Positions 1 to 45,293 of a stretch of 45,293 bases of DNA are shown piece after piece. A program made the position numbers and the translations under genes. The notes under the pieces were generated by a model. The model saw nothing but the letters and a program-made list of their open reading frames with translations, did no database searches and was not told where the DNA came from. The number at the start of each line of letters is the position of its first letter. Positions within the stretch are counted from its first letter, which is position 1. The DNA is from a virus: positions 1-45,293 of the IMG/VR virus record IMGVR_UViG_3300046727_000107; one strand, written 5' to 3'.

Positions 1-12
1 AAAACATAGTCT
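1..12. repeat. 12-bp terminal direct repeat, left copy
   Basis: The first 12 bases (AAAACATAGTCT) are identical to the last 12 bases of the window (45282-45293). An exact terminal overlap is what remains when a circular or circularly permuted genome is linearised by an assembler. It could also be a very short genuine terminal repeat, but 12 bp is much shorter than the packaged terminal repeats of T7-like phages. The overlap lies inside the gene-free control region, so no gene is cut. Confidence 0.7.
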
Positions 13-82
13 AAGCGTATGACATTACAGGATAATTTAACTAAACTATTTTGTCTCCGAAATAGGCCCTATACAGAGGAGG

Positions 83-141
83 TAAGCCAGGCTTAGTTGA
101 GGGCTGACTAAGCCAGGCTTAGTCGATTTCTAAAAGGCTTA
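83..141. repeat. GGCTTA/TAAGCC operator-like sites, left part
   Basis: Five copies of the hexamer lie at 83-88, 90-95, 109-114, 116-121 and 136-141. The first four form two inverted pairs of the form TAAGCC-A-GGCTTA. The second pair extends to the 17-bp palindrome ACTAAGCCAGGCTTAGT at 107-123. The same hexamer recurs nine times at the right end of the window (45118-45245), so both sets are one array if the genome is circular. Paired, helically spaced palindromes suit a dimeric HTH repressor or an initiator protein. Confidence 0.75.
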
Positions 142-240
142 TATTTCAAACAGTATATAGTATATAGTATATTCTAATTAAATAAATAATAATAATAATA
201 ACAGTAGGTTACATAACTATTTGGCCTAGAATACTATTAT
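142..240. other. AT-rich patch, candidate DNA unwinding element
   Basis: This is a nearly GC-free stretch in an otherwise GC-rich genome. It contains three tandem TATAGTA units (about 153-172) and an AAT trinucleotide run (about 184-199). One TTTCAAAC copy sits at 144-151. It lies between the two repeat arrays (GGCTTA to the left, TTTGAAA to the right). An AT-rich duplex next to iterons is the usual architecture of replication origins; that it is an origin here is inference. Bases 241-319 hold no gene and no clear signal. Confidence 0.45.
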
Positions 241-319
241 GAACAAATATTCATCATACTGTGTACTAAGCTTCTGGCTTACCATCCCCCTGCTGGCGAC
301 CAGGCCAGTGCTAAGAACA

Positions 320-423
320 TTTCAAACGTTTGATTATCTTTGAAACATTATTGCTATTTGAAATAAAGTTTCAAACATAGCGCCGGCTTTGAAATGTAAT
401 TCAAACTAACTCGGGATTCAAAC
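320..423. repeat. TTTGAAA/TTTCAAA iteron-like array
   Basis: Seven copies of a TTTSAAAY core begin at 320, 339, 357, 369, 388, 400 and 417; the last two have ATTC in place of TTTC. A further copy is at 144-151. The steps between starts are 19, 18, 12, 19, 12 and 17 bases. The first copy is part of the perfect 12-bp palindrome TCAAACGTTTGA (322-333). No reading frame of convincing composition covers this stretch, and bases 424-552 lead into the Acb2-like gene. Binding sites for a second regulator or a replication initiator are likely. Confidence 0.65.
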
Positions 424-552
424 CAGAGAGGGACGGGTCGATGGGTTTTTATGGGTGTCCGTGAGATCCTCGCCCCAAAATTACAATTGACCCCTGCCGC
501 CGGATTTGTAATAGCTTCGCCGCGTTGCAGCCCAACCGCAAAGGAACTACCC

Positions 553-786
553 ATGTCCCTCGGTGAAACCCGCGTTCGCATCAGCTTCAACCCCAGCGCA
601 GACAGCGACGTCGACCGGATCAAAAACAAATCGGCCGAGCTGATCGACCTCGTGGATCGCTTGCCCGGCCCCAGCGGCGACGATCGCCAAGCCTACGGCG
701 AGTTCCGACGCCTCATGGCGTTGGCGCAGACCGCCTACGAGGAAGCCGCCATGTGGGCCGTCAAGGCCGCTACGGTGGCGAAGTAG
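553..786 (+). CDS. Acb2-type cyclic-nucleotide sponge (anti-CBASS), 77 aa
   Basis: This small helical protein matches the Acb2/Tad1 hairpin family as I remember it. It has an N-terminal FNPS turn (12-15), then a helix with the pattern VDRIKNKSAELIDLVD (20-35). After a variable Gly/Pro linker comes a second helix ending in LAQTAYEEAAMWAVKAAT (57-74); the E-x-A-x-MWAVK signature is the family hallmark. Known Acb2 proteins form hexamers that sequester the cyclic di- and trinucleotides made by CBASS, and some bind gcADPR from Thoeris, so host immune effectors stay inactive. The ATG at 553 is chosen because AAGGA lies 8 bases upstream; the open frame extends to 451 without a ribosome site. It is the first rightward gene after the control region, which fits early expression. 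The RyR-domain gene follows 40 bp later. Confidence 0.8.
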   Translation: MSLGETRVRISFNPSADSDVDRIKNKSAELIDLVDRLPGPSGDDRQAYGEFRRLMALAQTAYEEAAMWAVKAATVAK

Positions 787-826
787 CTTCGCCCTGTCCC
801 CCGTAACAGCCCAAGGAAGGCCGCCC

Positions 827-1198
827 ATGCGTTCGATCGAAGGTATCGCCCGCGTATGCCACGAAGTGAACCGCGCGATCTGCGAGGCCGCTGGAGACGC
901 TAGCCAGCGCCCGTGGAACGAAGCCGAGCAGTGGCAGCGCGACAGCGCTGTCCAGGGCGTGCACTTCGCGATCAACAACCCGGATGCCACGGCCAGCGCC
1001 CAGCACGAGGCGTGGATGGCGGACAAGCGCGCGGACGGGTGGACCTGCGGCTCGGTCAAGGACGCCACGGCAAAGACCCACCCGTGCATGGTGCCTTACG
1101 ATCAGCTTCCGTTCGAGCAGCGGGTCAAAGACCACGCCTTCAAGGCCGTGGTGAGGGCGATGGCATCGCAAGCTACCACCCTAGCCACCACCCCCTGA
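827..1198 (+). CDS. RyR-domain protein, 123 aa
   Basis: The single domain matches the RyR (ryanodine-receptor repeat) family common in phages. Signature blocks are ARVCHEVNRAICEA (8-21), the WNEAEQWQRDSAVQGVHF stretch, an HEAWMADKRADGW block and the C-terminal HPCMVPYDQLPFEQRVKDHAF segment (roughly residues 85-106). RyR domains are predicted to bind nucleotide-derived ligands, possibly ADP-ribose-like; the role of the phage versions is not established. AAGGAAG occurs shortly before the ATG. Its neighbour upstream is an Acb2-type sponge and a terminator closes the unit downstream, so the two genes probably form a dedicated early transcript. A role in neutralising nucleotide immune signals is inference from that pairing. 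Confidence 0.8.
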   Translation: MRSIEGIARVCHEVNRAICEAAGDASQRPWNEAEQWQRDSAVQGVHFAINNPDATASAQHEAWMADKRADGWTCGSVKDATAKTHPCMVPYDQLPFEQRVKDHAFKAVVRAMASQATTLATTP

Positions 1199-1232
1199 AA
1201 ACGCACCAGTAATCAATATCATTCAAATACGG

Positions 1233-1265
1233 GGGTACCAGGTTGATAACCTCGGTACCCTTTTT
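1233..1265 (+). terminator. Rho-independent terminator after the RyR gene
   Basis: GGGTACC (1233-1239) pairs with GGTACCC (1254-1260). An inner AGGTT/AACCT stem closes on a three-base GAT loop, giving 12 base pairs with one bulged C. TTTTT follows directly (1261-1265). It ends the Acb2-RyR transcript. Confidence 0.85.
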
Positions 1266-1303
1266 CCAAAGAAAAACCCCCGGCGCCTTGGGAGCACCGG
1301 GGG
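1265..1303 (-). terminator. Rho-independent terminator of the leftward gene 1364-1633
   Basis: On the minus strand CCCCCGG (1303-1297) pairs with CCGGGGG (1283-1277) around a 13-base loop. TTTTTC and further T residues follow (1276 downward). It lies 60 bases past the stop of the leftward gene, back to back with the rightward terminator at 1233-1265. Confidence 0.8.
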
Positions 1304-1363
1304 TCAAGTCGGAGGTTTGATAGGGGACGTCGGTCCAGAACCCCGAACCGGCGAGCCGTACCC

Positions 1364-1633
1364 CTACGCCGTGGCGACCTCCTCGTCAACGGCTGCTTCC
1401 GCTTCCGCTTCCGCCGGAGGCGGTGGAGCATCCACATACTCGACCGCCCCGCTCAGGTACCCGCCGGTGGCGAACCGCATCACCGCCTTGGCGCCATCCG
1501 GCTTGACCAGCCGCAGCTCGACCTCGTGGGCGTTCTGGTGGTCCACGGCGAACACGAGCGTGCCGGCGGGCTCGCCGGTCTCCTTGTCGAGCAGCGTGAC
1601 GCTCTGCTCCGCGACTTTCCATGGTGTCGGCAT
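1364..1633 (-). CDS. Hypothetical protein, 89 aa, acidic Ala/Glu tail
   Basis: I do not recognise this family. The first 65 residues look like a compact beta-rich domain (segments VTLLDKETGEPAGTLVFAVD and AHEVELRLVKPDGAKAVMRF). Four prolines and a strongly acidic Ala/Glu repeat end the protein. The start at 1633 is fixed by AAGGAGAACCCG directly before the ATG; the frame stays open upstream without a ribosome site. It is a lone leftward gene between two rightward blocks with its own terminator, so it is probably expressed on its own schedule. Confidence 0.7.
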   Translation of the reverse strand: MPTPWKVAEQSVTLLDKETGEPAGTLVFAVDHQNAHEVELRLVKPDGAKAVMRFATGGYLSGAVEYVDAPPPPAEAEAEAAVDEEVATA

Positions 1634-1648
1634 CGGGTTCTCCTTGGG

Positions 1649-1677
1649 TTGACGATGGAACGCACGTAGCATAACCT
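1649..1677 (+). promoter_or_regulatory. Candidate promoter for the KTSC gene
   Basis: TTGACG (1649-1654) is followed after 17 bases by TAACCT (1672-1677), a weak -10. Initiation 7-8 bases later would fall on the ATG at 1685. The gene has no Shine-Dalgarno sequence, so a leaderless transcript would fit. The region between the two divergent starts (1634-1684) is only 51 bp and must serve both genes. Confidence 0.35.
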
Positions 1678-1684
1678 GTGGCGC

Positions 1685-1894
1685 ATGACCACCATGCACG
1701 CCGTCCAGTCCAGCAACCTCGCGGCCGTGGGCTACGACCCCGAGACCCTCACGCTGTCCATCCAGTTCAAATCGTCCCCGCGTCCCTACCGCTACGCCAA
1801 GGTGCCAGAGAGTGAGTACCAGTCGCTGATGGACGCCACGTCGCCCGGCCGCTATTTCCTTCAGAACATCAAAGACCAGTACGACGAGGTGTGA
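1685..1894 (+). CDS. KTSC-domain protein, 69 aa
   Basis: The protein is essentially one KTSC domain: VQSSNLAAVGYDPETLTLSI (7-26), a YRYAKVPESEY block and the closing GRYFLQNIKDQY segment. KTSC domains are small folds found alone in phages or fused to lysyl-tRNA synthetase; their activity is not known, although a nucleic-acid role has been suggested. The family usually has a Lys-Thr-Ser-Cys set of residues which is not fully kept here. No ribosome site is visible before the ATG; the transcript may be leaderless. The next gene begins two bases after this stop, making it the first gene of the packaging operon. Confidence 0.8.
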   Translation: MTTMHAVQSSNLAAVGYDPETLTLSIQFKSSPRPYRYAKVPESEYQSLMDATSPGRYFLQNIKDQYDEV

Positions 1895-1895
1895 C

Positions 1896-2099
1896 ATGCC
1901 CTCGTTCATTTGTCTTGGAGAAGCGCCGATCGCCGGGTGTGGGCGCATTCTTACGGACGAGGAGCGTTATTACTATTCGACTTCCTGCGAAGACTGCGCG
2001 CGGCTGTGGGGAGAAGAAATCGACGCATGGCGCGCTGGTGGTCCCAACGTCGAATTAGACCGTATGTTCTCCGCGCTACCACCGGTGATGAATGGATGA
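1896..2099 (+). CDS. Small Cys-containing protein, 67 aa
   Basis: Cysteines at residues 6, 15, 31 and 34 include a CEDC pair (31-34), which suggests a small zinc-binding knuckle. The rest is acidic and aromatic. I do not recognise a family. The ATG follows GAGGTGTGAC, placing GAGG at a usable distance and overlapping the preceding stop region. The end overlaps the terminase start by 8 bases, so translation is likely coupled to terminase. A role in packaging, for example as a small terminase partner, is possible from position only. Confidence 0.6.
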   Translation: MPSFICLGEAPIAGCGRILTDEERYYYSTSCEDCARLWGEEIDAWRAGGPNVELDRMFSALPPVMNG

Positions 2100-4092
2100 C
2101 CTTGCCGCCAAGGAGCAGGCGCGCCAGCAGGCCATCCTGAAGTTCGGCAACGATCGCAAGCTGGCGCACGCCGTCCTGTTCGCCCACCGCCATCCCGACG
2201 CCACCCCACCGTTCCACCACGACATGATGGACGTGTGGCATGGTCCTTCGCGGCGCGTGCTGATCATGGCGCTGCGCGAGGGCGCGAAGTCGACGGTCGG
2301 CGAGGAGGAGATGATTCTCGACGCCGTGTTCCAGTCGTTCCACAACGCGGTGATCATCGGCGAGACCGCGGAACGTGCGGCCGATCGCCTGCGGGCCGTG
2401 AAGTACGAGTTGGAGTACAACGAGTTTTTGATAGAGCTGTTCGGCGGGATGAAGGGCACGACGTGGAACGAGGACAAGATCATCCTCCAGAACAACGTGT
2501 GCATACAGGCCAAGGGACGCGACCAGTCGTTCCGCGGCATCAAGCATCTCGACTGGCGCCCCGACTTCCTCTGGGTGGACGACTACGAGGACAAGGAGAG
2601 CGTCAAGACACCCGAGAGCCGCGACTTCTGGACCAAGAACTTCATGACCGTGATCGTGCCGGCCTGCGACAGGCGCGCAAAGATCCGCATCACCGGAACG
2701 CCACTGGATGACGACTGCATGCTCTACCGCCTGCGCAAGGAGCGCACGCAGGACGGTGGGCTGCGCTGGACCACACGCGAGTATCCGATCGAGTACATCA
2801 GCCCGGAGGGCGAGCGTACGCCGATATGGCCGGCGCGGTACCCGCTGGAGTACATCGACGAAGTCAAGCAGTCCTACGCCGAGCAAGGCTTGGCCGAGGA
2901 CTACCAGCGAGAGTACATGGTGCAGGCCAGCAATCCGCAGCTGCGCAAGTTCAAGGCCGAGCAGATGCACGTCGTGCCGCACATCCGGACATGGCAGCCG
3001 ACGCTCGCGGTCTACGACCCCGCGCGCACGACGAACCAGAAGACGTCGTCGATGACCGGACACGTCGTCGCCAGTTGGATCGGCAACAAGCTGGTGGTGT
3101 GGGAGGCGGGCGGGCGGTTCATGCTGCCCGATGCGCTGATCGCCGATCTGTTCCGGGTGGAGGAGACCTACAGCCCGGTCGAGATCGGCGTGGAGGAGAC
3201 CGGGCTGAACGAGTGGATCATGCAGCCGCTGCGTCATGAGCAGTTGCGCCGGCGCATCATGCTGCCGCTGCGCGCCATCAACGCGCCGAAAGGCAAGATC
3301 GACTTCATCGGATCGCTCCAGCCGTTCTTCGCCGCGGGCGAGGTGGAGTTTGCCGTCGAGCTGCCCGAGCTGAAGAAGCAGCTGCTGTCGTTCCCGACCG
3401 GGCGGCTCGACGTTCCCAACGCGCTTGCCTACCTCCTGAAGATGCGGCCGGGCCTGCCGGTGCTCGACGGGTTCGGCGCGATGAACGTGGTGGAGGATCT
3501 GCCGCGCGTCTCCAGCCGGCCGTACTACCTGGCGCTCAACGCCGACAAGGGCGTGGTGTCGGCGATCCTGTGCCAGCACGTCGACGGTGCACTGTGGGTG
3601 CTGGCCGACTGGCTGCGCGAGGGCGACCCCGGCGAGGTGCTCGGCGGCATCGTCACCGACGTGTCCATGGAGATCGGCAGGACACCCAGGCCGGTGGCCG
3701 GGCTCCAGCACTTCAAGCCGTTCGATACCATCGGCCTGATGGCGGCGGCGCGGCGAGTGCCGATCGACGTCAACAGCGGTGGCGAGCTGCTGCACGGCCG
3801 CGAGGAGCTGCGCAAGTACATGCGCGCCATGCGGCACGGACAGCCGGCGCTGCTGATCGCCAGCCGGGCGTCGTGGACGCTGCGCGCGCTCTCGGGTGGC
3901 TATGCGCGCAAGGTGGTGAAGGGCGGCGTCCTGAACGGCGAGCCGGTGGAGAATGTCTACAAGGTGCTGATCGAGGGCCTGGAGACATTTGCCGGGCTCT
4001 TGCCCTCGACCGCCGAGCGGGATATGGATGACAGTCCCCATTATGCGGTCAACGACCGGGGCGTCCGCTACATGACGGCATTGCCACGCTGA
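2092..4092 (+). CDS. Terminase large subunit (TerL), 666 aa
   Basis: This is the ATP-driven DNA packaging motor and headful or end-cutting nuclease. An atypical Walker A motif LREGAKST spans 61-68, Walker B FLWVDDYE spans 159-166 and the coupling motif TGTP spans 201-204. The nuclease half begins around residue 305 with the acidic LAVYDPAR segment and continues with VEETGLNEW. The last 190 or so residues (from about 475, RPYYLALNADKG) form an extra domain that most TerL proteins of 450-550 residues lack; its layout of strands resembles the preceding RNase-H-type domain. The start is the ATG at 2092, overlapping the previous gene. The stop overlaps the portal start (TGATG). Confidence 0.9.
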   Translation: MDDLAAKEQARQQAILKFGNDRKLAHAVLFAHRHPDATPPFHHDMMDVWHGPSRRVLIMALREGAKSTVGEEEMILDAVFQSFHNAVIIGETAERAADRLRAVKYELEYNEFLIELFGGMKGTTWNEDKIILQNNVCIQAKGRDQSFRGIKHLDWRPDFLWVDDYEDKESVKTPESRDFWTKNFMTVIVPACDRRAKIRITGTPLDDDCMLYRLRKERTQDGGLRWTTREYPIEYISPEGERTPIWPARYPLEYIDEVKQSYAEQGLAEDYQREYMVQASNPQLRKFKAEQMHVVPHIRTWQPTLAVYDPARTTNQKTSSMTGHVVASWIGNKLVVWEAGGRFMLPDALIADLFRVEETYSPVEIGVEETGLNEWIMQPLRHEQLRRRIMLPLRAINAPKGKIDFIGSLQPFFAAGEVEFAVELPELKKQLLSFPTGRLDVPNALAYLLKMRPGLPVLDGFGAMNVVEDLPRVSSRPYYLALNADKGVVSAILCQHVDGALWVLADWLREGDPGEVLGGIVTDVSMEIGRTPRPVAGLQHFKPFDTIGLMAAARRVPIDVNSGGELLHGREELRKYMRAMRHGQPALLIASRASWTLRALSGGYARKVVKGGVLNGEPVENVYKVLIEGLETFAGLLPSTAERDMDDSPHYAVNDRGVRYMTALPR

Positions 4093-6362
4093 TGGCCCGA
4101 CGATCGCGCAAATCCGCCAAGCTTGCTCGCGACCCGCGCAGCGACGCGGAGACGCCCGAGCCGGATGCCGACGACGCCCTGTCCGCCATCGGCGATAATA
4201 GCGAGGGCGTCGACACTGACAAGGAGAACGCCAAGGAGGAAGACCGCGACGCGCAGCTCTGCGGCGTCGATGAGATCCACGACGCATTGGTCGAGTTGTA
4301 CGATGATATCGAGGGCGGGTTCAACAACCAGGCCGACCGCTCCGACGACATCATGGACTACTGGGACTTGTACAATTGCAAGATGGGCGGGCGGCAGGCG
4401 TACGCCGGCAACAGCAAGATTTTCGTGCCGATCATCACCAACGCCGTCAACGCGCGCAAGACGCGCTTCACCAACCAGATTTTCCCGCAGTCGGGGCGCA
4501 ACGTCGAGTGCACTACCAGCGAGGACAAACCGAACGAGTTGATCGCGCTGCTGGAGCACTATATCCGCCGCGCCAAGCTGCGCACGCAGGTGATGCCCGC
4601 GCTGATGAAGAACGGCGACATTGAAGGGCAGTACAACATTTGCGTCTCGTGGGGCTCGACCAAGCGCACCGTGACGCAGCGTGTCACCAAGCCGCTTCAG
4701 CCGGCCGGCCAGGAGCCGATCCCCGGCACCGACGACGACGACATCGAGGAGGAGACCGTCGAGCGCGCGTGCCCGATCGTCGAGGTGCTCGGCGACAGCG
4801 ACGTGCTGGTGCTGCCGGAGACCGCGAACAGCATCGAGGATGCGATCTACGAGCAGGGTGGCTCGGTGACGGTGATCCGGCGCTGGAGCAAGTCGAAGAT
4901 CAAGAAGATGATCGCTGACGAGGAGATCGAGGAGGAAGCTGGCGAGAAACTGCTCGGCATGTTCACCGACAACGACGGGCCGATGCGCGAGGACAAGCCG
5001 AAGAAGATGATCGATGCCGCCGGCATCCAGACGCAGAATGGCACCAAGTACGCGCTGATCTACGAGACCTACACGCTGCTCACCTACAACGACGAGCGCC
5101 GGCTCTACAAGGCGTTCTTCGGCGCTCCGCAACTGATCGTCGGGTGCAAGCGCAACCCGTACTGGTCCGACCGCTGTCCGATCCTGTCGGTGCCGGTGGA
5201 GAAGGTGCAGGGCTCGTTCAAGGGCATCTCGAAGCTCAAGCCGTGCGCCGACATGCAGTACGCCGCCAACGATGCGGTGAACGAGGGCATGGACTCGGCG
5301 GCCTACTCCATGCTGCCGATCATCATGACCGATCCGCTGAAGAACCCGCGCATCGGCACGATGGTGCTCAATCTCGCGGCGATCTGGGAGACCAACCCGA
5401 ACGACACGCAGTTCGCGCAGTTTCCAGAATTGTGGAAGTCGGCGTTCGAGGTAGTCGGCGCGTGCGAGCAGAAAATCAACCAGACGCTCAGCGTGTCGCC
5501 CGCTGTGATGCCGCAGTCGACGTCGACCGCGCAGCGGCGCAACCAGGCCGAGCTGGCGCAGGAGGCACAGGTCGACATCCTCTCGACCGCCGACGCCGTC
5601 ACGGTGGTGGAGGAGGGCGTGCTGACGCCGCTGCTTCAGTGGTTCGTCGAGCTGGATCACCAGTTCCGCGACAAGCCGATGACTGTGCGCGAGTACGGCG
5701 AGATGGGCGTGATCCTCAATATGCAGGAGATCAAGCCGGTTCAGATGAACAAGCGGTTCGAGTTCCGTTGGTTCGGCGTCGAGAGCGCGCGCAACGCGCA
5801 GCAGGTGCAGCAGCAGATCGCCACCATGAACGTGCTGCGTGGCATCCCGCCGGAGCAGTATGAAGGCTACAAGCTCAACATGCGCCCGATCATGGCGCAG
5901 ATGGTCGACAACGCGTTCGGCTCGCGCATGGCACCGGAGATTTTCCAGAACATGCGCAGCCAGCTCAGCAACGAGCCGCAGCTTGAGAATACGATGCTGC
6001 TCGACGGGTTCGATCTGCCGGTGCATCCGCTCGACGAAGACGCGCAGCATCTCCAGGCACACGCGCAGATCATGCAGAACGGAGATCCGACTGGCATGAT
6101 TCGCGTGCACATGGCCAAGCACATCGCGCAGCTCTCGCAGAAAACGCAGCAGCAGGCGATGATGCAGCAGCAACAGCAGATGCAGCAGGGCATGCCGGGC
6201 GTGCCCGGCGGCGCGGGTCCAGGCGGCCCGCAGCCGGCGCCAGGGGTCGCCGGGTCGCCGCGCATCGGCGCGCAGCCGCAGATGCCAACCGGTGGCCAGG
6301 GTCCGCCCGGCATGATTCACCACGACCAGCTCAACGGCGCGGGGATTGCTCCGCGGCGTTGA
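4092..6362 (+). CDS. Portal protein, 756 aa
   Basis: This dodecameric head-tail connector is the docking site of terminase. Assignment rests on position directly after TerL (overlapping TGATG), a length like that of P22 or N4 portals (725-763), and the acidic N-terminus before a helical crown region. Recognisable segments are YAGNSKIFVPIITNAVNARK near residue 105 and a central block with MQYAANDAVNEGMDSAAY. The C-terminus from about residue 680 is a run of Gln and Met followed by Gly/Pro-rich sequence, as in many portals with a flexible barrel end. I did not confirm a particular portal family. Confidence 0.85.
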   Translation: MARRSRKSAKLARDPRSDAETPEPDADDALSAIGDNSEGVDTDKENAKEEDRDAQLCGVDEIHDALVELYDDIEGGFNNQADRSDDIMDYWDLYNCKMGGRQAYAGNSKIFVPIITNAVNARKTRFTNQIFPQSGRNVECTTSEDKPNELIALLEHYIRRAKLRTQVMPALMKNGDIEGQYNICVSWGSTKRTVTQRVTKPLQPAGQEPIPGTDDDDIEEETVERACPIVEVLGDSDVLVLPETANSIEDAIYEQGGSVTVIRRWSKSKIKKMIADEEIEEEAGEKLLGMFTDNDGPMREDKPKKMIDAAGIQTQNGTKYALIYETYTLLTYNDERRLYKAFFGAPQLIVGCKRNPYWSDRCPILSVPVEKVQGSFKGISKLKPCADMQYAANDAVNEGMDSAAYSMLPIIMTDPLKNPRIGTMVLNLAAIWETNPNDTQFAQFPELWKSAFEVVGACEQKINQTLSVSPAVMPQSTSTAQRRNQAELAQEAQVDILSTADAVTVVEEGVLTPLLQWFVELDHQFRDKPMTVREYGEMGVILNMQEIKPVQMNKRFEFRWFGVESARNAQQVQQQIATMNVLRGIPPEQYEGYKLNMRPIMAQMVDNAFGSRMAPEIFQNMRSQLSNEPQLENTMLLDGFDLPVHPLDEDAQHLQAHAQIMQNGDPTGMIRVHMAKHIAQLSQKTQQQAMMQQQQQMQQGMPGVPGGAGPGGPQPAPGVAGSPRIGAQPQMPTGGQGPPGMIHHDQLNGAGIAPRR

Positions 6363-6398
6363 TCTGTGGTAGCAACAATCGTTCGTCGGAGGTTCGCT

Positions 6399-6734
6399 AT
6401 GCGCAAGGTTATTTCGTCGATCGCGGCGCTTTTGATGTTTTCTTCCGTCGCGCTAGCGCAGCCGCTGTTCACCGGCGGGCGCACGTCGAAGCTCAACATC
6501 ACGGCGGCGACAGTCGTGAAGGTCGGCAGTGGGCGGCTCGCGACATTCACTGTGACGACGGCCGGCGCTGCGGGGACAATCAGCGACACGACGACAACCG
6601 GCGCCGTTGCGGCGGCCAATCTGATCGCAGTGACCCCGGCCACCGTTGGTGTCTACAAGATTGACTGGCCAGTGCTCAACGGCATCGTTGTGACACCGGG
6701 TGTGGGGCAAATCGTGTCGGTGAGCTACGAATGA
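6399..6734 (+). CDS. Small exported protein with Sec signal peptide, 111 aa
   Basis: The N-terminus has a Lys/Arg start, a hydrophobic core IAALLMF and a cleavage site VALA-QP after residue 20. The mature part is about 90 residues, Thr/Val/Ala-rich and probably all-beta. The ATG at 6399 is chosen because CGGAGG lies 6 bases upstream; the open frame starts earlier but without a ribosome site. It overlaps the next gene by ATGA, and that product is also exported. Family unknown. The placement right after the portal is unusual: exported proteins are not expected inside the head operon. The mature sequence resembles small beta-sandwich appendage proteins, but this is weak. Confidence 0.75.
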   Translation: MRKVISSIAALLMFSSVALAQPLFTGGRTSKLNITAATVVKVGSGRLATFTVTTAGAAGTISDTTTTGAVAAANLIAVTPATVGVYKIDWPVLNGIVVTPGVGQIVSVSYE

Positions 6735-8689
6735 AAAAGCTCCTCCTCGCCGCCTTCCTCACCCTCGCGTCTCCCGCGCTCGCGCAGAATGTTTTCTTTC
6801 CGGCCAATCCCGGCGACATGATCGTCAAGGGGACGGTCGGCGCGTGGACTGGCGTGCCCGGCGGCACCGCCGGCTGTGTGCTGATGTCGCAAGGTCCGAC
6901 CGCGGCGCCGACGTGGAGCTGCGCGCTGCCGCTCAACTTCAGTCTGCCGCCGATCGCGACCAACCGGTTTCTTGGCAACGCCAGCGGCGTGCAGGCGATC
7001 CCGAGCGCGTTGACCATCAACCAGGTTCTCGACACGGTCGGCTACGACACGTTGCGCACGCCGACCAACGGGTCGATGCTGGTCAAGGAGCCCGCAACCG
7101 GGACGTGGCAGGCGCTCGTGCCATCACAGAATGTCGGCTGGGTGCTGTCGTCGGCGGGTTCGTTGCAGGTGCCGGTGTGGTCGTTTCAAGCAGGATCGGC
7201 ATCACCGGGTGCCGCTGGAACGTGTCTCGTCAGCAACGGCGTCGCTCCAGCTGCGCCGACCTATCAGAACTGCCTGACCGGGCTCGGCCTGACGATGACG
7301 AACGGGCAACTGCTCGTCGGCCAGACAGGATCAGTGCCGCTCGCGAAAACGATGAATGGCGACGGCACGCTCGACTTGAACGCAGCGTTCACGCTGGCGA
7401 CGGTCAACGCGAACGTCGGATCGTTTGGCTCGGCGACTGCGGTGCCGGTATTCACGGTCGATGCCAAGGGGCGCATCACAGCGGTGACGACGGCGGCGCC
7501 GACCGTAACCAGCGTCAATGGCGTGGCGTATCCGTCATCGGGCACGACCGGGGATCTGTTGCAAGCGACCGCGGCGGCGACGATGGGACGGCTTGCGGCT
7601 GTGGCGACGGGTAACGTCTTGCGTTCCGGCGGCGTCGGTACAGTGTCAGCATGGGGAAAAGTCAATCAGACGACTGACATTACGGGTGTAACTCCTGTCG
7701 CGAACGGTGGCACGAATGCATCGTCGGCCAGCGGCACGGCGGTCGACAACATCAGCGGGTTCGCGTCGACCGGCATCATGTCGCGCACCGGCGCAGGCGC
7801 ATACTCGTTCTCGACCATCAGCGCGCTGATCGACGTTATCGGCTCAACGCGCGGCTCGGTGCTGTACCGCGGCGCCGCGGGCTGGGCGGCACTGACGCCC
7901 GGCGCATCGGGCACTGTGCTGTCGTCGAACGGTGCGGGTGCCGATCCATCGTACATCGCAGCCGGCGGCACCGGTACGGTGACGAGTGTTGTTTGCGGCA
8001 CAGGACTTGACGGCGGAACGATTACGACAACCGGAACGTGTTCTCTGTCTGCGGCACGGCGCACGCTGCCGACGACGCAACCTTTTACGTCTGGTACCAG
8101 CGCTACCTACACCACGCCGGCCAATGCACTTTGGCTTGAAGTGTGGATCGTTGGCGCGGGCGGCGGCGGCGGCGGCGCTGGCACCGGAGGACAAACTGGC
8201 GGGGGCACTGGTGGCACAACCACGTTTAATTCTGTAACCGCCATAGGAGGCTCCGGCGGAAGCGCCGCTCCATCTGCGGTAAATAATAATCCTGGTCCCG
8301 GAGGGAACGGCGGGACGGGTGGGACCGGTACGGCATCGCGCCGTTCTGGTGGCGGGGGCAGTCCTGGTGGACAGGGAATCGCTGCTGCTGTCAACGGCAC
8401 CGGTGGCCCCGGTGGATCGTCTGGATTTGGTGGTGGCGGTACGATGGCCACGACGGGCGGTACCTTCGGTGGCGGCGGTGGTGGTTCTGGAACAAGCTCT
8501 GGCGGCGTTTCTGGCGGAGGCGGGGGCGGGGGCGGTGAAACGGCTTACTTTATTATCAACAGCCCTTCCGCCACCTATACCTACACTGTTGGCGCCGGTG
8601 GTACAGCTGGTGCTGCGGGTACGAGCGGTGGAGCCGGTGCGGTAGGAGGCGGTGGCTACGTTTTTGTTATTGAGCACTATGGGTCCTAA
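6731..8689 (+). CDS. Fibre-like exported protein with glycine-rich tip, 652 aa
   Basis: A clear Sec signal peptide opens the protein (KK, then LLLAAFLTLASPALA, cleavage before QN at 19-20). The shaft contains motifs typical of phage tail fibres, including NANVGSFGSATAVPVFTVDA followed by KGRITAV (about 229-255) and a TPVANGGTN segment. From about residue 475 (WLEVWIVGAG) the chain becomes a glycine-rich domain with GGGG, GNGGTGGTG and YTVGAGG blocks, ending YVFVIEHYG. This resembles the glycine-rich receptor-binding tips of T-even gp38 adhesins. A fibre or adhesin for host recognition is likely; why it has a cleavable signal peptide is unclear. It starts inside the ATGA overlap with the preceding gene. 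Confidence 0.75.
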   Translation: MKKLLLAAFLTLASPALAQNVFFPANPGDMIVKGTVGAWTGVPGGTAGCVLMSQGPTAAPTWSCALPLNFSLPPIATNRFLGNASGVQAIPSALTINQVLDTVGYDTLRTPTNGSMLVKEPATGTWQALVPSQNVGWVLSSAGSLQVPVWSFQAGSASPGAAGTCLVSNGVAPAAPTYQNCLTGLGLTMTNGQLLVGQTGSVPLAKTMNGDGTLDLNAAFTLATVNANVGSFGSATAVPVFTVDAKGRITAVTTAAPTVTSVNGVAYPSSGTTGDLLQATAAATMGRLAAVATGNVLRSGGVGTVSAWGKVNQTTDITGVTPVANGGTNASSASGTAVDNISGFASTGIMSRTGAGAYSFSTISALIDVIGSTRGSVLYRGAAGWAALTPGASGTVLSSNGAGADPSYIAAGGTGTVTSVVCGTGLDGGTITTTGTCSLSAARRTLPTTQPFTSGTSATYTTPANALWLEVWIVGAGGGGGGAGTGGQTGGGTGGTTTFNSVTAIGGSGGSAAPSAVNNNPGPGGNGGTGGTGTASRRSGGGGSPGGQGIAAAVNGTGGPGGSSGFGGGGTMATTGGTFGGGGGGSGTSSGGVSGGGGGGGGETAYFIINSPSATYTYTVGAGGTAGAAGTSGGAGAVGGGGYVFVIEHYGS

Positions 8690-8716
8690 TACCTCACATT
8701 ATCTAGGATAGAAGGT

Positions 8717-10165
8717 ATGACGCTTTCTCGCCGCAGGTTCCTACTTGGATCGTCCGCACTTGCCGCTGCATCGGAACTTCCAAGCGCAGCACTCGCGCAA
8801 AGCTCCTACAATCCATGGCAGTGGCGTACGTATAATTATTACGGCAACGATATGCCGGTTGCTGATCTCCCATGGGATTACGTGACACACATTCTGGACG
8901 TATTTGTCGGCATCAACATCAACGGCGATGTTGCGGTCGACATGCTGGCGCCGATGCAATCGCACATCGTTCCACTAATCACGGCAGCGCACGCCCATGG
9001 CGTCAAGGTACTGCTCTGCGTCGGAGCGTTGAGCGGCGGAACGCCGGCCACTCAGTCTGACGTCAATCTTTATAATTCGATCGTTAACAACGGCGGGTGG
9101 GTCGCTGCCGCGAAGATCATGGCGTTCGTCAATCAGTACGGTTACGACGGCGTGGCACTCGACCTGGAGCCGGCCGCTGGAAATCTAACATCGACGTTCG
9201 CCGTATGGACGAGCTTGATGAAGAACCTGCGCCAACAGCTCGTCAATCCGAAAATTCTGACGTGCAACGCCGTTTCCGATCCAGGGCATGCGCAGATGTG
9301 GGGCGGATCGGAGGCGCTGTCCTATCTCGACCGCCTGCACCTCATGACGTTCAATCTTTACGCCTACTCACTCGGGCGAACGACGCACAACGCTTCGCTG
9401 TACGGCGGAACGACTTTTGCCGATTATGCGTCGTTTTCGGTTGACGCTAACGTGCAAGACTATCTGCGGCGCGGCGTGCCGGCGAACCGCATCAACATCG
9501 TACTTCCGTTCTACGGCAAAGAGCTTTTCGGATATGCTGGTCCGAACCTCGGGCTCGGTGCGCACCAGCCAGGCACAGCGCCTGATGCTGAATTGGACTA
9601 CAACGTCATCGTCAACAATCACCTGCCCGGTGCGACGGTTCATGTCGACGATGTGGCGCGTGTGCCGTGGGCTTCCGTTCCGGATAACTCGCGCTGGTAT
9701 TCCTACGACGACGCGATGTCGATCCGCGCAAAGGTGGACTACGTGCGTGCGCGTGGACTGGGCGGTGTCGACGCGCATCATATCGGTGGTCAAAATTTCC
9801 CGAACGCCATCATCAAGAATCCGCTGTGGCAAGCGGTCGAGGATGGCTTTGCAGCGCCACCTCCTGCGCAGGAAGCGGCGGCTATCGTTGAAGTCGATGT
9901 CGGAAGCTTGTTTCGGCCGAATGGATGGGGGCAGGTATTCTCAGGTCGCATCTTTGGCGATGGCATTCCTTCAACGCTGTGGTGCTACATCTTTTCCAAA
10001 TCCAATCCTGAGCAGCTGCTGAGCTATATGCCCAACGTTTCGACGGTCGGCGGTGTCTGGTCAGTCGTGAACAACTCTGTCGTCGGTCCAGGCACGTATT
10101 GGTTCTACGTGTTTGGTCCGTCTAACAAGATGTTGGCCAAACTTCCGTTTGTCGTTTTTCCGTAG
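8717..10165 (+). CDS. GH18-like glycosidase with Tat signal peptide, 482 aa
   Basis: The N-terminus carries a twin-arginine signal: SRRRFLLG at 4-11, a hydrophobic Ala-rich stretch and cleavage near AALA-QS (27-28). The body (about 35-385) reads as a GH18 TIM barrel with strand VKVLLCVGALSGG (97-109), the catalytic strand YDGVALDLE (143-151) and a later MTFNLYAY block. The family consensus DGxDxDxE is DGVALDLE here: the first inner Asp is Ala147, while Asp149 and the acid Glu151 remain. A beta-rich C-terminal domain (from about 395) follows. GH18 enzymes cut beta-1,4-linked N-acetylglucosamine; peptidoglycan, capsule or another surface glycan is the likely target. Next gene is holin-like, so a lysis role is possible. 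Export in folded form by Tat is rare for phage enzymes. Confidence 0.75.
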   Translation: MTLSRRRFLLGSSALAAASELPSAALAQSSYNPWQWRTYNYYGNDMPVADLPWDYVTHILDVFVGININGDVAVDMLAPMQSHIVPLITAAHAHGVKVLLCVGALSGGTPATQSDVNLYNSIVNNGGWVAAAKIMAFVNQYGYDGVALDLEPAAGNLTSTFAVWTSLMKNLRQQLVNPKILTCNAVSDPGHAQMWGGSEALSYLDRLHLMTFNLYAYSLGRTTHNASLYGGTTFADYASFSVDANVQDYLRRGVPANRINIVLPFYGKELFGYAGPNLGLGAHQPGTAPDAELDYNVIVNNHLPGATVHVDDVARVPWASVPDNSRWYSYDDAMSIRAKVDYVRARGLGGVDAHHIGGQNFPNAIIKNPLWQAVEDGFAAPPPAQEAAAIVEVDVGSLFRPNGWGQVFSGRIFGDGIPSTLWCYIFSKSNPEQLLSYMPNVSTVGGVWSVVNNSVVGPGTYWFYVFGPSNKMLAKLPFVVFP

Positions 10166-10178
10166 GAAGGACTACACT

Positions 10179-10643
10179 GTGAACCTCAAAGGTGTGCTCG
10201 CATTCTTTCTTGTGTGTACGTCGGCCGGAATGGTGATCCTCTGGATGCTGCATCCGCCGACCGTTGACGCCGGGACCGCCGCACTCCTCGCCAGCTTCGT
10301 GACCATGTTCATCAAGATGTCGGCCGATGCGATCGGCTACCAGTACAATTCAAGCGCGGGCTCCGACAAGAAGGATGATGCGCAGGCCAAGGTGGCGAGC
10401 ACATTGGCTGCGGCTGTTCCCGTCGCCGCGGCTGCGATCGTTACTCCGGTAACATCGTGGTGGACGCTGCTGACCGACGCCGAGCGGTTTGCGATCGAGG
10501 CGGCGGCACCGAACAATGCGCGCCTGACTGCGTTCATTACGGCAGCGAAGGTCGGAAAAGCGACCACCGACGATCTCAACTACCTCGTGCAACGCAGCTT
10601 GCTCACGCAACCGAGGGCTGATACGATTGCTGCATCTGTTTGA
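10179..10643 (+). CDS. Membrane protein, holin candidate, 154 aa
   Basis: A GTG start at 10179 is used because TAGGAAGG lies 6 bases upstream. Two predicted membrane helices sit close together (GVLAFFLVCTSAGMVILWML at 4-23 and TAALLASFVTMFIKM at about 32-46). A charged and then Ala-rich soluble tail follows. Its place directly after the GH18-like enzyme and before several one-helix proteins suggests a lysis cassette, with this protein making the membrane lesion. The soluble C-terminal 100 residues are longer than in classical class II holins, so an unrelated membrane role is possible. Confidence 0.6.
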   Translation: MNLKGVLAFFLVCTSAGMVILWMLHPPTVDAGTAALLASFVTMFIKMSADAIGYQYNSSAGSDKKDDAQAKVASTLAAAVPVAAAAIVTPVTSWWTLLTDAERFAIEAAAPNNARLTAFITAAKVGKATTDDLNYLVQRSLLTQPRADTIAASV

Positions 10644-10654
10644 AGGAATAGCTC

Positions 10655-10738
10655 ATGCCGGCGCTGATGCTGTTTGCGATTTCGCTCCTGCTCGTTATCG
10701 GGCCGATTTATTTCGGCGGATGGTGGATGTGCCGTTAG
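10655..10738 (+). CDS. Micro-protein, one membrane helix, 27 aa
   Basis: The ORF was found by reading the gap after the holin-like gene. GAAGGA lies 7 bases before the ATG. The peptide is almost entirely a hydrophobic helix (MLFAISLLLVIGPIYFGGWW) ending MCR. Such peptides accompany holins in several phages, but no family is recognised. Confidence 0.55.
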   Translation: MPALMLFAISLLLVIGPIYFGGWWMCR

Positions 10739-10756
10739 GTGTAGGCGGGGAAGCCG

Positions 10757-10915
10757 ATGCCACAAATCTGGGTGCTCGTCCTGCTCTGCAACTGCGCGCA
10801 GCCGACGCAGACCTTGTTTCCGACGCACAGGAAGTGCGACGAAGCAGGCCGGCGCGCGCTCTACGCGCTTGATATCAACGTGCCGAGCTATCGGTGTACA
10901 GCAGTGGTGCGATGA
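10757..10915 (+). CDS. Small Cys-containing protein, 52 aa
   Basis: It begins MPQIWVLVLLCNCAQ, a short hydrophobic N-terminus followed by a soluble part with cysteines at 11, 13, 27 and 47 and a closing YRCTAVV. This layout occurs in many small phage proteins near lysis genes, but I know no function. GGGGAAG precedes the ATG. The LLCNC stretch resembles a lipobox, yet the preceding hydrophobic segment is very short for a lipoprotein signal. Confidence 0.5.
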   Translation: MPQIWVLVLLCNCAQPTQTLFPTHRKCDEAGRRALYALDINVPSYRCTAVVR

Positions 10916-10944
10916 CCGATGCCGTTCAAGGAAGGACCAGCCAA

Positions 10945-11445
10945 ATGATGCGCTTCGTGCTTTCGATCTGCCTCGTGTGTTTCGCGTTCACCGAAGCGTC
11001 GGCGCAAAATCCGCGCCCGCGAATTCCGCTCCCCATCGATCCGCTCGGGCTGAACGAACGATCGGGTGTCGGCGCTGGCTCGCCGCTCGGCAATCTGCTC
11101 GGTGCACTCGACGCCAAGCTGCTGCCGGATCTGAAGTACGCGCTGAAGCTGGCGGAAGCGTCGGGCAGCAAGGTGACGGCGCCGTGCTATTCGGCATGGA
11201 TCGCCATTATCGAGACCCGGCAGTCCGCGGTGAAAGAAGGCGACCAGGATGTGCCGCTGCCCGATCCGCACCTGGTGACCGACTTCGAGAAACTGGTCGA
11301 GCTGCGCAACTCGCTGCAACCGGATTCGCCGTTCATGATCTCGTGCTCGCCGGTCGCCAGCATGGTGAAAAAGGACATCGTCGGATTTATCGGCACGGTG
11401 ATTTCGGGCGGCGCGGGGCTCGCGACGCTCGTACCGGGACTGTAA
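10945..11445 (+). CDS. Exported protein with Sec signal peptide, 166 aa
   Basis: The start is the first of two adjacent ATGs, preceded by GGAAGGACC. Signal peptide: MMRF, core VLSICLVCFAF, cleavage at ASA-QN near residue 21. The mature N-terminus is Pro-rich (PRPRIPLPIDPLG). The middle is helical, with two cysteines (about 68 and 134) that could form a disulphide once in the periplasm. A second hydrophobic stretch near the C-terminus (IVGFIGTVISGGAGLATLV) may anchor it in the inner membrane. Family not recognised. A periplasmic partner in lysis or superinfection control would fit the place. Confidence 0.65.
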   Translation: MMRFVLSICLVCFAFTEASAQNPRPRIPLPIDPLGLNERSGVGAGSPLGNLLGALDAKLLPDLKYALKLAEASGSKVTAPCYSAWIAIIETRQSAVKEGDQDVPLPDPHLVTDFEKLVELRNSLQPDSPFMISCSPVASMVKKDIVGFIGTVISGGAGLATLVPGL

Positions 11446-11490
11446 AAGCGAATTCACGGTCCCGCGCGGGGGCTAACGTGCGAGGCAGTC

Positions 11491-11802
11491 ATGGACATCA
11501 GGCCGGGTGATGCGCTACAAGCGTTCGCTTATCTCGTAGGTGCTGCCGGCTTCATCGCGGCGATGCGTGTGTCGATCGCACGGCTGGCGGTTCGGCAGGA
11601 TAATCTGGAACGTGTTGTCGCGACCGTCGTTCAAAATCTGAGTGATAGTGTAAAGCAGATCACCGATGCAGTGACGAGGATGGCCCGTTATGACGAACGC
11701 ATCCGGTATTTACGACGCGATGTTGAAGAACTCCGACGCAAGCAAGGTTATATTGCCCGTCCCGAACCCCTCCAGAATGAAGACGCTGCGGAGCAGGACT
11801 GA
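11491..11802 (+). CDS. Membrane-anchored coiled-coil protein, 103 aa
   Basis: One N-terminal hydrophobic helix (FAYLVGAAGFIAAM, about 12-25) is followed by a long charged heptad-like helix to residue 85 (VRQDNLERVVATVVQNLSDS and on). A short acidic tail ends it. Single helix plus coiled coil is the plan of inner-membrane spanins (Rz-like), and the gene lies in the putative lysis region, so an i-spanin is a reasonable guess. No matching o-spanin lipoprotein is seen next to it. Its end overlaps the next gene by 26 bases. Confidence 0.6.
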   Translation: MDIRPGDALQAFAYLVGAAGFIAAMRVSIARLAVRQDNLERVVATVVQNLSDSVKQITDAVTRMARYDERIRYLRRDVEELRRKQGYIARPEPLQNEDAAEQD

Positions 11803-12241
11803 GCTGGTGACCGGCGCACTCATATGCGCCGTGCTGATGTTCGCCGGCTGGAACTGGATTGTGCGCGCATCAGTGCTGAGTTTTGGACCCCCGGATGCGG
11901 TCTATCTGAGCACCGCTAAAGCGGGACCGGGCGACACCATCCAGGTGCATTTTCGCGACGTGACGTGGTACCGACTATGCAAATCGGAGACCATCATGTC
12001 GTTTCAGCCGAAGAACGGGCTGCGGTTCGACTTCCCGGTCCACCAGACGTCGACGCCGATGACGACCGGCAAGATCCCGCCGAAGTCGCGCGCGCTGACG
12101 CTACCGGTGGCGCTCGACGCAAGCCAGTATGGTGCGGGCATCGTCAGCGGCCATGTGCGGTCGTCATGCTGGCCGGTTGAAGGATTGCCCATCGTGACGC
12201 CGCTGCCCGACATGGCGCTGGAGATCGTGCGGCGGGGATGA
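11777..12241 (+). CDS. One-helix membrane protein with periplasmic domain, 154 aa
   Basis: The ATG at 11777 is preferred to an upstream in-frame ATG because it limits the overlap with the preceding gene, although no strong ribosome site is visible. A membrane helix covers about residues 11-31 (TGALICAVLMFAGWNWIVRA). A beta-rich domain follows with two cysteines (near 70 and 134), plausible for disulphide formation outside the cytoplasm. Family unknown. The next gene starts in its stop codon (ATGA). Confidence 0.6.
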   Translation: MKTLRSRTELVTGALICAVLMFAGWNWIVRASVLSFGPPDAVYLSTAKAGPGDTIQVHFRDVTWYRLCKSETIMSFQPKNGLRFDFPVHQTSTPMTTGKIPPKSRALTLPVALDASQYGAGIVSGHVRSSCWPVEGLPIVTPLPDMALEIVRRG

Positions 12242-12411
12242 CGCTTCGTGGACGCCAGATCACATGGGGCGAATTGCTCACCGTGGCGGTAGCATTCGCC
12301 GCTGTCGCGCTGTGGTCTTGGGGTGCCGGGTTCTACATGGGGCGGGCGTTTGAACAACTTGACATAATGTTGCGTGCGGGCGTACGGTGCCGCAACATTG
12401 TTGTCCCTTGA
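12238..12411 (+). CDS. Micro-protein, one membrane helix, 57 aa
   Basis: ATGA overlap with the previous stop fixes the start. A hydrophobic helix spans about 12-33 (LLTVAVAFAAVALWSWGAGF). The last third (LDIMLRAGVRCRNIVV) overlaps the candidate promoter at 12359-12388, so the end of the gene may be constrained by that signal. It closes the exported and membrane-protein block that separates the portal gene from the scaffold and capsid genes. Confidence 0.55.
   Translation: MTLRGRQITWGELLTVAVAFAAVALWSWGAGFYMGRAFEQLDIMLRAGVRCRNIVVP
12359..12388 (+). promoter_or_regulatory. Candidate promoter for scaffold and capsid genes
   Basis: A perfect -35 TTGACA (12359-12364) is followed after 18 bases by TACGGT (12383-12388), a poor -10. 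It sits 33 bases before the scaffold start. A separate promoter would allow the capsid genes to be expressed at a higher level than the block before them. Confidence 0.35.
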
Positions 12412-12420
12412 GGTTTGTTC

Positions 12421-13221
12421 ATGGCCCGCCGTCCGATCGCCGCCGCTCTCGCCGATACCGAAGATCAGAACATCGACCAGGGTGATCAGCGCGCCATTGT
12501 CAACGGTGAAGTCGAGGACGACGTCGAGCAGCTTGAAGACGACGTCGAAGAACTTGAAGACGATCTCGCGGCGGACGACGCTGATCCCGACGAACCTCTC
12601 GAACCCCGACAGCGCGAGCGCCGCCCGGCGCGCGTGCGCGAGCCCGATGAAGACCGGCTGGCCGCAATCGAGCGACGCGCGGAAGCCGCCGAGCGACGTG
12701 CGGAAGCCGCTGAACGCACCGCGCGTGAAGCGCAGGAGCGCTATCAGCAGCGCCAGGAGCCGGTCGAGACGCCGGAGCAGGAAGCCGCCAAGCTCGCGTT
12801 GATGACGCCCTACGAGCAGCTTCAGTATTCGCAGCGCAAGATCGACAAGGCGCTCGCCAATCATGACCAGCGCGTGCAGCGCGGTGTGCTCCAGGCGTCC
12901 AACGCCGCCGACAAGTCCTCGTTCGAGGCGTTCGTCTCCGACAAGCCGCAGCTCAAGAAGATCGCCGCCGACGTCGAGAAGAAGCACGCCGAGCTGATGG
13001 CGCAGGGTGCCACGCCGTCGCGCATGGACGTCGCCAAGTACATGCTCGGCGAGCTTGCGCTCAAGGCGTCGCAGACGCCGGAGGCGCGCAAGGCCAACAA
13101 CGACCGTCGCGACCGGGTACAGCGCCAACAGGCGCGGCCGGGAACGCCGGCCAGTGACGTCCGCGGTGAACGGCGCCGCGGGAATACGCTTGAAGATCGG
13201 CTTGCGAACGTTCAAATCTGA
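12421..13221 (+). CDS. Scaffolding protein candidate, 266 aa
   Basis: It lies directly before the major capsid gene, is highly charged and mostly helical. The features are an acidic coil with EDDVEQLEDDVEELEDD (about 37-53), an Arg/Glu helix with tandem RRAEAAE units (about 87-105) and a basic C-terminal region with RRDRVQRQQARPG. Position, size and composition match phage internal scaffolds, which shape the procapsid and leave or are cleaved. Family identity is not established. TGAGG 7 bases upstream supports the ATG at 12421 over one six bases earlier. Confidence 0.75.
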   Translation: MARRPIAAALADTEDQNIDQGDQRAIVNGEVEDDVEQLEDDVEELEDDLAADDADPDEPLEPRQRERRPARVREPDEDRLAAIERRAEAAERRAEAAERTAREAQERYQQRQEPVETPEQEAAKLALMTPYEQLQYSQRKIDKALANHDQRVQRGVLQASNAADKSSFEAFVSDKPQLKKIAADVEKKHAELMAQGATPSRMDVAKYMLGELALKASQTPEARKANNDRRDRVQRQQARPGTPASDVRGERRRGNTLEDRLANVQI

Positions 13222-13250
13222 ACGGGCGCGCAACACAGGAGACCTGAGTT

Positions 13251-14594
13251 ATGCCGACGAACGTTGCAAGCCAGTTTTCGGCTGACATTGAAAACTATAT
13301 CGCCGATCAGGTGCTCCCACTCGCGCGGCGCCAGCTCGTCGCCTATCAGTTTGGTGATCCGGCGACACTTCCGAAGGGCCGCGGTACGACCTACACGGCG
13401 ACGCGGTTCAACCGCATCCCGCTCCCTTACGCGCCGCTCTCCGAAGGTGTCCCGCCGATCGGCCAGACGATGACGATCACGCAGGTGAGCGCGGTCGCGC
13501 AGCAGTGGGGCGACAAGGTGACCATCACCGACGTCGCGGAGCTGACCATCAAGCACCCTTTGTTCAAGCAGGCGACCACGCTGGTGGCCCTCCAGACGGC
13601 CGAGACGCTGGAGCGCAACACGCAGGTGAACCTGCTCGCCGGCACGCAGATCAACTACGTCAATACCCGTGGCGCACGAGCCTCGCTGGTCGCGGGCGAC
13701 GTGCTGAACCCGCACGAAATCAACCGGGCCACCGGCGCCCTGCTTACACTTGGCGCTCCCCGCTTCATGGGGGATGAGCAGACCAATACCAAGATCGCCG
13801 CGCAGTCGGGCGGCGCGCAGGCGTCGAAGAATCCGCGTGCGATGCCGCACTACACGTCGATCATCCACCCGCTGCCAGCGCAGGACATGCGCGAGAACAA
13901 CACGGTGGTGACGGCATGGAGCTACAGCGACCTGAACCGGCTCTACAACTCCGAACTCGGTGAGTGGGGCGGCATCCGGTTCTGCGAGAGCAACATGGTG
14001 CCGACGTTCACTGGCGTTGCGGCGATCCAGGGTACGGTCGGGACGGCCGGCGCGCTGGCGACCAACTCCTACTTCATTCAGGTCACGGCGTCCGACACGC
14101 AGAACCAGTACGAGAGCCAAGTCTACCAGGTCTCGAATACGCTTTCGGTCGTCGGCCCGAACGGATCGGTTTCGGTCGCGCTGCCGTCGCTGCCGGGCTA
14201 CACCTTCAACGTCTACATCGACACCGACAACGTGCCGAATTTCCTCGGGCAGTGCGCGTCGGGTCCGACGATGGGGCCGCAGGCGGGGCAGGCCGTGCAG
14301 CTCGCCGGCAACCAGACCGTCGTCATCACGGGGGTCGGTACCGCGCAGAACGCCCCGGCGGCCCCGGCCACCGGCGTGACGGTGTATCCGACCTACGTGT
14401 TCGGTCGTGGCGCCTACGCGCAGGTGGTGCTCGACAACATGAAGTTCACCTACCTGAAGGACGCCGACAAGTCCGATCCGCTCAACCAGATCCGCGTGAT
14501 CGGCTGGAAGGCATTTTGGGGGATGCTTATCCAAAACCAAACATTTTTTATGCGCATCGAGAGCACGTCGAATTTTAGTTCGGCCTTCGGTTAA
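13251..14594 (+). CDS. Major capsid protein, N4-gp56 type, 447 aa
   Basis: The sequence follows the N4-gp56 capsid pattern: YTATRFNRIPLPYAPLSEGV (48-67), a VAQQWGDKVTITDVAELT block (82-99), then a helix with QTAETLERNTQVNLL (115-129) and GIRFCESNM (241-249). Between about 255 and 378 there is a Gly/Ser/Thr/Val-rich stretch of some 120 residues that interrupts the usual path to YPTYVFGRGAYAQVVLD. This looks like an inserted Ig-like surface domain. AGGAGACCTGAGTT lies directly before the ATG. The shell forms with the scaffold gene upstream. A perfect hairpin follows in the DNA. Confidence 0.9.
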   Translation: MPTNVASQFSADIENYIADQVLPLARRQLVAYQFGDPATLPKGRGTTYTATRFNRIPLPYAPLSEGVPPIGQTMTITQVSAVAQQWGDKVTITDVAELTIKHPLFKQATTLVALQTAETLERNTQVNLLAGTQINYVNTRGARASLVAGDVLNPHEINRATGALLTLGAPRFMGDEQTNTKIAAQSGGAQASKNPRAMPHYTSIIHPLPAQDMRENNTVVTAWSYSDLNRLYNSELGEWGGIRFCESNMVPTFTGVAAIQGTVGTAGALATNSYFIQVTASDTQNQYESQVYQVSNTLSVVGPNGSVSVALPSLPGYTFNVYIDTDNVPNFLGQCASGPTMGPQAGQAVQLAGNQTVVITGVGTAQNAPAAPATGVTVYPTYVFGRGAYAQVVLDNMKFTYLKDADKSDPLNQIRVIGWKAFWGMLIQNQTFFMRIESTSNFSSAFG

Positions 14595-14632
14595 CGGGCT
14601 CCTCTGGCGGGGAGATAGCGGCGAAGCGTGAA

Positions 14633-14660
14633 CTCCGGCGAGGCCCTAACCTCGCCGGAG
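14633..14660 (+). terminator. Perfect 11-bp hairpin after the capsid gene
   Basis: CTCCGGCGAGG (14633-14643) and CCTCGCCGGAG (14650-14660) flank a six-base CCCTAA loop. No T run follows, so it is not a standard rho-independent terminator. It may dampen readthrough or protect the abundant capsid mRNA 3' end. Confidence 0.6.
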
Positions 14661-14680
14661 ACGCGCAAGAGGAGACGGTG

Positions 14681-14968
14681 ATGGCACTCGCGACCTTCGG
14701 ATCGAACGCGCAGACGACGCTGTCAGCGCTGCTGTGGAAGTCGTCGTCGCCGATCGCCGACATCGCGTCGATCTGCAACGGCATCAAGAACGACCTGAAC
14801 ACGCCAGATGGATGCAAAGGCGCGTTCGCCAACAACGGCATTCTCTATGTGCCGAATCGGGGCGTCTTGAAGTTGCGTCCTGGTGATTGGGTCGCGCTCA
14901 CTTCAACGGGGTTTCCGATCCTGCTCAGTGCCGCGGCGGTCGCGGCCGACTTCACGCACAATCCATAA
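14681..14968 (+). CDS. Hypothetical virion-region protein, 95 aa
   Basis: AGAGGAG 6 bases upstream supports the ATG at 14681. The first half is Ser/Ala-rich and helical, the second (NGILYVPNRGVLKLRPGDWV, about 51-70) is beta-like. The GVLKLRPGDW segment is common in small head decoration or head-completion proteins, but that is only a resemblance. Located between capsid and adaptor genes, it is likely a head component. I do not recognise the family. Confidence 0.65.
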   Translation: MALATFGSNAQTTLSALLWKSSSPIADIASICNGIKNDLNTPDGCKGAFANNGILYVPNRGVLKLRPGDWVALTSTGFPILLSAAAVAADFTHNP

Positions 14969-14979
14969 CAGGAGTTTTC

Positions 14980-15402
14980 ATGGCCAAAACGCCGTCCAAG
15001 GGTCACGCTTCGATCACGGTCATCGACCCCACGACATTGACCGACGAAGATCGAGCGTCCTTGCGCGCGCGTGCGGCCAAGGCCGTCGATCTCGAAGTTA
15101 AGCAGGCAACCATCGACGCGATGTACGAGCAGTTCCTCAAGGAGGAGCGCCAGCAGCGCAATCCGGTCGACGAGATCAAGTACATCCAGCTCGATCTCGC
15201 CGCACACTCCGACCGCATCATGCTCGACGGCACGGTCTATTTCCACGGTACGACCTATGCGGTGCCGCGCCGCGTCTACGAGGTGCTGCGCGAGACGGTG
15301 CAGAACGGCTGGCGCCACGAGCGCGAGTCGGAGGGCAAGCTCAACCGCAACGCCTACCGCAAGCCGATTGCGCCGGTACTGAGTGGCCGGGGTGCTGCGT
15401 AA
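14980..15402 (+). CDS. Hypothetical virion-region protein, 140 aa
   Basis: The ATG at 14980 has CAGGAG 6 bases upstream. The first half is a charged helix (KAVDLEVKQATIDAMYEQFL about 31-50); the second has YIQLDLAAHSDRIMLDGTVY and a FHGTTYAVPRRVYEVLRE block. The FHG-x-TY-x-V stretch is often seen in phage structural proteins of unknown function. The stop overlaps the next start (TAATG), indicating coupled translation. Confidence 0.65.
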   Translation: MAKTPSKGHASITVIDPTTLTDEDRASLRARAAKAVDLEVKQATIDAMYEQFLKEERQQRNPVDEIKYIQLDLAAHSDRIMLDGTVYFHGTTYAVPRRVYEVLRETVQNGWRHERESEGKLNRNAYRKPIAPVLSGRGAA

Positions 15403-15827
15403 TGAACGACACCGTCAAGCTCCCCGAGGCAGCGGCGCTCGGCATTTCGGTGCAGCTAGAATTCCCCGGTGGCACGCTGGTGTTCCAGACGCATGTGCCA
15501 CAGGAGACCAGCAAGACGGACCTCGACGCGCTCACCGACAAGGTGATCGCGGTGGCCGATCGGCAGCGTGCCAAGAACACCGTGACCGAGTTGAAGCGCA
15601 ACAAGGAGTCGCAGCTTGCGCAGTTGCTGAATCTGCGCGAGGACCGCGACCGGATCGATGCGCAGATAGAGGCGCCAGCGGAAGACGGCCGGCGCAAGCC
15701 AAAGCCGGATCAGTCGCAGGTGCGTGCGCGCGAGCAGTCGGTGGTGATGGAGCAGAAGCTCGTCGACATCATCAAGCGCATGGACGAGCAGATCGCCGAA
15801 GCGGAAGGCATCATAGCGGGCAAGTAA
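15402..15827 (+). CDS. Coiled-coil protein, 141 aa
   Basis: After a short beta-like N-terminus (VQLEFPGGTLVFQTHVP, 17-33) the protein is mainly charged helix, with two coiled-coil candidate segments (about 55-90 and 110-138) split by a Pro/Lys/Asp linker. Possible structural or assembly factor; no family recognised. It starts in the stop of the preceding gene and nearly abuts the adaptor gene. Confidence 0.65.
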   Translation: MNDTVKLPEAAALGISVQLEFPGGTLVFQTHVPQETSKTDLDALTDKVIAVADRQRAKNTVTELKRNKESQLAQLLNLREDRDRIDAQIEAPAEDGRRKPKPDQSQVRAREQSVVMEQKLVDIIKRMDEQIAEAEGIIAGK

Positions 15828-15828
15828 T

Positions 15829-16551
15829 GTGGCTCTCACGTACGCCCAGATCATCAATCTGTCCTGCCTGGTAGCGAAATGCCCTGGCTACGGCACGCTG
15901 GCCGGGCAACTGCTGACCAACATCCTTGACGATCTTTGCCGCAACTACGACTTCGACGTGGCCAAGGACACGTTCAGTTTCGCGTTCAATACGAGCATTG
16001 CCGGTGGTGCGGGACCGTTCCCACTGCCCGCCGACTTCCTGCGCTCCGACCAGAACGACGTGTTCTTCACGATCAGCGGCGTGCCCTATGTGATGATCGC
16101 GATCGGCAACGCCGCCTATGATGCGACGGTGAAGACGGCGGGCTTCAACTCCTACCCGATCTACTACACCACTAATATGGATGTGGCTCCTCCGACCATG
16201 GAGGTGTGGCCGCCCGCGAGCGGATCATACCCGGTCACGGTGCGCTATCGCCGGCTGATGCCGAGCGTGGCGACGCCCGAGAGCGACACGACGATCCCAT
16301 GGTTCCCCAACCAGACATATTTGCGCCAGCAGCTCACCGGTGAATTGTGCCAGCTCACGGGCGACACGCGCGCGGCTGAGATGCTCGGCGACGATGAACG
16401 CGCGACGCCGAACGGCGCAGGCGTTATCTTGCGCAAATATCTCAAGCTGAAGGACAACGCGGCGAACACGCAAAAGTCGGTGCAGCGCGACCGGCGGCGA
16501 TTCGGCAATAATTTTTCGGACCTGCGTAACACCAAAACCGTGGGGTGGTGA
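15829..16551 (+). CDS. Head-tail adaptor, T7 gp11-like, 240 aa
   Basis: A GTG start follows the previous stop directly. The N-terminal helices (IINLSCLVAKCPGYGTLAGQ, DDLCRNYDFDVAKDTF) and the middle beta region with PFPLPADFLRSDQNDVFF (63-80) and MEVWPPASGSYPVTVRYRRL (about 124-143) match the layout of tail tubular protein A and related adaptors. These sit between portal and tail nozzle. It is slightly longer than T7 gp11 (196). The gene order adaptor then nozzle agrees. Stop and next start overlap as TGATG. Confidence 0.75.
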   Translation: MALTYAQIINLSCLVAKCPGYGTLAGQLLTNILDDLCRNYDFDVAKDTFSFAFNTSIAGGAGPFPLPADFLRSDQNDVFFTISGVPYVMIAIGNAAYDATVKTAGFNSYPIYYTTNMDVAPPTMEVWPPASGSYPVTVRYRRLMPSVATPESDTTIPWFPNQTYLRQQLTGELCQLTGDTRAAEMLGDDERATPNGAGVILRKYLKLKDNAANTQKSVQRDRRRFGNNFSDLRNTKTVGW

Positions 16552-18182
16552 TGGCGCTCCGCAACTCCTCACCGATGAAGTGGATGCCGCGGGGCGTGTC
16601 TGACACGCTCGACGCGACGAATTCATTCACCGGCGCGATGCGGACGTTGCAGAACCTGATCCGCGATCCGACGACGTTGGGGATCTGGGTCTGCCGGCCG
16701 GCGGCGATTCAGCAGACGGCGTTCGGTGGCTTCCCGGCGACCGGATTCGTGTCGTGGTTCGAGGTGATCGGCAATCAGATCTACGGATTGGTTGCCGGAA
16801 CGACCTTTGCTGGACGCGATTTGCCGTTCTGTTATGATTTTGCCACCGGCAATTTCATCGCAGTCACTGGCGCGACGGCGGCGAATACGCCGCTGAGTCC
16901 GGCTGCATCAGGTGCATGGCACCCGCCGATCGGCGCGCTGGTCGGCGTCAAGCTGGTGGTGACGCATCCGGGTTTCCAGGGCGGCGCAACGCCGTTCTTC
17001 GGCTGGTTCGACGTCACCAATCCGGCGGCGCCGACGTGGAACGCTGGCAATACGGCGACCAATGCGTTGCCGACTGTGCCGCGCTCGGTGTTCCAGTTCG
17101 GCAATCGTGCCTATTTCGCCAGCGGTCGTTACCTCGTTTTCACTGACGTGCTTGACCCGTTGACCGTGACGAACGCCACGCAGGCGCTAACGCTCGGCGA
17201 TAACCAGCCGATCACGGCACTTGGTGGCCTCCCAGCCGGGACGCTCACCGGCGGCATCGTGCAGACGCTCATCGTGTTCAAGAGCGAGAGCAACCCGATG
17301 CAGATCTACCAGGTCACCGGGGATGCGACCAACGTTCCGAGCCCGCTCAGTATCAACAATTTCCCGGTCGCGACTGGCACGCTGTCGCCGCTGTCGATCT
17401 GCTCGACGCCGAAAGGCATGGCATTCCTCGCGCCTGACGGGTTGCGCATCATCGATTTTGCCATCCAGGTCAGTGACCCGCTCAACATCGACGGTTCAGG
17501 CATCGCTGTTCCGTTCCTCTATGCCGTCGAGCCGAGCCGCGTGTGCGCGGCGTGCAACGGCAACATCATGCGGATCTCGACGCAGAACGGCTATGCGGTT
17601 GGATCGCCGTTCGAGGAATACTGGTTCGATTTTAAGTACAGTCAATGGAGTGGTCCACACACGTTCCCGGCTTCGCTGATCAAGCCCTATAGTGACCAGT
17701 TCGTGATGGCGCCGCAGAGCGTGTTGCAGAAACTGTTCACCAGCGACGTGCGGCAGAAGTCGACCAGCACCTATGTCGAGAACGGCGCGCAACTGTCCTT
17801 CATCTGGCAGACGCCGATGCTGCCGAACAAAGATACGATGTCCGAATACAACATGATCGAGACCACGGTCGACATCGCCTACCCGCCGACGCAGCTCGCG
17901 TTCGTGGCTTCATGCGGTGACGAAAACAATACGCTGTTCGACAGCGTCAGTCTTTTGCCCAGTGGCAACCCGACGCTGTGGGGTTCGTTCAACTGGGGAC
18001 AGGCACCGTGGCTCGGCGCCGCGAACGCGCTGACGGCGCGGCAGTTGCCGTGGCATCAGCCGATCACGTTCCAGCGTATCTATGTAGGACTGAGCGGCGA
18101 TTGCAGCGGCGCGCTGAAGATCGGCTCGTTGCGGATGCGTTACGAAGAACTTGGCTATCTCCTCCAAATACCGGCGGCCTGA
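16551..18182 (+). CDS. Tail nozzle/hub-like structural protein, 543 aa
   Basis: A large beta-rich protein directly after the adaptor, in the position of T7 gp12 (tail tubular protein B) or P22 gp10. Repeated strand-rich blocks suggest a propeller-like fold, for example WFEVIGNQIYGLVAG, FQFGNRAYFASGRYLVFTD and GMAFLAPDGLRIIDF. The C-terminal part has IKIGSLRMRYEELGY-like strands. It is shorter than T7 gp12 (794). The conserved N-terminal NSSPMKWMPRGVSD stretch is typical of podovirus tail proteins at this locus. Function follows mainly from position. Confidence 0.65.
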   Translation: MALRNSSPMKWMPRGVSDTLDATNSFTGAMRTLQNLIRDPTTLGIWVCRPAAIQQTAFGGFPATGFVSWFEVIGNQIYGLVAGTTFAGRDLPFCYDFATGNFIAVTGATAANTPLSPAASGAWHPPIGALVGVKLVVTHPGFQGGATPFFGWFDVTNPAAPTWNAGNTATNALPTVPRSVFQFGNRAYFASGRYLVFTDVLDPLTVTNATQALTLGDNQPITALGGLPAGTLTGGIVQTLIVFKSESNPMQIYQVTGDATNVPSPLSINNFPVATGTLSPLSICSTPKGMAFLAPDGLRIIDFAIQVSDPLNIDGSGIAVPFLYAVEPSRVCAACNGNIMRISTQNGYAVGSPFEEYWFDFKYSQWSGPHTFPASLIKPYSDQFVMAPQSVLQKLFTSDVRQKSTSTYVENGAQLSFIWQTPMLPNKDTMSEYNMIETTVDIAYPPTQLAFVASCGDENNTLFDSVSLLPSGNPTLWGSFNWGQAPWLGAANALTARQLPWHQPITFQRIYVGLSGDCSGALKIGSLRMRYEELGYLLQIPAA

Positions 18183-18183
18183 T

Positions 18184-19293
18184 ATGTACAAATGGAAGTG
18201 GGTTGCACTGCTGATTGCCATCATCGCTGCGGGGCCGGTCGGCTTCGCGGTTGGTCAAATCGTCCCTGCCCTGCCGTTCCAGTTGCAGAACAACACCGTC
18301 GCCGACGCCACGCAGGTGATGGCGAACTTCAACCAGCTCCTCAATAACGTCAACACCAACGCAGCGAAGAACGGCAGTAACAGCGACATCACGGCGTTGC
18401 TCGGGCTGACGACGCCGCTTGCACCGGGAGTCGGCGGCACAACGACGTTCACCGGCGGAACGTCGGGCGGTAGCGCGAATGCACAGACGGTCACGCCGGT
18501 GGTGCCGAGCACGTTCTCGCTGGTAGTCGGATCACGCGTCGTGTTCGTTGCCGGGTTTGCCAATACGGCGGCGATGACGCTGAATGTGGCGGCGAGCGGT
18601 GCCAAGGCGGTGTTCCGCAAGACACAGCTTGGTCCGGTAACGACGGCCGGCGGTGAACTAAACGCGGGAGACGTCGTCGAAGTCATCTACGACGGTACGC
18701 AGTTCCAGCTAATGGGTCCACCGACAGTCGTCGGCGAGATCAAGGACTACACCAGCACGGTAGCACCGGCGGGCCATCTCATTGCCGATGGGAGCTGCGT
18801 TTCGCAGACGACGTACGCGGCCCTGTTTTCCGTATACAGTGTGCAGTGGGGCTCTTGTGGCGGCGGCTTGTTCGCGCTCCCCGATACGCGCGGCCGTGTC
18901 ATGGCAGGACAGGATCTCAACGCTGGCCGTTTGAACGCTGGTGGCAGCAATTGCGGCACCGGCGGCACCGCAGCGATGACCGCGGCCTGCGGTGCGCAGA
19001 ACGAAGTGATTAACCAGAATAACCTCCCCGCCGTGACATGGCCAAATACACTGGGAGTTACGCGCGGCGGTGCCGTTGCTCTCTCGGCGGCAGCCGGCGG
19101 CGTGCTCAACAACCAAGGCGTCGGCGGTGGCGCCAACGTGACGGGCGGTGGCGGTGCTTATAACATTGGTGCCATTACGGTCGTCGACACGCAGACGTTT
19201 GGGGTATCGGGTGGCGTTACGTCGGGCGGCTCCGGCTCCGCGCTGATTACCGTGCAGCCGACGCTCGTCGTCAACAAGATCATCAAGTATTGA
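18184..19293 (+). CDS. Exported tail-collar fibre protein, 369 aa
   Basis: The ATG at 18184 is 2 bases after the preceding stop. The N-terminus has a signal or anchor sequence (WKW, then VALLIAIIAAGPVGFAVG to about 24). The middle has a fibre-like beta region. A phage tail-collar domain starts near residue 179: VGEIKDYTSTVAPAGHLIAD, continuing through YAALFSVYS to FALPDTRGRVMAGQD. This domain is known from T4 gp12-like and other distal fibre proteins. The C-terminus is Gly/Val-rich. A host-binding role is likely; the leader peptide is unexpected for a virion fibre. Confidence 0.75.
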   Translation: MYKWKWVALLIAIIAAGPVGFAVGQIVPALPFQLQNNTVADATQVMANFNQLLNNVNTNAAKNGSNSDITALLGLTTPLAPGVGGTTTFTGGTSGGSANAQTVTPVVPSTFSLVVGSRVVFVAGFANTAAMTLNVAASGAKAVFRKTQLGPVTTAGGELNAGDVVEVIYDGTQFQLMGPPTVVGEIKDYTSTVAPAGHLIADGSCVSQTTYAALFSVYSVQWGSCGGGLFALPDTRGRVMAGQDLNAGRLNAGGSNCGTGGTAAMTAACGAQNEVINQNNLPAVTWPNTLGVTRGGAVALSAAAGGVLNNQGVGGGANVTGGGGAYNIGAITVVDTQTFGVSGGVTSGGSGSALITVQPTLVVNKIIKY

Positions 19294-19355
19294 CCCTAAG
19301 ACGGGTCGCGCGTACAAGTTCACCAATGGGCTGAGCCCGACAGATGGAGGCTGGA

Positions 19356-19979
19356 ATGAATTTCCGAAAACTGGCGGCCGCGGCCGTTCTCGCGCTCTCC
19401 ATCGGCGGTATCGCAGTTGCGGCCAATCTTCCGCTCTATACCGGCCCAGCCGGGACCAACCCCACGGCCGACTGGCCTCCGGGGCTCGGCACCATCAACC
19501 AGGTCGTGCAGGCGGTCAACGGCGGCACCGGCGGCCTGATCAACGCGCAGACGGCTTCGGTCGGCACCGGCGCGGACACGACCGAGGACGTGCTCCAGAC
19601 CTATACGCTCCCGGCGAATACGCTCAGCGTCGCCGGCCAGTCGCTGCGCATCACCTGCCCCTACTCGACCGGCGCGACCGCGAACAATAAGACGGTCAAG
19701 CTTTACTTCGGAGGTTCGTCGGTCTCCACCGGCGTGATCGCCGCCAACGCGCAGCAGGGCTATCTCCAGCTCATCGTGATGCGCACGGCCGCAGCGACGC
19801 AGGGCGTGTTCGCGAGCGGCGTCGGCGGCACCGGCTCGGTCTCGCCGATCGCCGTGACCTACACCGCCGGCACCGATGCGCTGACCGCCGGTGTCGTGAT
19901 CAAGTGTACCGGCACCAACGGCACTGCGGCGGCGAACGACGTTATCGCGCGCGGCATGATCACCGAGCTGATCAAGTAA
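19356..19979 (+). CDS. Exported beta-rich protein with Sec signal peptide, 207 aa
   Basis: GGAGGCTGGA precedes the ATG at 19356; an ATG 12 bases earlier in the same frame is less likely. Signal: FRKLAAAAVLALSIGGIAVA, cleavage before AN (about 22-23). The mature part starts with LPLYTGPAG, reminiscent of QPLFTGG after the signal of the protein at 6399-6734, and then reads as a jelly-roll-like beta sandwich with repeated ITCPYSTG and KLYFGG strands. Such folds occur in tail tip or decoration proteins. It is the fifth exported product in the structural operon. Function unknown. Confidence 0.7.
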   Translation: MNFRKLAAAAVLALSIGGIAVAANLPLYTGPAGTNPTADWPPGLGTINQVVQAVNGGTGGLINAQTASVGTGADTTEDVLQTYTLPANTLSVAGQSLRITCPYSTGATANNKTVKLYFGGSSVSTGVIAANAQQGYLQLIVMRTAAATQGVFASGVGGTGSVSPIAVTYTAGTDALTAGVVIKCTGTNGTAAANDVIARGMITELIK

Positions 19980-19980
19980 G

Positions 19981-20196
19981 GTGCGGTTTACGCGGGAGCA
20001 GTGGTTCGCGCTTCCGCTTAGTTCGCGGCAACAGTTCTGGGAAGAGACGGACTATTCTCGAAACGAACCTTCGTCCGAACTGCGGGCGAAAATCATGGAG
20101 TGCTGCAATGGCCGAGTCGAACATGCTCAAGGGGCTCACCAAGTCGTGCCCGCCACCCCCGAGCGACAAGCCCAAGGGCGAGAGCGTGAACAGTGA
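19981..20196 (+). CDS. Small hypothetical protein, 71 aa
   Basis: GTG start directly after the previous gene. The first 40 residues (FTREQWFALPLSSRQQFWEE then YSRNEPSSELRAKI) look like a genuine soluble domain. The last 30 are of less natural composition because that DNA is shared with another frame (20108-20254). The stop overlaps the GTG start of the GNAT-like gene. No strong ribosome site; function unknown. Confidence 0.45.
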   Translation: MRFTREQWFALPLSSRQQFWEETDYSRNEPSSELRAKIMECCNGRVEHAQGAHQVVPATPERQAQGREREQ

Positions 20197-20254
20197 ATCA
20201 ACACGTACCACTGCCGCCACCAGCCCCAAGTCGCTCGGCCCGCGCTGCGCCTAG
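20108..20254 (+). CDS. Possible overlapping small protein, 48 aa
   Basis: An ATG at 20108 is preceded by GGAG 7 bases upstream, a better ribosome site than either overlapping gene has. The peptide begins MAESNMLKGLTKSCPPPPSD and continues Ser/Pro/Lys-rich. It overlaps the end of the 71-aa gene and the start of the GNAT-like gene, so three frames would be used around 20193-20196. Its composition is low in complexity, and it may instead be a remnant. Confidence 0.3.
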   Translation: MAESNMLKGLTKSCPPPPSDKPKGESVNSESTRTTAATSPKSLGPRCA

Positions 20255-20726
20255 GCGCAAGCTGACCTACACCTGGGAGCCGTTCTCGCAGATCATCCGC
20301 GAGGTGGCGCCGCTGTTTCAGGACCACTGGCACGAGCTGGCGCTCAACCAGGAGGCCATCCCGCTCGACCCCGACTATGACCGGTATCTGGTCTACGAAC
20401 AGGTCGGCATTCTGCACATCCTGACCGCGCGCACGCCGGAGCACGGCCGCCTCGTCGGCTACGCGTTCTGCATGCTCGGCCCACATCTGCACTATGCCAG
20501 CACGCAGTTCGCCCAGTTCGACATGTTCTGGCTCGACCCCAAGCAGCGCATCGGGTGGAACGGCATCCGGCTGATCAAGTACGCCGAGAAGCGGATGGCG
20601 GATCTCGGCGCCAAGGTGATGGCCGGCGCGGTCAAGCGGCATTTCGCCGATGGCAGGGTAGGTGCATTGTTCGAATTTCTCGGTTATAGTCCGATCGAGA
20701 CGAACTTCGCCAAGCGGATCGGGTAG
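20193..20726 (+). CDS. GNAT-fold protein, virion acetyltransferase-like, 177 aa
   Basis: From residue 25 the chain has a GNAT-like order: a helix after YTWEPFSQIIREVAP, then strand YLVYEQVGILHILTA, strand GRLVGYAFCMLGPHLHY, a VxxxxR-like helix region WLDPKQRIGWNGIRLIKYAE and the closing strands GALFEFLGYSPIETNFA. Similar proteins precede the internal virion proteins in many podoviruses, and T7 gp13 lies in the same position. Whether it binds acetyl-CoA is uncertain. The N-terminal 24 residues (Pro/Ala/Arg-rich) are encoded in the overlap zone; GTG start within the previous stop (GTGA). Confidence 0.7.
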   Translation: MNQHVPLPPPAPSRSARAAPRRKLTYTWEPFSQIIREVAPLFQDHWHELALNQEAIPLDPDYDRYLVYEQVGILHILTARTPEHGRLVGYAFCMLGPHLHYASTQFAQFDMFWLDPKQRIGWNGIRLIKYAEKRMADLGAKVMAGAVKRHFADGRVGALFEFLGYSPIETNFAKRIG

Positions 20727-20731
20727 CAGCC

Positions 20732-21721
20732 ATGGGCATGTTGGCAGGTGGTGTCGGGCTGGCAGGCTCCATCATGGGCCTGCTCGGAGGCTCCCCGGCG
20801 GACAACGTCCAGCGTCCGCCGATGTTCAACATGCCCTACATGAACGAAGCGGCGGGCAACGCCTACAGCACCAATACCGCGCTTGGCGGGATGCCGAACG
20901 TGGCGGCGAACCAGTTGCCGCAGTACCAGGGTATCACCAACAATCTGCTCAACAACCCGTTCGCCGGCCAGTACCTGCAAGGCCAGCAGGGAGCGGCCAG
21001 TCTCGGCGCGGGCGCCGCGGGCTCGGCTTACGGCATGGGCAACTTCCTGACCCAGATGGGGCAGGGGCTCTATCCCTACGCCGGGCAGGTGATGCAGGCC
21101 GGCTTCGACCCGCAGAATGCGCTGTACGATCGCACGCAGCACCAGCTCCAGGAGCAGACGCGCGCCGGGCAGGCCGCGCGCGGGCTCGGCGTGTCGCCGT
21201 TCGGCGCCGGGCTGGAGAACAAGGCCATGTCCGATTTCAACATCGACTGGCAGAACAACCAGCTTCAGCGCATGGCGACCGCGGGCCAGAGCGCCAGTGG
21301 CCTGATCGGCACCGGCAACCAGACGATCGGCCAGGGCGTCGGCATGATGGGCGCCGCGCCGGGCATGCTCAGCAGCACCAGTATGCTGCCCTATACGGCC
21401 TACAACACGATCGGGCAGAATCAGTACAACGCGCTGAACCAGAACAGCGCGGCCGGCGCGCAGGCGCAGGTGGCGCCGCAGCAGCAGTTCCAGAACTGGC
21501 TGAGCTATCTCGGGACCGGCAATCAGGCCGGCGGCGTCGCTAACAACAACTTCACCGGCGGGCTCAACCAGGCCGGCATGAGCTTCAACCAGAACCAGAT
21601 TCTGGGGCAAAATCTCGGCAACAGCATCGCCGGCATGGGCAAGGCGATGGGTGGTGGATCGGGCGGGAGCAGCTTCATGCCGTCGTCGTCCTTCATGAAC
21701 AACTCGTGGGGCTGGGGATGA
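20732..21721 (+). CDS. Internal virion protein candidate (ejection), 329 aa
   Basis: Very rich in Gly, Gln, Asn, Ala and Met. It starts with a hydrophobic segment MLAGGVGLAGSIMGLLGG (3-20), which could insert in a membrane. A helical middle follows with LYDRTQHQLQEQTRAGQAAR (about 131-150), then low-complexity NQ/G repeats. Position and composition fit the smaller ejection proteins of podoviruses (T7 gp14 class), which form a channel for DNA entry. Assigned from context; sequence families here are poorly conserved. The next gene starts in its stop (ATGA). Confidence 0.65.
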   Translation: MGMLAGGVGLAGSIMGLLGGSPADNVQRPPMFNMPYMNEAAGNAYSTNTALGGMPNVAANQLPQYQGITNNLLNNPFAGQYLQGQQGAASLGAGAAGSAYGMGNFLTQMGQGLYPYAGQVMQAGFDPQNALYDRTQHQLQEQTRAGQAARGLGVSPFGAGLENKAMSDFNIDWQNNQLQRMATAGQSASGLIGTGNQTIGQGVGMMGAAPGMLSSTSMLPYTAYNTIGQNQYNALNQNSAAGAQAQVAPQQQFQNWLSYLGTGNQAGGVANNNFTGGLNQAGMSFNQNQILGQNLGNSIAGMGKAMGGGSGGSSFMPSSSFMNNSWGWG

Positions 21722-23454
21722 ACCTGTCAGGTCTCGGAGCCGGGCTCGGCGCGGTTGGTGGTGGTTACCAGCAGGGGATGCTGGCCAACAACCAGATCGA
21801 GGCCGGGCAGCTCCAGAACGCCGAAGCGCAGGCCAAGCAGATCGGCATGGCCGCGTACTTCCGCGCGCTCCAGGGGCTCACCGGTGGTGCTGGTGGCCCT
21901 CCCGGCGGCGGTCAAGGTCCGCAAGCGCCGATGCCCGGCCAGCCGTCACAGCCCTCGCCTGCCCCGGCCCTTCCTCCGGGACCAGCCGGCCCCCCTGCCG
22001 TCATGGACCGGTCTGGCGTAGCGGCGCCTGATGCGCAGGGGGTGTACGGCCGCGGCGCGACGATGCAGACTCCTGGTGCGGAAGGCGGTGCGTTCCCTCA
22101 AGCGCCACCGCCCGGCATGCAGAGTGCTCCGGCAGCGATGCCGCAGCAGGGACCGGGTGGGCCTTCGACCCCGGGGGTACCGCCCGGTCCTGGTGATCAA
22201 ACGGACGGGCAGGGAGGCCTGCGCCTGACGTGGCAGGGCATCGCGCATTCGATCAAGGCGAACAATCCCGGCGTGAACGATCTCGCGCTGGCGCACGCGG
22301 TCGACAAGTTCGTGCCGATGATGGCGGCGCAGAGCCAAGCCGAGTGGCGCAACCTGCGCACCGAGATGATGGGCCAGATCGCCGACGTGAAGTCGCAGGC
22401 GTGGCGGGACACCGCGGCGACACGGGCCGATGCCGCGCGCGATGTCGCCGGTACACGCGCCGGCGCGTCGAACTACAGCGCCGATGCGCGCGAGCGCAGC
22501 CAGTCGGCCGCCGAGACGGGCCGTCAAGGTCGCTTCGACACCAGCGAGGACCGTCGCCGCGATGCGATGGACCAGCGCGACCAGCAGTTCCAGCAACGTG
22601 AGCAGCGGCTCCAGGACAGTCTGAAGCTGCGCACCGACAGCACATGGGCGCGGCTGGACCAGCAGAAGCAGCAGTTCGAGCAGCGCATCGCGCAGGGCGA
22701 TCGGCGCCAGGCGGTGACCGAGTGGCGTGCCACGGTCGACGCGCAGCACAAGTACGCGATGGAGAAGATCCTGTCGGCGCGCGACATGAAGCCGGCCGAG
22801 CGCCAGCAGATGATCGCGGACCAGAATGGCTGGTACACCGGCCAGATCGAACGCATGAAGAACCTGACGTCGCAGCAGGGCAACATGACCGATGGAGGCA
22901 GCAAAGTCATCAGCCAGACGGTCGAGAACGCGCCGGCCGGTGCGCAGGCGCTGCCTCCCGCGTTCAAGGCCGACCCGGATGGTACCAGTTACCAGAAGGG
23001 TGGCCAGACGTGGATCAAGCAGGGCGACAAGCTGATCATGAAGCCGGCTGGTACTGGCCCGCAGTCCATGAGTGACGAGCAGCCCGATCCGGTTCGTCCA
23101 GGCGCGCAGTATGCAGCGATGGACAATCGCCTGCCGCCAGACAAACCCGAAATGGGTGCGCGAGGGACTAGTAACGCAGGCGGTACAGGAAGCGGCAAAG
23201 TGGTTGCTCCTGACTACGGCAAGGGACGGCTGGAAAACCCGGAAGGTAACATCTGGTACGCATCTAAGCCGCTTGAAGCCATTCGACAAGAGACACGCGT
23301 TGACCATCTGCGCATGCGACTTGGGCAGCTTACGCGCGATAAAGCAGCGACCAAAAAGACAGGATACGACGTCGAGAGCAGCGACTACATGCATTACAAC
23401 ACCGAGATAAATGCCATTCGCGCTCGGTTGCGTGAGCTTTCCGGGGGCCAGTAA
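21718..23454 (+). CDS. Internal virion protein candidate, coiled-coil, 578 aa
   Basis: The ATG at 21718 overlaps the preceding stop as ATGA; four residues further upstream in the frame are not needed. Residues about 60-165 are a Pro/Gly/Gln-rich linker. From about 170 comes GLRLTWQGIAHSIKANNPGV and then a long charged helix (about 210-385) with many Arg/Gln/Asp, probably a coiled coil. A C-terminal region contains SYQKGGQTWIKQGDKLIMK, a short SH3-like strand pair. The plan suits an elongated ejection protein. Its stop overlaps the next start (TAATG). Confidence 0.65.
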   Translation: MNLSGLGAGLGAVGGGYQQGMLANNQIEAGQLQNAEAQAKQIGMAAYFRALQGLTGGAGGPPGGGQGPQAPMPGQPSQPSPAPALPPGPAGPPAVMDRSGVAAPDAQGVYGRGATMQTPGAEGGAFPQAPPPGMQSAPAAMPQQGPGGPSTPGVPPGPGDQTDGQGGLRLTWQGIAHSIKANNPGVNDLALAHAVDKFVPMMAAQSQAEWRNLRTEMMGQIADVKSQAWRDTAATRADAARDVAGTRAGASNYSADARERSQSAAETGRQGRFDTSEDRRRDAMDQRDQQFQQREQRLQDSLKLRTDSTWARLDQQKQQFEQRIAQGDRRQAVTEWRATVDAQHKYAMEKILSARDMKPAERQQMIADQNGWYTGQIERMKNLTSQQGNMTDGGSKVISQTVENAPAGAQALPPAFKADPDGTSYQKGGQTWIKQGDKLIMKPAGTGPQSMSDEQPDPVRPGAQYAAMDNRLPPDKPEMGARGTSNAGGTGSGKVVAPDYGKGRLENPEGNIWYASKPLEAIRQETRVDHLRMRLGQLTRDKAATKKTGYDVESSDYMHYNTEINAIRARLRELSGGQ

Positions 23455-26306
23455 TGGCCTCCATCCCGCGCATCACAGTCTACGGCCGATCGCCCGACGC
23501 GCCTCCCGACGACTTCCAGCGCGTTGCCGACGACATGGGCGGGTTCACGCGTGGCGACGCCACGCAGGGGTTCAGCCGCGTCCAGGCGTCCACGGGAGCG
23601 CCGGAAGGCTCGCCTGCGCTCGCGCCGGCCGTGGCGCAAGCCGAGCCTGCACCGGCAACGCCCGATGCGGGTGGCTTCTCGCGTGTGCCGAATCAAGCCG
23701 TTGCTGGTGCGTTCGAGCAGCTCCCTGACCAACCGGCGGATCAGTCCTTCACCACCCCGGCTGGCACGTTCACGCCACTCTCCGGTGGACCTACGCGCAC
23801 GCCCTGGTTCGACAAGATGCTGGAGCCGATCACCAGCTATCCGGCGACGCAGCGCCGCATGGCCGGCGAGGGCGTTGAGCAGATGAAGTCCGGTGTCGAG
23901 CAGATCGGCACCAAGGGTGAGCGCACCAAGGGCTTTTTCAACACCGCGCTCGGCGCGCTGAACTACACGTTCTCGCCGATCAACGCCGCCGCGCACACCA
24001 TCGTCGGCAAGCCGCTGGAGGAAAACACTGGGCTCCCGCATCAGTACAGCGAGTTTGCCACCACCCTCGCGCTTCCGATCGTCGGCTTTGGCAAGGTGCC
24101 GAAGGGCGTGCAGAAAATATTCTCGCCCGAGACAGTCTCGCAGGAGGCGATGGATGCCGCCGCTCTCATCCGTCAACGCAGCGGACTTGCCGCACGAGAC
24201 ACCGAGACCACCGCGGCACAACTGGAGAGCTATTCAAAACCGGTAAGCGAGCTGCCGACCGGCGTGTCTCCGGCCGGCGCGCCGCCGGTCATGGCGGCTC
24301 CCGACACCCAGCTCGGCATCATGCACTACATCGAGGGCACCGGTGCCGCGCCCTCGACGCCGCCGATGCGCGCGCTCGCCGACACGCTCAAGCAGTCGTT
24401 CGCCGAGCGGCTGGCCAAGCTCCAGGCGCTGCCGCAGCACGCGCAGATGGACTTCGTTGAGAACTACTTCCCGCACTTCTGGAAGAACCCGGCGCTGGCG
24501 CAGTCGGTCGTCACCAGCGGTGGGTTTCTCCGGCAAGGCTCCGGCGCCAGCCTGAAAGCGCGCACGGTGCCGACGATCGAGGATGGCATCAAGCAGGGGC
24601 TGGAGCCACTGACGACCAATCCGATCGACGCGACCATGCACTACATCACCAGTATCGACAAGTTCATCGCCGCGCAGGAGATCCTCAACACGGCAATCAA
24701 GGACGGCACGGTCATCTACCGACGACCGACCGTGATGGGCGCCAGCGGACACAGCAACAGCCTCCAGGGCGTGCCGCCGGGCTACGCGGCGCTGAAGGGA
24801 CGCGGGTCGAAAGACGCAATGGGTGCGACTGCCTACGCGCCGGAGGACTGGGCGCGTATCTACAACAACAATATCTCGCGTGGCTGGGCCGACGTCGGCG
24901 AGGAGTACGGCAACGCCTACACCAAGGCACAAACGGCCGCCAACGCGATCACACAGACGTTGCTCAGCTTCTCCGGCTATCACGCCTTCACGATGGCGGA
25001 AGCCGGGATGTCGAATCAGATCGCCAAGTCGATCGAGGCGATCAACGCCGGCAAGCCGTTCAACGCCGCCAAGGAGTTTGCCAAGACGCCGCTCGCGCCG
25101 GTGGCCTATGCGTTCAAGGGCGCCAAACTGCGTGACGTGTATCTCGGCAAGCTGGCCGCGCGTTCGCCCGAGGAGAAGGAGATCGTCGACCTGATCACGC
25201 AGGCCGGCGGCCGCATGGCCAAGCAGCCGAAGCTGGCCGACTACGACTCGTCCGCGCTTGGCGACTATTTGACGTCGTTCCGGCGTGGCAAGCTGGCGGC
25301 TGAATTCAAGGCACAGGGCGCCGATATCGCGGCCGCGCCGATCGGCGGTACGTTCCGCACCGCGGCGAGCAACATCGGCCGGGTGATGGACACGTTCAAC
25401 AAGCCGCTGTTCCAGCACTACATCCCGATGATGAAGAACGCCGCGGCATCGGAGAACCTGTCGCAGTGGATCAAGTTAAACCCTACCGCCAGCCAGGCCG
25501 AGAAATTGGCTGCGGCGCGTCGTGTGGTCGACAGCGTCGATAACCGCTTCGGCGAAATGATCCAGGACAACATCTTCTGGAACAAAGTCGCCAAGCAGAG
25601 TGCCATGCTGGCGATGCTGTCCTACTCGTGGAACGTCGGCGGCTGGCGCGAGATCGGCGGCGGGGTGCGCGACATCGCCCGCACCAGCGTCGGCCAAGGT
25701 GGCTGGACACCGAAGGCGAGCTACGTGGTGGCGACCGCGCTCAACTGGGCGATCATGTCGGCAAGCTACCAGTATATGAAGACCGGCGAGGCGCCGAAGG
25801 ACATCCACGACCTAGTGGCGCCGCGCACCGGCGGCGTCGACGCGCGCACCGGCCAGGACGAACGGATCATCCCGCCCGGCATCATGAAGGACGTGTTCGG
25901 CTACTATGAGCATCCGATGCAGGAGGTGTTCAACAAGGTTAACCCCGCGCTGAAGATGGTCGGGCAGACGTTGACGAATCAGGATTGGCGCGGCGACCCG
26001 ATCTTCTCACCGAAAGATCCGATGCAGTCGGCGATGGAGAAGGTGCCCGACTGGCTCGCCAACTACTTTTCGTACGTCACCAAGACGATGTCGCCGATCC
26101 AGGTGCAGCAGCTCGGCCGCGGGCCGGAGGAAGGCTCGGCGCTTAATCCGGTGGAGCTGGGGCTCGGCATCCGCAAGGCGCCGCGACAGTTCACCGACCC
26201 GGAGGGCTACGAGATCATGCTCGACAAGATCAAGCGCGACGCGTGGCGTCGCAAGATGTCGCATGATAAGAAGGAAGCCGAGCGGTACAAAGGCGGATCG
26301 GAATGA
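23454..26306 (+). CDS. Large internal virion protein candidate, 950 aa
   Basis: This is the largest rightward product. The N-terminal 100 residues are Pro/Ala-rich and disordered. The central part is helical, with FVENYFPHFWKNPALA (near 330) and a region around HAFTMAEAGMSNQIAK. The C-terminal half holds RRVVDSVDNRFGEMIQDNIF (near 685) followed by MLAMLSYSWNVGGWREIGG. This arrangement resembles the LPD-type C-terminal modules seen in large phage ejection and polyvalent proteins. The last position in the structural operon is typical of T7 gp15/gp16-class proteins. No lytic transglycosylase or protease motif could be recognised. Confidence 0.7.
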   Translation: MASIPRITVYGRSPDAPPDDFQRVADDMGGFTRGDATQGFSRVQASTGAPEGSPALAPAVAQAEPAPATPDAGGFSRVPNQAVAGAFEQLPDQPADQSFTTPAGTFTPLSGGPTRTPWFDKMLEPITSYPATQRRMAGEGVEQMKSGVEQIGTKGERTKGFFNTALGALNYTFSPINAAAHTIVGKPLEENTGLPHQYSEFATTLALPIVGFGKVPKGVQKIFSPETVSQEAMDAAALIRQRSGLAARDTETTAAQLESYSKPVSELPTGVSPAGAPPVMAAPDTQLGIMHYIEGTGAAPSTPPMRALADTLKQSFAERLAKLQALPQHAQMDFVENYFPHFWKNPALAQSVVTSGGFLRQGSGASLKARTVPTIEDGIKQGLEPLTTNPIDATMHYITSIDKFIAAQEILNTAIKDGTVIYRRPTVMGASGHSNSLQGVPPGYAALKGRGSKDAMGATAYAPEDWARIYNNNISRGWADVGEEYGNAYTKAQTAANAITQTLLSFSGYHAFTMAEAGMSNQIAKSIEAINAGKPFNAAKEFAKTPLAPVAYAFKGAKLRDVYLGKLAARSPEEKEIVDLITQAGGRMAKQPKLADYDSSALGDYLTSFRRGKLAAEFKAQGADIAAAPIGGTFRTAASNIGRVMDTFNKPLFQHYIPMMKNAAASENLSQWIKLNPTASQAEKLAAARRVVDSVDNRFGEMIQDNIFWNKVAKQSAMLAMLSYSWNVGGWREIGGGVRDIARTSVGQGGWTPKASYVVATALNWAIMSASYQYMKTGEAPKDIHDLVAPRTGGVDARTGQDERIIPPGIMKDVFGYYEHPMQEVFNKVNPALKMVGQTLTNQDWRGDPIFSPKDPMQSAMEKVPDWLANYFSYVTKTMSPIQVQQLGRGPEEGSALNPVELGLGIRKAPRQFTDPEGYEIMLDKIKRDAWRRKMSHDKKEAERYKGGSE

Positions 26307-26713
26307 ACTGGCGTGCGGCACTGCGGACGGCCCTGGCGGACATCGATGAACCCGTGATGGAGCCGCCGATGAACCGGTTGACGGCGATGCCACCGGCACC
26401 GACGCGCGCGCCGCGCACTGCTGCGGTCTCCACCGTGCCGCGCGGGCTGGAGAACGATGACCTCGCCGGCCGGCTGGAGCGCGCCACGTCGCGCGCACTG
26501 GAGCGCGCCGACGATCTGCTGGAGATCGACATCAGCGACGAAGGTCATGAGAAGTTCGGTGACAAGCTACGCAGCCTCAACTCGACCATCAAGACGGTGA
26601 TCGGGACACAGGTGCGGGTCGATGAGCACCGGCTTAAGGCACGCAAGCTCGACGTGCTACCACAGCTTCTGGAGGCGATCGAGGCGGAAGAGAAGCGGCG
26701 CGCGCTGGCGTAA
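26303..26713 (+). CDS. Hypothetical protein ending the virion operon, 136 aa
   Basis: It starts in the stop of the large ejection protein (ATGA). The first 45 residues are Pro/Thr/Ala-rich. The rest is a helical charged domain with RLERATSRALERADDLLEID (about 57-76) and SLNSTIKTVIGTQVRVDEHR (about 90-109) then LKARKLDVLPQLLEAIEAE. The length and all-helical plan would suit a small terminase subunit, for which there is no other clear candidate, but this is a guess. It meets the leftward block head-on, with 11 bases between stops and no visible terminator. Confidence 0.6.
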   Translation: MNWRAALRTALADIDEPVMEPPMNRLTAMPPAPTRAPRTAAVSTVPRGLENDDLAGRLERATSRALERADDLLEIDISDEGHEKFGDKLRSLNSTIKTVIGTQVRVDEHRLKARKLDVLPQLLEAIEAEEKRRALA

Positions 26714-26724
26714 TGGACGACGCA

Positions 26725-26907
26725 TCAACGCGCCTTGTTCTCAGCCTCGCGTATCGCGGCTTCACGGGAAACAGCGCCCCACATGATCGAGCGGAACTCC
26801 GGCGGCCATTTCATGATATCCATTTCGCGATCGAGGGCGACGAGCGTGTCGCGTGCCTTCTTTGCGATCTTCGCCGCGAGGGCTTCCGCCTTTTGGATGT
26901 CAGTCAT
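26725..26907 (-). CDS. Small hypothetical protein, 60 aa
   Basis: The ATG at 26907 overlaps the stop of the upstream gene (ATGA), which decides the start over a longer frame. Helical Lys/Ala N-terminus (QKAEALAAKIAKKARDTLVA) and a motif MDIMKWPPEFRSIMWGAVS. Last gene of the leftward block; family not recognised. Confidence 0.6.
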   Translation of the reverse strand: MTDIQKAEALAAKIAKKARDTLVALDREMDIMKWPPEFRSIMWGAVSREAAIREAENKAR

Positions 26908-27170
26908 GGCGTTGCTTCCCCAGCACTGCGGCGGTCTTCGAATTCCTCGACTCGCCACCCCCGCTGTCGACAGAGCGAACCGGTGATGTGATATGCGTTC
27001 CCGCCAAAACGAAAAACAGTCGGTTCAAGTTCGGCGAGCCTAGGGTCATATCCCGTAAGCTCATCATTGTATTCGGTGATCGCGCCGACAAATTCCGGCG
27101 TGTGAATCAGGTAGAGGCGGTCATTGTCTTCGGGCACCCCGACTAGATTGTCGCGAAGCGGGCTTCTCAT
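26904..27170 (-). CDS. Small hypothetical protein, 88 aa
   Basis: GGAGATGAACACAAC precedes the ATG. The body is a mixed alpha/beta chain (NDRLYLIHTPEFVGAITEY, then EPTVFRFGGNAYHITGSLC). No family recognised. It overlaps the following gene by ATGA and follows the Cys-rich gene by 17 bases. Confidence 0.6.
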   Translation of the reverse strand: MRSPLRDNLVGVPEDNDRLYLIHTPEFVGAITEYNDELTGYDPRLAELEPTVFRFGGNAYHITGSLCRQRGWRVEEFEDRRSAGEATP

Positions 27171-27187
27171 GTTGTGTTCATCTCCGG

Positions 27188-27493
27188 TTATCGCGTCGGC
27201 TCGAATTTGGCTTTCAGCCGCTCGTACTCGCGACGGTCTTTGTCTTCGGCCGCGACATCAGTAGGATTGAGCCCCCAGAAGTCTCCTTCGTTGACCCAGA
27301 CCAGCGTGCAGTCTCCGGTCTGGAACAGCGGAGAATTATGCATGTTCTGGCGAATTTCCTCCCACGTGTGCCCTTGGGCTTGCACGTAACGGAGCGTTGC
27401 TCGCCCAGGTCGCTTGCACGGCCCCAGGCCACAGTCCGAGCATGTGCGCGGGTACGCCTTACCCTCTGCTTTCAACGCTTCACTACATGCCAT
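27188..27493 (-). CDS. Cys-rich small protein, 101 aa
   Basis: CAGGAG 8 bases upstream sets the start. Four cysteines in the first 26 residues, with CSDCGLGPC (18-26), indicate a likely zinc knuckle. The second half has an acidic DCTLVWVNEGDFWGLNP stretch and a charged helix. It lies just after the primase-helicase gene and may belong to the replication set, but its function is unknown. Confidence 0.6.
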   Translation of the reverse strand: MACSEALKAEGKAYPRTCSDCGLGPCKRPGRATLRYVQAQGHTWEEIRQNMHNSPLFQTGDCTLVWVNEGDFWGLNPTDVAAEDKDRREYERLKAKFEPTR

Positions 27494-27532
27494 CGCTCTC
27501 TCCTGTTGTGGCCCGCTATCGGCCCCGTATCA

Positions 27533-30409
27533 CTACGCTGGCGCTCTTGCCTCATTGTCCTGCACAAACACTTGGTCTGTCCGCGTAATCACACCGAGTG
27601 CTCCACTCACAGCGGGATGGTTGGCATCGATCTCGACGACGGCCTGCTGTGAACCGATGATGTCCGTACCCGCCGTGATCGTCGCGTGCCGTCTGCGGTT
27701 CGTGACGAGGTGGATCGCCTCCAGGTCGGCGATCAGTTCGCGGCTCCCGACTTCCTTTTTCAGCAGCCAGTCGCGCAGCGCGCGCTCGGAGATCATCAGG
27801 CGCTGGCCTTCCAGCTCGTAGCGCATCAGCGCGCGCCGGGTCGGCTTGGTCAGCGGCAAGTCGCGGGTCTTCACTCCCTGCTGGTGCGCGCGGCGGACCA
27901 CCAGCACGCAGTCGACGTGCTCCGAAAGGAACTCGCCAAGGGTCTCGATCGATACCTGCACCTTGTTCGCCGGCATGTTGTCGGTACCGACGCTGTTGAG
28001 CTGGTCGAGCGCCCAGTTGACGATCCGGTTCGGATCGAACGCCAGGATCTCGGCCTGGTTGACGATCTTGCCGGCGACCAGCACGGCGCCGAGCGTGCGC
28101 ATCCAGAACCGGTGTTCCGGCCGGTTGCCGGCCTTGGCCCATAGCTCGGCGGTCCACTGCTCCAGTGCCTGTCGCGCCCACGGCAACACGCCGGGGCTCA
28201 TGAGATAGTCGATGAACGCATCCCCGGCCCATCCGGCGTTCTTCTCCATGGCGATGCGCAGGCGGTCGCCGGCCGCGGGGGTGACGCCCTCGGGCAGCTT
28301 GCACTGGAACTCCAGCACCCGGTAGGCGAGGGCGTCGGAGCCACCGGTATGCGAGAGCAGATCGTGGATCGAGATATTCGACGCGGTGACCATCAGGGTT
28401 TGCCACGCCGCCTGCGTGTGGTTGATCGTCCCGTCCTGCGCGCCGCGCATCTTGTCACGGCCGTTGGTGAACGTGGTGATGAAGTCGCGAATCACCTGCG
28501 GGTCGCGGTTGCCCAGCTCGTCGTAGACCACCGGCAGGTTGCCGAGCACGCCGAGCGTGATGGCCTTGGAGACGCGGGTGTCGATGTTGGTGAGACTGAG
28601 ACCCTGCTTCATGCCCCAGGCGGTGGAGATGGCGGCGAGCGTTGTCGTCTTGCCAGTTCCGCTTCCGCGGCTGAGTAGATTGACAACAGCTCCTCCCTCG
28701 TCCGTAGCTTGTAGTCGCATGAGTGGAGCTGCGAAAGAACATGCGAGTGCAAAGCTCTGAGCTTCGCCGCCGACAGCGAAGAGAGCATTTGCCGCGTTTG
28801 TCCAGCTCGCGAGATTGCCCTCCTGTGGGCCGAGCCACTGGGCGCGTGTCTTGAGTTCGGAGCTGACGGTGACACCTTCGCGTACTCCTTCCCTGGTGTA
28901 GAGCGCGTCCCCGACCAGGAACTCGCTGAAGTCGTCTTTCCATCCGCATTGATCGAAGTGCATTTTCAGTTTCTCGGTGACATGATATGTATCGGCCGCG
29001 AGACGGGCATACAGGAGGAACAGCTTGTGATCGTGAATGACTGCACCATGCTCGGCCAGCTCCGACGCACCTGCGGCACCGAAAAGTTTACCGGCACCGA
29101 CATGACAGTCAAACCAACCTCGGTGGGGAAGCCACTGACGAAAATGGTATGAGAACTTATCTCCGCGAACTTCACCGATGCCAACACCAGCAAGGTATAT
29201 GCTGTGACGAGAGACAAGTACGTTAGAAGCTTCATTGTTCTTCTCCGTCGTGCAGACTAAGGCGCCGTTATCCCACGCGAACGGGCTCGGGACGGGAGGC
29301 AGCACGGACAAAGTGGAAGATCCACCCAGCCTATCCGAAGGCGAGCTTCCCGGCTCTGGTAAGGTATCAGTAGGAGTTGTATGGGCATTAATCCCAAGCG
29401 AAACGGGACTATTAATCCGTCCTTTGAATGGACACCCCACGCATCCTGCTGCGTACTTCGCTTCAAGTCCTGCGCATGTAGTCGCGCCCGTAAGCGCGCC
29501 AGCGCGGTCGAATTTCCAATCGGTTTCCGCTTCGGTGTAGCCTGCATACCCACTGCTCCACTCGTGCGCCTTGTCATATCCATCCTCGCAGAAGGCCAGA
29601 ACGCCGAGTACCGCGTACCATTCCGGTTCTGGTATGTTGCCGCGCATCGCCCGTAGTCGTGCCACTTGCGCGCACTGGTCGGCAATATCGTCGGAGTAGA
29701 CTGGTGCATAGTCGGGCTCGATTATCAGGGCTTGGGTTAGTGGGGACGCCGTAGTATCACGTACCAAAGCCACACGTTCATGCACCCGAGCAGAAACACT
29801 AAACTCCACAAGATGATCAAAGTCAGTGACATCATACGGCCCCTCTAGTGGTCCGCACTCGACCAGTCGAGGCGTTTCCAGTTTTCGGTTGTGCGTTCCA
29901 GGTGTTCTAAGAACTGAAGCCAGGTCTGTGGTACGAGCCGGATCGGCGTGGAGTCCGTGCAGTCGGGCCGCAGCTTTGAGAGCTGTTGCAAGCTCAAGCC
30001 AATCACCGGCGCCAAGACTTGCAGTGAGCGGCCAGTAACAATGAACTCCACCGCCAGAGCCCACGTACACGGGGGGTGGTAAGGCCATAGCGCCGACGAA
30101 CCGAACCACTCCTTGGTAAGCATCCACTGCCGTGGCGTAAGGGCTATCTGGTTTTCCTGCATCGATGTCCAGCCAGAGGCTCCTGGCTCCCCATACATTG
30201 TCCTGCCGGCGGCTCGCGGTATCTACGAACGTCGAGCAGGCGTGGTAGACCGTTCGTCCCGCTGCATTTTCCGTCGCGATATGCCAAGCCAGCTCCTCGA
30301 CCGTCTGGAAGAACCGATTGTAAGACCGTCCGCCGCCGAGGTTCGTCCATGCAGCATAGTAGCCATGCTCAGGCAGAACCGCGCGCAGGAACGCGAGTGC
30401 GTAGTCCAT
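27533..30409 (-). CDS. AEP primase-helicase fusion, 958 aa
   Basis: The N-terminal third is an archaeo-eukaryotic-type primase. The metal-binding DxD is at SLWLDIDAG (Asp81, Asp83), followed by the sGxH motif SGGGVHCYW (118-125) and a DLASVLRTPGTHNRK block (about 163-177). The C-terminal half is an ATPase with Walker A SRGSGTGKTTT near residue 580, a Walker B-like VVYDELGN near 630 and a following NGRDKMRGAQ segment, as in phage D5/DUF927-type helicases. The fused enzyme would unwind the fork and lay primers. The start overlaps the end of the upstream 100-aa gene by 41 bases. Length is normal for such fusions. Confidence 0.85.
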   Translation of the reverse strand: MDYALAFLRAVLPEHGYYAAWTNLGGGRSYNRFFQTVEELAWHIATENAAGRTVYHACSTFVDTASRRQDNVWGARSLWLDIDAGKPDSPYATAVDAYQGVVRFVGAMALPPPVYVGSGGGVHCYWPLTASLGAGDWLELATALKAAARLHGLHADPARTTDLASVLRTPGTHNRKLETPRLVECGPLEGPYDVTDFDHLVEFSVSARVHERVALVRDTTASPLTQALIIEPDYAPVYSDDIADQCAQVARLRAMRGNIPEPEWYAVLGVLAFCEDGYDKAHEWSSGYAGYTEAETDWKFDRAGALTGATTCAGLEAKYAAGCVGCPFKGRINSPVSLGINAHTTPTDTLPEPGSSPSDRLGGSSTLSVLPPVPSPFAWDNGALVCTTEKNNEASNVLVSRHSIYLAGVGIGEVRGDKFSYHFRQWLPHRGWFDCHVGAGKLFGAAGASELAEHGAVIHDHKLFLLYARLAADTYHVTEKLKMHFDQCGWKDDFSEFLVGDALYTREGVREGVTVSSELKTRAQWLGPQEGNLASWTNAANALFAVGGEAQSFALACSFAAPLMRLQATDEGGAVVNLLSRGSGTGKTTTLAAISTAWGMKQGLSLTNIDTRVSKAITLGVLGNLPVVYDELGNRDPQVIRDFITTFTNGRDKMRGAQDGTINHTQAAWQTLMVTASNISIHDLLSHTGGSDALAYRVLEFQCKLPEGVTPAAGDRLRIAMEKNAGWAGDAFIDYLMSPGVLPWARQALEQWTAELWAKAGNRPEHRFWMRTLGAVLVAGKIVNQAEILAFDPNRIVNWALDQLNSVGTDNMPANKVQVSIETLGEFLSEHVDCVLVVRRAHQQGVKTRDLPLTKPTRRALMRYELEGQRLMISERALRDWLLKKEVGSRELIADLEAIHLVTNRRRHATITAGTDIIGSQQAVVEIDANHPAVSGALGVITRTDQVFVQDNEARAPA

Positions 30410-30671
30410 CCCGTACCTGCCTGATGTATGCCGGCCGTTCGAGCGACGACAGATTGGCAGGCACCGGGAACCCGCGCCGCGCCATCACTTCTTTCTCCAG
30501 CCGGTCGAGCGCATGGTGCGCCAGCCGGCCCGCCGGGCCACGCGGCTCGCGTTCGAGCAGAACCCACATCCGCACCGTGTAGCGCGGCCGGTTGAACCAG
30601 TGGTGCAGGTCGGCGATGGTGAGATCGCCAACCCGCATCACCTTCGCCAGCCGTGTGGCGAACGCGTCCAT
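30369..30671 (-). CDS. Small HTH-like protein, 100 aa
   Basis: Residues 6-40 (TRLAKVMRVGDLTIADLHHW, then FNRPRYTVRMWV) look like a helix-turn-helix in which the second helix includes RYTVRMW. A basic Arg/Pro-rich tail follows. Similar small proteins accompany primase genes in phages of alphaproteobacteria, to my recollection. A DNA-binding or primase-loading role is possible. The 3' end overlaps the primase start by 41 bases, which suggests coupled expression. Confidence 0.6.
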   Translation of the reverse strand: MDAFATRLAKVMRVGDLTIADLHHWFNRPRYTVRMWVLLEREPRGPAGRLAHHALDRLEKEVMARRGFPVPANLSSLERPAYIRQVRDGLRTRVPARGSA

Positions 30672-30674
30672 GAC

Positions 30675-32066
30675 TTACCGCTGGCGCGGCTGGAGCGGAG
30701 CACCGAACGCGTTGTCGAGCGCGGCCGAGAGCGCAGGGTCTGGCTGGGCACCTTGCTGCATGCCGAACGCCGGCTGGCCTTGCGGCTGCGGCTGCGGCTG
30801 TCGGAGGAACCCCGGCATCTCGGGCATCTGCGGTGAGCCGGCGGGCATCGCCTGCGTCGGGATCGGCCCAGACACCGGTGGCGCAGCGTGCGGTTGGAAC
30901 GAGACGGGACCGCCCTGCTGTGGCTGCGGCGCGAACTGCGGCGGCATCTGCTGCACTGGCGCTTGCTGCTGGAACGGAGCCTGTGTCGGCGCGGGGTCGG
31001 GCTGCTGCACCGGACGCCCGGCACCGGCGCGCACACCACCGCGACGGGTCCGCGGCGCGGGAGGAGCCGGCGGCGTCCCGCCGTTCGCCTGCCCAGCAGC
31101 GGGAGGAGAAAACTGCTGGGCAGGCTGTGGCGACCCGAACGCTTGACCGGCTGCGGGCTGCGGGGCGTAAACAGGCTGTGCAGGAACGGTGTGCCCTTGC
31201 GAGTTAGGATCGAATGGCATCGGCGCGTACTGCGGTGCCGCCGGCGGCGGGGCCTGCATCTGCGGCATCGGCTGCGGTGCGGCGAGTTGCTGCACGGGCG
31301 CCGGAGCGGGGAGCGCGGCGCTCACCGGCCGGTCGTCGGTCCCGATGGCGGTCTCGATCGCGCCGCTGGCGTCGACCTTCTCGATCAACCCGTCGACATA
31401 GGGATACATCTGCTGATGAAAGCCGATCGGCTGGAACAGCAGCTCGCCTTGTTTCTGTGGGTTGAAATAGATCCGCGTCACCACGTCGCCGGGGTCGGCG
31501 GCGCGCTGGCCCTCGCTATCGGTGATCTGGTGGCCACGCAGCGCAGTCGCGAGCGCCGACAAATTCTTCAGCGAGGCCGGCGGAATGTTGAGCTGGTAGA
31601 CGAGCTGCGCCGGGTCGTTGCACACCAGCACCGCCAGCTTCTTGCGGTCGTTGCACGCCTTGGTCGGCTTGTTGGTCATCCGGCTGGTGGACGAGCCCCA
31701 GACGTTGTTCGGGCAGGTGGCGCACAGGAACCCGCCTTCGGCGTTCTGCGGCGAGCTGGCTTGGCTCGACGCGCCGATGCCGTTGTCGGAGAAGCACGTC
31801 GGCGGCTCGTCCTTGGTCGGATCGTACTCGAACTCGTAGTAGACCTTCGACTTCGACGGGTTGGCGCCGATGATCACGACGTCGATGTAGCGGCCGAACT
31901 GCTGGTCGAACAACTGCATCGGGATCTGCACTCCCATGCTGTCGACCAGCGTGAACGCCATGGCTTTGAGGGAGATGCGGGGCGGAGCGACCTGGCTCAG
32001 GCCGTGCTGCATGGAGGCGAGGACACCGGCGCGGCGGCGCCCGGCAAGCTGGACGGGTTGATTCAT
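30675..32066 (-). CDS. Cys-rich protein with long Pro/Gln tail, possible DNA-binding factor, 463 aa
   Basis: Residues 1-245 form a folded region with DQQFGRYIDVVIIGANP (54-70), a YEFEYDP strand and four cysteines (91, 115, 118, 138) arranged as C-x23-CATC-x19-C. These could hold zinc. Residues 245-450 are a disordered Pro/Gln/Ala-rich tail with one Arg/Gly-rich stretch (TRRGGVRAGAGRP) that could bind nucleic acid. It lies between the SNF2-like helicase module and the primase. A single-strand DNA-binding or recombination-mediator role is a guess from place and tail; the family is not identified. GGAAGG precedes the ATG. Confidence 0.65.
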   Translation of the reverse strand: MNQPVQLAGRRRAGVLASMQHGLSQVAPPRISLKAMAFTLVDSMGVQIPMQLFDQQFGRYIDVVIIGANPSKSKVYYEFEYDPTKDEPPTCFSDNGIGASSQASSPQNAEGGFLCATCPNNVWGSSTSRMTNKPTKACNDRKKLAVLVCNDPAQLVYQLNIPPASLKNLSALATALRGHQITDSEGQRAADPGDVVTRIYFNPQKQGELLFQPIGFHQQMYPYVDGLIEKVDASGAIETAIGTDDRPVSAALPAPAPVQQLAAPQPMPQMQAPPPAAPQYAPMPFDPNSQGHTVPAQPVYAPQPAAGQAFGSPQPAQQFSPPAAGQANGGTPPAPPAPRTRRGGVRAGAGRPVQQPDPAPTQAPFQQQAPVQQMPPQFAPQPQQGGPVSFQPHAAPPVSGPIPTQAMPAGSPQMPEMPGFLRQPQPQPQGQPAFGMQQGAQPDPALSAALDNAFGAPLQPRQR

Positions 32067-32077
32067 AGGACCTTCCT

Positions 32078-32497
32078 TTATGTTTTGCGAACCTGTAGCT
32101 GGGCGAAGCGATCGACGGTAACACCGGGTGGGAGCGCGTCGTTGTGCTCCTTTTGATACTCTTCGATTCCTTCCTTGGCAACGTGAGCCGTGAGCAAGTT
32201 TGTTGCGTTGTTCTCCAGCACGTACGCGAAGAACGCCTTCCGATCGGCGACCTTGGTCGACGTCGACGTCTTCAGGAAGAACGTCCCGCCGCCGGCCGAG
32301 CCGCTCGCCTTCATGCCGGGCTGCCAGTTCGGGGTGCGCTGCAACAGGCGGGCGTGCAGCTCGTTGGCGATCGTCGTCATGGCCTCGGTGTGCGGCTTGA
32401 CGAACGCCGCCTGGCGCTCGGCTTCCTGTTCGAGGAAGGTACGCAGCTCCAGATAACGGCTGACGAGCTGGTCGTCGGAGTATTTGTCGGCGCTCAT
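32078..32497 (-). CDS. Conserved phage replication-region protein, 139 aa
   Basis: AAGGA 6 bases upstream of 32497 sets the start; the frame runs further upstream inside the helicase gene, where it is a shadow. The first 55 residues are a long charged helix (EQEAERQAAFVKPHTEAMTT about 24-43). The second part has GGGTFFLKTSTSTKVADRKA and a PPGVTVDRFAQLQVRK end. This FFLKT-x-x-x-KVAD pattern recurs in many phage replication regions, by memory, without known activity. Start overlaps the helicase stop (ATGA). Confidence 0.7.
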   Translation of the reverse strand: MSADKYSDDQLVSRYLELRTFLEQEAERQAAFVKPHTEAMTTIANELHARLLQRTPNWQPGMKASGSAGGGTFFLKTSTSTKVADRKAFFAYVLENNATNLLTAHVAKEGIEEYQKEHNDALPPGVTVDRFAQLQVRKT

Positions 32498-34125
32498 GTG
32501 TTTTCCTTCACCAGCGCCAGCATGACGCCTTGCAAACTCTCGTTGCTCTCCAGCCGGCGGTAGATCTCGCGCTCGATCGGCGTTGCCGCGAGCTGGGCCA
32601 CCAGCGTCGGCTGCGTTTGTTTCGGACCACGGATACGCTCGTTGGCTTGCAGATACTGCTCGGTCTTGTCGGGCAGCGTGAACCATACCAGCAGCTTCGA
32701 CACCGACAGGTCGAGCCCGTGTGACATAGTGCCGGGGTCCGCGAACATGATGTCCAGGTCGCCTTCCTGAAAGTCGCGAATGATCTTGTCGCGCTCTTTC
32801 GGTTTCACTTCGCCGTTCACGATCGCGCATTTGTAGCGCTGCGCGCCGTTTTCCTTGATCGCAGTGAAATGATCATAGAGCAAATGTAGCACACCTGTCA
32901 AGGGGGCAAGCACAATGACTTTCCCGCCGTCCCACTCTACCAGTTCCTCCACTGCCGCGAGGCGCGGACGTGCGTCGAGCTTGTGAACGACGCGCCCCTC
33001 CGGTCGATTCTCGTAGACTGCGCCGCATGCGATTTGAATAAGCTTCGTACGCAGCGACGCCTCGTTGACGGCCGATATCGCCCCGTTCTCCACCAGCAGA
33101 ACCGCTTCACGCTTCATCTCCTTGTAGGCTTTGTTTTGCTGCGGCGTCATCTCGACGTCGATCAACTGCGGTGGCAGCATGGGTGGAACGTCGACGCAGT
33201 CGATCATTTTGAACCGCACGGCCGGTTGGAGCATCGCGAGTGCGGCCTCGTGCGATCCGGTGCGCGGAACGGATTTGAACTGGGTGAGCGGGTACATCGT
33301 GCGCGCTTCGTAGGAGCGGAACGACTCACCATTCGCCTTGTTCATGATGAAGGCGGGGCCGTAGGCATCCAAAGGTCCGTTGGGCGTGGGGGTGCCGCTC
33401 AACATCCATAAGTAATCGAGGGATTGTAGGATGGCTCGCGCGACCAGGGATCTCCCGGTCTTATGGTGCTTATAAGCTGAAAATTCGTCAACGATCCCGA
33501 TGCGAATATCATCCCGCTCCGCAAGTGCACGGGATAATCCTGTGAGTTCCAAACGCCCACGCTTACCGGTGGTCGCGCCAACCTTGAGGCCATCGCTGTT
33601 GATGATGTAGTAGTCATGAGGTTCCGCAAGCAGCTTCTCGCGCTTCTTGGCGTCGCCGTGGAGAATGACATAGTCGCGTTTCCCAAGCAGGTTGTTGAAG
33701 ATCGCATCGCCCCACACGCGCTGGAGGATCGACAGCGGCGCCACGATCAGGCAGCGGCAGTCGCCGCGCGGGTAGTGCTCCATGATGAAGTCGGACGCCC
33801 ACAGTGCTGCCAGCGTCTTGCCGGTGCGCATCTCGTTGAGACAGAACGCCTTCGGATTGGCGGCGAGGAAGTTGGCGGTGATGATTTGCGCGCGGAACGG
33901 GATCTTGATCATCGGCCCGCGGGGGTAGGCGTAGTGCAGCATCGGCGGCGGGATCGGATAGCCGAGCCAGCGCAGCGTCTGGATGGCGTGCAGGCTCTCG
34001 GGCACCGCGATGTAGCCGTTATGCAGCGAACGCGTCTGCGGCAGGTACTGCATGGCGCGGTGCGGCTGCGGTTCGTCGTAGACCAGCAGCGCGCGCTCGC
34101 GGTCATGGTAGAAGGAGGGGGTCAT
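32494..34125 (-). CDS. SNF2-family DNA helicase/translocase, 543 aa
   Basis: Superfamily 2 motifs are visible in order: Walker A NEMRTGKT (97-104, usually DEMGLGKT), ILQRVWG in motif Ia surroundings, Walker B IVDEFSAYK (211-219, a DEFS variant of DEAH), motif III LSGTPTPNGP (about 245-254), motif V region DPGTMSHGLDLS and motif VI ANERIRGPKQTQP near the C-terminus. Phage SNF2 proteins act in recombination, replication restart or displacement of bound proteins. Downstream lies the FFLKT-type protein and upstream a VRR-NUC nuclease, each joined by ATGA overlap. Confidence 0.88.
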   Translation of the reverse strand: MTPSFYHDRERALLVYDEPQPHRAMQYLPQTRSLHNGYIAVPESLHAIQTLRWLGYPIPPPMLHYAYPRGPMIKIPFRAQIITANFLAANPKAFCLNEMRTGKTLAALWASDFIMEHYPRGDCRCLIVAPLSILQRVWGDAIFNNLLGKRDYVILHGDAKKREKLLAEPHDYYIINSDGLKVGATTGKRGRLELTGLSRALAERDDIRIGIVDEFSAYKHHKTGRSLVARAILQSLDYLWMLSGTPTPNGPLDAYGPAFIMNKANGESFRSYEARTMYPLTQFKSVPRTGSHEAALAMLQPAVRFKMIDCVDVPPMLPPQLIDVEMTPQQNKAYKEMKREAVLLVENGAISAVNEASLRTKLIQIACGAVYENRPEGRVVHKLDARPRLAAVEELVEWDGGKVIVLAPLTGVLHLLYDHFTAIKENGAQRYKCAIVNGEVKPKERDKIIRDFQEGDLDIMFADPGTMSHGLDLSVSKLLVWFTLPDKTEQYLQANERIRGPKQTQPTLVAQLAATPIEREIYRRLESNESLQGVMLALVKENT

Positions 34126-34439
34126 GGGAGACCGGGGTGCGGAATTGTTACGTGGTCAATCGCGCCAATGAGATACTGCAATGCTGACATTTGGTTCACA
34201 CCAGCTACCACAAGCGCGTCACCACCGGCTTCAGCAATATGTCGCATCGTCTGGATTTGGTACTTGGTAGCTTCCGCATCTTCGCGCTTGGCTTCAATGC
34301 CGATAAACCTGCCTTTGTAGCAAACGAGGAAGTCGAGCGTCTTGGCGCCGTAGCCCATTTGCACCGGCATGAAGTAGTACGCACCGATGCTGTCGAGATA
34401 GGCTTTGATCTCGGCTTTGACTTTGCCTTCGGGGGTCAT
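34122..34439 (-). CDS. VRR-NUC endonuclease, 105 aa
   Basis: A minimal VRR-NUC domain: N-terminal helix with E4 and K6-E10 (PEGKVKAEIKAYL), then GYGAKTLDFLV with Asp36, the FIGIEAKRE core with Glu49 and Lys51, and Gln61 in a helix (TKYQIQTM). These make a PD-(D/E)xK-type metal site. Such stand-alone proteins occur beside SNF2 helicases in many phages and may act as Holliday-junction or flap nucleases. Both ends use ATGA overlaps with neighbours. Confidence 0.88.
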   Translation of the reverse strand: MTPEGKVKAEIKAYLDSIGAYYFMPVQMGYGAKTLDFLVCYKGRFIGIEAKREDAEATKYQIQTMRHIAEAGGDALVVAGVNQMSALQYLIGAIDHVTIPHPGLP

Positions 34440-34720
34440 GTTTCGATACCTAGACGGTTGAGCGCGCCTGCTATGTCGCGCATTTCTGCTTTCATATCAG
34501 CGACGTTGTCGTAGCTCTTGCCGGTTTTTGTGTCGGTAGGCGTGGCTCCAAAGCGTATGTATTTCCCGTACGCCTGTAAAAATTCACCGCATTCCTCGAC
34601 CAGATTCCCGAGCTTGCCTTCAAATGTATCTGGTAAAAGATCAGCGCGTTTCATGGCTTCCTCGCAATATCCCAAACAGGTCATGCCCGGCTCACAGCGG
34701 ATGCAAGCCGGATCGTTCAT
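34436..34720 (-). CDS. MazG-like nucleotide pyrophosphohydrolase, 94 aa
   Basis: The catalytic helices have LVEECGEFLQAY with Glu42, Glu43 and Glu46, and MKAEMRDIAGALN with Glu79 and Asp82, matching the ExxE-n-ExxD metal site of MazG/all-alpha NTP-PPases. The N-terminus has three cysteines (6, 9 and 15) not usual in MazG. Phage MazG proteins may cleanse nucleotide pools or lower ppGpp. The start at 34720 is set by ATGA overlap with the previous gene; the longer frame lies inside that gene. Confidence 0.75.
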   Translation of the reverse strand: MNDPACIRCEPGMTCLGYCEEAMKRADLLPDTFEGKLGNLVEECGEFLQAYGKYIRFGATPTDTKTGKSYDNVADMKAEMRDIAGALNRLGIET

Positions 34721-34962
34721 TTCGGCGGCAGTCCTATTTCCGCGGCGATACGCGCGCGCTCCTCGGTCCACGACAGCGCACGACCTTTTTCAGCCATGCC
34801 GCCACGCAGCATCGGCACGAATACCACTTCGGCAGATCCGCCGAGCAACACGGTGGTCAGGACGCCCTGCGTTTGGCGCTCCATCGCGGTAAGGAACGCG
34901 CGCATCTCGCTGCCCGTTTCCAGGATCAGCTTCCCGCGTTCATCATACACCCCGTGTGCCAT
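34717..34962 (-). CDS. Hypothetical protein, 81 aa
   Basis: The start at 34962 overlaps the previous stop (ATGA), and the longer open frame upstream is a shadow of that gene. Sequence: a beta-like GVYDERGKLILETGSEMRAF (3-22), then hydrophobic TTVLLGGSAEVVFVPMLRGG, then a charged WTEERARIAAEIGLP end. No family recognised. Part of the nuclease-polymerase operon. Confidence 0.6.
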   Translation of the reverse strand: MAHGVYDERGKLILETGSEMRAFLTAMERQTQGVLTTVLLGGSAEVVFVPMLRGGMAEKGRALSWTEERARIAAEIGLPPK

Positions 34963-35189
34963 CAGTTTGGCTTCCCGCCGGGGAACAGCATCAGGTTCGG
35001 CTGGGTCGGCTCGCCGTCCAGCATCAGGACGTGGTGGATGGCTTCGAGCTTCACGAGCCCACGATCCGACACCGCGGCGCCGTCCTTCTTCACTGCCATC
35101 CACCACAACAGCATGTTGTGGCCTTCAGTGGCGCCCATGTCGATGAACTGCGTGGCATCGGGCTGGAGGTAGATGCGCAAGAGTTTCAT
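34962..35189 (-). CDS. Hypothetical protein, 75 aa
   Basis: The ATG directly abuts the stop of the RecB-like nuclease gene. Beta-rich, with KLLRIYLQPDATQFIDMGAT (2-21) and HNMLLWWMAVKKDGAAVSD. No family recognised. ATGA overlap with the next gene downstream. Confidence 0.6.
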   Translation of the reverse strand: MKLLRIYLQPDATQFIDMGATEGHNMLLWWMAVKKDGAAVSDRGLVKLEAIHHVLMLDGEPTQPNLMLFPGGKPN

Positions 35190-35894
35190 TTATCGTCCTT
35201 CCTTTGCTTCCCTGGCGAGCTTCTTGTTGTGCCGACACTGCGTCACGTCGCACCAGGCACAGAGTGCGTTCGGCGTCTCTGGCCAATGCCCGTTGGCCTG
35301 GTACTGATATGCGCGGTGCATCAGCGCATTGACCTTGGCCCATGTGGCTCCTACGTTCGACACGTCATAGGTCTGTCCGATCTTGTCGGGTGCTCCGTTC
35401 AACCGGCCGATGTAGGCGTAGCGGGCGGTGTAGGTATACGCTTCTGGAGCGAACTTAGCAGCTAACAAGAGCGCATGCAGCTCAAGCTCGAACGGTGTTT
35501 CGTAGGTATCTTTGCCGGTCTTCCAGTCGGTGATGTCGACGTGCGTACCATGCACTACCGTGACGTCAACCTTGCCGGCGACGTAGCAACCATCACCGAA
35601 GAACCGCGCCGGATGCCCGTCCTTGGTGATGCCGAGTTTCATTTCGGTCTTGGCGTCGTGCGCAATCAGCGGCAGCGCATAACTTTCGAACTGCGGAATG
35701 TCGTCGGGCAACGGCTTGCCTTCGCCGATCCGCTTCTCCATGGCGTCGTGAACGTAGTTGCCCCAGCGCGCTGCATCGCTCTCGATCCGCTGGATCGACC
35801 GCGCCACGCGAACCTCGTATGCCTTGCGTGGACAGTTCTCCAGCTCGTTGAAGAACGTGTAGGAACCGACGATGCGTTGCGCTGGGGTGGTCAT
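35190..35894 (-). CDS. RecB/Cas4-like iron-sulphur nuclease, 234 aa
   Basis: The PD-(D/E)xK core is visible: His49 in WGNYVHDAME, Asp110 in AGKVDVTVV, Asp123 and Lys125 in ITDWKTGK. Four cysteines frame the domain, Cys21 in NELENCPRKAYEV and Cys212, Cys215, Cys220 in CAWCDVTQC. This is the arrangement that binds a 4Fe-4S cluster in AddB, Cas4 and Dna2. The enzyme would process DNA ends in replication or recombination, beside the SNF2 and VRR-NUC proteins. AGGAAGG-type sequence and the ATGA overlap with the small lipoprotein gene support the start. Confidence 0.88.
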   Translation of the reverse strand: MTTPAQRIVGSYTFFNELENCPRKAYEVRVARSIQRIESDAARWGNYVHDAMEKRIGEGKPLPDDIPQFESYALPLIAHDAKTEMKLGITKDGHPARFFGDGCYVAGKVDVTVVHGTHVDITDWKTGKDTYETPFELELHALLLAAKFAPEAYTYTARYAYIGRLNGAPDKIGQTYDVSNVGATWAKVNALMHRAYQYQANGHWPETPNALCAWCDVTQCRHNKKLAREAKEGR

Positions 35895-36010
35895 CTGCGT
35901 TGGGCTTTCACAGCTTCAGTATTTTTGTGGATCGCGCTGGTGATATCACAGGACGACAGCAACAGCAGGAACAGCCAGAAACATATCCAGCTGTGCCCCG
36001 GATGCTGCAT
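35891..36010 (-). CDS. Tiny predicted lipoprotein, 39 aa
   Basis: This ORF was found by reading the gap between the basic protein and the RecB-like gene. It begins MQHPGHSW, then a hydrophobic run ICFWLFLLLL and the lipobox LSSC with Cys21 followed by Asp. An 18-residue polar tail follows (DITSAIHKNTEAVKAQRR). The ATG is adjacent to the stop of the upstream gene, and its stop overlaps the nuclease start (ATGA). Asp after the lipid-modified Cys would act as inner-membrane retention in enterobacteria. Possible roles: superinfection exclusion, or an outer spanin, although it lacks the Pro-rich character of Rz1. Confidence 0.6.
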   Translation of the reverse strand: MQHPGHSWICFWLFLLLLSSCDITSAIHKNTEAVKAQRR

Positions 36011-36388
36011 CTAGCCGAACACCTTGGCGATGGCCGCGAGCAGGCGCCGCCGCGACGGCTTGGCCCGGCTCGACAGCGCCTCGGAGATCACCTGGAACAC
36101 CGGGACGTCGGTGCGGTGCATGGAGCCCAGCAACTCCATGGTGCCGGCGAGATCCATCGACACCGCGGCGCCGCGGGGAGCCCGCTTGGCCTTGGCCACC
36201 TTGGGACCGTTTCGCTTTTTCGTCAGAGCGGCGCGGCGCTTGCGCTTCATCGCTTTGACGGGGTCCGCACGCTTCTTGCGCGCCTTCTTCATGTAGGGCT
36301 GTTTTGCCAGCCCCAACTGGCCTTCGCCCTGCGAGGGCACCGGCCCCGGCAGTCCGCCGGGGTTCATCGCACGTTCGAGATCGCTCAT
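36011..36388 (-). CDS. Very basic hypothetical protein, 125 aa
   Basis: GGAAGGAAGTT lies before the ATG. A Gly/Pro-rich start leads into a Lys/Arg cluster (MKKARKKRADPVKAMKRKRR, about 33-52, and RAPRG). The C-terminal helix-rich part has PVFQVISEALSSRAKPSRRR. Composition suggests nucleic-acid binding; family unknown. Overlaps the upstream gene by ATGA. Confidence 0.6.
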   Translation of the reverse strand: MSDLERAMNPGGLPGPVPSQGEGQLGLAKQPYMKKARKKRADPVKAMKRKRRAALTKKRNGPKVAKAKRAPRGAAVSMDLAGTMELLGSMHRTDVPVFQVISEALSSRAKPSRRRLLAAIAKVFG

Positions 36389-36576
36389 AACTTCCTTCCT
36401 TCCAATCGCTTCGCGCGGTTCTGTTTTTTCACGACGGAGTTGGCGATCCGAACCGCGCTGGCTTCATCGCCGCTCCGTTTCAATACCGCGTTAGCGGTGC
36501 TGCTCCACGCCTTCTTGGCCTTCGACGTGGTCGCCTTTTTCGTCTTGGACATCGCGTCGCTGGGCTTCCAGGGCAT
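36385..36576 (-). CDS. Small basic conserved protein, 63 aa
   Basis: AGGAG 6 bases before 36576 decides the start over a longer frame. It begins MPWKPSDAMSKTKKATTSKA and has a DEASAVRIANSVVKK helix. Proteins with the MPW...A...TKKA opening and an A-x-R-x-AN-x-VV end are common in phages and bacteria, by memory, with no assigned function. Its 5' part overlaps the end of the 82-aa gene for 86 bases. Confidence 0.65.
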   Translation of the reverse strand: MPWKPSDAMSKTKKATTSKAKKAWSSTANAVLKRSGDEASAVRIANSVVKKQNRAKRLEGRKL

Positions 36577-36739
36577 AGTTAGCTCCTGCTGGTTGGAGGA
36601 TGTGGACGTTCCATTTAGTAGCACTGCATCGCTCCATCGCCCAGCGTTCTGCAAGAGCTACGGTGGCGAATGGACCCGTGTGCCACCAAAATTCACCGCC
36701 GGATTGGGCAACACTGCGCCAGCGTACTATCGCCTCCAT
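36491..36739 (-). CDS. Small hypothetical protein overlapping the next gene, 82 aa
   Basis: The start overlaps the polymerase stop (TGATG; a GTG one codon earlier is also possible). Residues 1-60 look real: IVRWRSVAQSGGEFWWHTGP, then ALAERWAMERCSATKWNVHI. The final 28 residues are encoded on DNA shared with the following gene and are charged and low in complexity. The C-terminus may be a by-product of overlap. No family recognised. Confidence 0.5.
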   Translation of the reverse strand: MEAIVRWRSVAQSGGEFWWHTGPFATVALAERWAMERCSATKWNVHILQPAGANYALEAQRRDVQDEKGDHVEGQEGVEQHR

Positions 36740-38577
36740 CACACTTCCCTTTCTGAAAGTGAACCTTCAGCGTCAAGAGGAATATCAGGCATCCAAGCCG
36801 GCGGCCTACTCATTTCTGCGCAGAAATAGGCCAGCGTCTGCTCGGCATACTGATCGTCGGGGATCAGCCAGGTGCCGGCGTCGTGCTCGCGCACCACCGG
36901 CCAGTAGCCGCTCTCCTTGCCGATCCGGCAGATGTCCTGCTGGAAGCCGATCCACGCCAGCCACTGGATCAGGTTCTCGACCAGTTTGCCACCATAGAGC
37001 TTGGTCGTGCCGCGGCGCGTCTTGTAGCGCCACTCGCGCGCCTCGTTGTCGTAGGCCAGCTCAGGGTAGCGCAGGCGCGTGCCGTTGGGGCCGATGATCT
37101 GGCCGGTGTGGACCTCGACGCAACCCCACTGCACCGGCTGGTTGGTGCCGCCGATCGCCGATATCATCCGGCCGGCGTCTTTCCAGAGATCGGTTACAGC
37201 CTCGTGAGTGTCTCGATAGAGGTTTTTAGCGCGTTCGCCCTCCTCGTCAGCAAGATAGACTGGAGGGCCGTAGGTTCCTTTCCGGGCCGTAGCGATAATC
37301 GTTGCAGCGCCCGCTCCATATCCGCAAGACAGCTCAAGCTGTTTGCCAACGCCACGTTCCGCCGAATCGTTTTTCGTAATCGTTCGGCCGTAGAACTGGC
37401 TGGCAATACCGACATAGGGATCTTCCTTGTTCCTGAATTTCTCGACCACGTCCCACTGCCCGGCGAACATGTTGAGCACGCGGCACTCGATCTGCGCCTT
37501 GTCGACCTTCGCGGCTAGCCATCCTCGTGGGGGCTTGATGGCGGTTCGGAGCTTGCTGCCACGAGTAAAATTCTGAAAGTTGAGTTTGTCGCCACCGCTA
37601 TCTCGATTCGTGTGTGCTCCAAATGCCGAGAGATAAACGCAAAGGCTTCCGCGCGAAGCCATGTATCCAAGCCGCTCAGATCGTGTCTGCTGAAGCGTGG
37701 ACTTGACAGACAGTCGGGCTTCGGCGAGGGCTCGGGCGTTGTCGTCTGGGTCATCGACCAACTCCTGCATGAACGGGTCCGTCTTGGCGAACGCGTACTT
37801 GGAGCGCGGCGACCCATCAGCCGCGTCCTTCATCGCCTTCTGCTCTGGCTCGACGCCGATGGCGCGCAGCATGTCGGCGAACACGTCGTCGGAGCCGAGC
37901 TGCTGCGCCGTCACGCCGAGACGCTCCAGCAGGTTGCGCTTGTTGTTGGTCTCGTCCATCCACACTTCGCCGAGCATTTTTATGTCGCCGACCAGCCTGG
38001 GCTCGGTGAACATGCGCACCGTGTTGTCGACCCACGGGTACATCTCGGCCGGGAAGTCCTTGGCCATGATGTTGAACAGTGTCCAGATTGACTCGACCTC
38101 GTCGCAGCACCCACCCGCAACTTCACGCTGCACGTCGGGCGACATCTCGTGCCAGTGCTTGCCCTTGAACAGGTGGTACGGGGTACGCTTGACCGGCATG
38201 CCGTAGTGCTGGCGCACGTTGTCGAGCGAGACAGAGAGGTGATTACCGAGCTGTTGTCGCGCCATGGAGAGAGTGTCGAGCCAGTACTTCGGGCGGATAT
38301 TGTAGTGGTGCGACAGGATCAGACCGTCGAAGTGTGCATGATGGCAGAGCACAGCGACGTTGTTCCAGTCGATCACACCAAACGGGCCGTGAAGATCCGC
38401 GCCGTTGGTCCAGGTCGTAAACGCCGGACCTTCATAACTGATCGGGTCGAACTGTTGTCGGATCGAACACCCATGTGCTTCAAACCGCGGATCGCGGATG
38501 TATGACTCCGTCGTCATCTTGGACAATGTGTACTCGTCGTCGAAGTACGTCTCGAAGTCGAGGGTAACGATGTTCAT
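36739..38577 (-). CDS. DNA polymerase, family A, 612 aa
   Basis: The N-terminal 3'-5' exonuclease is present: Exo I TLDFETYF (Asp7, Glu9), Exo II-like HHAHFDGLIL, and an Exo III-like region with CCDEVESIWTLF. Polymerase motif A is VDKAQIECR (Asp359; the usual DxSQIELR has Ala361 for Ser and Lys360 before it). Motif B is ERGVGKQLELSCGYG (Lys412). Motif C is REHDAGTW: catalytic Asp566 is kept, but the Glu that normally follows is Ala567. The shorter length relative to E. coli Pol I reflects absence of the 5' nuclease. Both gene ends overlap neighbours. It is the replicative polymerase of the phage. Confidence 0.9.
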   Translation of the reverse strand: MNIVTLDFETYFDDEYTLSKMTTESYIRDPRFEAHGCSIRQQFDPISYEGPAFTTWTNGADLHGPFGVIDWNNVAVLCHHAHFDGLILSHHYNIRPKYWLDTLSMARQQLGNHLSVSLDNVRQHYGMPVKRTPYHLFKGKHWHEMSPDVQREVAGGCCDEVESIWTLFNIMAKDFPAEMYPWVDNTVRMFTEPRLVGDIKMLGEVWMDETNNKRNLLERLGVTAQQLGSDDVFADMLRAIGVEPEQKAMKDAADGSPRSKYAFAKTDPFMQELVDDPDDNARALAEARLSVKSTLQQTRSERLGYMASRGSLCVYLSAFGAHTNRDSGGDKLNFQNFTRGSKLRTAIKPPRGWLAAKVDKAQIECRVLNMFAGQWDVVEKFRNKEDPYVGIASQFYGRTITKNDSAERGVGKQLELSCGYGAGAATIIATARKGTYGPPVYLADEEGERAKNLYRDTHEAVTDLWKDAGRMISAIGGTNQPVQWGCVEVHTGQIIGPNGTRLRYPELAYDNEAREWRYKTRRGTTKLYGGKLVENLIQWLAWIGFQQDICRIGKESGYWPVVREHDAGTWLIPDDQYAEQTLAYFCAEMSRPPAWMPDIPLDAEGSLSEREV

Positions 38578-38792
38578 GTGGCGCGTGTACCACTGGTATG
38601 CGTGGCACTCGCGTTGAGTTTGGCCAGCGCACGGTCTAGATACCGGCGCGCGCCATAGCCATCCGGCAGCTTTTCGAAATCATCCTTCACGTACCGCACC
38701 AGTCCGGCGAGAATTTCGCGGTAATCTGCGATCTCGACCTCGGCAACGCCGAGCAGGTATGAATGAGACTTGCGGTCGACTTCGGTTAGCAT
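38574..38792 (-). CDS. Small hypothetical protein, 72 aa
   Basis: Starts within the end of the upstream gene (7-base overlap) and stops in the polymerase start (ATGA). Helical and acidic, with YREILAGLVRYVKDDFEKLP (24-43) and an ALAKLNAS end. Possibly a polymerase accessory by position; no family recognised. Confidence 0.6.
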   Translation of the reverse strand: MLTEVDRKSHSYLLGVAEVEIADYREILAGLVRYVKDDFEKLPDGYGARRYLDRALAKLNASATHTSGTRAT

Positions 38793-39067
38793 GGCTTGTA
38801 TCCGTGCATGAAGTTGAGGGCGCGCGCGATTAGATCGGCGTCTTTCATCGACTGTCCGCGGTCAGTGTCGGGGTCAACATCGTCGTCGCAATAGTCCTCG
38901 CTGACCGTGGCAAGGCGCCGATACGAATCCGGCCGCTCGTCCCAAATCTCGTACTTGATTGACCCGTCCTCCTGATCCTGGCGGTTCACGACGAACGGAG
39001 CAGCAGGGCTGTAGGTCTTGCGAAGCGGACGTGGCTTGCGTTTGATACGGACGACATTGTCGTTCAT
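38786..39067 (-). CDS. Small hypothetical protein, 93 aa
   Basis: GAGGCACAAA precedes the ATG. The N-terminus is basic (VRIKRKPRPLRKTY), the centre is beta-like (SIKYEIWDERPDSYRRLATV) and a very acidic YCDDDVDPDTD stretch leads to a helix. No family recognised. Confidence 0.6.
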   Translation of the reverse strand: MNDNVVRIKRKPRPLRKTYSPAAPFVVNRQDQEDGSIKYEIWDERPDSYRRLATVSEDYCDDDVDPDTDRGQSMKDADLIARALNFMHGYKPC

Positions 39068-39104
39068 TTTGTGCCTCGTTTATTCGGCATAATTGCCACA
39101 CCAA

Positions 39105-39419
39105 TCATAAATTAACCAGGTAGTATGTACCTGGAACGCCAGTACCGCGGCGCACGTTCTTGATGCGCTTGCCTTTGTACCACAGTATCTTATTAAGGTA
39201 GTGAACACGAACCCAGAGCGATTTGCGCCCACTCAGTGGGCCACCGTCCCATAGACCGTACACCTTTTCGAACATGGTGTCGGATCGCACCCCGGTCTCG
39301 CCCGCCGCGACCAGCATGTCCACGATTTCGGCGTATCCGCGCTCCATCGCGATCCCGAACCGGCTGGTCGGTGGCAGTGCTCGGCCACAGGACGGACAGC
39401 ATGATGTGCGCGCGAGCAT
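39105..39419 (-). CDS. Zinc-ribbon/winged-helix-like protein, 104 aa
   Basis: CCPSCG (7-12) supplies half of a zinc site near the N-terminus. The rest resembles a winged helix: FGIAMERGYAEIVDMLVAAG, then a recognition-helix-like SLWVRVHYLNKILWYKGKRI, and a wing GTGVPGTYYLV. Probable DNA-binding regulator, target unknown. The ATG overlaps the preceding stop (TAA/ATG share one base on this strand). 37 bp of non-coding sequence separate it from the next gene. Confidence 0.65.
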   Translation of the reverse strand: MLARTSCCPSCGRALPPTSRFGIAMERGYAEIVDMLVAAGETGVRSDTMFEKVYGLWDGGPLSGRKSLWVRVHYLNKILWYKGKRIKNVRRGTGVPGTYYLVNL

Positions 39420-39613
39420 TATCTACGCTCCAGCCTGAGCGCCTCGTCGCGCAACTCCTGCGCCAGCGCGCGCGTCAGCTTTTCGTCGATCTCGTTGGGG
39501 AGCAGCAGCTTCTCCATCCGGCCGGCGATGGCACGCAGGCGTTTGGCGATCGCGGCGGGGGAACGTGGCTTCGCGCTTCCTGTGCCGTATGGCGAATAGA
39601 GCAGTCCCATCAT
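39419..39613 (-). CDS. Small helical protein, 64 aa
   Basis: Start fixed by ATGA overlap with the previous gene. Basic N-terminus (SAKPRSPAAIAKRLRAI), then a helical charged part (ALAQELRDEALRLERR). Family unknown. The longer frame upstream is a shadow of the neighbouring gene. Confidence 0.55.
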   Translation of the reverse strand: MMGLLYSPYGTGSAKPRSPAAIAKRLRAIAGRMEKLLLPNEIDEKLTRALAQELRDEALRLERR

Positions 39614-39903
39614 GTTTCTCCCAGCGCCTTGTGCTCCTCGCGCAGCCGGCGCATCGCCTCGACGATGCTCTCGGCGTGGTCCTGTGCCACCTGCGCGACG
39701 TTGACGTGGCTCTCCAGCAGCAGCTTGACGCGCTCGGCGGAAAGGAACACCAGGCGCTGGAGCCGCTCCAGCTCGCCGTGCGCGGCCTTGAAGCTCTCGA
39801 CCGTGTTGGCGTTCATGGCATCGACGACGCTGGCGATCTGCTTCGACATCGCATCGGCGCGCGAGATGGTCTGGTTGGCCTCGGATGCGACGATGGTGTT
39901 CAT
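39610..39903 (-). CDS. Helical hypothetical protein, 97 aa
   Basis: GGAGG 5 bases upstream of 39903 is one of the strongest ribosome sites in this block. The protein is all-helical, with ADAMSKQIASVVDAMNANTV and ERVKLLLESHVNVAQVAQDH stretches, plausibly a coiled-coil dimer. No family recognised. Confidence 0.65.
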   Translation of the reverse strand: MNTIVASEANQTISRADAMSKQIASVVDAMNANTVESFKAAHGELERLQRLVFLSAERVKLLLESHVNVAQVAQDHAESIVEAMRRLREEHKALGET

Positions 39904-40055
39904 GCAATCCTCCTTGCCGCCCACAGGGACAGCGCGACGCCGGCACCGAGCACAGGCGCGAGCCAGTCATTGCCATAGACCGGCTGCGGGTGGATGAACG
40001 TCGCGTCGACGACGCAGCCGATCAGCGCGCCGATAATGGCGACGACGGCAATCAT
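39900..40055 (-). CDS. Small membrane protein, 51 aa
   Basis: Found by reading between annotated-size ORFs; both ends overlap neighbours by ATGA. Two hydrophobic stretches, IAVVAIIGALIGCVV (2-16) and APVLGAGVALSLWAA (33-47), are joined by a loop with FIHPQPVYGNDW. A two-helix hairpin is small for a holin but possible. Function unknown. Confidence 0.55.
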   Translation of the reverse strand: MIAVVAIIGALIGCVVDATFIHPQPVYGNDWLAPVLGAGVALSLWAARRIA

Positions 40056-40282
40056 ACCTTCTCCCCCGCCATGCGCCGCACCGCGTCGACCGCGGCCATG
40101 AGCTTGCGCAGCTCGCCGAGCGTCGGCGTGCGACCAGGCAGCAGAGCCCGTAGCGGCGTCGCGTCGGAGGGACGGTTGGCCGGCGGCAACGCATCGGTGA
40201 TATTCAGGATGGAGACGAACGGGAGGCGTGCCTCGTCGAGCACGGGCAGGACGGCGGTCAGGTCAACGTTGTTCGCGGGCAT
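40052..40282 (-). CDS. Small hypothetical protein, 76 aa
   Basis: The start at 40282 is inferred from AGGAGA 11 bases upstream and a reading frame that becomes protein-like here (NNVDLTAVLPVLDEARLPFV). It overlaps the previous gene by 20 bases. The C-terminal helix reads LGELRKLMAAVDAVRRMA. No family recognised. Confidence 0.55.
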   Translation of the reverse strand: MPANNVDLTAVLPVLDEARLPFVSILNITDALPPANRPSDATPLRALLPGRTPTLGELRKLMAAVDAVRRMAGEKV

Positions 40283-40547
40283 AAGGAAGCATCTCCTGCG
40301 GTAGTGGCCAATGACGTTTTGCGTCAGGGTACATGCGTTGACGTTCAATAGCACAAAGAACGCCACAGCACGCCATCCGGTACCGCTGCCACGCCGCCTC
40401 GCCGAACAGCTCTCCGGCCGTGTTGGCGTTGGCCTCGAAGCAACGTATGGCCGTGACGCTGTAGCCGGTCAGCTCGGACAGCTCCTTGATCGACAGCCCC
40501 ATGATGCGCTGCCGCCAGTGCTGGGCGCGCGTGCCTTCGTCGGTCAT
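40263..40547 (-). CDS. HTH-containing small regulator, 94 aa
   Basis: After a short start (ATG at 40547, in the stop of the preceding micro-protein) the segment MGLSIKELSELTGYSVTAIR (16-35) has the spacing of an XRE-type helix-turn-helix, followed by CFEANANTAGELFGEAAWQR. Likely a sequence-specific DNA binder acting in the early region. Target not visible. Confidence 0.6.
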   Translation of the reverse strand: MTDEGTRAQHWRQRIMGLSIKELSELTGYSVTAIRCFEANANTAGELFGEAAWQRYRMACCGVLCAIERQRMYPDAKRHWPLPQEMLPYAREQR

Positions 40548-40663
40548 TTTTGCGCGTCCAATTTTTTTAGAATGTCTCGCGCCCACGCTGCGGTTATCAG
40601 CGTGTTAGTCATACCCCATACGGTAATGAGGATGGTAAAAAACCAAAATTGAGGATCGGTCAT
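40544..40663 (-). CDS. Micro-protein, one membrane helix, 39 aa
   Basis: ATGA overlaps at both ends place it in the coupled series. Sequence starts MTDPQFWFFTILITVWGMTN, a membrane helix (about 5-27), then a basic cytoplasmic tail ARDILKKLDAQK. No family recognised. Confidence 0.55.
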   Translation of the reverse strand: MTDPQFWFFTILITVWGMTNTLITAAWARDILKKLDAQK

Positions 40664-40758
40664 CGGAACTTACCGAGAAAATAAAAGGCGATTCCCATTC
40701 CGATCGTGAACAGCGCACCCCAAAAGGCTAGTTCCCAGAGCTGCATTTCTCCAGTCAC
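40660..40758 (-). CDS. Micro-protein, one membrane helix, 32 aa
   Basis: A GTG at 40758 inside the previous stop (GTGA), with GAGG 7 bases upstream, is preferred; an ATG four codons later is the alternative. The peptide is mostly one hydrophobic helix (WELAFWGALFTIGMGIAFYF) ending GKFR. Confidence 0.5.
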   Translation of the reverse strand: MTGEMQLWELAFWGALFTIGMGIAFYFLGKFR

Positions 40759-40997
40759 GCCACCACCTCGTTTGCCCGGTAGCTGATCGGCCCGCGCTCG
40801 AACGCCAGCATGGCCTCGTGAGCGGACTCGTAGGAGGTGGTGGAGAACTCAGGCTCGCCGGTACGGTCGAAGAAATCGCCAGCTAGCGAAGCATAGCCTT
40901 GGTAGGTCTGAAACCTGATCCACCACGCGCCATCGCGCTGCACTGCGTCGTAAACGCCGTTGTTGCCGGCGTGGATGCGAACGGGGGGTTTGGGCAT
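40755..40997 (-). CDS. Small hypothetical protein, 80 aa
   Basis: Compact beta-like start (VRIHAGNNGVYDAVQRDGAW, 6-25) with FQTYQGYASLAGDFFDR and a helix SYESAHEAMLAFE. The first 115 bases are shared with the end of the upstream gene in a different frame. No family recognised. Confidence 0.6.
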   Translation of the reverse strand: MPKPPVRIHAGNNGVYDAVQRDGAWWIRFQTYQGYASLAGDFFDRTGEPEFSTTSYESAHEAMLAFERGPISYRANEVVA

Positions 40998-41182
40998 TTT
41001 TGCGGTTCCGGTTCGCTAATGAAAATGACGGGCTTCTGGCTTGTGCGAATCTCGATCTGGCGTACCGCGCCACAAGCGCAATCCTCCACCAGCATCATGC
41101 CGACGGTACCTTTGCCACTTTCAGCAAGCAATTCTGCGCCGTGCGAATAGCGCCAGTAGTGCTTGTGCTGGAACCAGCTCAC
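40883..41182 (-). CDS. Small Cys-containing protein with long overlap, 99 aa
   Basis: Start by ATGA overlap with the previous micro-protein. Residues 1-60 look genuine (WFQHKHYWRYSHGAELLAES and MLVEDCACGAVRQIEIR, with a CAC pair). The last 38 residues are coded in the 115 bases shared with the following gene and have unlikely composition. Translation may in fact stop being selected there; a frameshift or sequencing error is the other explanation. Confidence 0.5.
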   Translation of the reverse strand: MSWFQHKHYWRYSHGAELLAESGKGTVGMMLVEDCACGAVRQIEIRTSQKPVIFISEPEPQKCPNPPFASTPATTAFTTQCSAMARGGSGFRPTKAMLR

Positions 41183-41280
41183 GACCGCACCGTGGCGCGT
41201 CCGCCGGTGAACCCGATGGCGATGCCGATCAGGACACCGCTGGTGAACAGCATGATGGCGATAGTGTAGAGCAGGTTCAT
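41179..41280 (-). CDS. Micro-protein, one membrane helix, 33 aa
   Basis: ATGA overlaps at both ends. MNLLYTIAIMLFTSGVLIGI is followed by AIGFTGGRATVRS: one helix with a GxxxG-like GVLIGIAIG face that could pack into oligomers. Not recognised as a family. Confidence 0.55.
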   Translation of the reverse strand: MNLLYTIAIMLFTSGVLIGIAIGFTGGRATVRS

Positions 41281-41810
41281 GGAAACACCAGCGTCTTGCC
41301 GTTCCACGCGCAGTCGGGGATATGCGCGCGGATGTAGTCCGTGATTTCGGCGTAGAGCGCCGTCCGCTTGGCGTCGTAGTCGGCGTAGAGCGCCGTCTGC
41401 TTGGCGTCGTAGTCGGCGTAGAGCGCCGTCCGCTTGGCCTCGTAGTCGGCGTCGAGCGGCGCCAGCTTGGCGTCGTAGTCGGCGTAGAGCAGCGCCCGCT
41501 TGGCCTCGTAGTCGGCGTAGAGCAGCGCCCGCTTGGCCTCGTAGTCGGCGTCGAGCGGCGCCAGCTTGGCCTCGTAGTCGGCGTCGAGCGGCGCCCGCTT
41601 GGCCACCGCCAGGCAATCGCCCAGGTAAATCATATTGTGCAGGCGCGTCGGAACTTCGCGCGGCAGCTTGTATTTCTTGACGTACGCCACGCGCTCCATT
41701 ACGTCGTGCGACTCTTCAAACAGGACTTCGTGGTGGAGCAGGCCAAACGTGCCCTTGGTTGGACCAGTGTAGTCGGGACGGCCGGGGAATATGGTGTTGG
41801 GTTCAGTCAT
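41277..41810 (-). CDS. Hendecad-repeat coiled-coil protein, 177 aa
   Basis: AAGGAG 9 bases before the ATG at 41810 fixes the start; an ATG ten codons earlier lies in the leader hairpin. Residues 1-70 contain FGLLHHEVLFEESHDVMERV and a LPREVPTRLHNMIYLGDCLA segment. From residue 71 there are eight 11-residue units of the form KRAPLDADYEA, varied as KRALLYADYEA or KQTALYADYDA. Eleven-residue periodicity gives a right-handed coiled coil, so a straight rod is expected. The end is EITDYIRAHIPDCAWNGKTL. Related repeat proteins occur in phages and bacteria without assigned function. Confidence 0.75.
   Translation of the reverse strand: MTEPNTIFPGRPDYTGPTKGTFGLLHHEVLFEESHDVMERVAYVKKYKLPREVPTRLHNMIYLGDCLAVAKRAPLDADYEAKLAPLDADYEAKRALLYADYEAKRALLYADYDAKLAPLDADYEAKRTALYADYDAKQTALYADYDAKRTALYAEITDYIRAHIPDCAWNGKTLVFP
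41337..41600. repeat. 33-bp tandem coding repeat, 8 units
   Basis: Eight in-frame 33-bp units encode the hendecads of the gene at 41277-41810. Neighbouring units differ at a few positions and two unit types alternate (APLDADYEA and ALLYADY/TALYADY forms), which points to growth by unequal recombination or slippage. The unit number may vary between related phages. Confidence 0.9.
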
Positions 41811-42094
41811 AGAGGCAGGCTCCTTTGGCGGGAAAGACATAATGAAGCGGCGCGATGCGGGCTCAGATAGTATTCGGCGTGCAACTTGACCCGCCGCGCC
41901 GCTCTTTATGTCGTCCTCCTTGTGCTGGTGGTGAAACGTCGTTCCAAAAAAGCTCAAGTAGCTACCAATTGCGGGTTACAGAGAGCTGAGGCTAGAGCTT
42001 CATGGCGCACCTCCAGGGACGTTGGACGTTCAGTGCTTCGACTTCGGAACACTAGCACACAATAAGAGGAATGTGTGCAGAAATCGGCGCAAGA
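41811..42094 (-). promoter_or_regulatory. Gene-free leader region
   Basis: No convincing coding sequence in 284 bp between the hendecad-repeat gene and the 101-aa gene. It contains the long inverted repeat at 41836-41912 and a second inverted repeat GCACACA/TGTGTGC (42055-42061 and 42072-42078) that lies just past the stop of the upstream gene and may act as its transcription end. A new promoter is likely in between, but no consensus -35/-10 pair stands out. Confidence 0.45.
41836..41912 (-). promoter_or_regulatory. Leader hairpin upstream of the hendecad-repeat gene
   Basis: The arm at 41836-41854 (GACATAATGAAGCGGCGCG) pairs with 41895-41912, whose complement reads GACATAAAGAGCGGCGCG. Sixteen of about 19 positions pair, with a small internal mismatch and a 40-base loop. 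In the leftward transcript the hairpin ends about 10 bases before the AAGGAG ribosome site, so it could control translation or mRNA stability. Confidence 0.55.
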
Positions 42095-42400
42095 TTATTG
42101 CGTATTTGCGTCAAGCCTAGCAAACAGGCGCGGGTGTAGCTTGCGCGCCAGAGGTTCGCCGATTCGTCGGCACTTGCGCAGATAGCCGCGATCGACCATG
42201 CCAACCGATGTATCGCTGTTGAGGTGTGCGAAGGTCGCCACCAGCCCCTCATGCATGGCGCCACGGCGATACTCGTCACCAACGAACAGCGCGATGACGT
42301 TGCACTGCTTGCCGGCGGTCGCGGCAAGCTCCAGTTGCTTGCGCGTCGTGCGCTGCGGAAACGTTTCGTCCAGGTCAGCATAGAATCGATATCCGTTCAT
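42095..42400 (-). CDS. Hypothetical protein, 101 aa
   Basis: GGAGGAAGACCA directly precedes the ATG at 42400, so the longer frame is discarded. The start YRFYADLDETFPQRTTRKQL looks like a strand-helix, followed by CNVIALFVGDEYRRGAMHEG and a basic LRKCRRIGEPLARKLHPRLF end. No family recognised. It overlaps the HTH gene by ATGA and ends in a gene-free leader region. Confidence 0.65.
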   Translation of the reverse strand: MNGYRFYADLDETFPQRTTRKQLELAATAGKQCNVIALFVGDEYRRGAMHEGLVATFAHLNSDTSVGMVDRGYLRKCRRIGEPLARKLHPRLFARLDANTQ

Positions 42401-42669
42401 TGGTCTTCCTCCATCGCTCTGGCGATCGGGATAATATGGGCGAACAGAAGCGTCAGGTGGCTGGACCACCGGGTGTCGATCGGAGTCGTTCCGCGCTCCA
42501 GACGCGAGACGGTGGTCTCGGTGGTACCGAGGAGATCCGCAAGGGCGCGCTGGCTGATGCCGGCGAGGTGGCGGGCTTGCGTGAGGTGCCACGTGGTCGT
42601 GATGGCGCCACGCGAAGGCATTTGCGCCTCCGGTGGCGGCTCGTAGGCGTTGGGGAGGGAGAAGGTCAT
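42397..42669 (-). CDS. XRE-family HTH regulator, 90 aa
   Basis: The helix-turn-helix spans about residues 27-65: LTQARHLAGISQRALADLLG, then TTETTVSRLERGTTPI. The R-x-LAG-S-Q-x-ALA-x-LLG-x-x-x-x-TVSR-x-ERG pattern is typical of Cro/CI-like repressors. The C-terminal helix LLFAHIIPIARAMEED may dimerise. GAAGG lies before the ATG, which overlaps the previous stop (ATGA). One of at least three DNA-binding regulators in the early block. Confidence 0.8.
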   Translation of the reverse strand: MTFSLPNAYEPPPEAQMPSRGAITTTWHLTQARHLAGISQRALADLLGTTETTVSRLERGTTPIDTRWSSHLTLLFAHIIPIARAMEEDQ

Positions 42670-42875
42670 TTGTTCACCTTCGCAAGTGCGATCCACGCTG
42701 CGTTCAATTGTGCCAAGCGGCGCATGGTTTCGGGGTCGCGTTGACGAATCTCCAGATCAAAATGATCGGAAAGCCACACGAGATTTTCGCCGAGTGCTGA
42801 TTCAGCAAGTGCAATCGCGGCGCGTTGGTCGTTCGCCAGTTGTGCGCCGGCAGCAAGCGATTGAGCGGGGGTCAT
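42666..42875 (-). CDS. Small helical protein, 69 aa
   Basis: AAAGGACC precedes the ATG at 42875. All-helical: AQSLAAGAQLANDQRAAIAL (4-23), then HFDLEIRQRDPETMRRLAQL. Overlaps neighbours on both sides by ATGA. Family unknown. Confidence 0.55.
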   Translation of the reverse strand: MTPAQSLAAGAQLANDQRAAIALAESALGENLVWLSDHFDLEIRQRDPETMRRLAQLNAAWIALAKVNK

Positions 42876-42976
42876 GGTCCTTTTATCCCTTCGATTACGA
42901 TACAGCCGATGACGACGAACACGCCGCACGCGAACGCATCGTTTTCAAGCGCGAACGCCAGCGTAAAAATGCGCAT
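42872..42976 (-). CDS. Micro-protein, one membrane helix, 34 aa
   Basis: GGAGCTTGGTA is a good ribosome site, and TAATG joins it to the preceding peptide. Sequence has a polar break (MRIFTLAFALENDAFACG) and a membrane helix VFVVIGCIVIEGIKG. Stop overlaps the next start (ATGA). Confidence 0.55.
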   Translation of the reverse strand: MRIFTLAFALENDAFACGVFVVIGCIVIEGIKGP

Positions 42977-43050
42977 TACCAAGCTCCTTTTGGAATGAGA
43001 CATGCGACGATCAGCGCCACCAGGGCGCCAGCGAGGAGGGAGGGGAACAT
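42976..43050 (-). CDS. Micro-protein, one membrane helix, 24 aa
   Basis: The shortest gene proposed here: MFPSLLAGALVALIVACLIP then KGAW. Its ATG lies in the stop of the upstream gene (TGATG) and its stop in the next start (TAATG). Perfect interlocking on both sides is the main support; the ribosome site is weak. Confidence 0.45.
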   Translation of the reverse strand: MFPSLLAGALVALIVACLIPKGAW

Positions 43051-43595
43051 CAGTACCCCTCGCAGGCTTCGCGGAGCTTGGCCAAACTAGTCTCGCCAAG
43101 TGCGTGACGCAGTTTCAACGCAATATCGAGACATGCGCGATACGTCGCTTCAGCACTGCGCGAGTCGGTGTCGTAACCAAGTTCACTTGCCCAATCCTCG
43201 AAACTGGCAGAGTCCAGCACGCCAGCATCGGACATCAGCGAGTACAGAACATCGCGTAGATCGGGTTCGTGCTTTTTGCCATCGCTGCCACGACCTTTCT
43301 CGCACTCGGCGCGCAGCGCGGCATCGCGCATGAGGCTATTGTGCCCGCCAAGCTCGCGAACGCTGGCCTTATAGGCCGAACAATGGCCGCAACCCATGCC
43401 GTAGTCAGTGGTCAGAACGGCACGCTTGCCCGCATAATTGTGCAGCGTGACTGTCCAGTTCAGGCTTGGGTGCTTCTCGGCCTTGTTGCGCGATTGCGAC
43501 CATGGCACGAACACGGCCGTCATGGTCAGGCCAAGCTCGCGCGCTACCGCGTCGATGCGTTCGGCTGCCGTCATCTCTTTGGCTTCGAGTGCCAT
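43050..43595 (-). CDS. Conserved phage hypothetical protein, 181 aa
   Basis: AGGAAGGACAGAGACA before 43595 sets the start. Mixed fold with LGLTMTAVFVPWSQSRNKAE (23-42), NWTVTLHNYAGKRAVLTTDY and a GMGCGHCSAYKA block whose CGHC could bind metal or be redox active. A helical C-terminus follows (DVLYSLMSDAGVLDSASFED). I have seen this CGHCSAYK pattern in other phage early regions but know no function; anti-restriction is only a guess. Confidence 0.65.
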   Translation of the reverse strand: MALEAKEMTAAERIDAVARELGLTMTAVFVPWSQSRNKAEKHPSLNWTVTLHNYAGKRAVLTTDYGMGCGHCSAYKASVRELGGHNSLMRDAALRAECEKGRGSDGKKHEPDLRDVLYSLMSDAGVLDSASFEDWASELGYDTDSRSAEATYRACLDIALKLRHALGETSLAKLREACEGY

Positions 43596-43672
43596 TGTCT
43601 CTGTCCTTCCTGTTCTGACCTTCATCAGGCGCCGCGTCACGGCGCGACGGCACATATGTGCCATTTCGGTCT

Positions 43673-44167
43673 TTAGTGTCCGACCAGCTCCGAAGCATAG
43701 CCAGCAAAATATTTACCGCGCACGCAACTGATCATGTCCGCGTAGTCTTGAAATTCAAACTGACTGCGATGTTCGCGGATGTAGGCAATACGTTCTTTAG
43801 GCGAATAACAGTTCGCCCACGTTTCGTGCGCGTCCTCTTGCTCCAGTTCCGACCAATGGTCTTCGTTGACCACGGGATAATCTTCGAGTTTGCCCATGAT
43901 GTCGTCGGCAATCTGGCAAGCAGTCTCGTCGTCTTGATGGATTGCGATCCACTCTACCCAACCTACCGCCCAATGCGATTCGCGGACAACGGTCACGGTT
44001 TCAGTCTCGCCACCCAAGGCTTTCAGCATACACGCGAAGTTGGAACGCTCCAGGGCGTCCGAGTCGCGAGACTGACCGACACCGCTGGAATAGTAGGCAG
44101 GCCACACCTCGCCGTAATAGTGCGACGGCATGGTCCACAGCTTGATGTGTTTCGGTTCGAACGTCAT
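43673..44167 (-). CDS. Conserved phage/plasmid hypothetical protein, 164 aa
   Basis: The start at 44167 gives MTFEPKHIKLWTMPSHYYGE. Later blocks are GVGQSRDSDALERSNFACML, ESHWAVGWVEWIAIHQ and YSPKERIAYIREHRSQFEFQ, ending YADMISCVRGKYFAGYASEL. This distinctive sequence is widespread in phages and mobile elements, as I recall it, and strongly conserved, but its function is not established. The longer frame upstream overlaps the next gene and is rejected. Confidence 0.7.
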   Translation of the reverse strand: MTFEPKHIKLWTMPSHYYGEVWPAYYSSGVGQSRDSDALERSNFACMLKALGGETETVTVVRESHWAVGWVEWIAIHQDDETACQIADDIMGKLEDYPVVNEDHWSELEQEDAHETWANCYSPKERIAYIREHRSQFEFQDYADMISCVRGKYFAGYASELVGH

Positions 44168-44171
44168 GGTC

Positions 44172-44354
44172 CTAGCTCCAGTTCTCGGCGGGTTCGAAGT
44201 TGATGCGCCATGCGTCCGACGGCATGGCTTGGGGGTGCGTGGCGGCGTAGTCCGCGATGCGGGCAAGAAGGTCATCGGCGGCGCTGCGCTCGTCCGTGCC
44301 GCGTCCGATGATGAGGTGGTGGTTGGCGGGGTCCAGGGCGGTGAAAAGGATCAT
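44172..44354 (-). CDS. Small hypothetical protein, 60 aa
   Basis: ATGA overlap with the previous gene. MILFTALDPANHHLIIGRGT is beta-like; DERSAADDLLARIADYAATH is helical. No family recognised. Confidence 0.6.
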   Translation of the reverse strand: MILFTALDPANHHLIIGRGTDERSAADDLLARIADYAATHPQAMPSDAWRINFEPAENWS

Positions 44355-44521
44355 GACGCGTTCGCCTTTTTGAGGATGGCGCGCGCGTGGCTCAGGCGAC
44401 GGAATTGGCCGATGGAGACCACTGGCATCTTGCCATCGGCCAGACAGTCGTACGTGGCTTGCAGGTCATCCAGGATAGTGCGAAGCGCGCACCGGACGTT
44501 CAAGGCTTGTTGTTCGTTCAT
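44351..44521 (-). CDS. Small helical protein, 56 aa
   Basis: AAGGAACCCGCC precedes the ATG. NEQQALNVRCALRTILDDLQ is a helix; VSIGQFRRLSHARAILKKAN a second, basic helix. Not recognised. It follows the regulator gene after an 84-bp gap that holds symmetric DNA sites. Confidence 0.6.
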   Translation of the reverse strand: MNEQQALNVRCALRTILDDLQATYDCLADGKMPVVSIGQFRRLSHARAILKKANAS

Positions 44522-44605
44522 GGCGGGTTCCTTAGTTGTCAGTGACCATGATGTAGCACGGCCTAGGCGTGATGTCTAGTCCGTATGCTGCGACAAATGG
44601 TCACA
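44522..44605 (-). promoter_or_regulatory. Intergenic region with dyad and direct repeat
   Basis: GTGACCAT (44542-44549) and ATGGTCAC (44597-44604) form an inverted repeat 47 bases apart. CTAGTCCGTATGC (44576-44588) recurs as CTAGTCCGGTATGC (44606-44619), 30 bases on, the second copy overlapping the end of the regulator gene. The placement suggests regulator sites for the operon below. No strong promoter is visible. Confidence 0.4.
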
Positions 44606-45094
44606 CTAGTCCGGTATGCGCTCGGGCTCGTTCGTAAACGCGTCTGTGCGACAGTCACTCGTCAGGGCGCGGATCTTTTGGCGCCACGGCCCAAGCGAGC
44701 CATCCGGGCGCAGCTGGCTTTCCCAATAGCGCGCGTTCGTGAGAACCTGCATAACCGGGTTCGTGATGTCCTTGGTCCATTCGTCATTCAGCCACTTGTA
44801 CGCGGGCTCGCGCGCTAGCGTAGGGATCGGCGCGACCGTGGTTCGCACGATGTCAGGTCCGACTGCCACCTCGACGGTGGCGCCGTGCTTTTCGATCCAC
44901 GCGAAGAGCAAGCCGTAGTGCCTGGCATTCGGCAGAGTGATTGCCTTGGCGCCACGTTCGATCTTGCTCAAGCTCTGTTCGTGGATGCCAACCATGTCTG
45001 CCAGGGCGGCTTGTGAGAGTTTTAGTGCTATACGGCGTCGTTTGATTTCGGCGCCAGTCAGAACGGGCAGTGGAATCGATGAGCGCAGTGACAT
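44606..45094 (-). CDS. XRE-family HTH regulator, probable early repressor, 162 aa
   Basis: The HTH lies at 15-50: AEIKRRRIALKLSQAALADM, then VGIHEQSLSKIERGAKAI, a standard Cro/CI-type module. The remainder (WIEKHGATVEVAVGPDIV, then KWLNDEWTKDITNPVMQVLT) is a partner or effector domain without a visible LexA-type cleavage site (no Ala-Gly with Ser/Lys pattern recognised). First gene of the leftward block, directly downstream of a consensus promoter covered by GGCTTA palindromes, which makes it the best candidate for the protein that binds them. Alternatively it activates or represses rightward genes. Confidence 0.8.
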   Translation of the reverse strand: MSLRSSIPLPVLTGAEIKRRRIALKLSQAALADMVGIHEQSLSKIERGAKAITLPNARHYGLLFAWIEKHGATVEVAVGPDIVRTTVAPIPTLAREPAYKWLNDEWTKDITNPVMQVLTNARYWESQLRPDGSLGPWRQKIRALTSDCRTDAFTNEPERIPD

Positions 45095-45117
45095 TTGCAG
45101 TCTCCAGATTGATTATG

Positions 45118-45245
45118 TAAGCCAGCGGCTTATAAGCCAACGGCTTAAGCCTGTCAACGGCTTAGTCCAAAAACATGGTTTTTGACCATTTGGCTTAGTA
45201 AGTCATTGGCTTAGTGTTTGAATACAGGCTTAAGCCGTCGGCTTA
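45118..45245. repeat. GGCTTA/TAAGCC operator-like array, right part
   Basis: Hexamers lie at 45118, 45127, 45133, 45142, 45146, 45159, 45192, 45208, 45227, 45231 and 45240 (start positions, either orientation; some pairs overlap). Perfect palindromes are GGCTTATAAGCC (45127-45138) and GGCTTAAGCC (45142-45151 and 45227-45236). Together with positions 83-141 the array spans about 315 bp across the join of the ends. Confidence 0.8.
45129..45157 (-). promoter_or_regulatory. Consensus sigma-70-type promoter of the leftward block
   Basis: On the minus strand TTGACA (45157-45152) is followed by exactly 17 bases and TATAAG (45134-45129), five of six matching TATAAT. The -10 lies inside the palindrome GGCTTATAAGCC and the spacer holds GGCTTAAGCC, so a protein bound to either would block RNA polymerase. 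The regulator gene starts about 35 bases downstream of the -10. Confidence 0.8.
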
Positions 45246-45281
45246 CTATTGACAAAATTCCGTTGAACTACGCAAGTGGTC

Positions 45282-45293
45282 AAAACATAGTCT
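45282..45293. repeat. 12-bp terminal direct repeat, right copy
   Basis: Identical to bases 1-12. If the ends are joined, the control region runs continuously from the start codon of the XRE regulator (45094, leftward) to the Acb2-like gene (553, rightward), about 740 bp after removing the duplicate. Confidence 0.7.

Follow-up and report, generated by a model that had tools for sequence, protein, structure and literature searches.

Signal-bearing candidate tail fibres and a variable portal-scaffold slot in a clade of tailed phages

Phages with dsDNA genomes are usually assumed to make and assemble their tail fibres in the cytoplasm, and a phage locus in which putative fibres carry export signals raises the question of where such proteins act and whether they become part of the virion. 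The stretch of DNA analysed here (the window, 45,293 bases) makes up an entire IMG/VR virus record. It encodes terminase, portal, scaffold, capsid and tail proteins and has a replication half on the minus strand; Rfam and tRNA searches of the window gave no match. A preliminary description had placed a block of exported and membrane proteins between the portal gene (ending at 6362) and the scaffold gene (starting at 12421), followed by two further exported products at 18184 and 19356. Gene reading bears out this layout (Table 1): the portal, scaffold and capsid genes all lie outside 6399-12411 and none of their products has a signal, while both later genes are real and encode proteins with a Sec signal. 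It is these two later genes, and not those of the interval, that are the clearest exported fibres.

Table 1. Genes of the block, its borders and the downstream tail region (window coordinates).
Feature	Position	Strand	Remarks
Portal	4092..6362	+	Left border of block; weak matches to phrog_332 and phrog_2833
A111, 111-aa Sec-exported protein (predicted)	6399..6734	+	Signal MRKVISSIAALLMFSSVALA, then Q (AxA|Q site)
B652, 652-aa Sec-exported fibre-like protein (predicted)	6731..8689	+	Signal MKKLLLAAFLTLASPALA, then Q; C-terminus glycine-rich
GH18 enzyme, 482 aa, twin-arginine signal	8717..10165	+	PF00704, E 4e-37; MTLSRRRFLLGSSALAAA
Holin-like membrane protein	10179..10643	+	Two hydrophobic segments; holin matches weak and sub-threshold
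27-aa hydrophobic ORF, reality uncertain	10655..10738	+	Sequence reading
52-aa ORF, reality uncertain	10757..10915	+	
E165, 165-aa Sec-exported protein (predicted)	10948..11445	+	Signal MRFVLSICLVCFAFTEASA, then Q
F103, 103 aa, possibly spanin-like	11491..11802	+	Hydrophobic N-terminus, charged helix after it
G154, 154-aa membrane protein, single helix	11777..12241	+	
H57, 57-aa membrane protein, one helix	12238..12411	+	
Scaffold	12421..13221	+	Right border of block; named from position before capsid gene; homologues in L003, L006
p545, tail nozzle gene	16551..18182	+	Name inferred from position
Collar-domain tail fibre, 369 aa, Sec-exported (predicted)	18184..19293	+	Directly 3' of nozzle gene; PF07484, phrog_9116
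I207, 207-aa Sec-exported beta-sandwich protein (predicted)	19356..19979	+	26 homologues; predicted model

Signal peptides in a variable cargo slot

The clade was defined through relatives of the portal. The portal alignment kept 80 of 152 confirmed relatives, which together with earlier loci gave 84 portal loci (71 once near-copies at 95% portal identity were removed), and the interval statistics refer to the 48 dereplicated kin loci having both a portal and a capsid gene. No isolate relative of the portal was found in the phage collection or in genome contigs, and the MAG labels of six loci (Hyphomicrobiales, Reyranella and others; four signal-bearing, two not) give weak hints of the hosts.

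In these 48 loci the stretch between portal and scaffold is a cargo slot of varying make-up, with a length of 0.86 to 8.5 kb. Exported cargo among the kin includes tail-fibre families (PHROGs) and a fibre adaptor type that is signal-less in L047, L055, L065 and L069. The slot also holds outer-membrane beta-barrels in L077 and L026, an O-antigen-ligase-like protein in L006 (below the Pfam cut-off) and a lectin-like domain in L053, and the similar block of L001 includes a peptidoglycan-binding protein.

Signal-peptide prediction, which the preliminary description had proposed as a check, was run with a home-made predictor, itself checked against E. coli K-12 sequence (50 kb) with location labels that we assigned in part from annotation. 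It found all five soluble or outer-membrane exported proteins and one of two lipoproteins, called none of 23 cytosolic proteins, and miscalled 3/11 inner-membrane proteins; because of these miscalls, our strict rule excludes proteins with a further hydrophobic segment. The signal counts cover genes of at least 50 aa whose start is intact. Strict signals occur in 61 of 190 interval genes as opposed to 36/515 elsewhere in the same 48 loci (Fisher 8e-16), the latter divided into 17/172 upstream on the plus strand, 18/241 downstream on the plus strand and 1/102 on the minus strand. Shuffling the N-termini of interval genes gave a mean of 5.3 signals and a maximum of 12 in 50 rounds, compared with the 61 observed, and the enrichment is not due to chance. 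A strict signal gene is present in 0/10 intervals below 1.5 kb and in 30/38 longer ones.

Cysteine content and the collar fibre family

Even cysteine numbers are a tendency of bacterial exported proteins (PMC7678975). Among complete strict signal-bearing proteins of at least 80 aa across the kin, the mature cysteine count is even in 73, odd in 8 and zero in 9, as compared with 118 even, 181 odd and 126 zero for cytosolic plus-strand proteins and 32, 29 and 16 for minus-strand proteins. Given that relatedness inflates these raw counts, the parity was also scored per family (41.25 even, 7.75 odd, with 14 families lacking cysteine) and for singletons (28 even, 6 odd, 10 zero). In the window, the mature counts are 6 in B652, 4 in the collar fibre, 2 each in I207 and E165 and 0 in A111, and GH18 has three cysteines beyond its signal, an odd count.

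The collar fibre matches PF07484 above the curated cut-off (43.2 bits, cut-off 24, E 3.9e-11) and the tail protein family phrog_9116 (E 2.2e-12). Its predicted model has a mean pLDDT of 69.6, and its best structure matches, of which only two reach E 0.001 or below, are phage tail fibres (Pseudomonas phage Pa193, cyanophage A-1(L) and T4); a search of solved structures by sequence returned none. The best 80 of at least 92 confirmed loci were kept for the collar alignment, where the N-terminal domain was present in 65 and the other 15 were dropped. Among these matches listed, 44 of the 65 collars carry a signal and 21 do not, and an N-terminal cysteine pair is found in 34 of the 44 signal-bearing collars but in none of the 21 signal-less ones (Fisher 7e-10), or, also among the matches listed, in 30/39 versus 0/15 without near-copies (1.5e-7). 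Within the same matches listed, complete signal-bearing collars have 34 even, 1 odd and 2 zero counts (n=37), and complete signal-less collars 8 even, 9 odd and 3 zero (n=20). A tree-controlled test of signal versus cysteine pair yielded a single supported pair and lacked power. L177 was assigned to the signal-less collars by hand, its predicted hydrophobic core falling within the fibre domain. Six apparent signal-less fibres (L015, L070, L081, L019, L037, L066) were rejected as start-site errors.

Homology between signal-less and signal-bearing collars starts at the predicted cleavage site: residue 2 of L119 aligns with residue 20 of L126, and residue 4 of L146 with residue 23 of L133. Identity among 19 collars is 0.55 across the 60 N-terminal residues of the mature protein and declines to 0.18 at the C-terminus, a gradient like that of a fibre that is anchored at one end and varies at its tip. 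A nozzle homologue lies upstream of 43/44 signal-bearing and 19/21 signal-less collars among the matches listed, and p545 itself has matches in 19 of 20 fetched records. In the 22 kin genomes (window included, near-duplicate pieces merged) whose sequence extends past the nozzle gene, a signal-bearing collar follows that gene in 17, a signal-less collar in 3 and no collar in 2. On the portal tree these signal-less collars fall into more than one group, which calls for two changes. A signal-less collar, that of L007, had no match among phages. L065 and L069 have a signal-bearing collar and an additional signal-less fibre, so that the exported fibre need not be the sole virion fibre there.

Real export of the signal-bearing proteins is well supported by sequence, in that two checks which do not score the signal itself agree: the prevalence of even cysteine counts and, in the collar family, the cysteine pair that goes with the signal. 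Together with the signal peptides themselves they favour the action outside the cytoplasm that had been suggested for these products.

Other exported products and candidate lysis genes

The homologues of I207 carry a signal in 26/26 cases, and the cysteine count is even and above zero in each of the 24 that are complete. I207 had no match among phages, and its predicted model, a beta-sandwich, weakly resembles lectin-like and carbohydrate-binding structures, a cyanophage short-fibre domain among them. In A111 the mature part is conserved among kin and the signal has diverged, the L003 homologue aligning only from residue 21 (63%); the homologues in L028 and L051 are without a signal. Homologues of B652 in L001, L005, L068 and L085 likewise have signals. 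E165 matched nothing in Pfam or PHROG and fails the strict signal rule through a hydrophobic C-terminal stretch.

The GH18 enzyme scores 129 bits against PF00704 (cut-off 29.6), and its N-terminus shows a twin-arginine motif, SRRRFLL, ahead of a hydrophobic stretch, scoring 14.3 bits against Pfam TAT_signal, below the cut-off of 22.7. No GH18 relatives were found in phages or viral contigs. The position of GH18 is near that of an L003 gene that looks lysozyme-like by eye and is without a Pfam match. The product of 10179-10643 has weak matches to Phage_holin_3_7 (E 0.018, 15.5 bits, below the cut-off of 25.4) and to the holin family phrog_217 (E 0.05), and F103 has one to the Rz-like phrog_739 (E 0.051); in L001 the F103 homologue adjoins that of G154. 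Several membrane products of the block thus probably belong to what looks like an ordinary lysis module. As in a phage lysis cassette of holin, endolysin and spanin, a holin-like and a possibly spanin-like gene are present, but no endolysin was recognised; the block has a GH18 enzyme with a Tat signal. The block, which had been treated as one unit, is hence a variable slot mixing fibres with probable lysis genes, and is not uniform.

Possible routes of exported fibres to the virion

We suggest that most of the exported products are tail fibres, which would be made with cleavable Sec signals alongside a GH18 enzyme with a Tat signal. The fibres would traverse the inner membrane, lose their signal and form disulfides in the periplasm; at lysis, virions would mix with the periplasmic fibres, and the N-terminal domain bared by cleavage would dock on the tail nozzle, with p545 the probable partner, the portal-scaffold slot carrying further exported fibres, the envelope enzyme and lysis genes. 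We give this scenario of cleaved, periplasmically oxidised fibres that dock at lysis an even chance. The parts supported by sequence are the export signals, the linkage of signal and cysteines, the common slot and the common N-terminal domain; that the signal is cleaved, that the fibres form trimers and that they dock once exported is what we infer, docking at lysis from the same slot, the common N-terminal domain and the finding that, among the window genes, no signal-less fibre gene was seen. Two exported candidates, GH18 with its odd cysteine count and A111 with none, are counterpoints to the docking scenario. In vitro, phage particles can take up fibres or tailspikes supplied to them. Dilution at lysis would make fibre docking inefficient.

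Of the three roles proposed in the preliminary description, the best fit is assembly onto virions that have already been released, given that the exported fibres share a conserved N-terminal domain with the same-slot signal-less fibres and that the window is without any signal-less fibre found; coating of the host or trapping of receptors is kept as a rival. Exported fibres that are not virion parts could bind the receptor while in the periplasm or on the surface, or be released in bulk into the medium at lysis, blocking superinfection or the loss of progeny on debris. The envelope-acting cargo in the same slot of L077, L026, L006 and L053 and the separate signal-less fibre or spike that the cultured phages BcepC6B and PBR31 each have speak for such a role. 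However, a free blocker would not obviously require the N-terminal domain held in common with signal-less fibres, and the window would be left without any fibre found; we regard this explanation as rather unlikely, if the most serious of the rivals.

The remaining rivals seem much less probable. If the block were an ordinary lysis cassette with accessory genes and the fibres unremarkable, its holin-like, spanin-like and GH18 genes and the peptidoglycan-binding protein of L001 would be accounted for, but not the signals that the collar, I207 and B652 families carry across the kin. This reading is contradicted for the fibre genes and improbable as a whole, and may still hold for 10179-12411. It is slightly more improbable again that the hydrophobic N-termini are uncleaved anchors in the membrane or virion with no export involved: the predictor cannot prove cleavage and miscalled some E. 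coli membrane proteins, yet the parity of the cysteine counts and the cysteine pair linked to the signal argue against anchors, as do the predicted cleavage sites, of AxA type and with a Gln in position +1 in 41/97 strict cases, and the drift of signals across the kin where mature protein starts are conserved.

With slightly less confidence than in the docking scenario, and short of an even chance, we propose that a large tailed-phage clade completes its virions from outside, its periplasm-matured receptor-binding fibres joining cytoplasm-built particles only at lysis, and that the compartment of fibre maturation switched in evolution, as related same-slot fibres occur with and without a signal. 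Should whole clades export their fibres, virion assembly would cover two compartments and the fibres would be able to contain disulfides; mature N-termini, often beginning with glutamine, would then be expected in virion preparations, and signal-bearing phage proteins should not be dismissed as non-structural.

Collar-domain tail fibres of PF07484 share with the fibre described here the domain, the place behind tail genes, the conserved N-terminus and the variable C-terminus, and differ in that a Sec signal is present here, most signal-bearing kin adding the cysteine pair. No phage report of exported or signal-bearing tail fibres was recognised in the portion of the literature that is open-access, which does not imply their absence from print. 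The nearest precedent found is bacterial: the MAT fibre proteins of Bdellovibrio are phage-fibre-like, have a signal peptide and are used outside the cytoplasm (PMC10769870). They are likened to our fibres by description only, and differ in being products of bacterial genes that serve predation and are not phage-encoded. Among cultured phages, BcepC6B gp19 and Xanthomonas phage PBR31 orf035 are signal-bearing proteins whose genes adjoin holin genes, and both match the tail-fibre family phrog_11393; they differ from our case in that each phage also has a signal-less fibre or spike, next to which the signal-bearing fibre takes second place. The BcepC6B gp19 match concerns only the C-terminal part of the exported fibre of L057. 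Both phages being cultured, they allow a direct test.

Exported and envelope-related products of the cargo slot

The variable interval between portal and scaffold (the cargo slot) encodes envelope-related proteins in several kin loci, the L-numbered viral sequences related to the window (table). Among the strict signal peptides of 48 kin loci, retained by a home-made rule that drops proteins with a further hydrophobic segment, glutamine occupies the first mature position in 41 of 97, as judged from predicted cleavage sites.

In the window itself, the GH18 enzyme adjoins a holin-like gene, and no conventional endolysin was recognised across the window; Tat-like N-termini were also found in L006, L039, L009 and L001.

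Features of the window and its kin
Feature	Sequence	Coordinates	Remark
OMP_b-brl outer-membrane beta-barrel protein	L077	13769-14443	phage-encoded; cargo slot
OMP_b-brl outer-membrane beta-barrel protein	L026	7196-7903	phage-encoded; cargo slot
O-antigen-ligase-like membrane protein	L006	12122-13129	directly behind portal; match below Pfam cut-off
GH18 enzyme	window	8717-10165	Tat-type signal
Single block: predicted exported fibres, Tat-type protein, homologues of F103 (hydrophobic N-terminus) and G154 (single-helix membrane protein)	L001	9269-17002	separate virus record, 66-kb
Nozzle gene, three separate matches	G020 (record of L084)	19267-23983	

Arrangement in other kin

Signal genes are few or absent within the portal-scaffold interval of L054, L073 and L037, and predicted exported genes lie upstream of portal in these kin. 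For the nozzle gene, named from its position, the separate matches in G020 suggest at the sequence level that it is split or repeated there.

Follow-up and report, generated by a model that had tools for sequence, protein, structure and literature searches.

The DNA analysed here, called the window throughout, is the whole of record IMGVR_UViG_3300046727_000107, a stretch of 45,293 bases from an uncultivated phage. Its first 12 bases are identical to its last 12. We accept that the genome joins across these ends because of this terminal identity and because, in relatives such as L015 and L082, the HTH gene, the array and the rightward genes are contiguous in a single contig. (L numbers denote relatives, that is, loci collected with terminase profiles, 33 and then 80, most of them at 40–48% identity.) The genome has a GC content of 62%, and the interval between the ATG at 45094 and the first rightward gene is AT-rich. 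Copies of the hexamer GGCTTA form an array here, between the early and late genes. The features of the locus are as follows.

42397–42696, minus strand: second XRE protein, 99 aa (HTH_31, 9e-8; HTH_3, 1e-7), sharing a leftward module with the next gene
44606–45094, minus strand: XRE regulator, 162 aa (HTH_3), which heads the leftward early module; proposed binder of the array
45118–45132 and 45133–45147: two back-to-back 15-bp TAAGCC-N3-GGCTTA dyads, nearest the XRE start codon, with GGCTTATAAGCC at their junction
45129–45157, minus strand: predicted sigma-70 promoter TTGACA-N17-TATAAG, 11/12 match to consensus, leftward into the XRE gene
45118–45281: left part of the array, 11 exact GGCTTA/TAAGCC copies plus one mismatched copy at 45199, reaching the join
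45231–45245: third 15-bp TAAGCC-N3-GGCTTA dyad, overlapping GGCTTAAGCC at 45227–45236
83–281: right part of the array past the join, with TAAGCC-A-GGCTTA dyads at 83–95 and 109–121 and single copies at 136 and 276
142–222: AT-rich tract (TATATAGTATATAGTATATTCTAATTAAATAAATAATAATAATAATAACAG), within the limits of the array
144–423: TTTGAAA/TTTCAAA repeat family, comprising all six copies in the genome (144–394) and TTCAAAC variants
407–455, plus strand: element AACTCGGG-N~34-TTTTTATG, common to the control regions of many relatives
553–786, plus strand: first rightward gene, an Acb2/Tad1 hairpin-domain protein (PF24729, 3e-12; ORF 451–786, with ATG 553 chosen by ribosome-site position)
827–1198, plus strand: RyR-domain phage protein (PF02026, 2e-11; phrog_5154, 5e-47)
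1685–1894, plus strand: small KTSC-domain protein (PF13619)

The 162-aa regulator matches PF01381 (HTH_3) with an E value of 3e-10 and a score of 40.4 bits, above the curated cut-off of 23, which places it in this family, and its PDB matches are 434 Cro, P22 C2 and C.BclI. Its recognition helix reads GIHEQSLSKIERG. No full-length relative was found in viral contigs, phages or terminase relatives, and a plasmid search returned only a 45-aa HTH match. A single-sequence structure prediction of the protein was discarded (mean pLDDT 37). Other genes of the leftward module encode a PolA-type polymerase, an exonuclease, a helicase and a primase/helicase. On the rightward side, the Acb2/Tad1 hairpin-domain protein is possibly an anti-CBASS/Thoeris sponge, and the KTSC gene is followed by genes for the large terminase, a weak match to a head–tail adaptor and the major head protein. 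Small ORFs that look similar to the KTSC gene were seen right before the terminase in L015 (3553–3753), L051 (4573–4770) and L089 (4140–4352).

Counting both strands, GGCTTA/TAAGCC occurs 21 times in the window, compared to 10 ± 3.4 (maximum 19) in shuffles of the whole window. Seventeen of these copies fall between 45118 and 281, within ∼440 bp across the 12-bp end overlap, and 16 are packed into 305 bp; the other four lie elsewhere. From local dinucleotide composition, only 0.74 copies would be expected in the 747-bp intergenic region. The original prediction, which placed 16 hexamers in about 315 bp over both window ends, is thus confirmed, with the count raised to 17 and the end of the array set at 281. 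Copies are present in both orientations, with an excess of short inverted pairs: TAAGCC-N3-GGCTTA dyads (15 bp) start at 45118, 45133 and 45231, TAAGCC-N1-GGCTTA dyads (13 bp) start at 83 and 109, and the palindromes GGCTTATAAGCC and GGCTTAAGCC lie at 45127 and at 45142 and 45227, respectively. Given 17 randomly placed sites, the concentration of the two inverted spacings has P ∼0.004. A genome-wide search for the paired hexamer, proposed earlier as a check, found every pair confined to the array and none elsewhere (TAAGCC-N0–8-GGCTTA or GGCTTA-N0–8-TAAGCC). Tandem TAAGCC-N3-GGCTTA dyads were absent from viral contigs in an exact pattern search. The bases flanking the hexamers show no conservation, and the array is therefore a scatter of short sites, not a longer repeat in several copies.

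The part of the array nearest the XRE gene is superimposed on the predicted promoter. On the minus strand, the TTGACA box occupies 45157–45152 and the TATAAG box 45134–45129; only two sites in the genome, this one included, match at least 11 of the 12 promoter positions. The 12-bp palindrome GGCTTATAAGCC (45127–45138) covers the −10 element, and the 10-bp palindrome GGCTTAAGCC (45142–45151) lies in the spacer, directly next to the −35 element, without filling it completely. Palindromes on the −10 and in the spacer of a near-perfect promoter into the XRE gene had been claimed originally, and both the match and the positions hold. The XRE gene itself starts at ATG 45094, with GGAG at 45105–45102. 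As in lambda-type systems, then, several similar dyads (45118–45147, over −10 and spacer) overlie the regulator's own promoter.

Many relatives share the gene order seen here: an HTH gene reading leftward, an AT-rich region, small rightward genes and the terminase. L015 is the clearest of them, being continuous over the stretch equivalent to the join in the window. The window shares an XRE-type HTH gene on the minus strand, to the left of the AT-rich region, with L015, L022, L048, L049, L051/52, L060 and its relatives, L062, L082, L084, L095, L096 and L103. We measured hexamer enrichment in the control regions against 200 dinucleotide shuffles per locus. Arrays unmatched in any of the 200 shuffles were found in L082 (GCATAG, 18 copies), L051 (TGTAAG, 11), L015 (TGTGCA, 11), L110 (TTGCTA, 9), L103 (AACCTA, 7) and L048 (GCATAG, 6). 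Enrichment was also seen in L096 (TAGCCA, 6 copies, shuffle P = 0.005) and L022 (ACATTT, 7 copies, P = 0.01), was weak in L084 (TGTAAA, 6 copies, P = 0.08) and was not significant in the control region of L049 (P = 0.25). For L089, CTGTCA (11 copies) is enriched by a Poisson measure. An array is thus frequent in the relatives without being universal, several having none that is visible. No HTH_3 match was found beside the L110 and L089 arrays, and in L082 and L051 the XRE gene is separated from the array by other genes.

Dyads of the 6-N3-6 and 6-N1-6 forms recur in these arrays. CTATGC-N3-GCATAG is present twice in L082 and TGTGCA-N3-TGCACA is present in L015, and N1 dyads are found in L051 (CTTACA-N1-TGTAAG) and L084 (TTTACA-N1-TGTAAA). 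In four cases (the window, L015, L084 and L082), the first leftward gene has one of these dyads a short distance upstream. Conserved spacing in related phages had been proposed as a check; the dyad forms do recur, but spacings within the arrays are heterogeneous, which is unusual for a simple dimer operator. In L015, ACTAAGC occurs seven times (1967–2535) and overlaps the GGCTTA motif of the window, though the XRE-linked word of L015 is TGTGCAG. We rejected ACTAAGC as a common site of the window and L015 (seven copies in each region), as it belongs to the window's own motif. Also left unused were arrays in L016–L020 (downstream of the terminase), L022 (4490–4850) and L031 (5950–6260), which are located away from the control region and resemble coding repeats within genes. 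As comparators, we set aside Curvibacter phage TJ1 and the Manatee Spring phages: the latter have the same divergent module layout, but the switch carries no HTH_3 gene and no similar array was found.

Comparisons among these phages suggest that the array motif tracks the recognition helix of the XRE protein and not phylogeny. L048 and L051 have terminases that are 92% identical, and the conserved parts of their control regions can still be aligned around the array positions. Their arrays are built of GCATAG and TGTAAG, respectively, and their XRE helices read VTRLTVYNWEKG and VSRQAIIKWEKG. L082, with a terminase 76% identical to that of L048, shares GCATAG with it, and its helix (VSRLTVSNWERG, compared to VTRLTVYNWEKG in L048) is of the same RLTV-NWE type. 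Yet when whole XRE proteins are aligned, that of L082 fits the L051 protein better (38% identity over 104 residues) than the L048 protein (39% over only 46). In L084, the helix is VSRQSYIAWEKG and the word is TGTAAA, one base off the TGTAAG of L051. A scan for new helix/motif pairs, using the GCATAG-array pattern, returned 38 contigs, and an XRE gene was found near the array only in L082, already known. The case for co-variation is thus built on a strong pair (L048/L082) and a weak one (L051/L084). Dense CTATGC arrays, with 12–18 copies per 600 bp, were seen in contigs collected by pattern only, L138 (8609), L169 (3736), L161 (529) and L149 (1302), with no XRE gene detected nearby.

Because a motif that follows the helix is what binding would be expected to produce, we infer that the XRE protein binds the array. 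For the window, the link between its XRE protein and GGCTTA is drawn by position and analogy, since this protein has no detectable full-length relative. Taken with the layout and the promoter match, the co-variation of motif and helix points to the array being, quite probably, the operator region of the adjacent 162-aa XRE regulator at the early/late control region.

Iteron-type replication origins provide one alternative, raised in the original prediction. Here the hexamers would be initiator sites beside an unwinding element rich in AT, and the initiator, be it the XRE-like protein or some other protein of the phage, would autoregulate via the inverted copies. There is indeed an AT-rich tract within the array (142–222), and most control regions examined contain one. 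Moreover, iteron systems likewise co-vary with their initiators and autoregulate through inverted copies. On the other hand, direct-repeat spacings in the array, checked for regular iteron spacing, range from 7 to 14 and lack any period, the sites are of mixed orientation with prominent short inverted pairs, and no Rep-type initiator is adjacent. The XRE/HTH_3 proteins (99–266 aa) carry no initiator domain, and XRE proteins are not known to act as initiators. The phage also has a PolA-type polymerase, a primase/helicase and a helicase of its own, and L049, L060 and L062 have the AT-rich region with no significant array. These data argue against the iteron reading, which we regard as unlikely, although an origin within the AT tract beside the array is possible. 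The tract itself may be a rightward promoter or a DNA-unwinding element.

If the array is an operator region, as we favour, a second question is which protein binds it. The 99-aa XRE protein is encoded downstream in the same leftward module, and L022 and L062 likewise have two HTH proteins there, so the array might be bound by this protein or another phage regulator, with the 162-aa protein acting on TTTGAAA or elsewhere. However, it is the promoter of the 162-aa gene that the array overlaps, and the XRE protein linked to the motif in L048, L051, L015 and L084, which has an extended C-terminal part, is the one encoded at or near the region. TTTGAAA, for its part, is enriched across 17 control regions (27 observed, 3.9 expected) whatever the XRE type. 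Because this enrichment is independent of XRE type, TTTGAAA is a family-wide element, and neither XRE protein is likely to have it as its specific site. In the window, pairs of this repeat family with N5 spacing lie at 357–375 and 388–405. Overall, binding by a regulator other than the 162-aa protein seems rather improbable.

Further conserved signals adjoin the array. In many relatives, noncoding DNA 0.5–2.8 kb before the terminase contains the AACTCGGG box followed, about 30 bases on, by ATTTTTATG; the box was the search term, so the independent evidence is the downstream ATTTTTATG only. Box positions include L048 1674, L051 2735, L066 2633, L068 3489, L070 2229, L082 2752, L024 6517 and L032 7439, among others, and in L051 the element lies ∼120 bp before an endonuclease VII-type gene. 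The AACTCGGG...TTTTTATG element may be a packaging (cos/pac) site or a late-region signal. A conserved core of ∼110 bp with near-inverted arms (GGTATCCTTTTTCAAAATAATACTACTACT) was seen within the control regions of L048 (1300–1412), L051 (2373–2485), L084 (2220–2340) and L082 (2384–2510), and possibly represents divergent promoters or an origin. Repeats of other kinds were also seen. L023 carries the palindromic repeat GTAACGTTACGCGTAACGTTACG twice at 3790–3880, apparently inside an ORF and resembling in-gene origin repeats, and L019, at 4290–4440 and immediately before the terminase, has GGCCGGGGGGTA repeated in tandem and CGACAAAATGAGTGTGGTACCAGA as three direct repeats.

That the array has another repeat family and a packaging-like element beside it, and that dense hexamer arrays occur in unrelated contigs without XRE genes, raises the prospect that the repeats are a partition, packaging or structural element, or the product of neutral repeat expansion, and not XRE sites. 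We give this little credence. No ParA-type ATPase was found in the record, the motif changes with the XRE helix whereas the packaging-like element is constant, and the repeats are scattered short words with unrelated flanks, not tandem units.

How might an XRE operator array of this kind work? We envisage XRE dimers on the 15-bp TAAGCC-N3-GGCTTA and 13-bp TAAGCC-N1-GGCTTA dyads. Those at 45118–45147 lie over the leftward −10, such that the protein, on accumulating, would silence the gene that encodes it together with the leftward early operon (negative autoregulation). On the remaining sites, over ∼400 bp up to the AT-rich rightward start, bound protein may spread or loop, giving joint control of early and possibly late transcription.

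Does the array then control lysogeny? No match to a tyrosine integrase (PF00589) or a ParA-type ATPase (PF13614) was found in the record, whereas a lambda-type temperate phage has an integrase or partition system. Among 84,980 bacterial and archaeal genomes, only three terminase relatives were found, two on contigs of 41–43 kb, about the size of a phage genome, and one on a contig of 3.5 kb, and thus nothing points to an integrated prophage. A lysogeny role for the array is unproven, because neither a tyrosine integrase nor ParA was found. Hence, of the autoregulated switch originally envisaged, the co-variation of motif and helix supports a regulator-bound dyad array with more sites than lambda, but not the lysogenic sense of the term. 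In a phage with no recognised integrase, control of early/late timing or a block to superinfection is more likely than a lysogeny switch.

Considered together, these loci may represent a lineage of apparently non-integrating phages with a fast-evolving XRE gene and an operator cassette of 6–18 copies at the early/late boundary, in which word swaps between near-identical phages would amount to heteroimmune-type diversification without recognised lysogeny genes. We offer this idea tentatively and would not yet bet on it. More generally, the arrays tie an orphan metagenomic phage group to a testable regulatory code, in which several natural XRE proteins, each beside its own repeated word, yield operator predictions without footprinting. 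If the cassettes do act as immunity regions in non-integrating phages, one may ask what purpose they serve, be it superinfection control, early/late timing or plasmid-like persistence. The density of the arrays also prompts the question of why so many sites persist where lambda needs three.

Several known systems combine regulators and repeats in comparable ways. The C proteins of restriction-modification systems (C.BclI, PDB 2b5a) are likewise small XRE-type regulators with autoregulatory dyads at their own promoters, but here no restriction or methylase partner gene was recognised beside the XRE gene and the sites are many more. Iteron origins (the lambda O iterons, iteron plasmids) resemble the array in having repeats by an AT-rich tract and inverted copies over a neighbour's promoter; they differ in that the spacing here is irregular, the core is 6 bp and the protein is an XRE regulator rather than a Rep-type initiator.

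The 6-N3-6 dyad resembles the half-site geometry of lambdoid-class operators. In lambdoid immunity regions (lambda, 434, P22 C2/Cro, CP-933P PaaR2/YdaS), as here, an XRE/HTH_3 gene heads an operon, short dyads lie over its promoter, and a change of DNA motif from one related phage to another goes with a change of recognition helix. Unlike these regions, with three operators in lambda or four in CP-933P, the window has 17 half-sites in 440 bp. Moreover, a lone leftward XRE gene, the only one flanking the control region, stands at the divergent boundary in place of a divergent CI/Cro pair, no integrase was found, and the divergent partner side leads to late genes (terminase, capsid). In the lambdoid prophage CP-933P, four inverted repeats lie between divergent regulators (PMC8630535). 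In Cluster A mycobacteriophages (L5, Bxb1), the repressor and the consensus of its 20–30 dispersed sites differ together between phages, and these stoperators are asymmetric, genome-wide and oriented along transcription (PMC6550527). The likeness to the stoperator system is that a single repressor has many cognate sites, with a consensus that varies along with it; in the window, by contrast, the sites form dyads, occur in both orientations and are gathered in one control region, with four of the 21 hexamers outside it. Although it differs from both in site number, in clustering and in having no recognised lysogeny genes, the array with its XRE regulator is closest in logic to the CP-933P and Cluster A systems.
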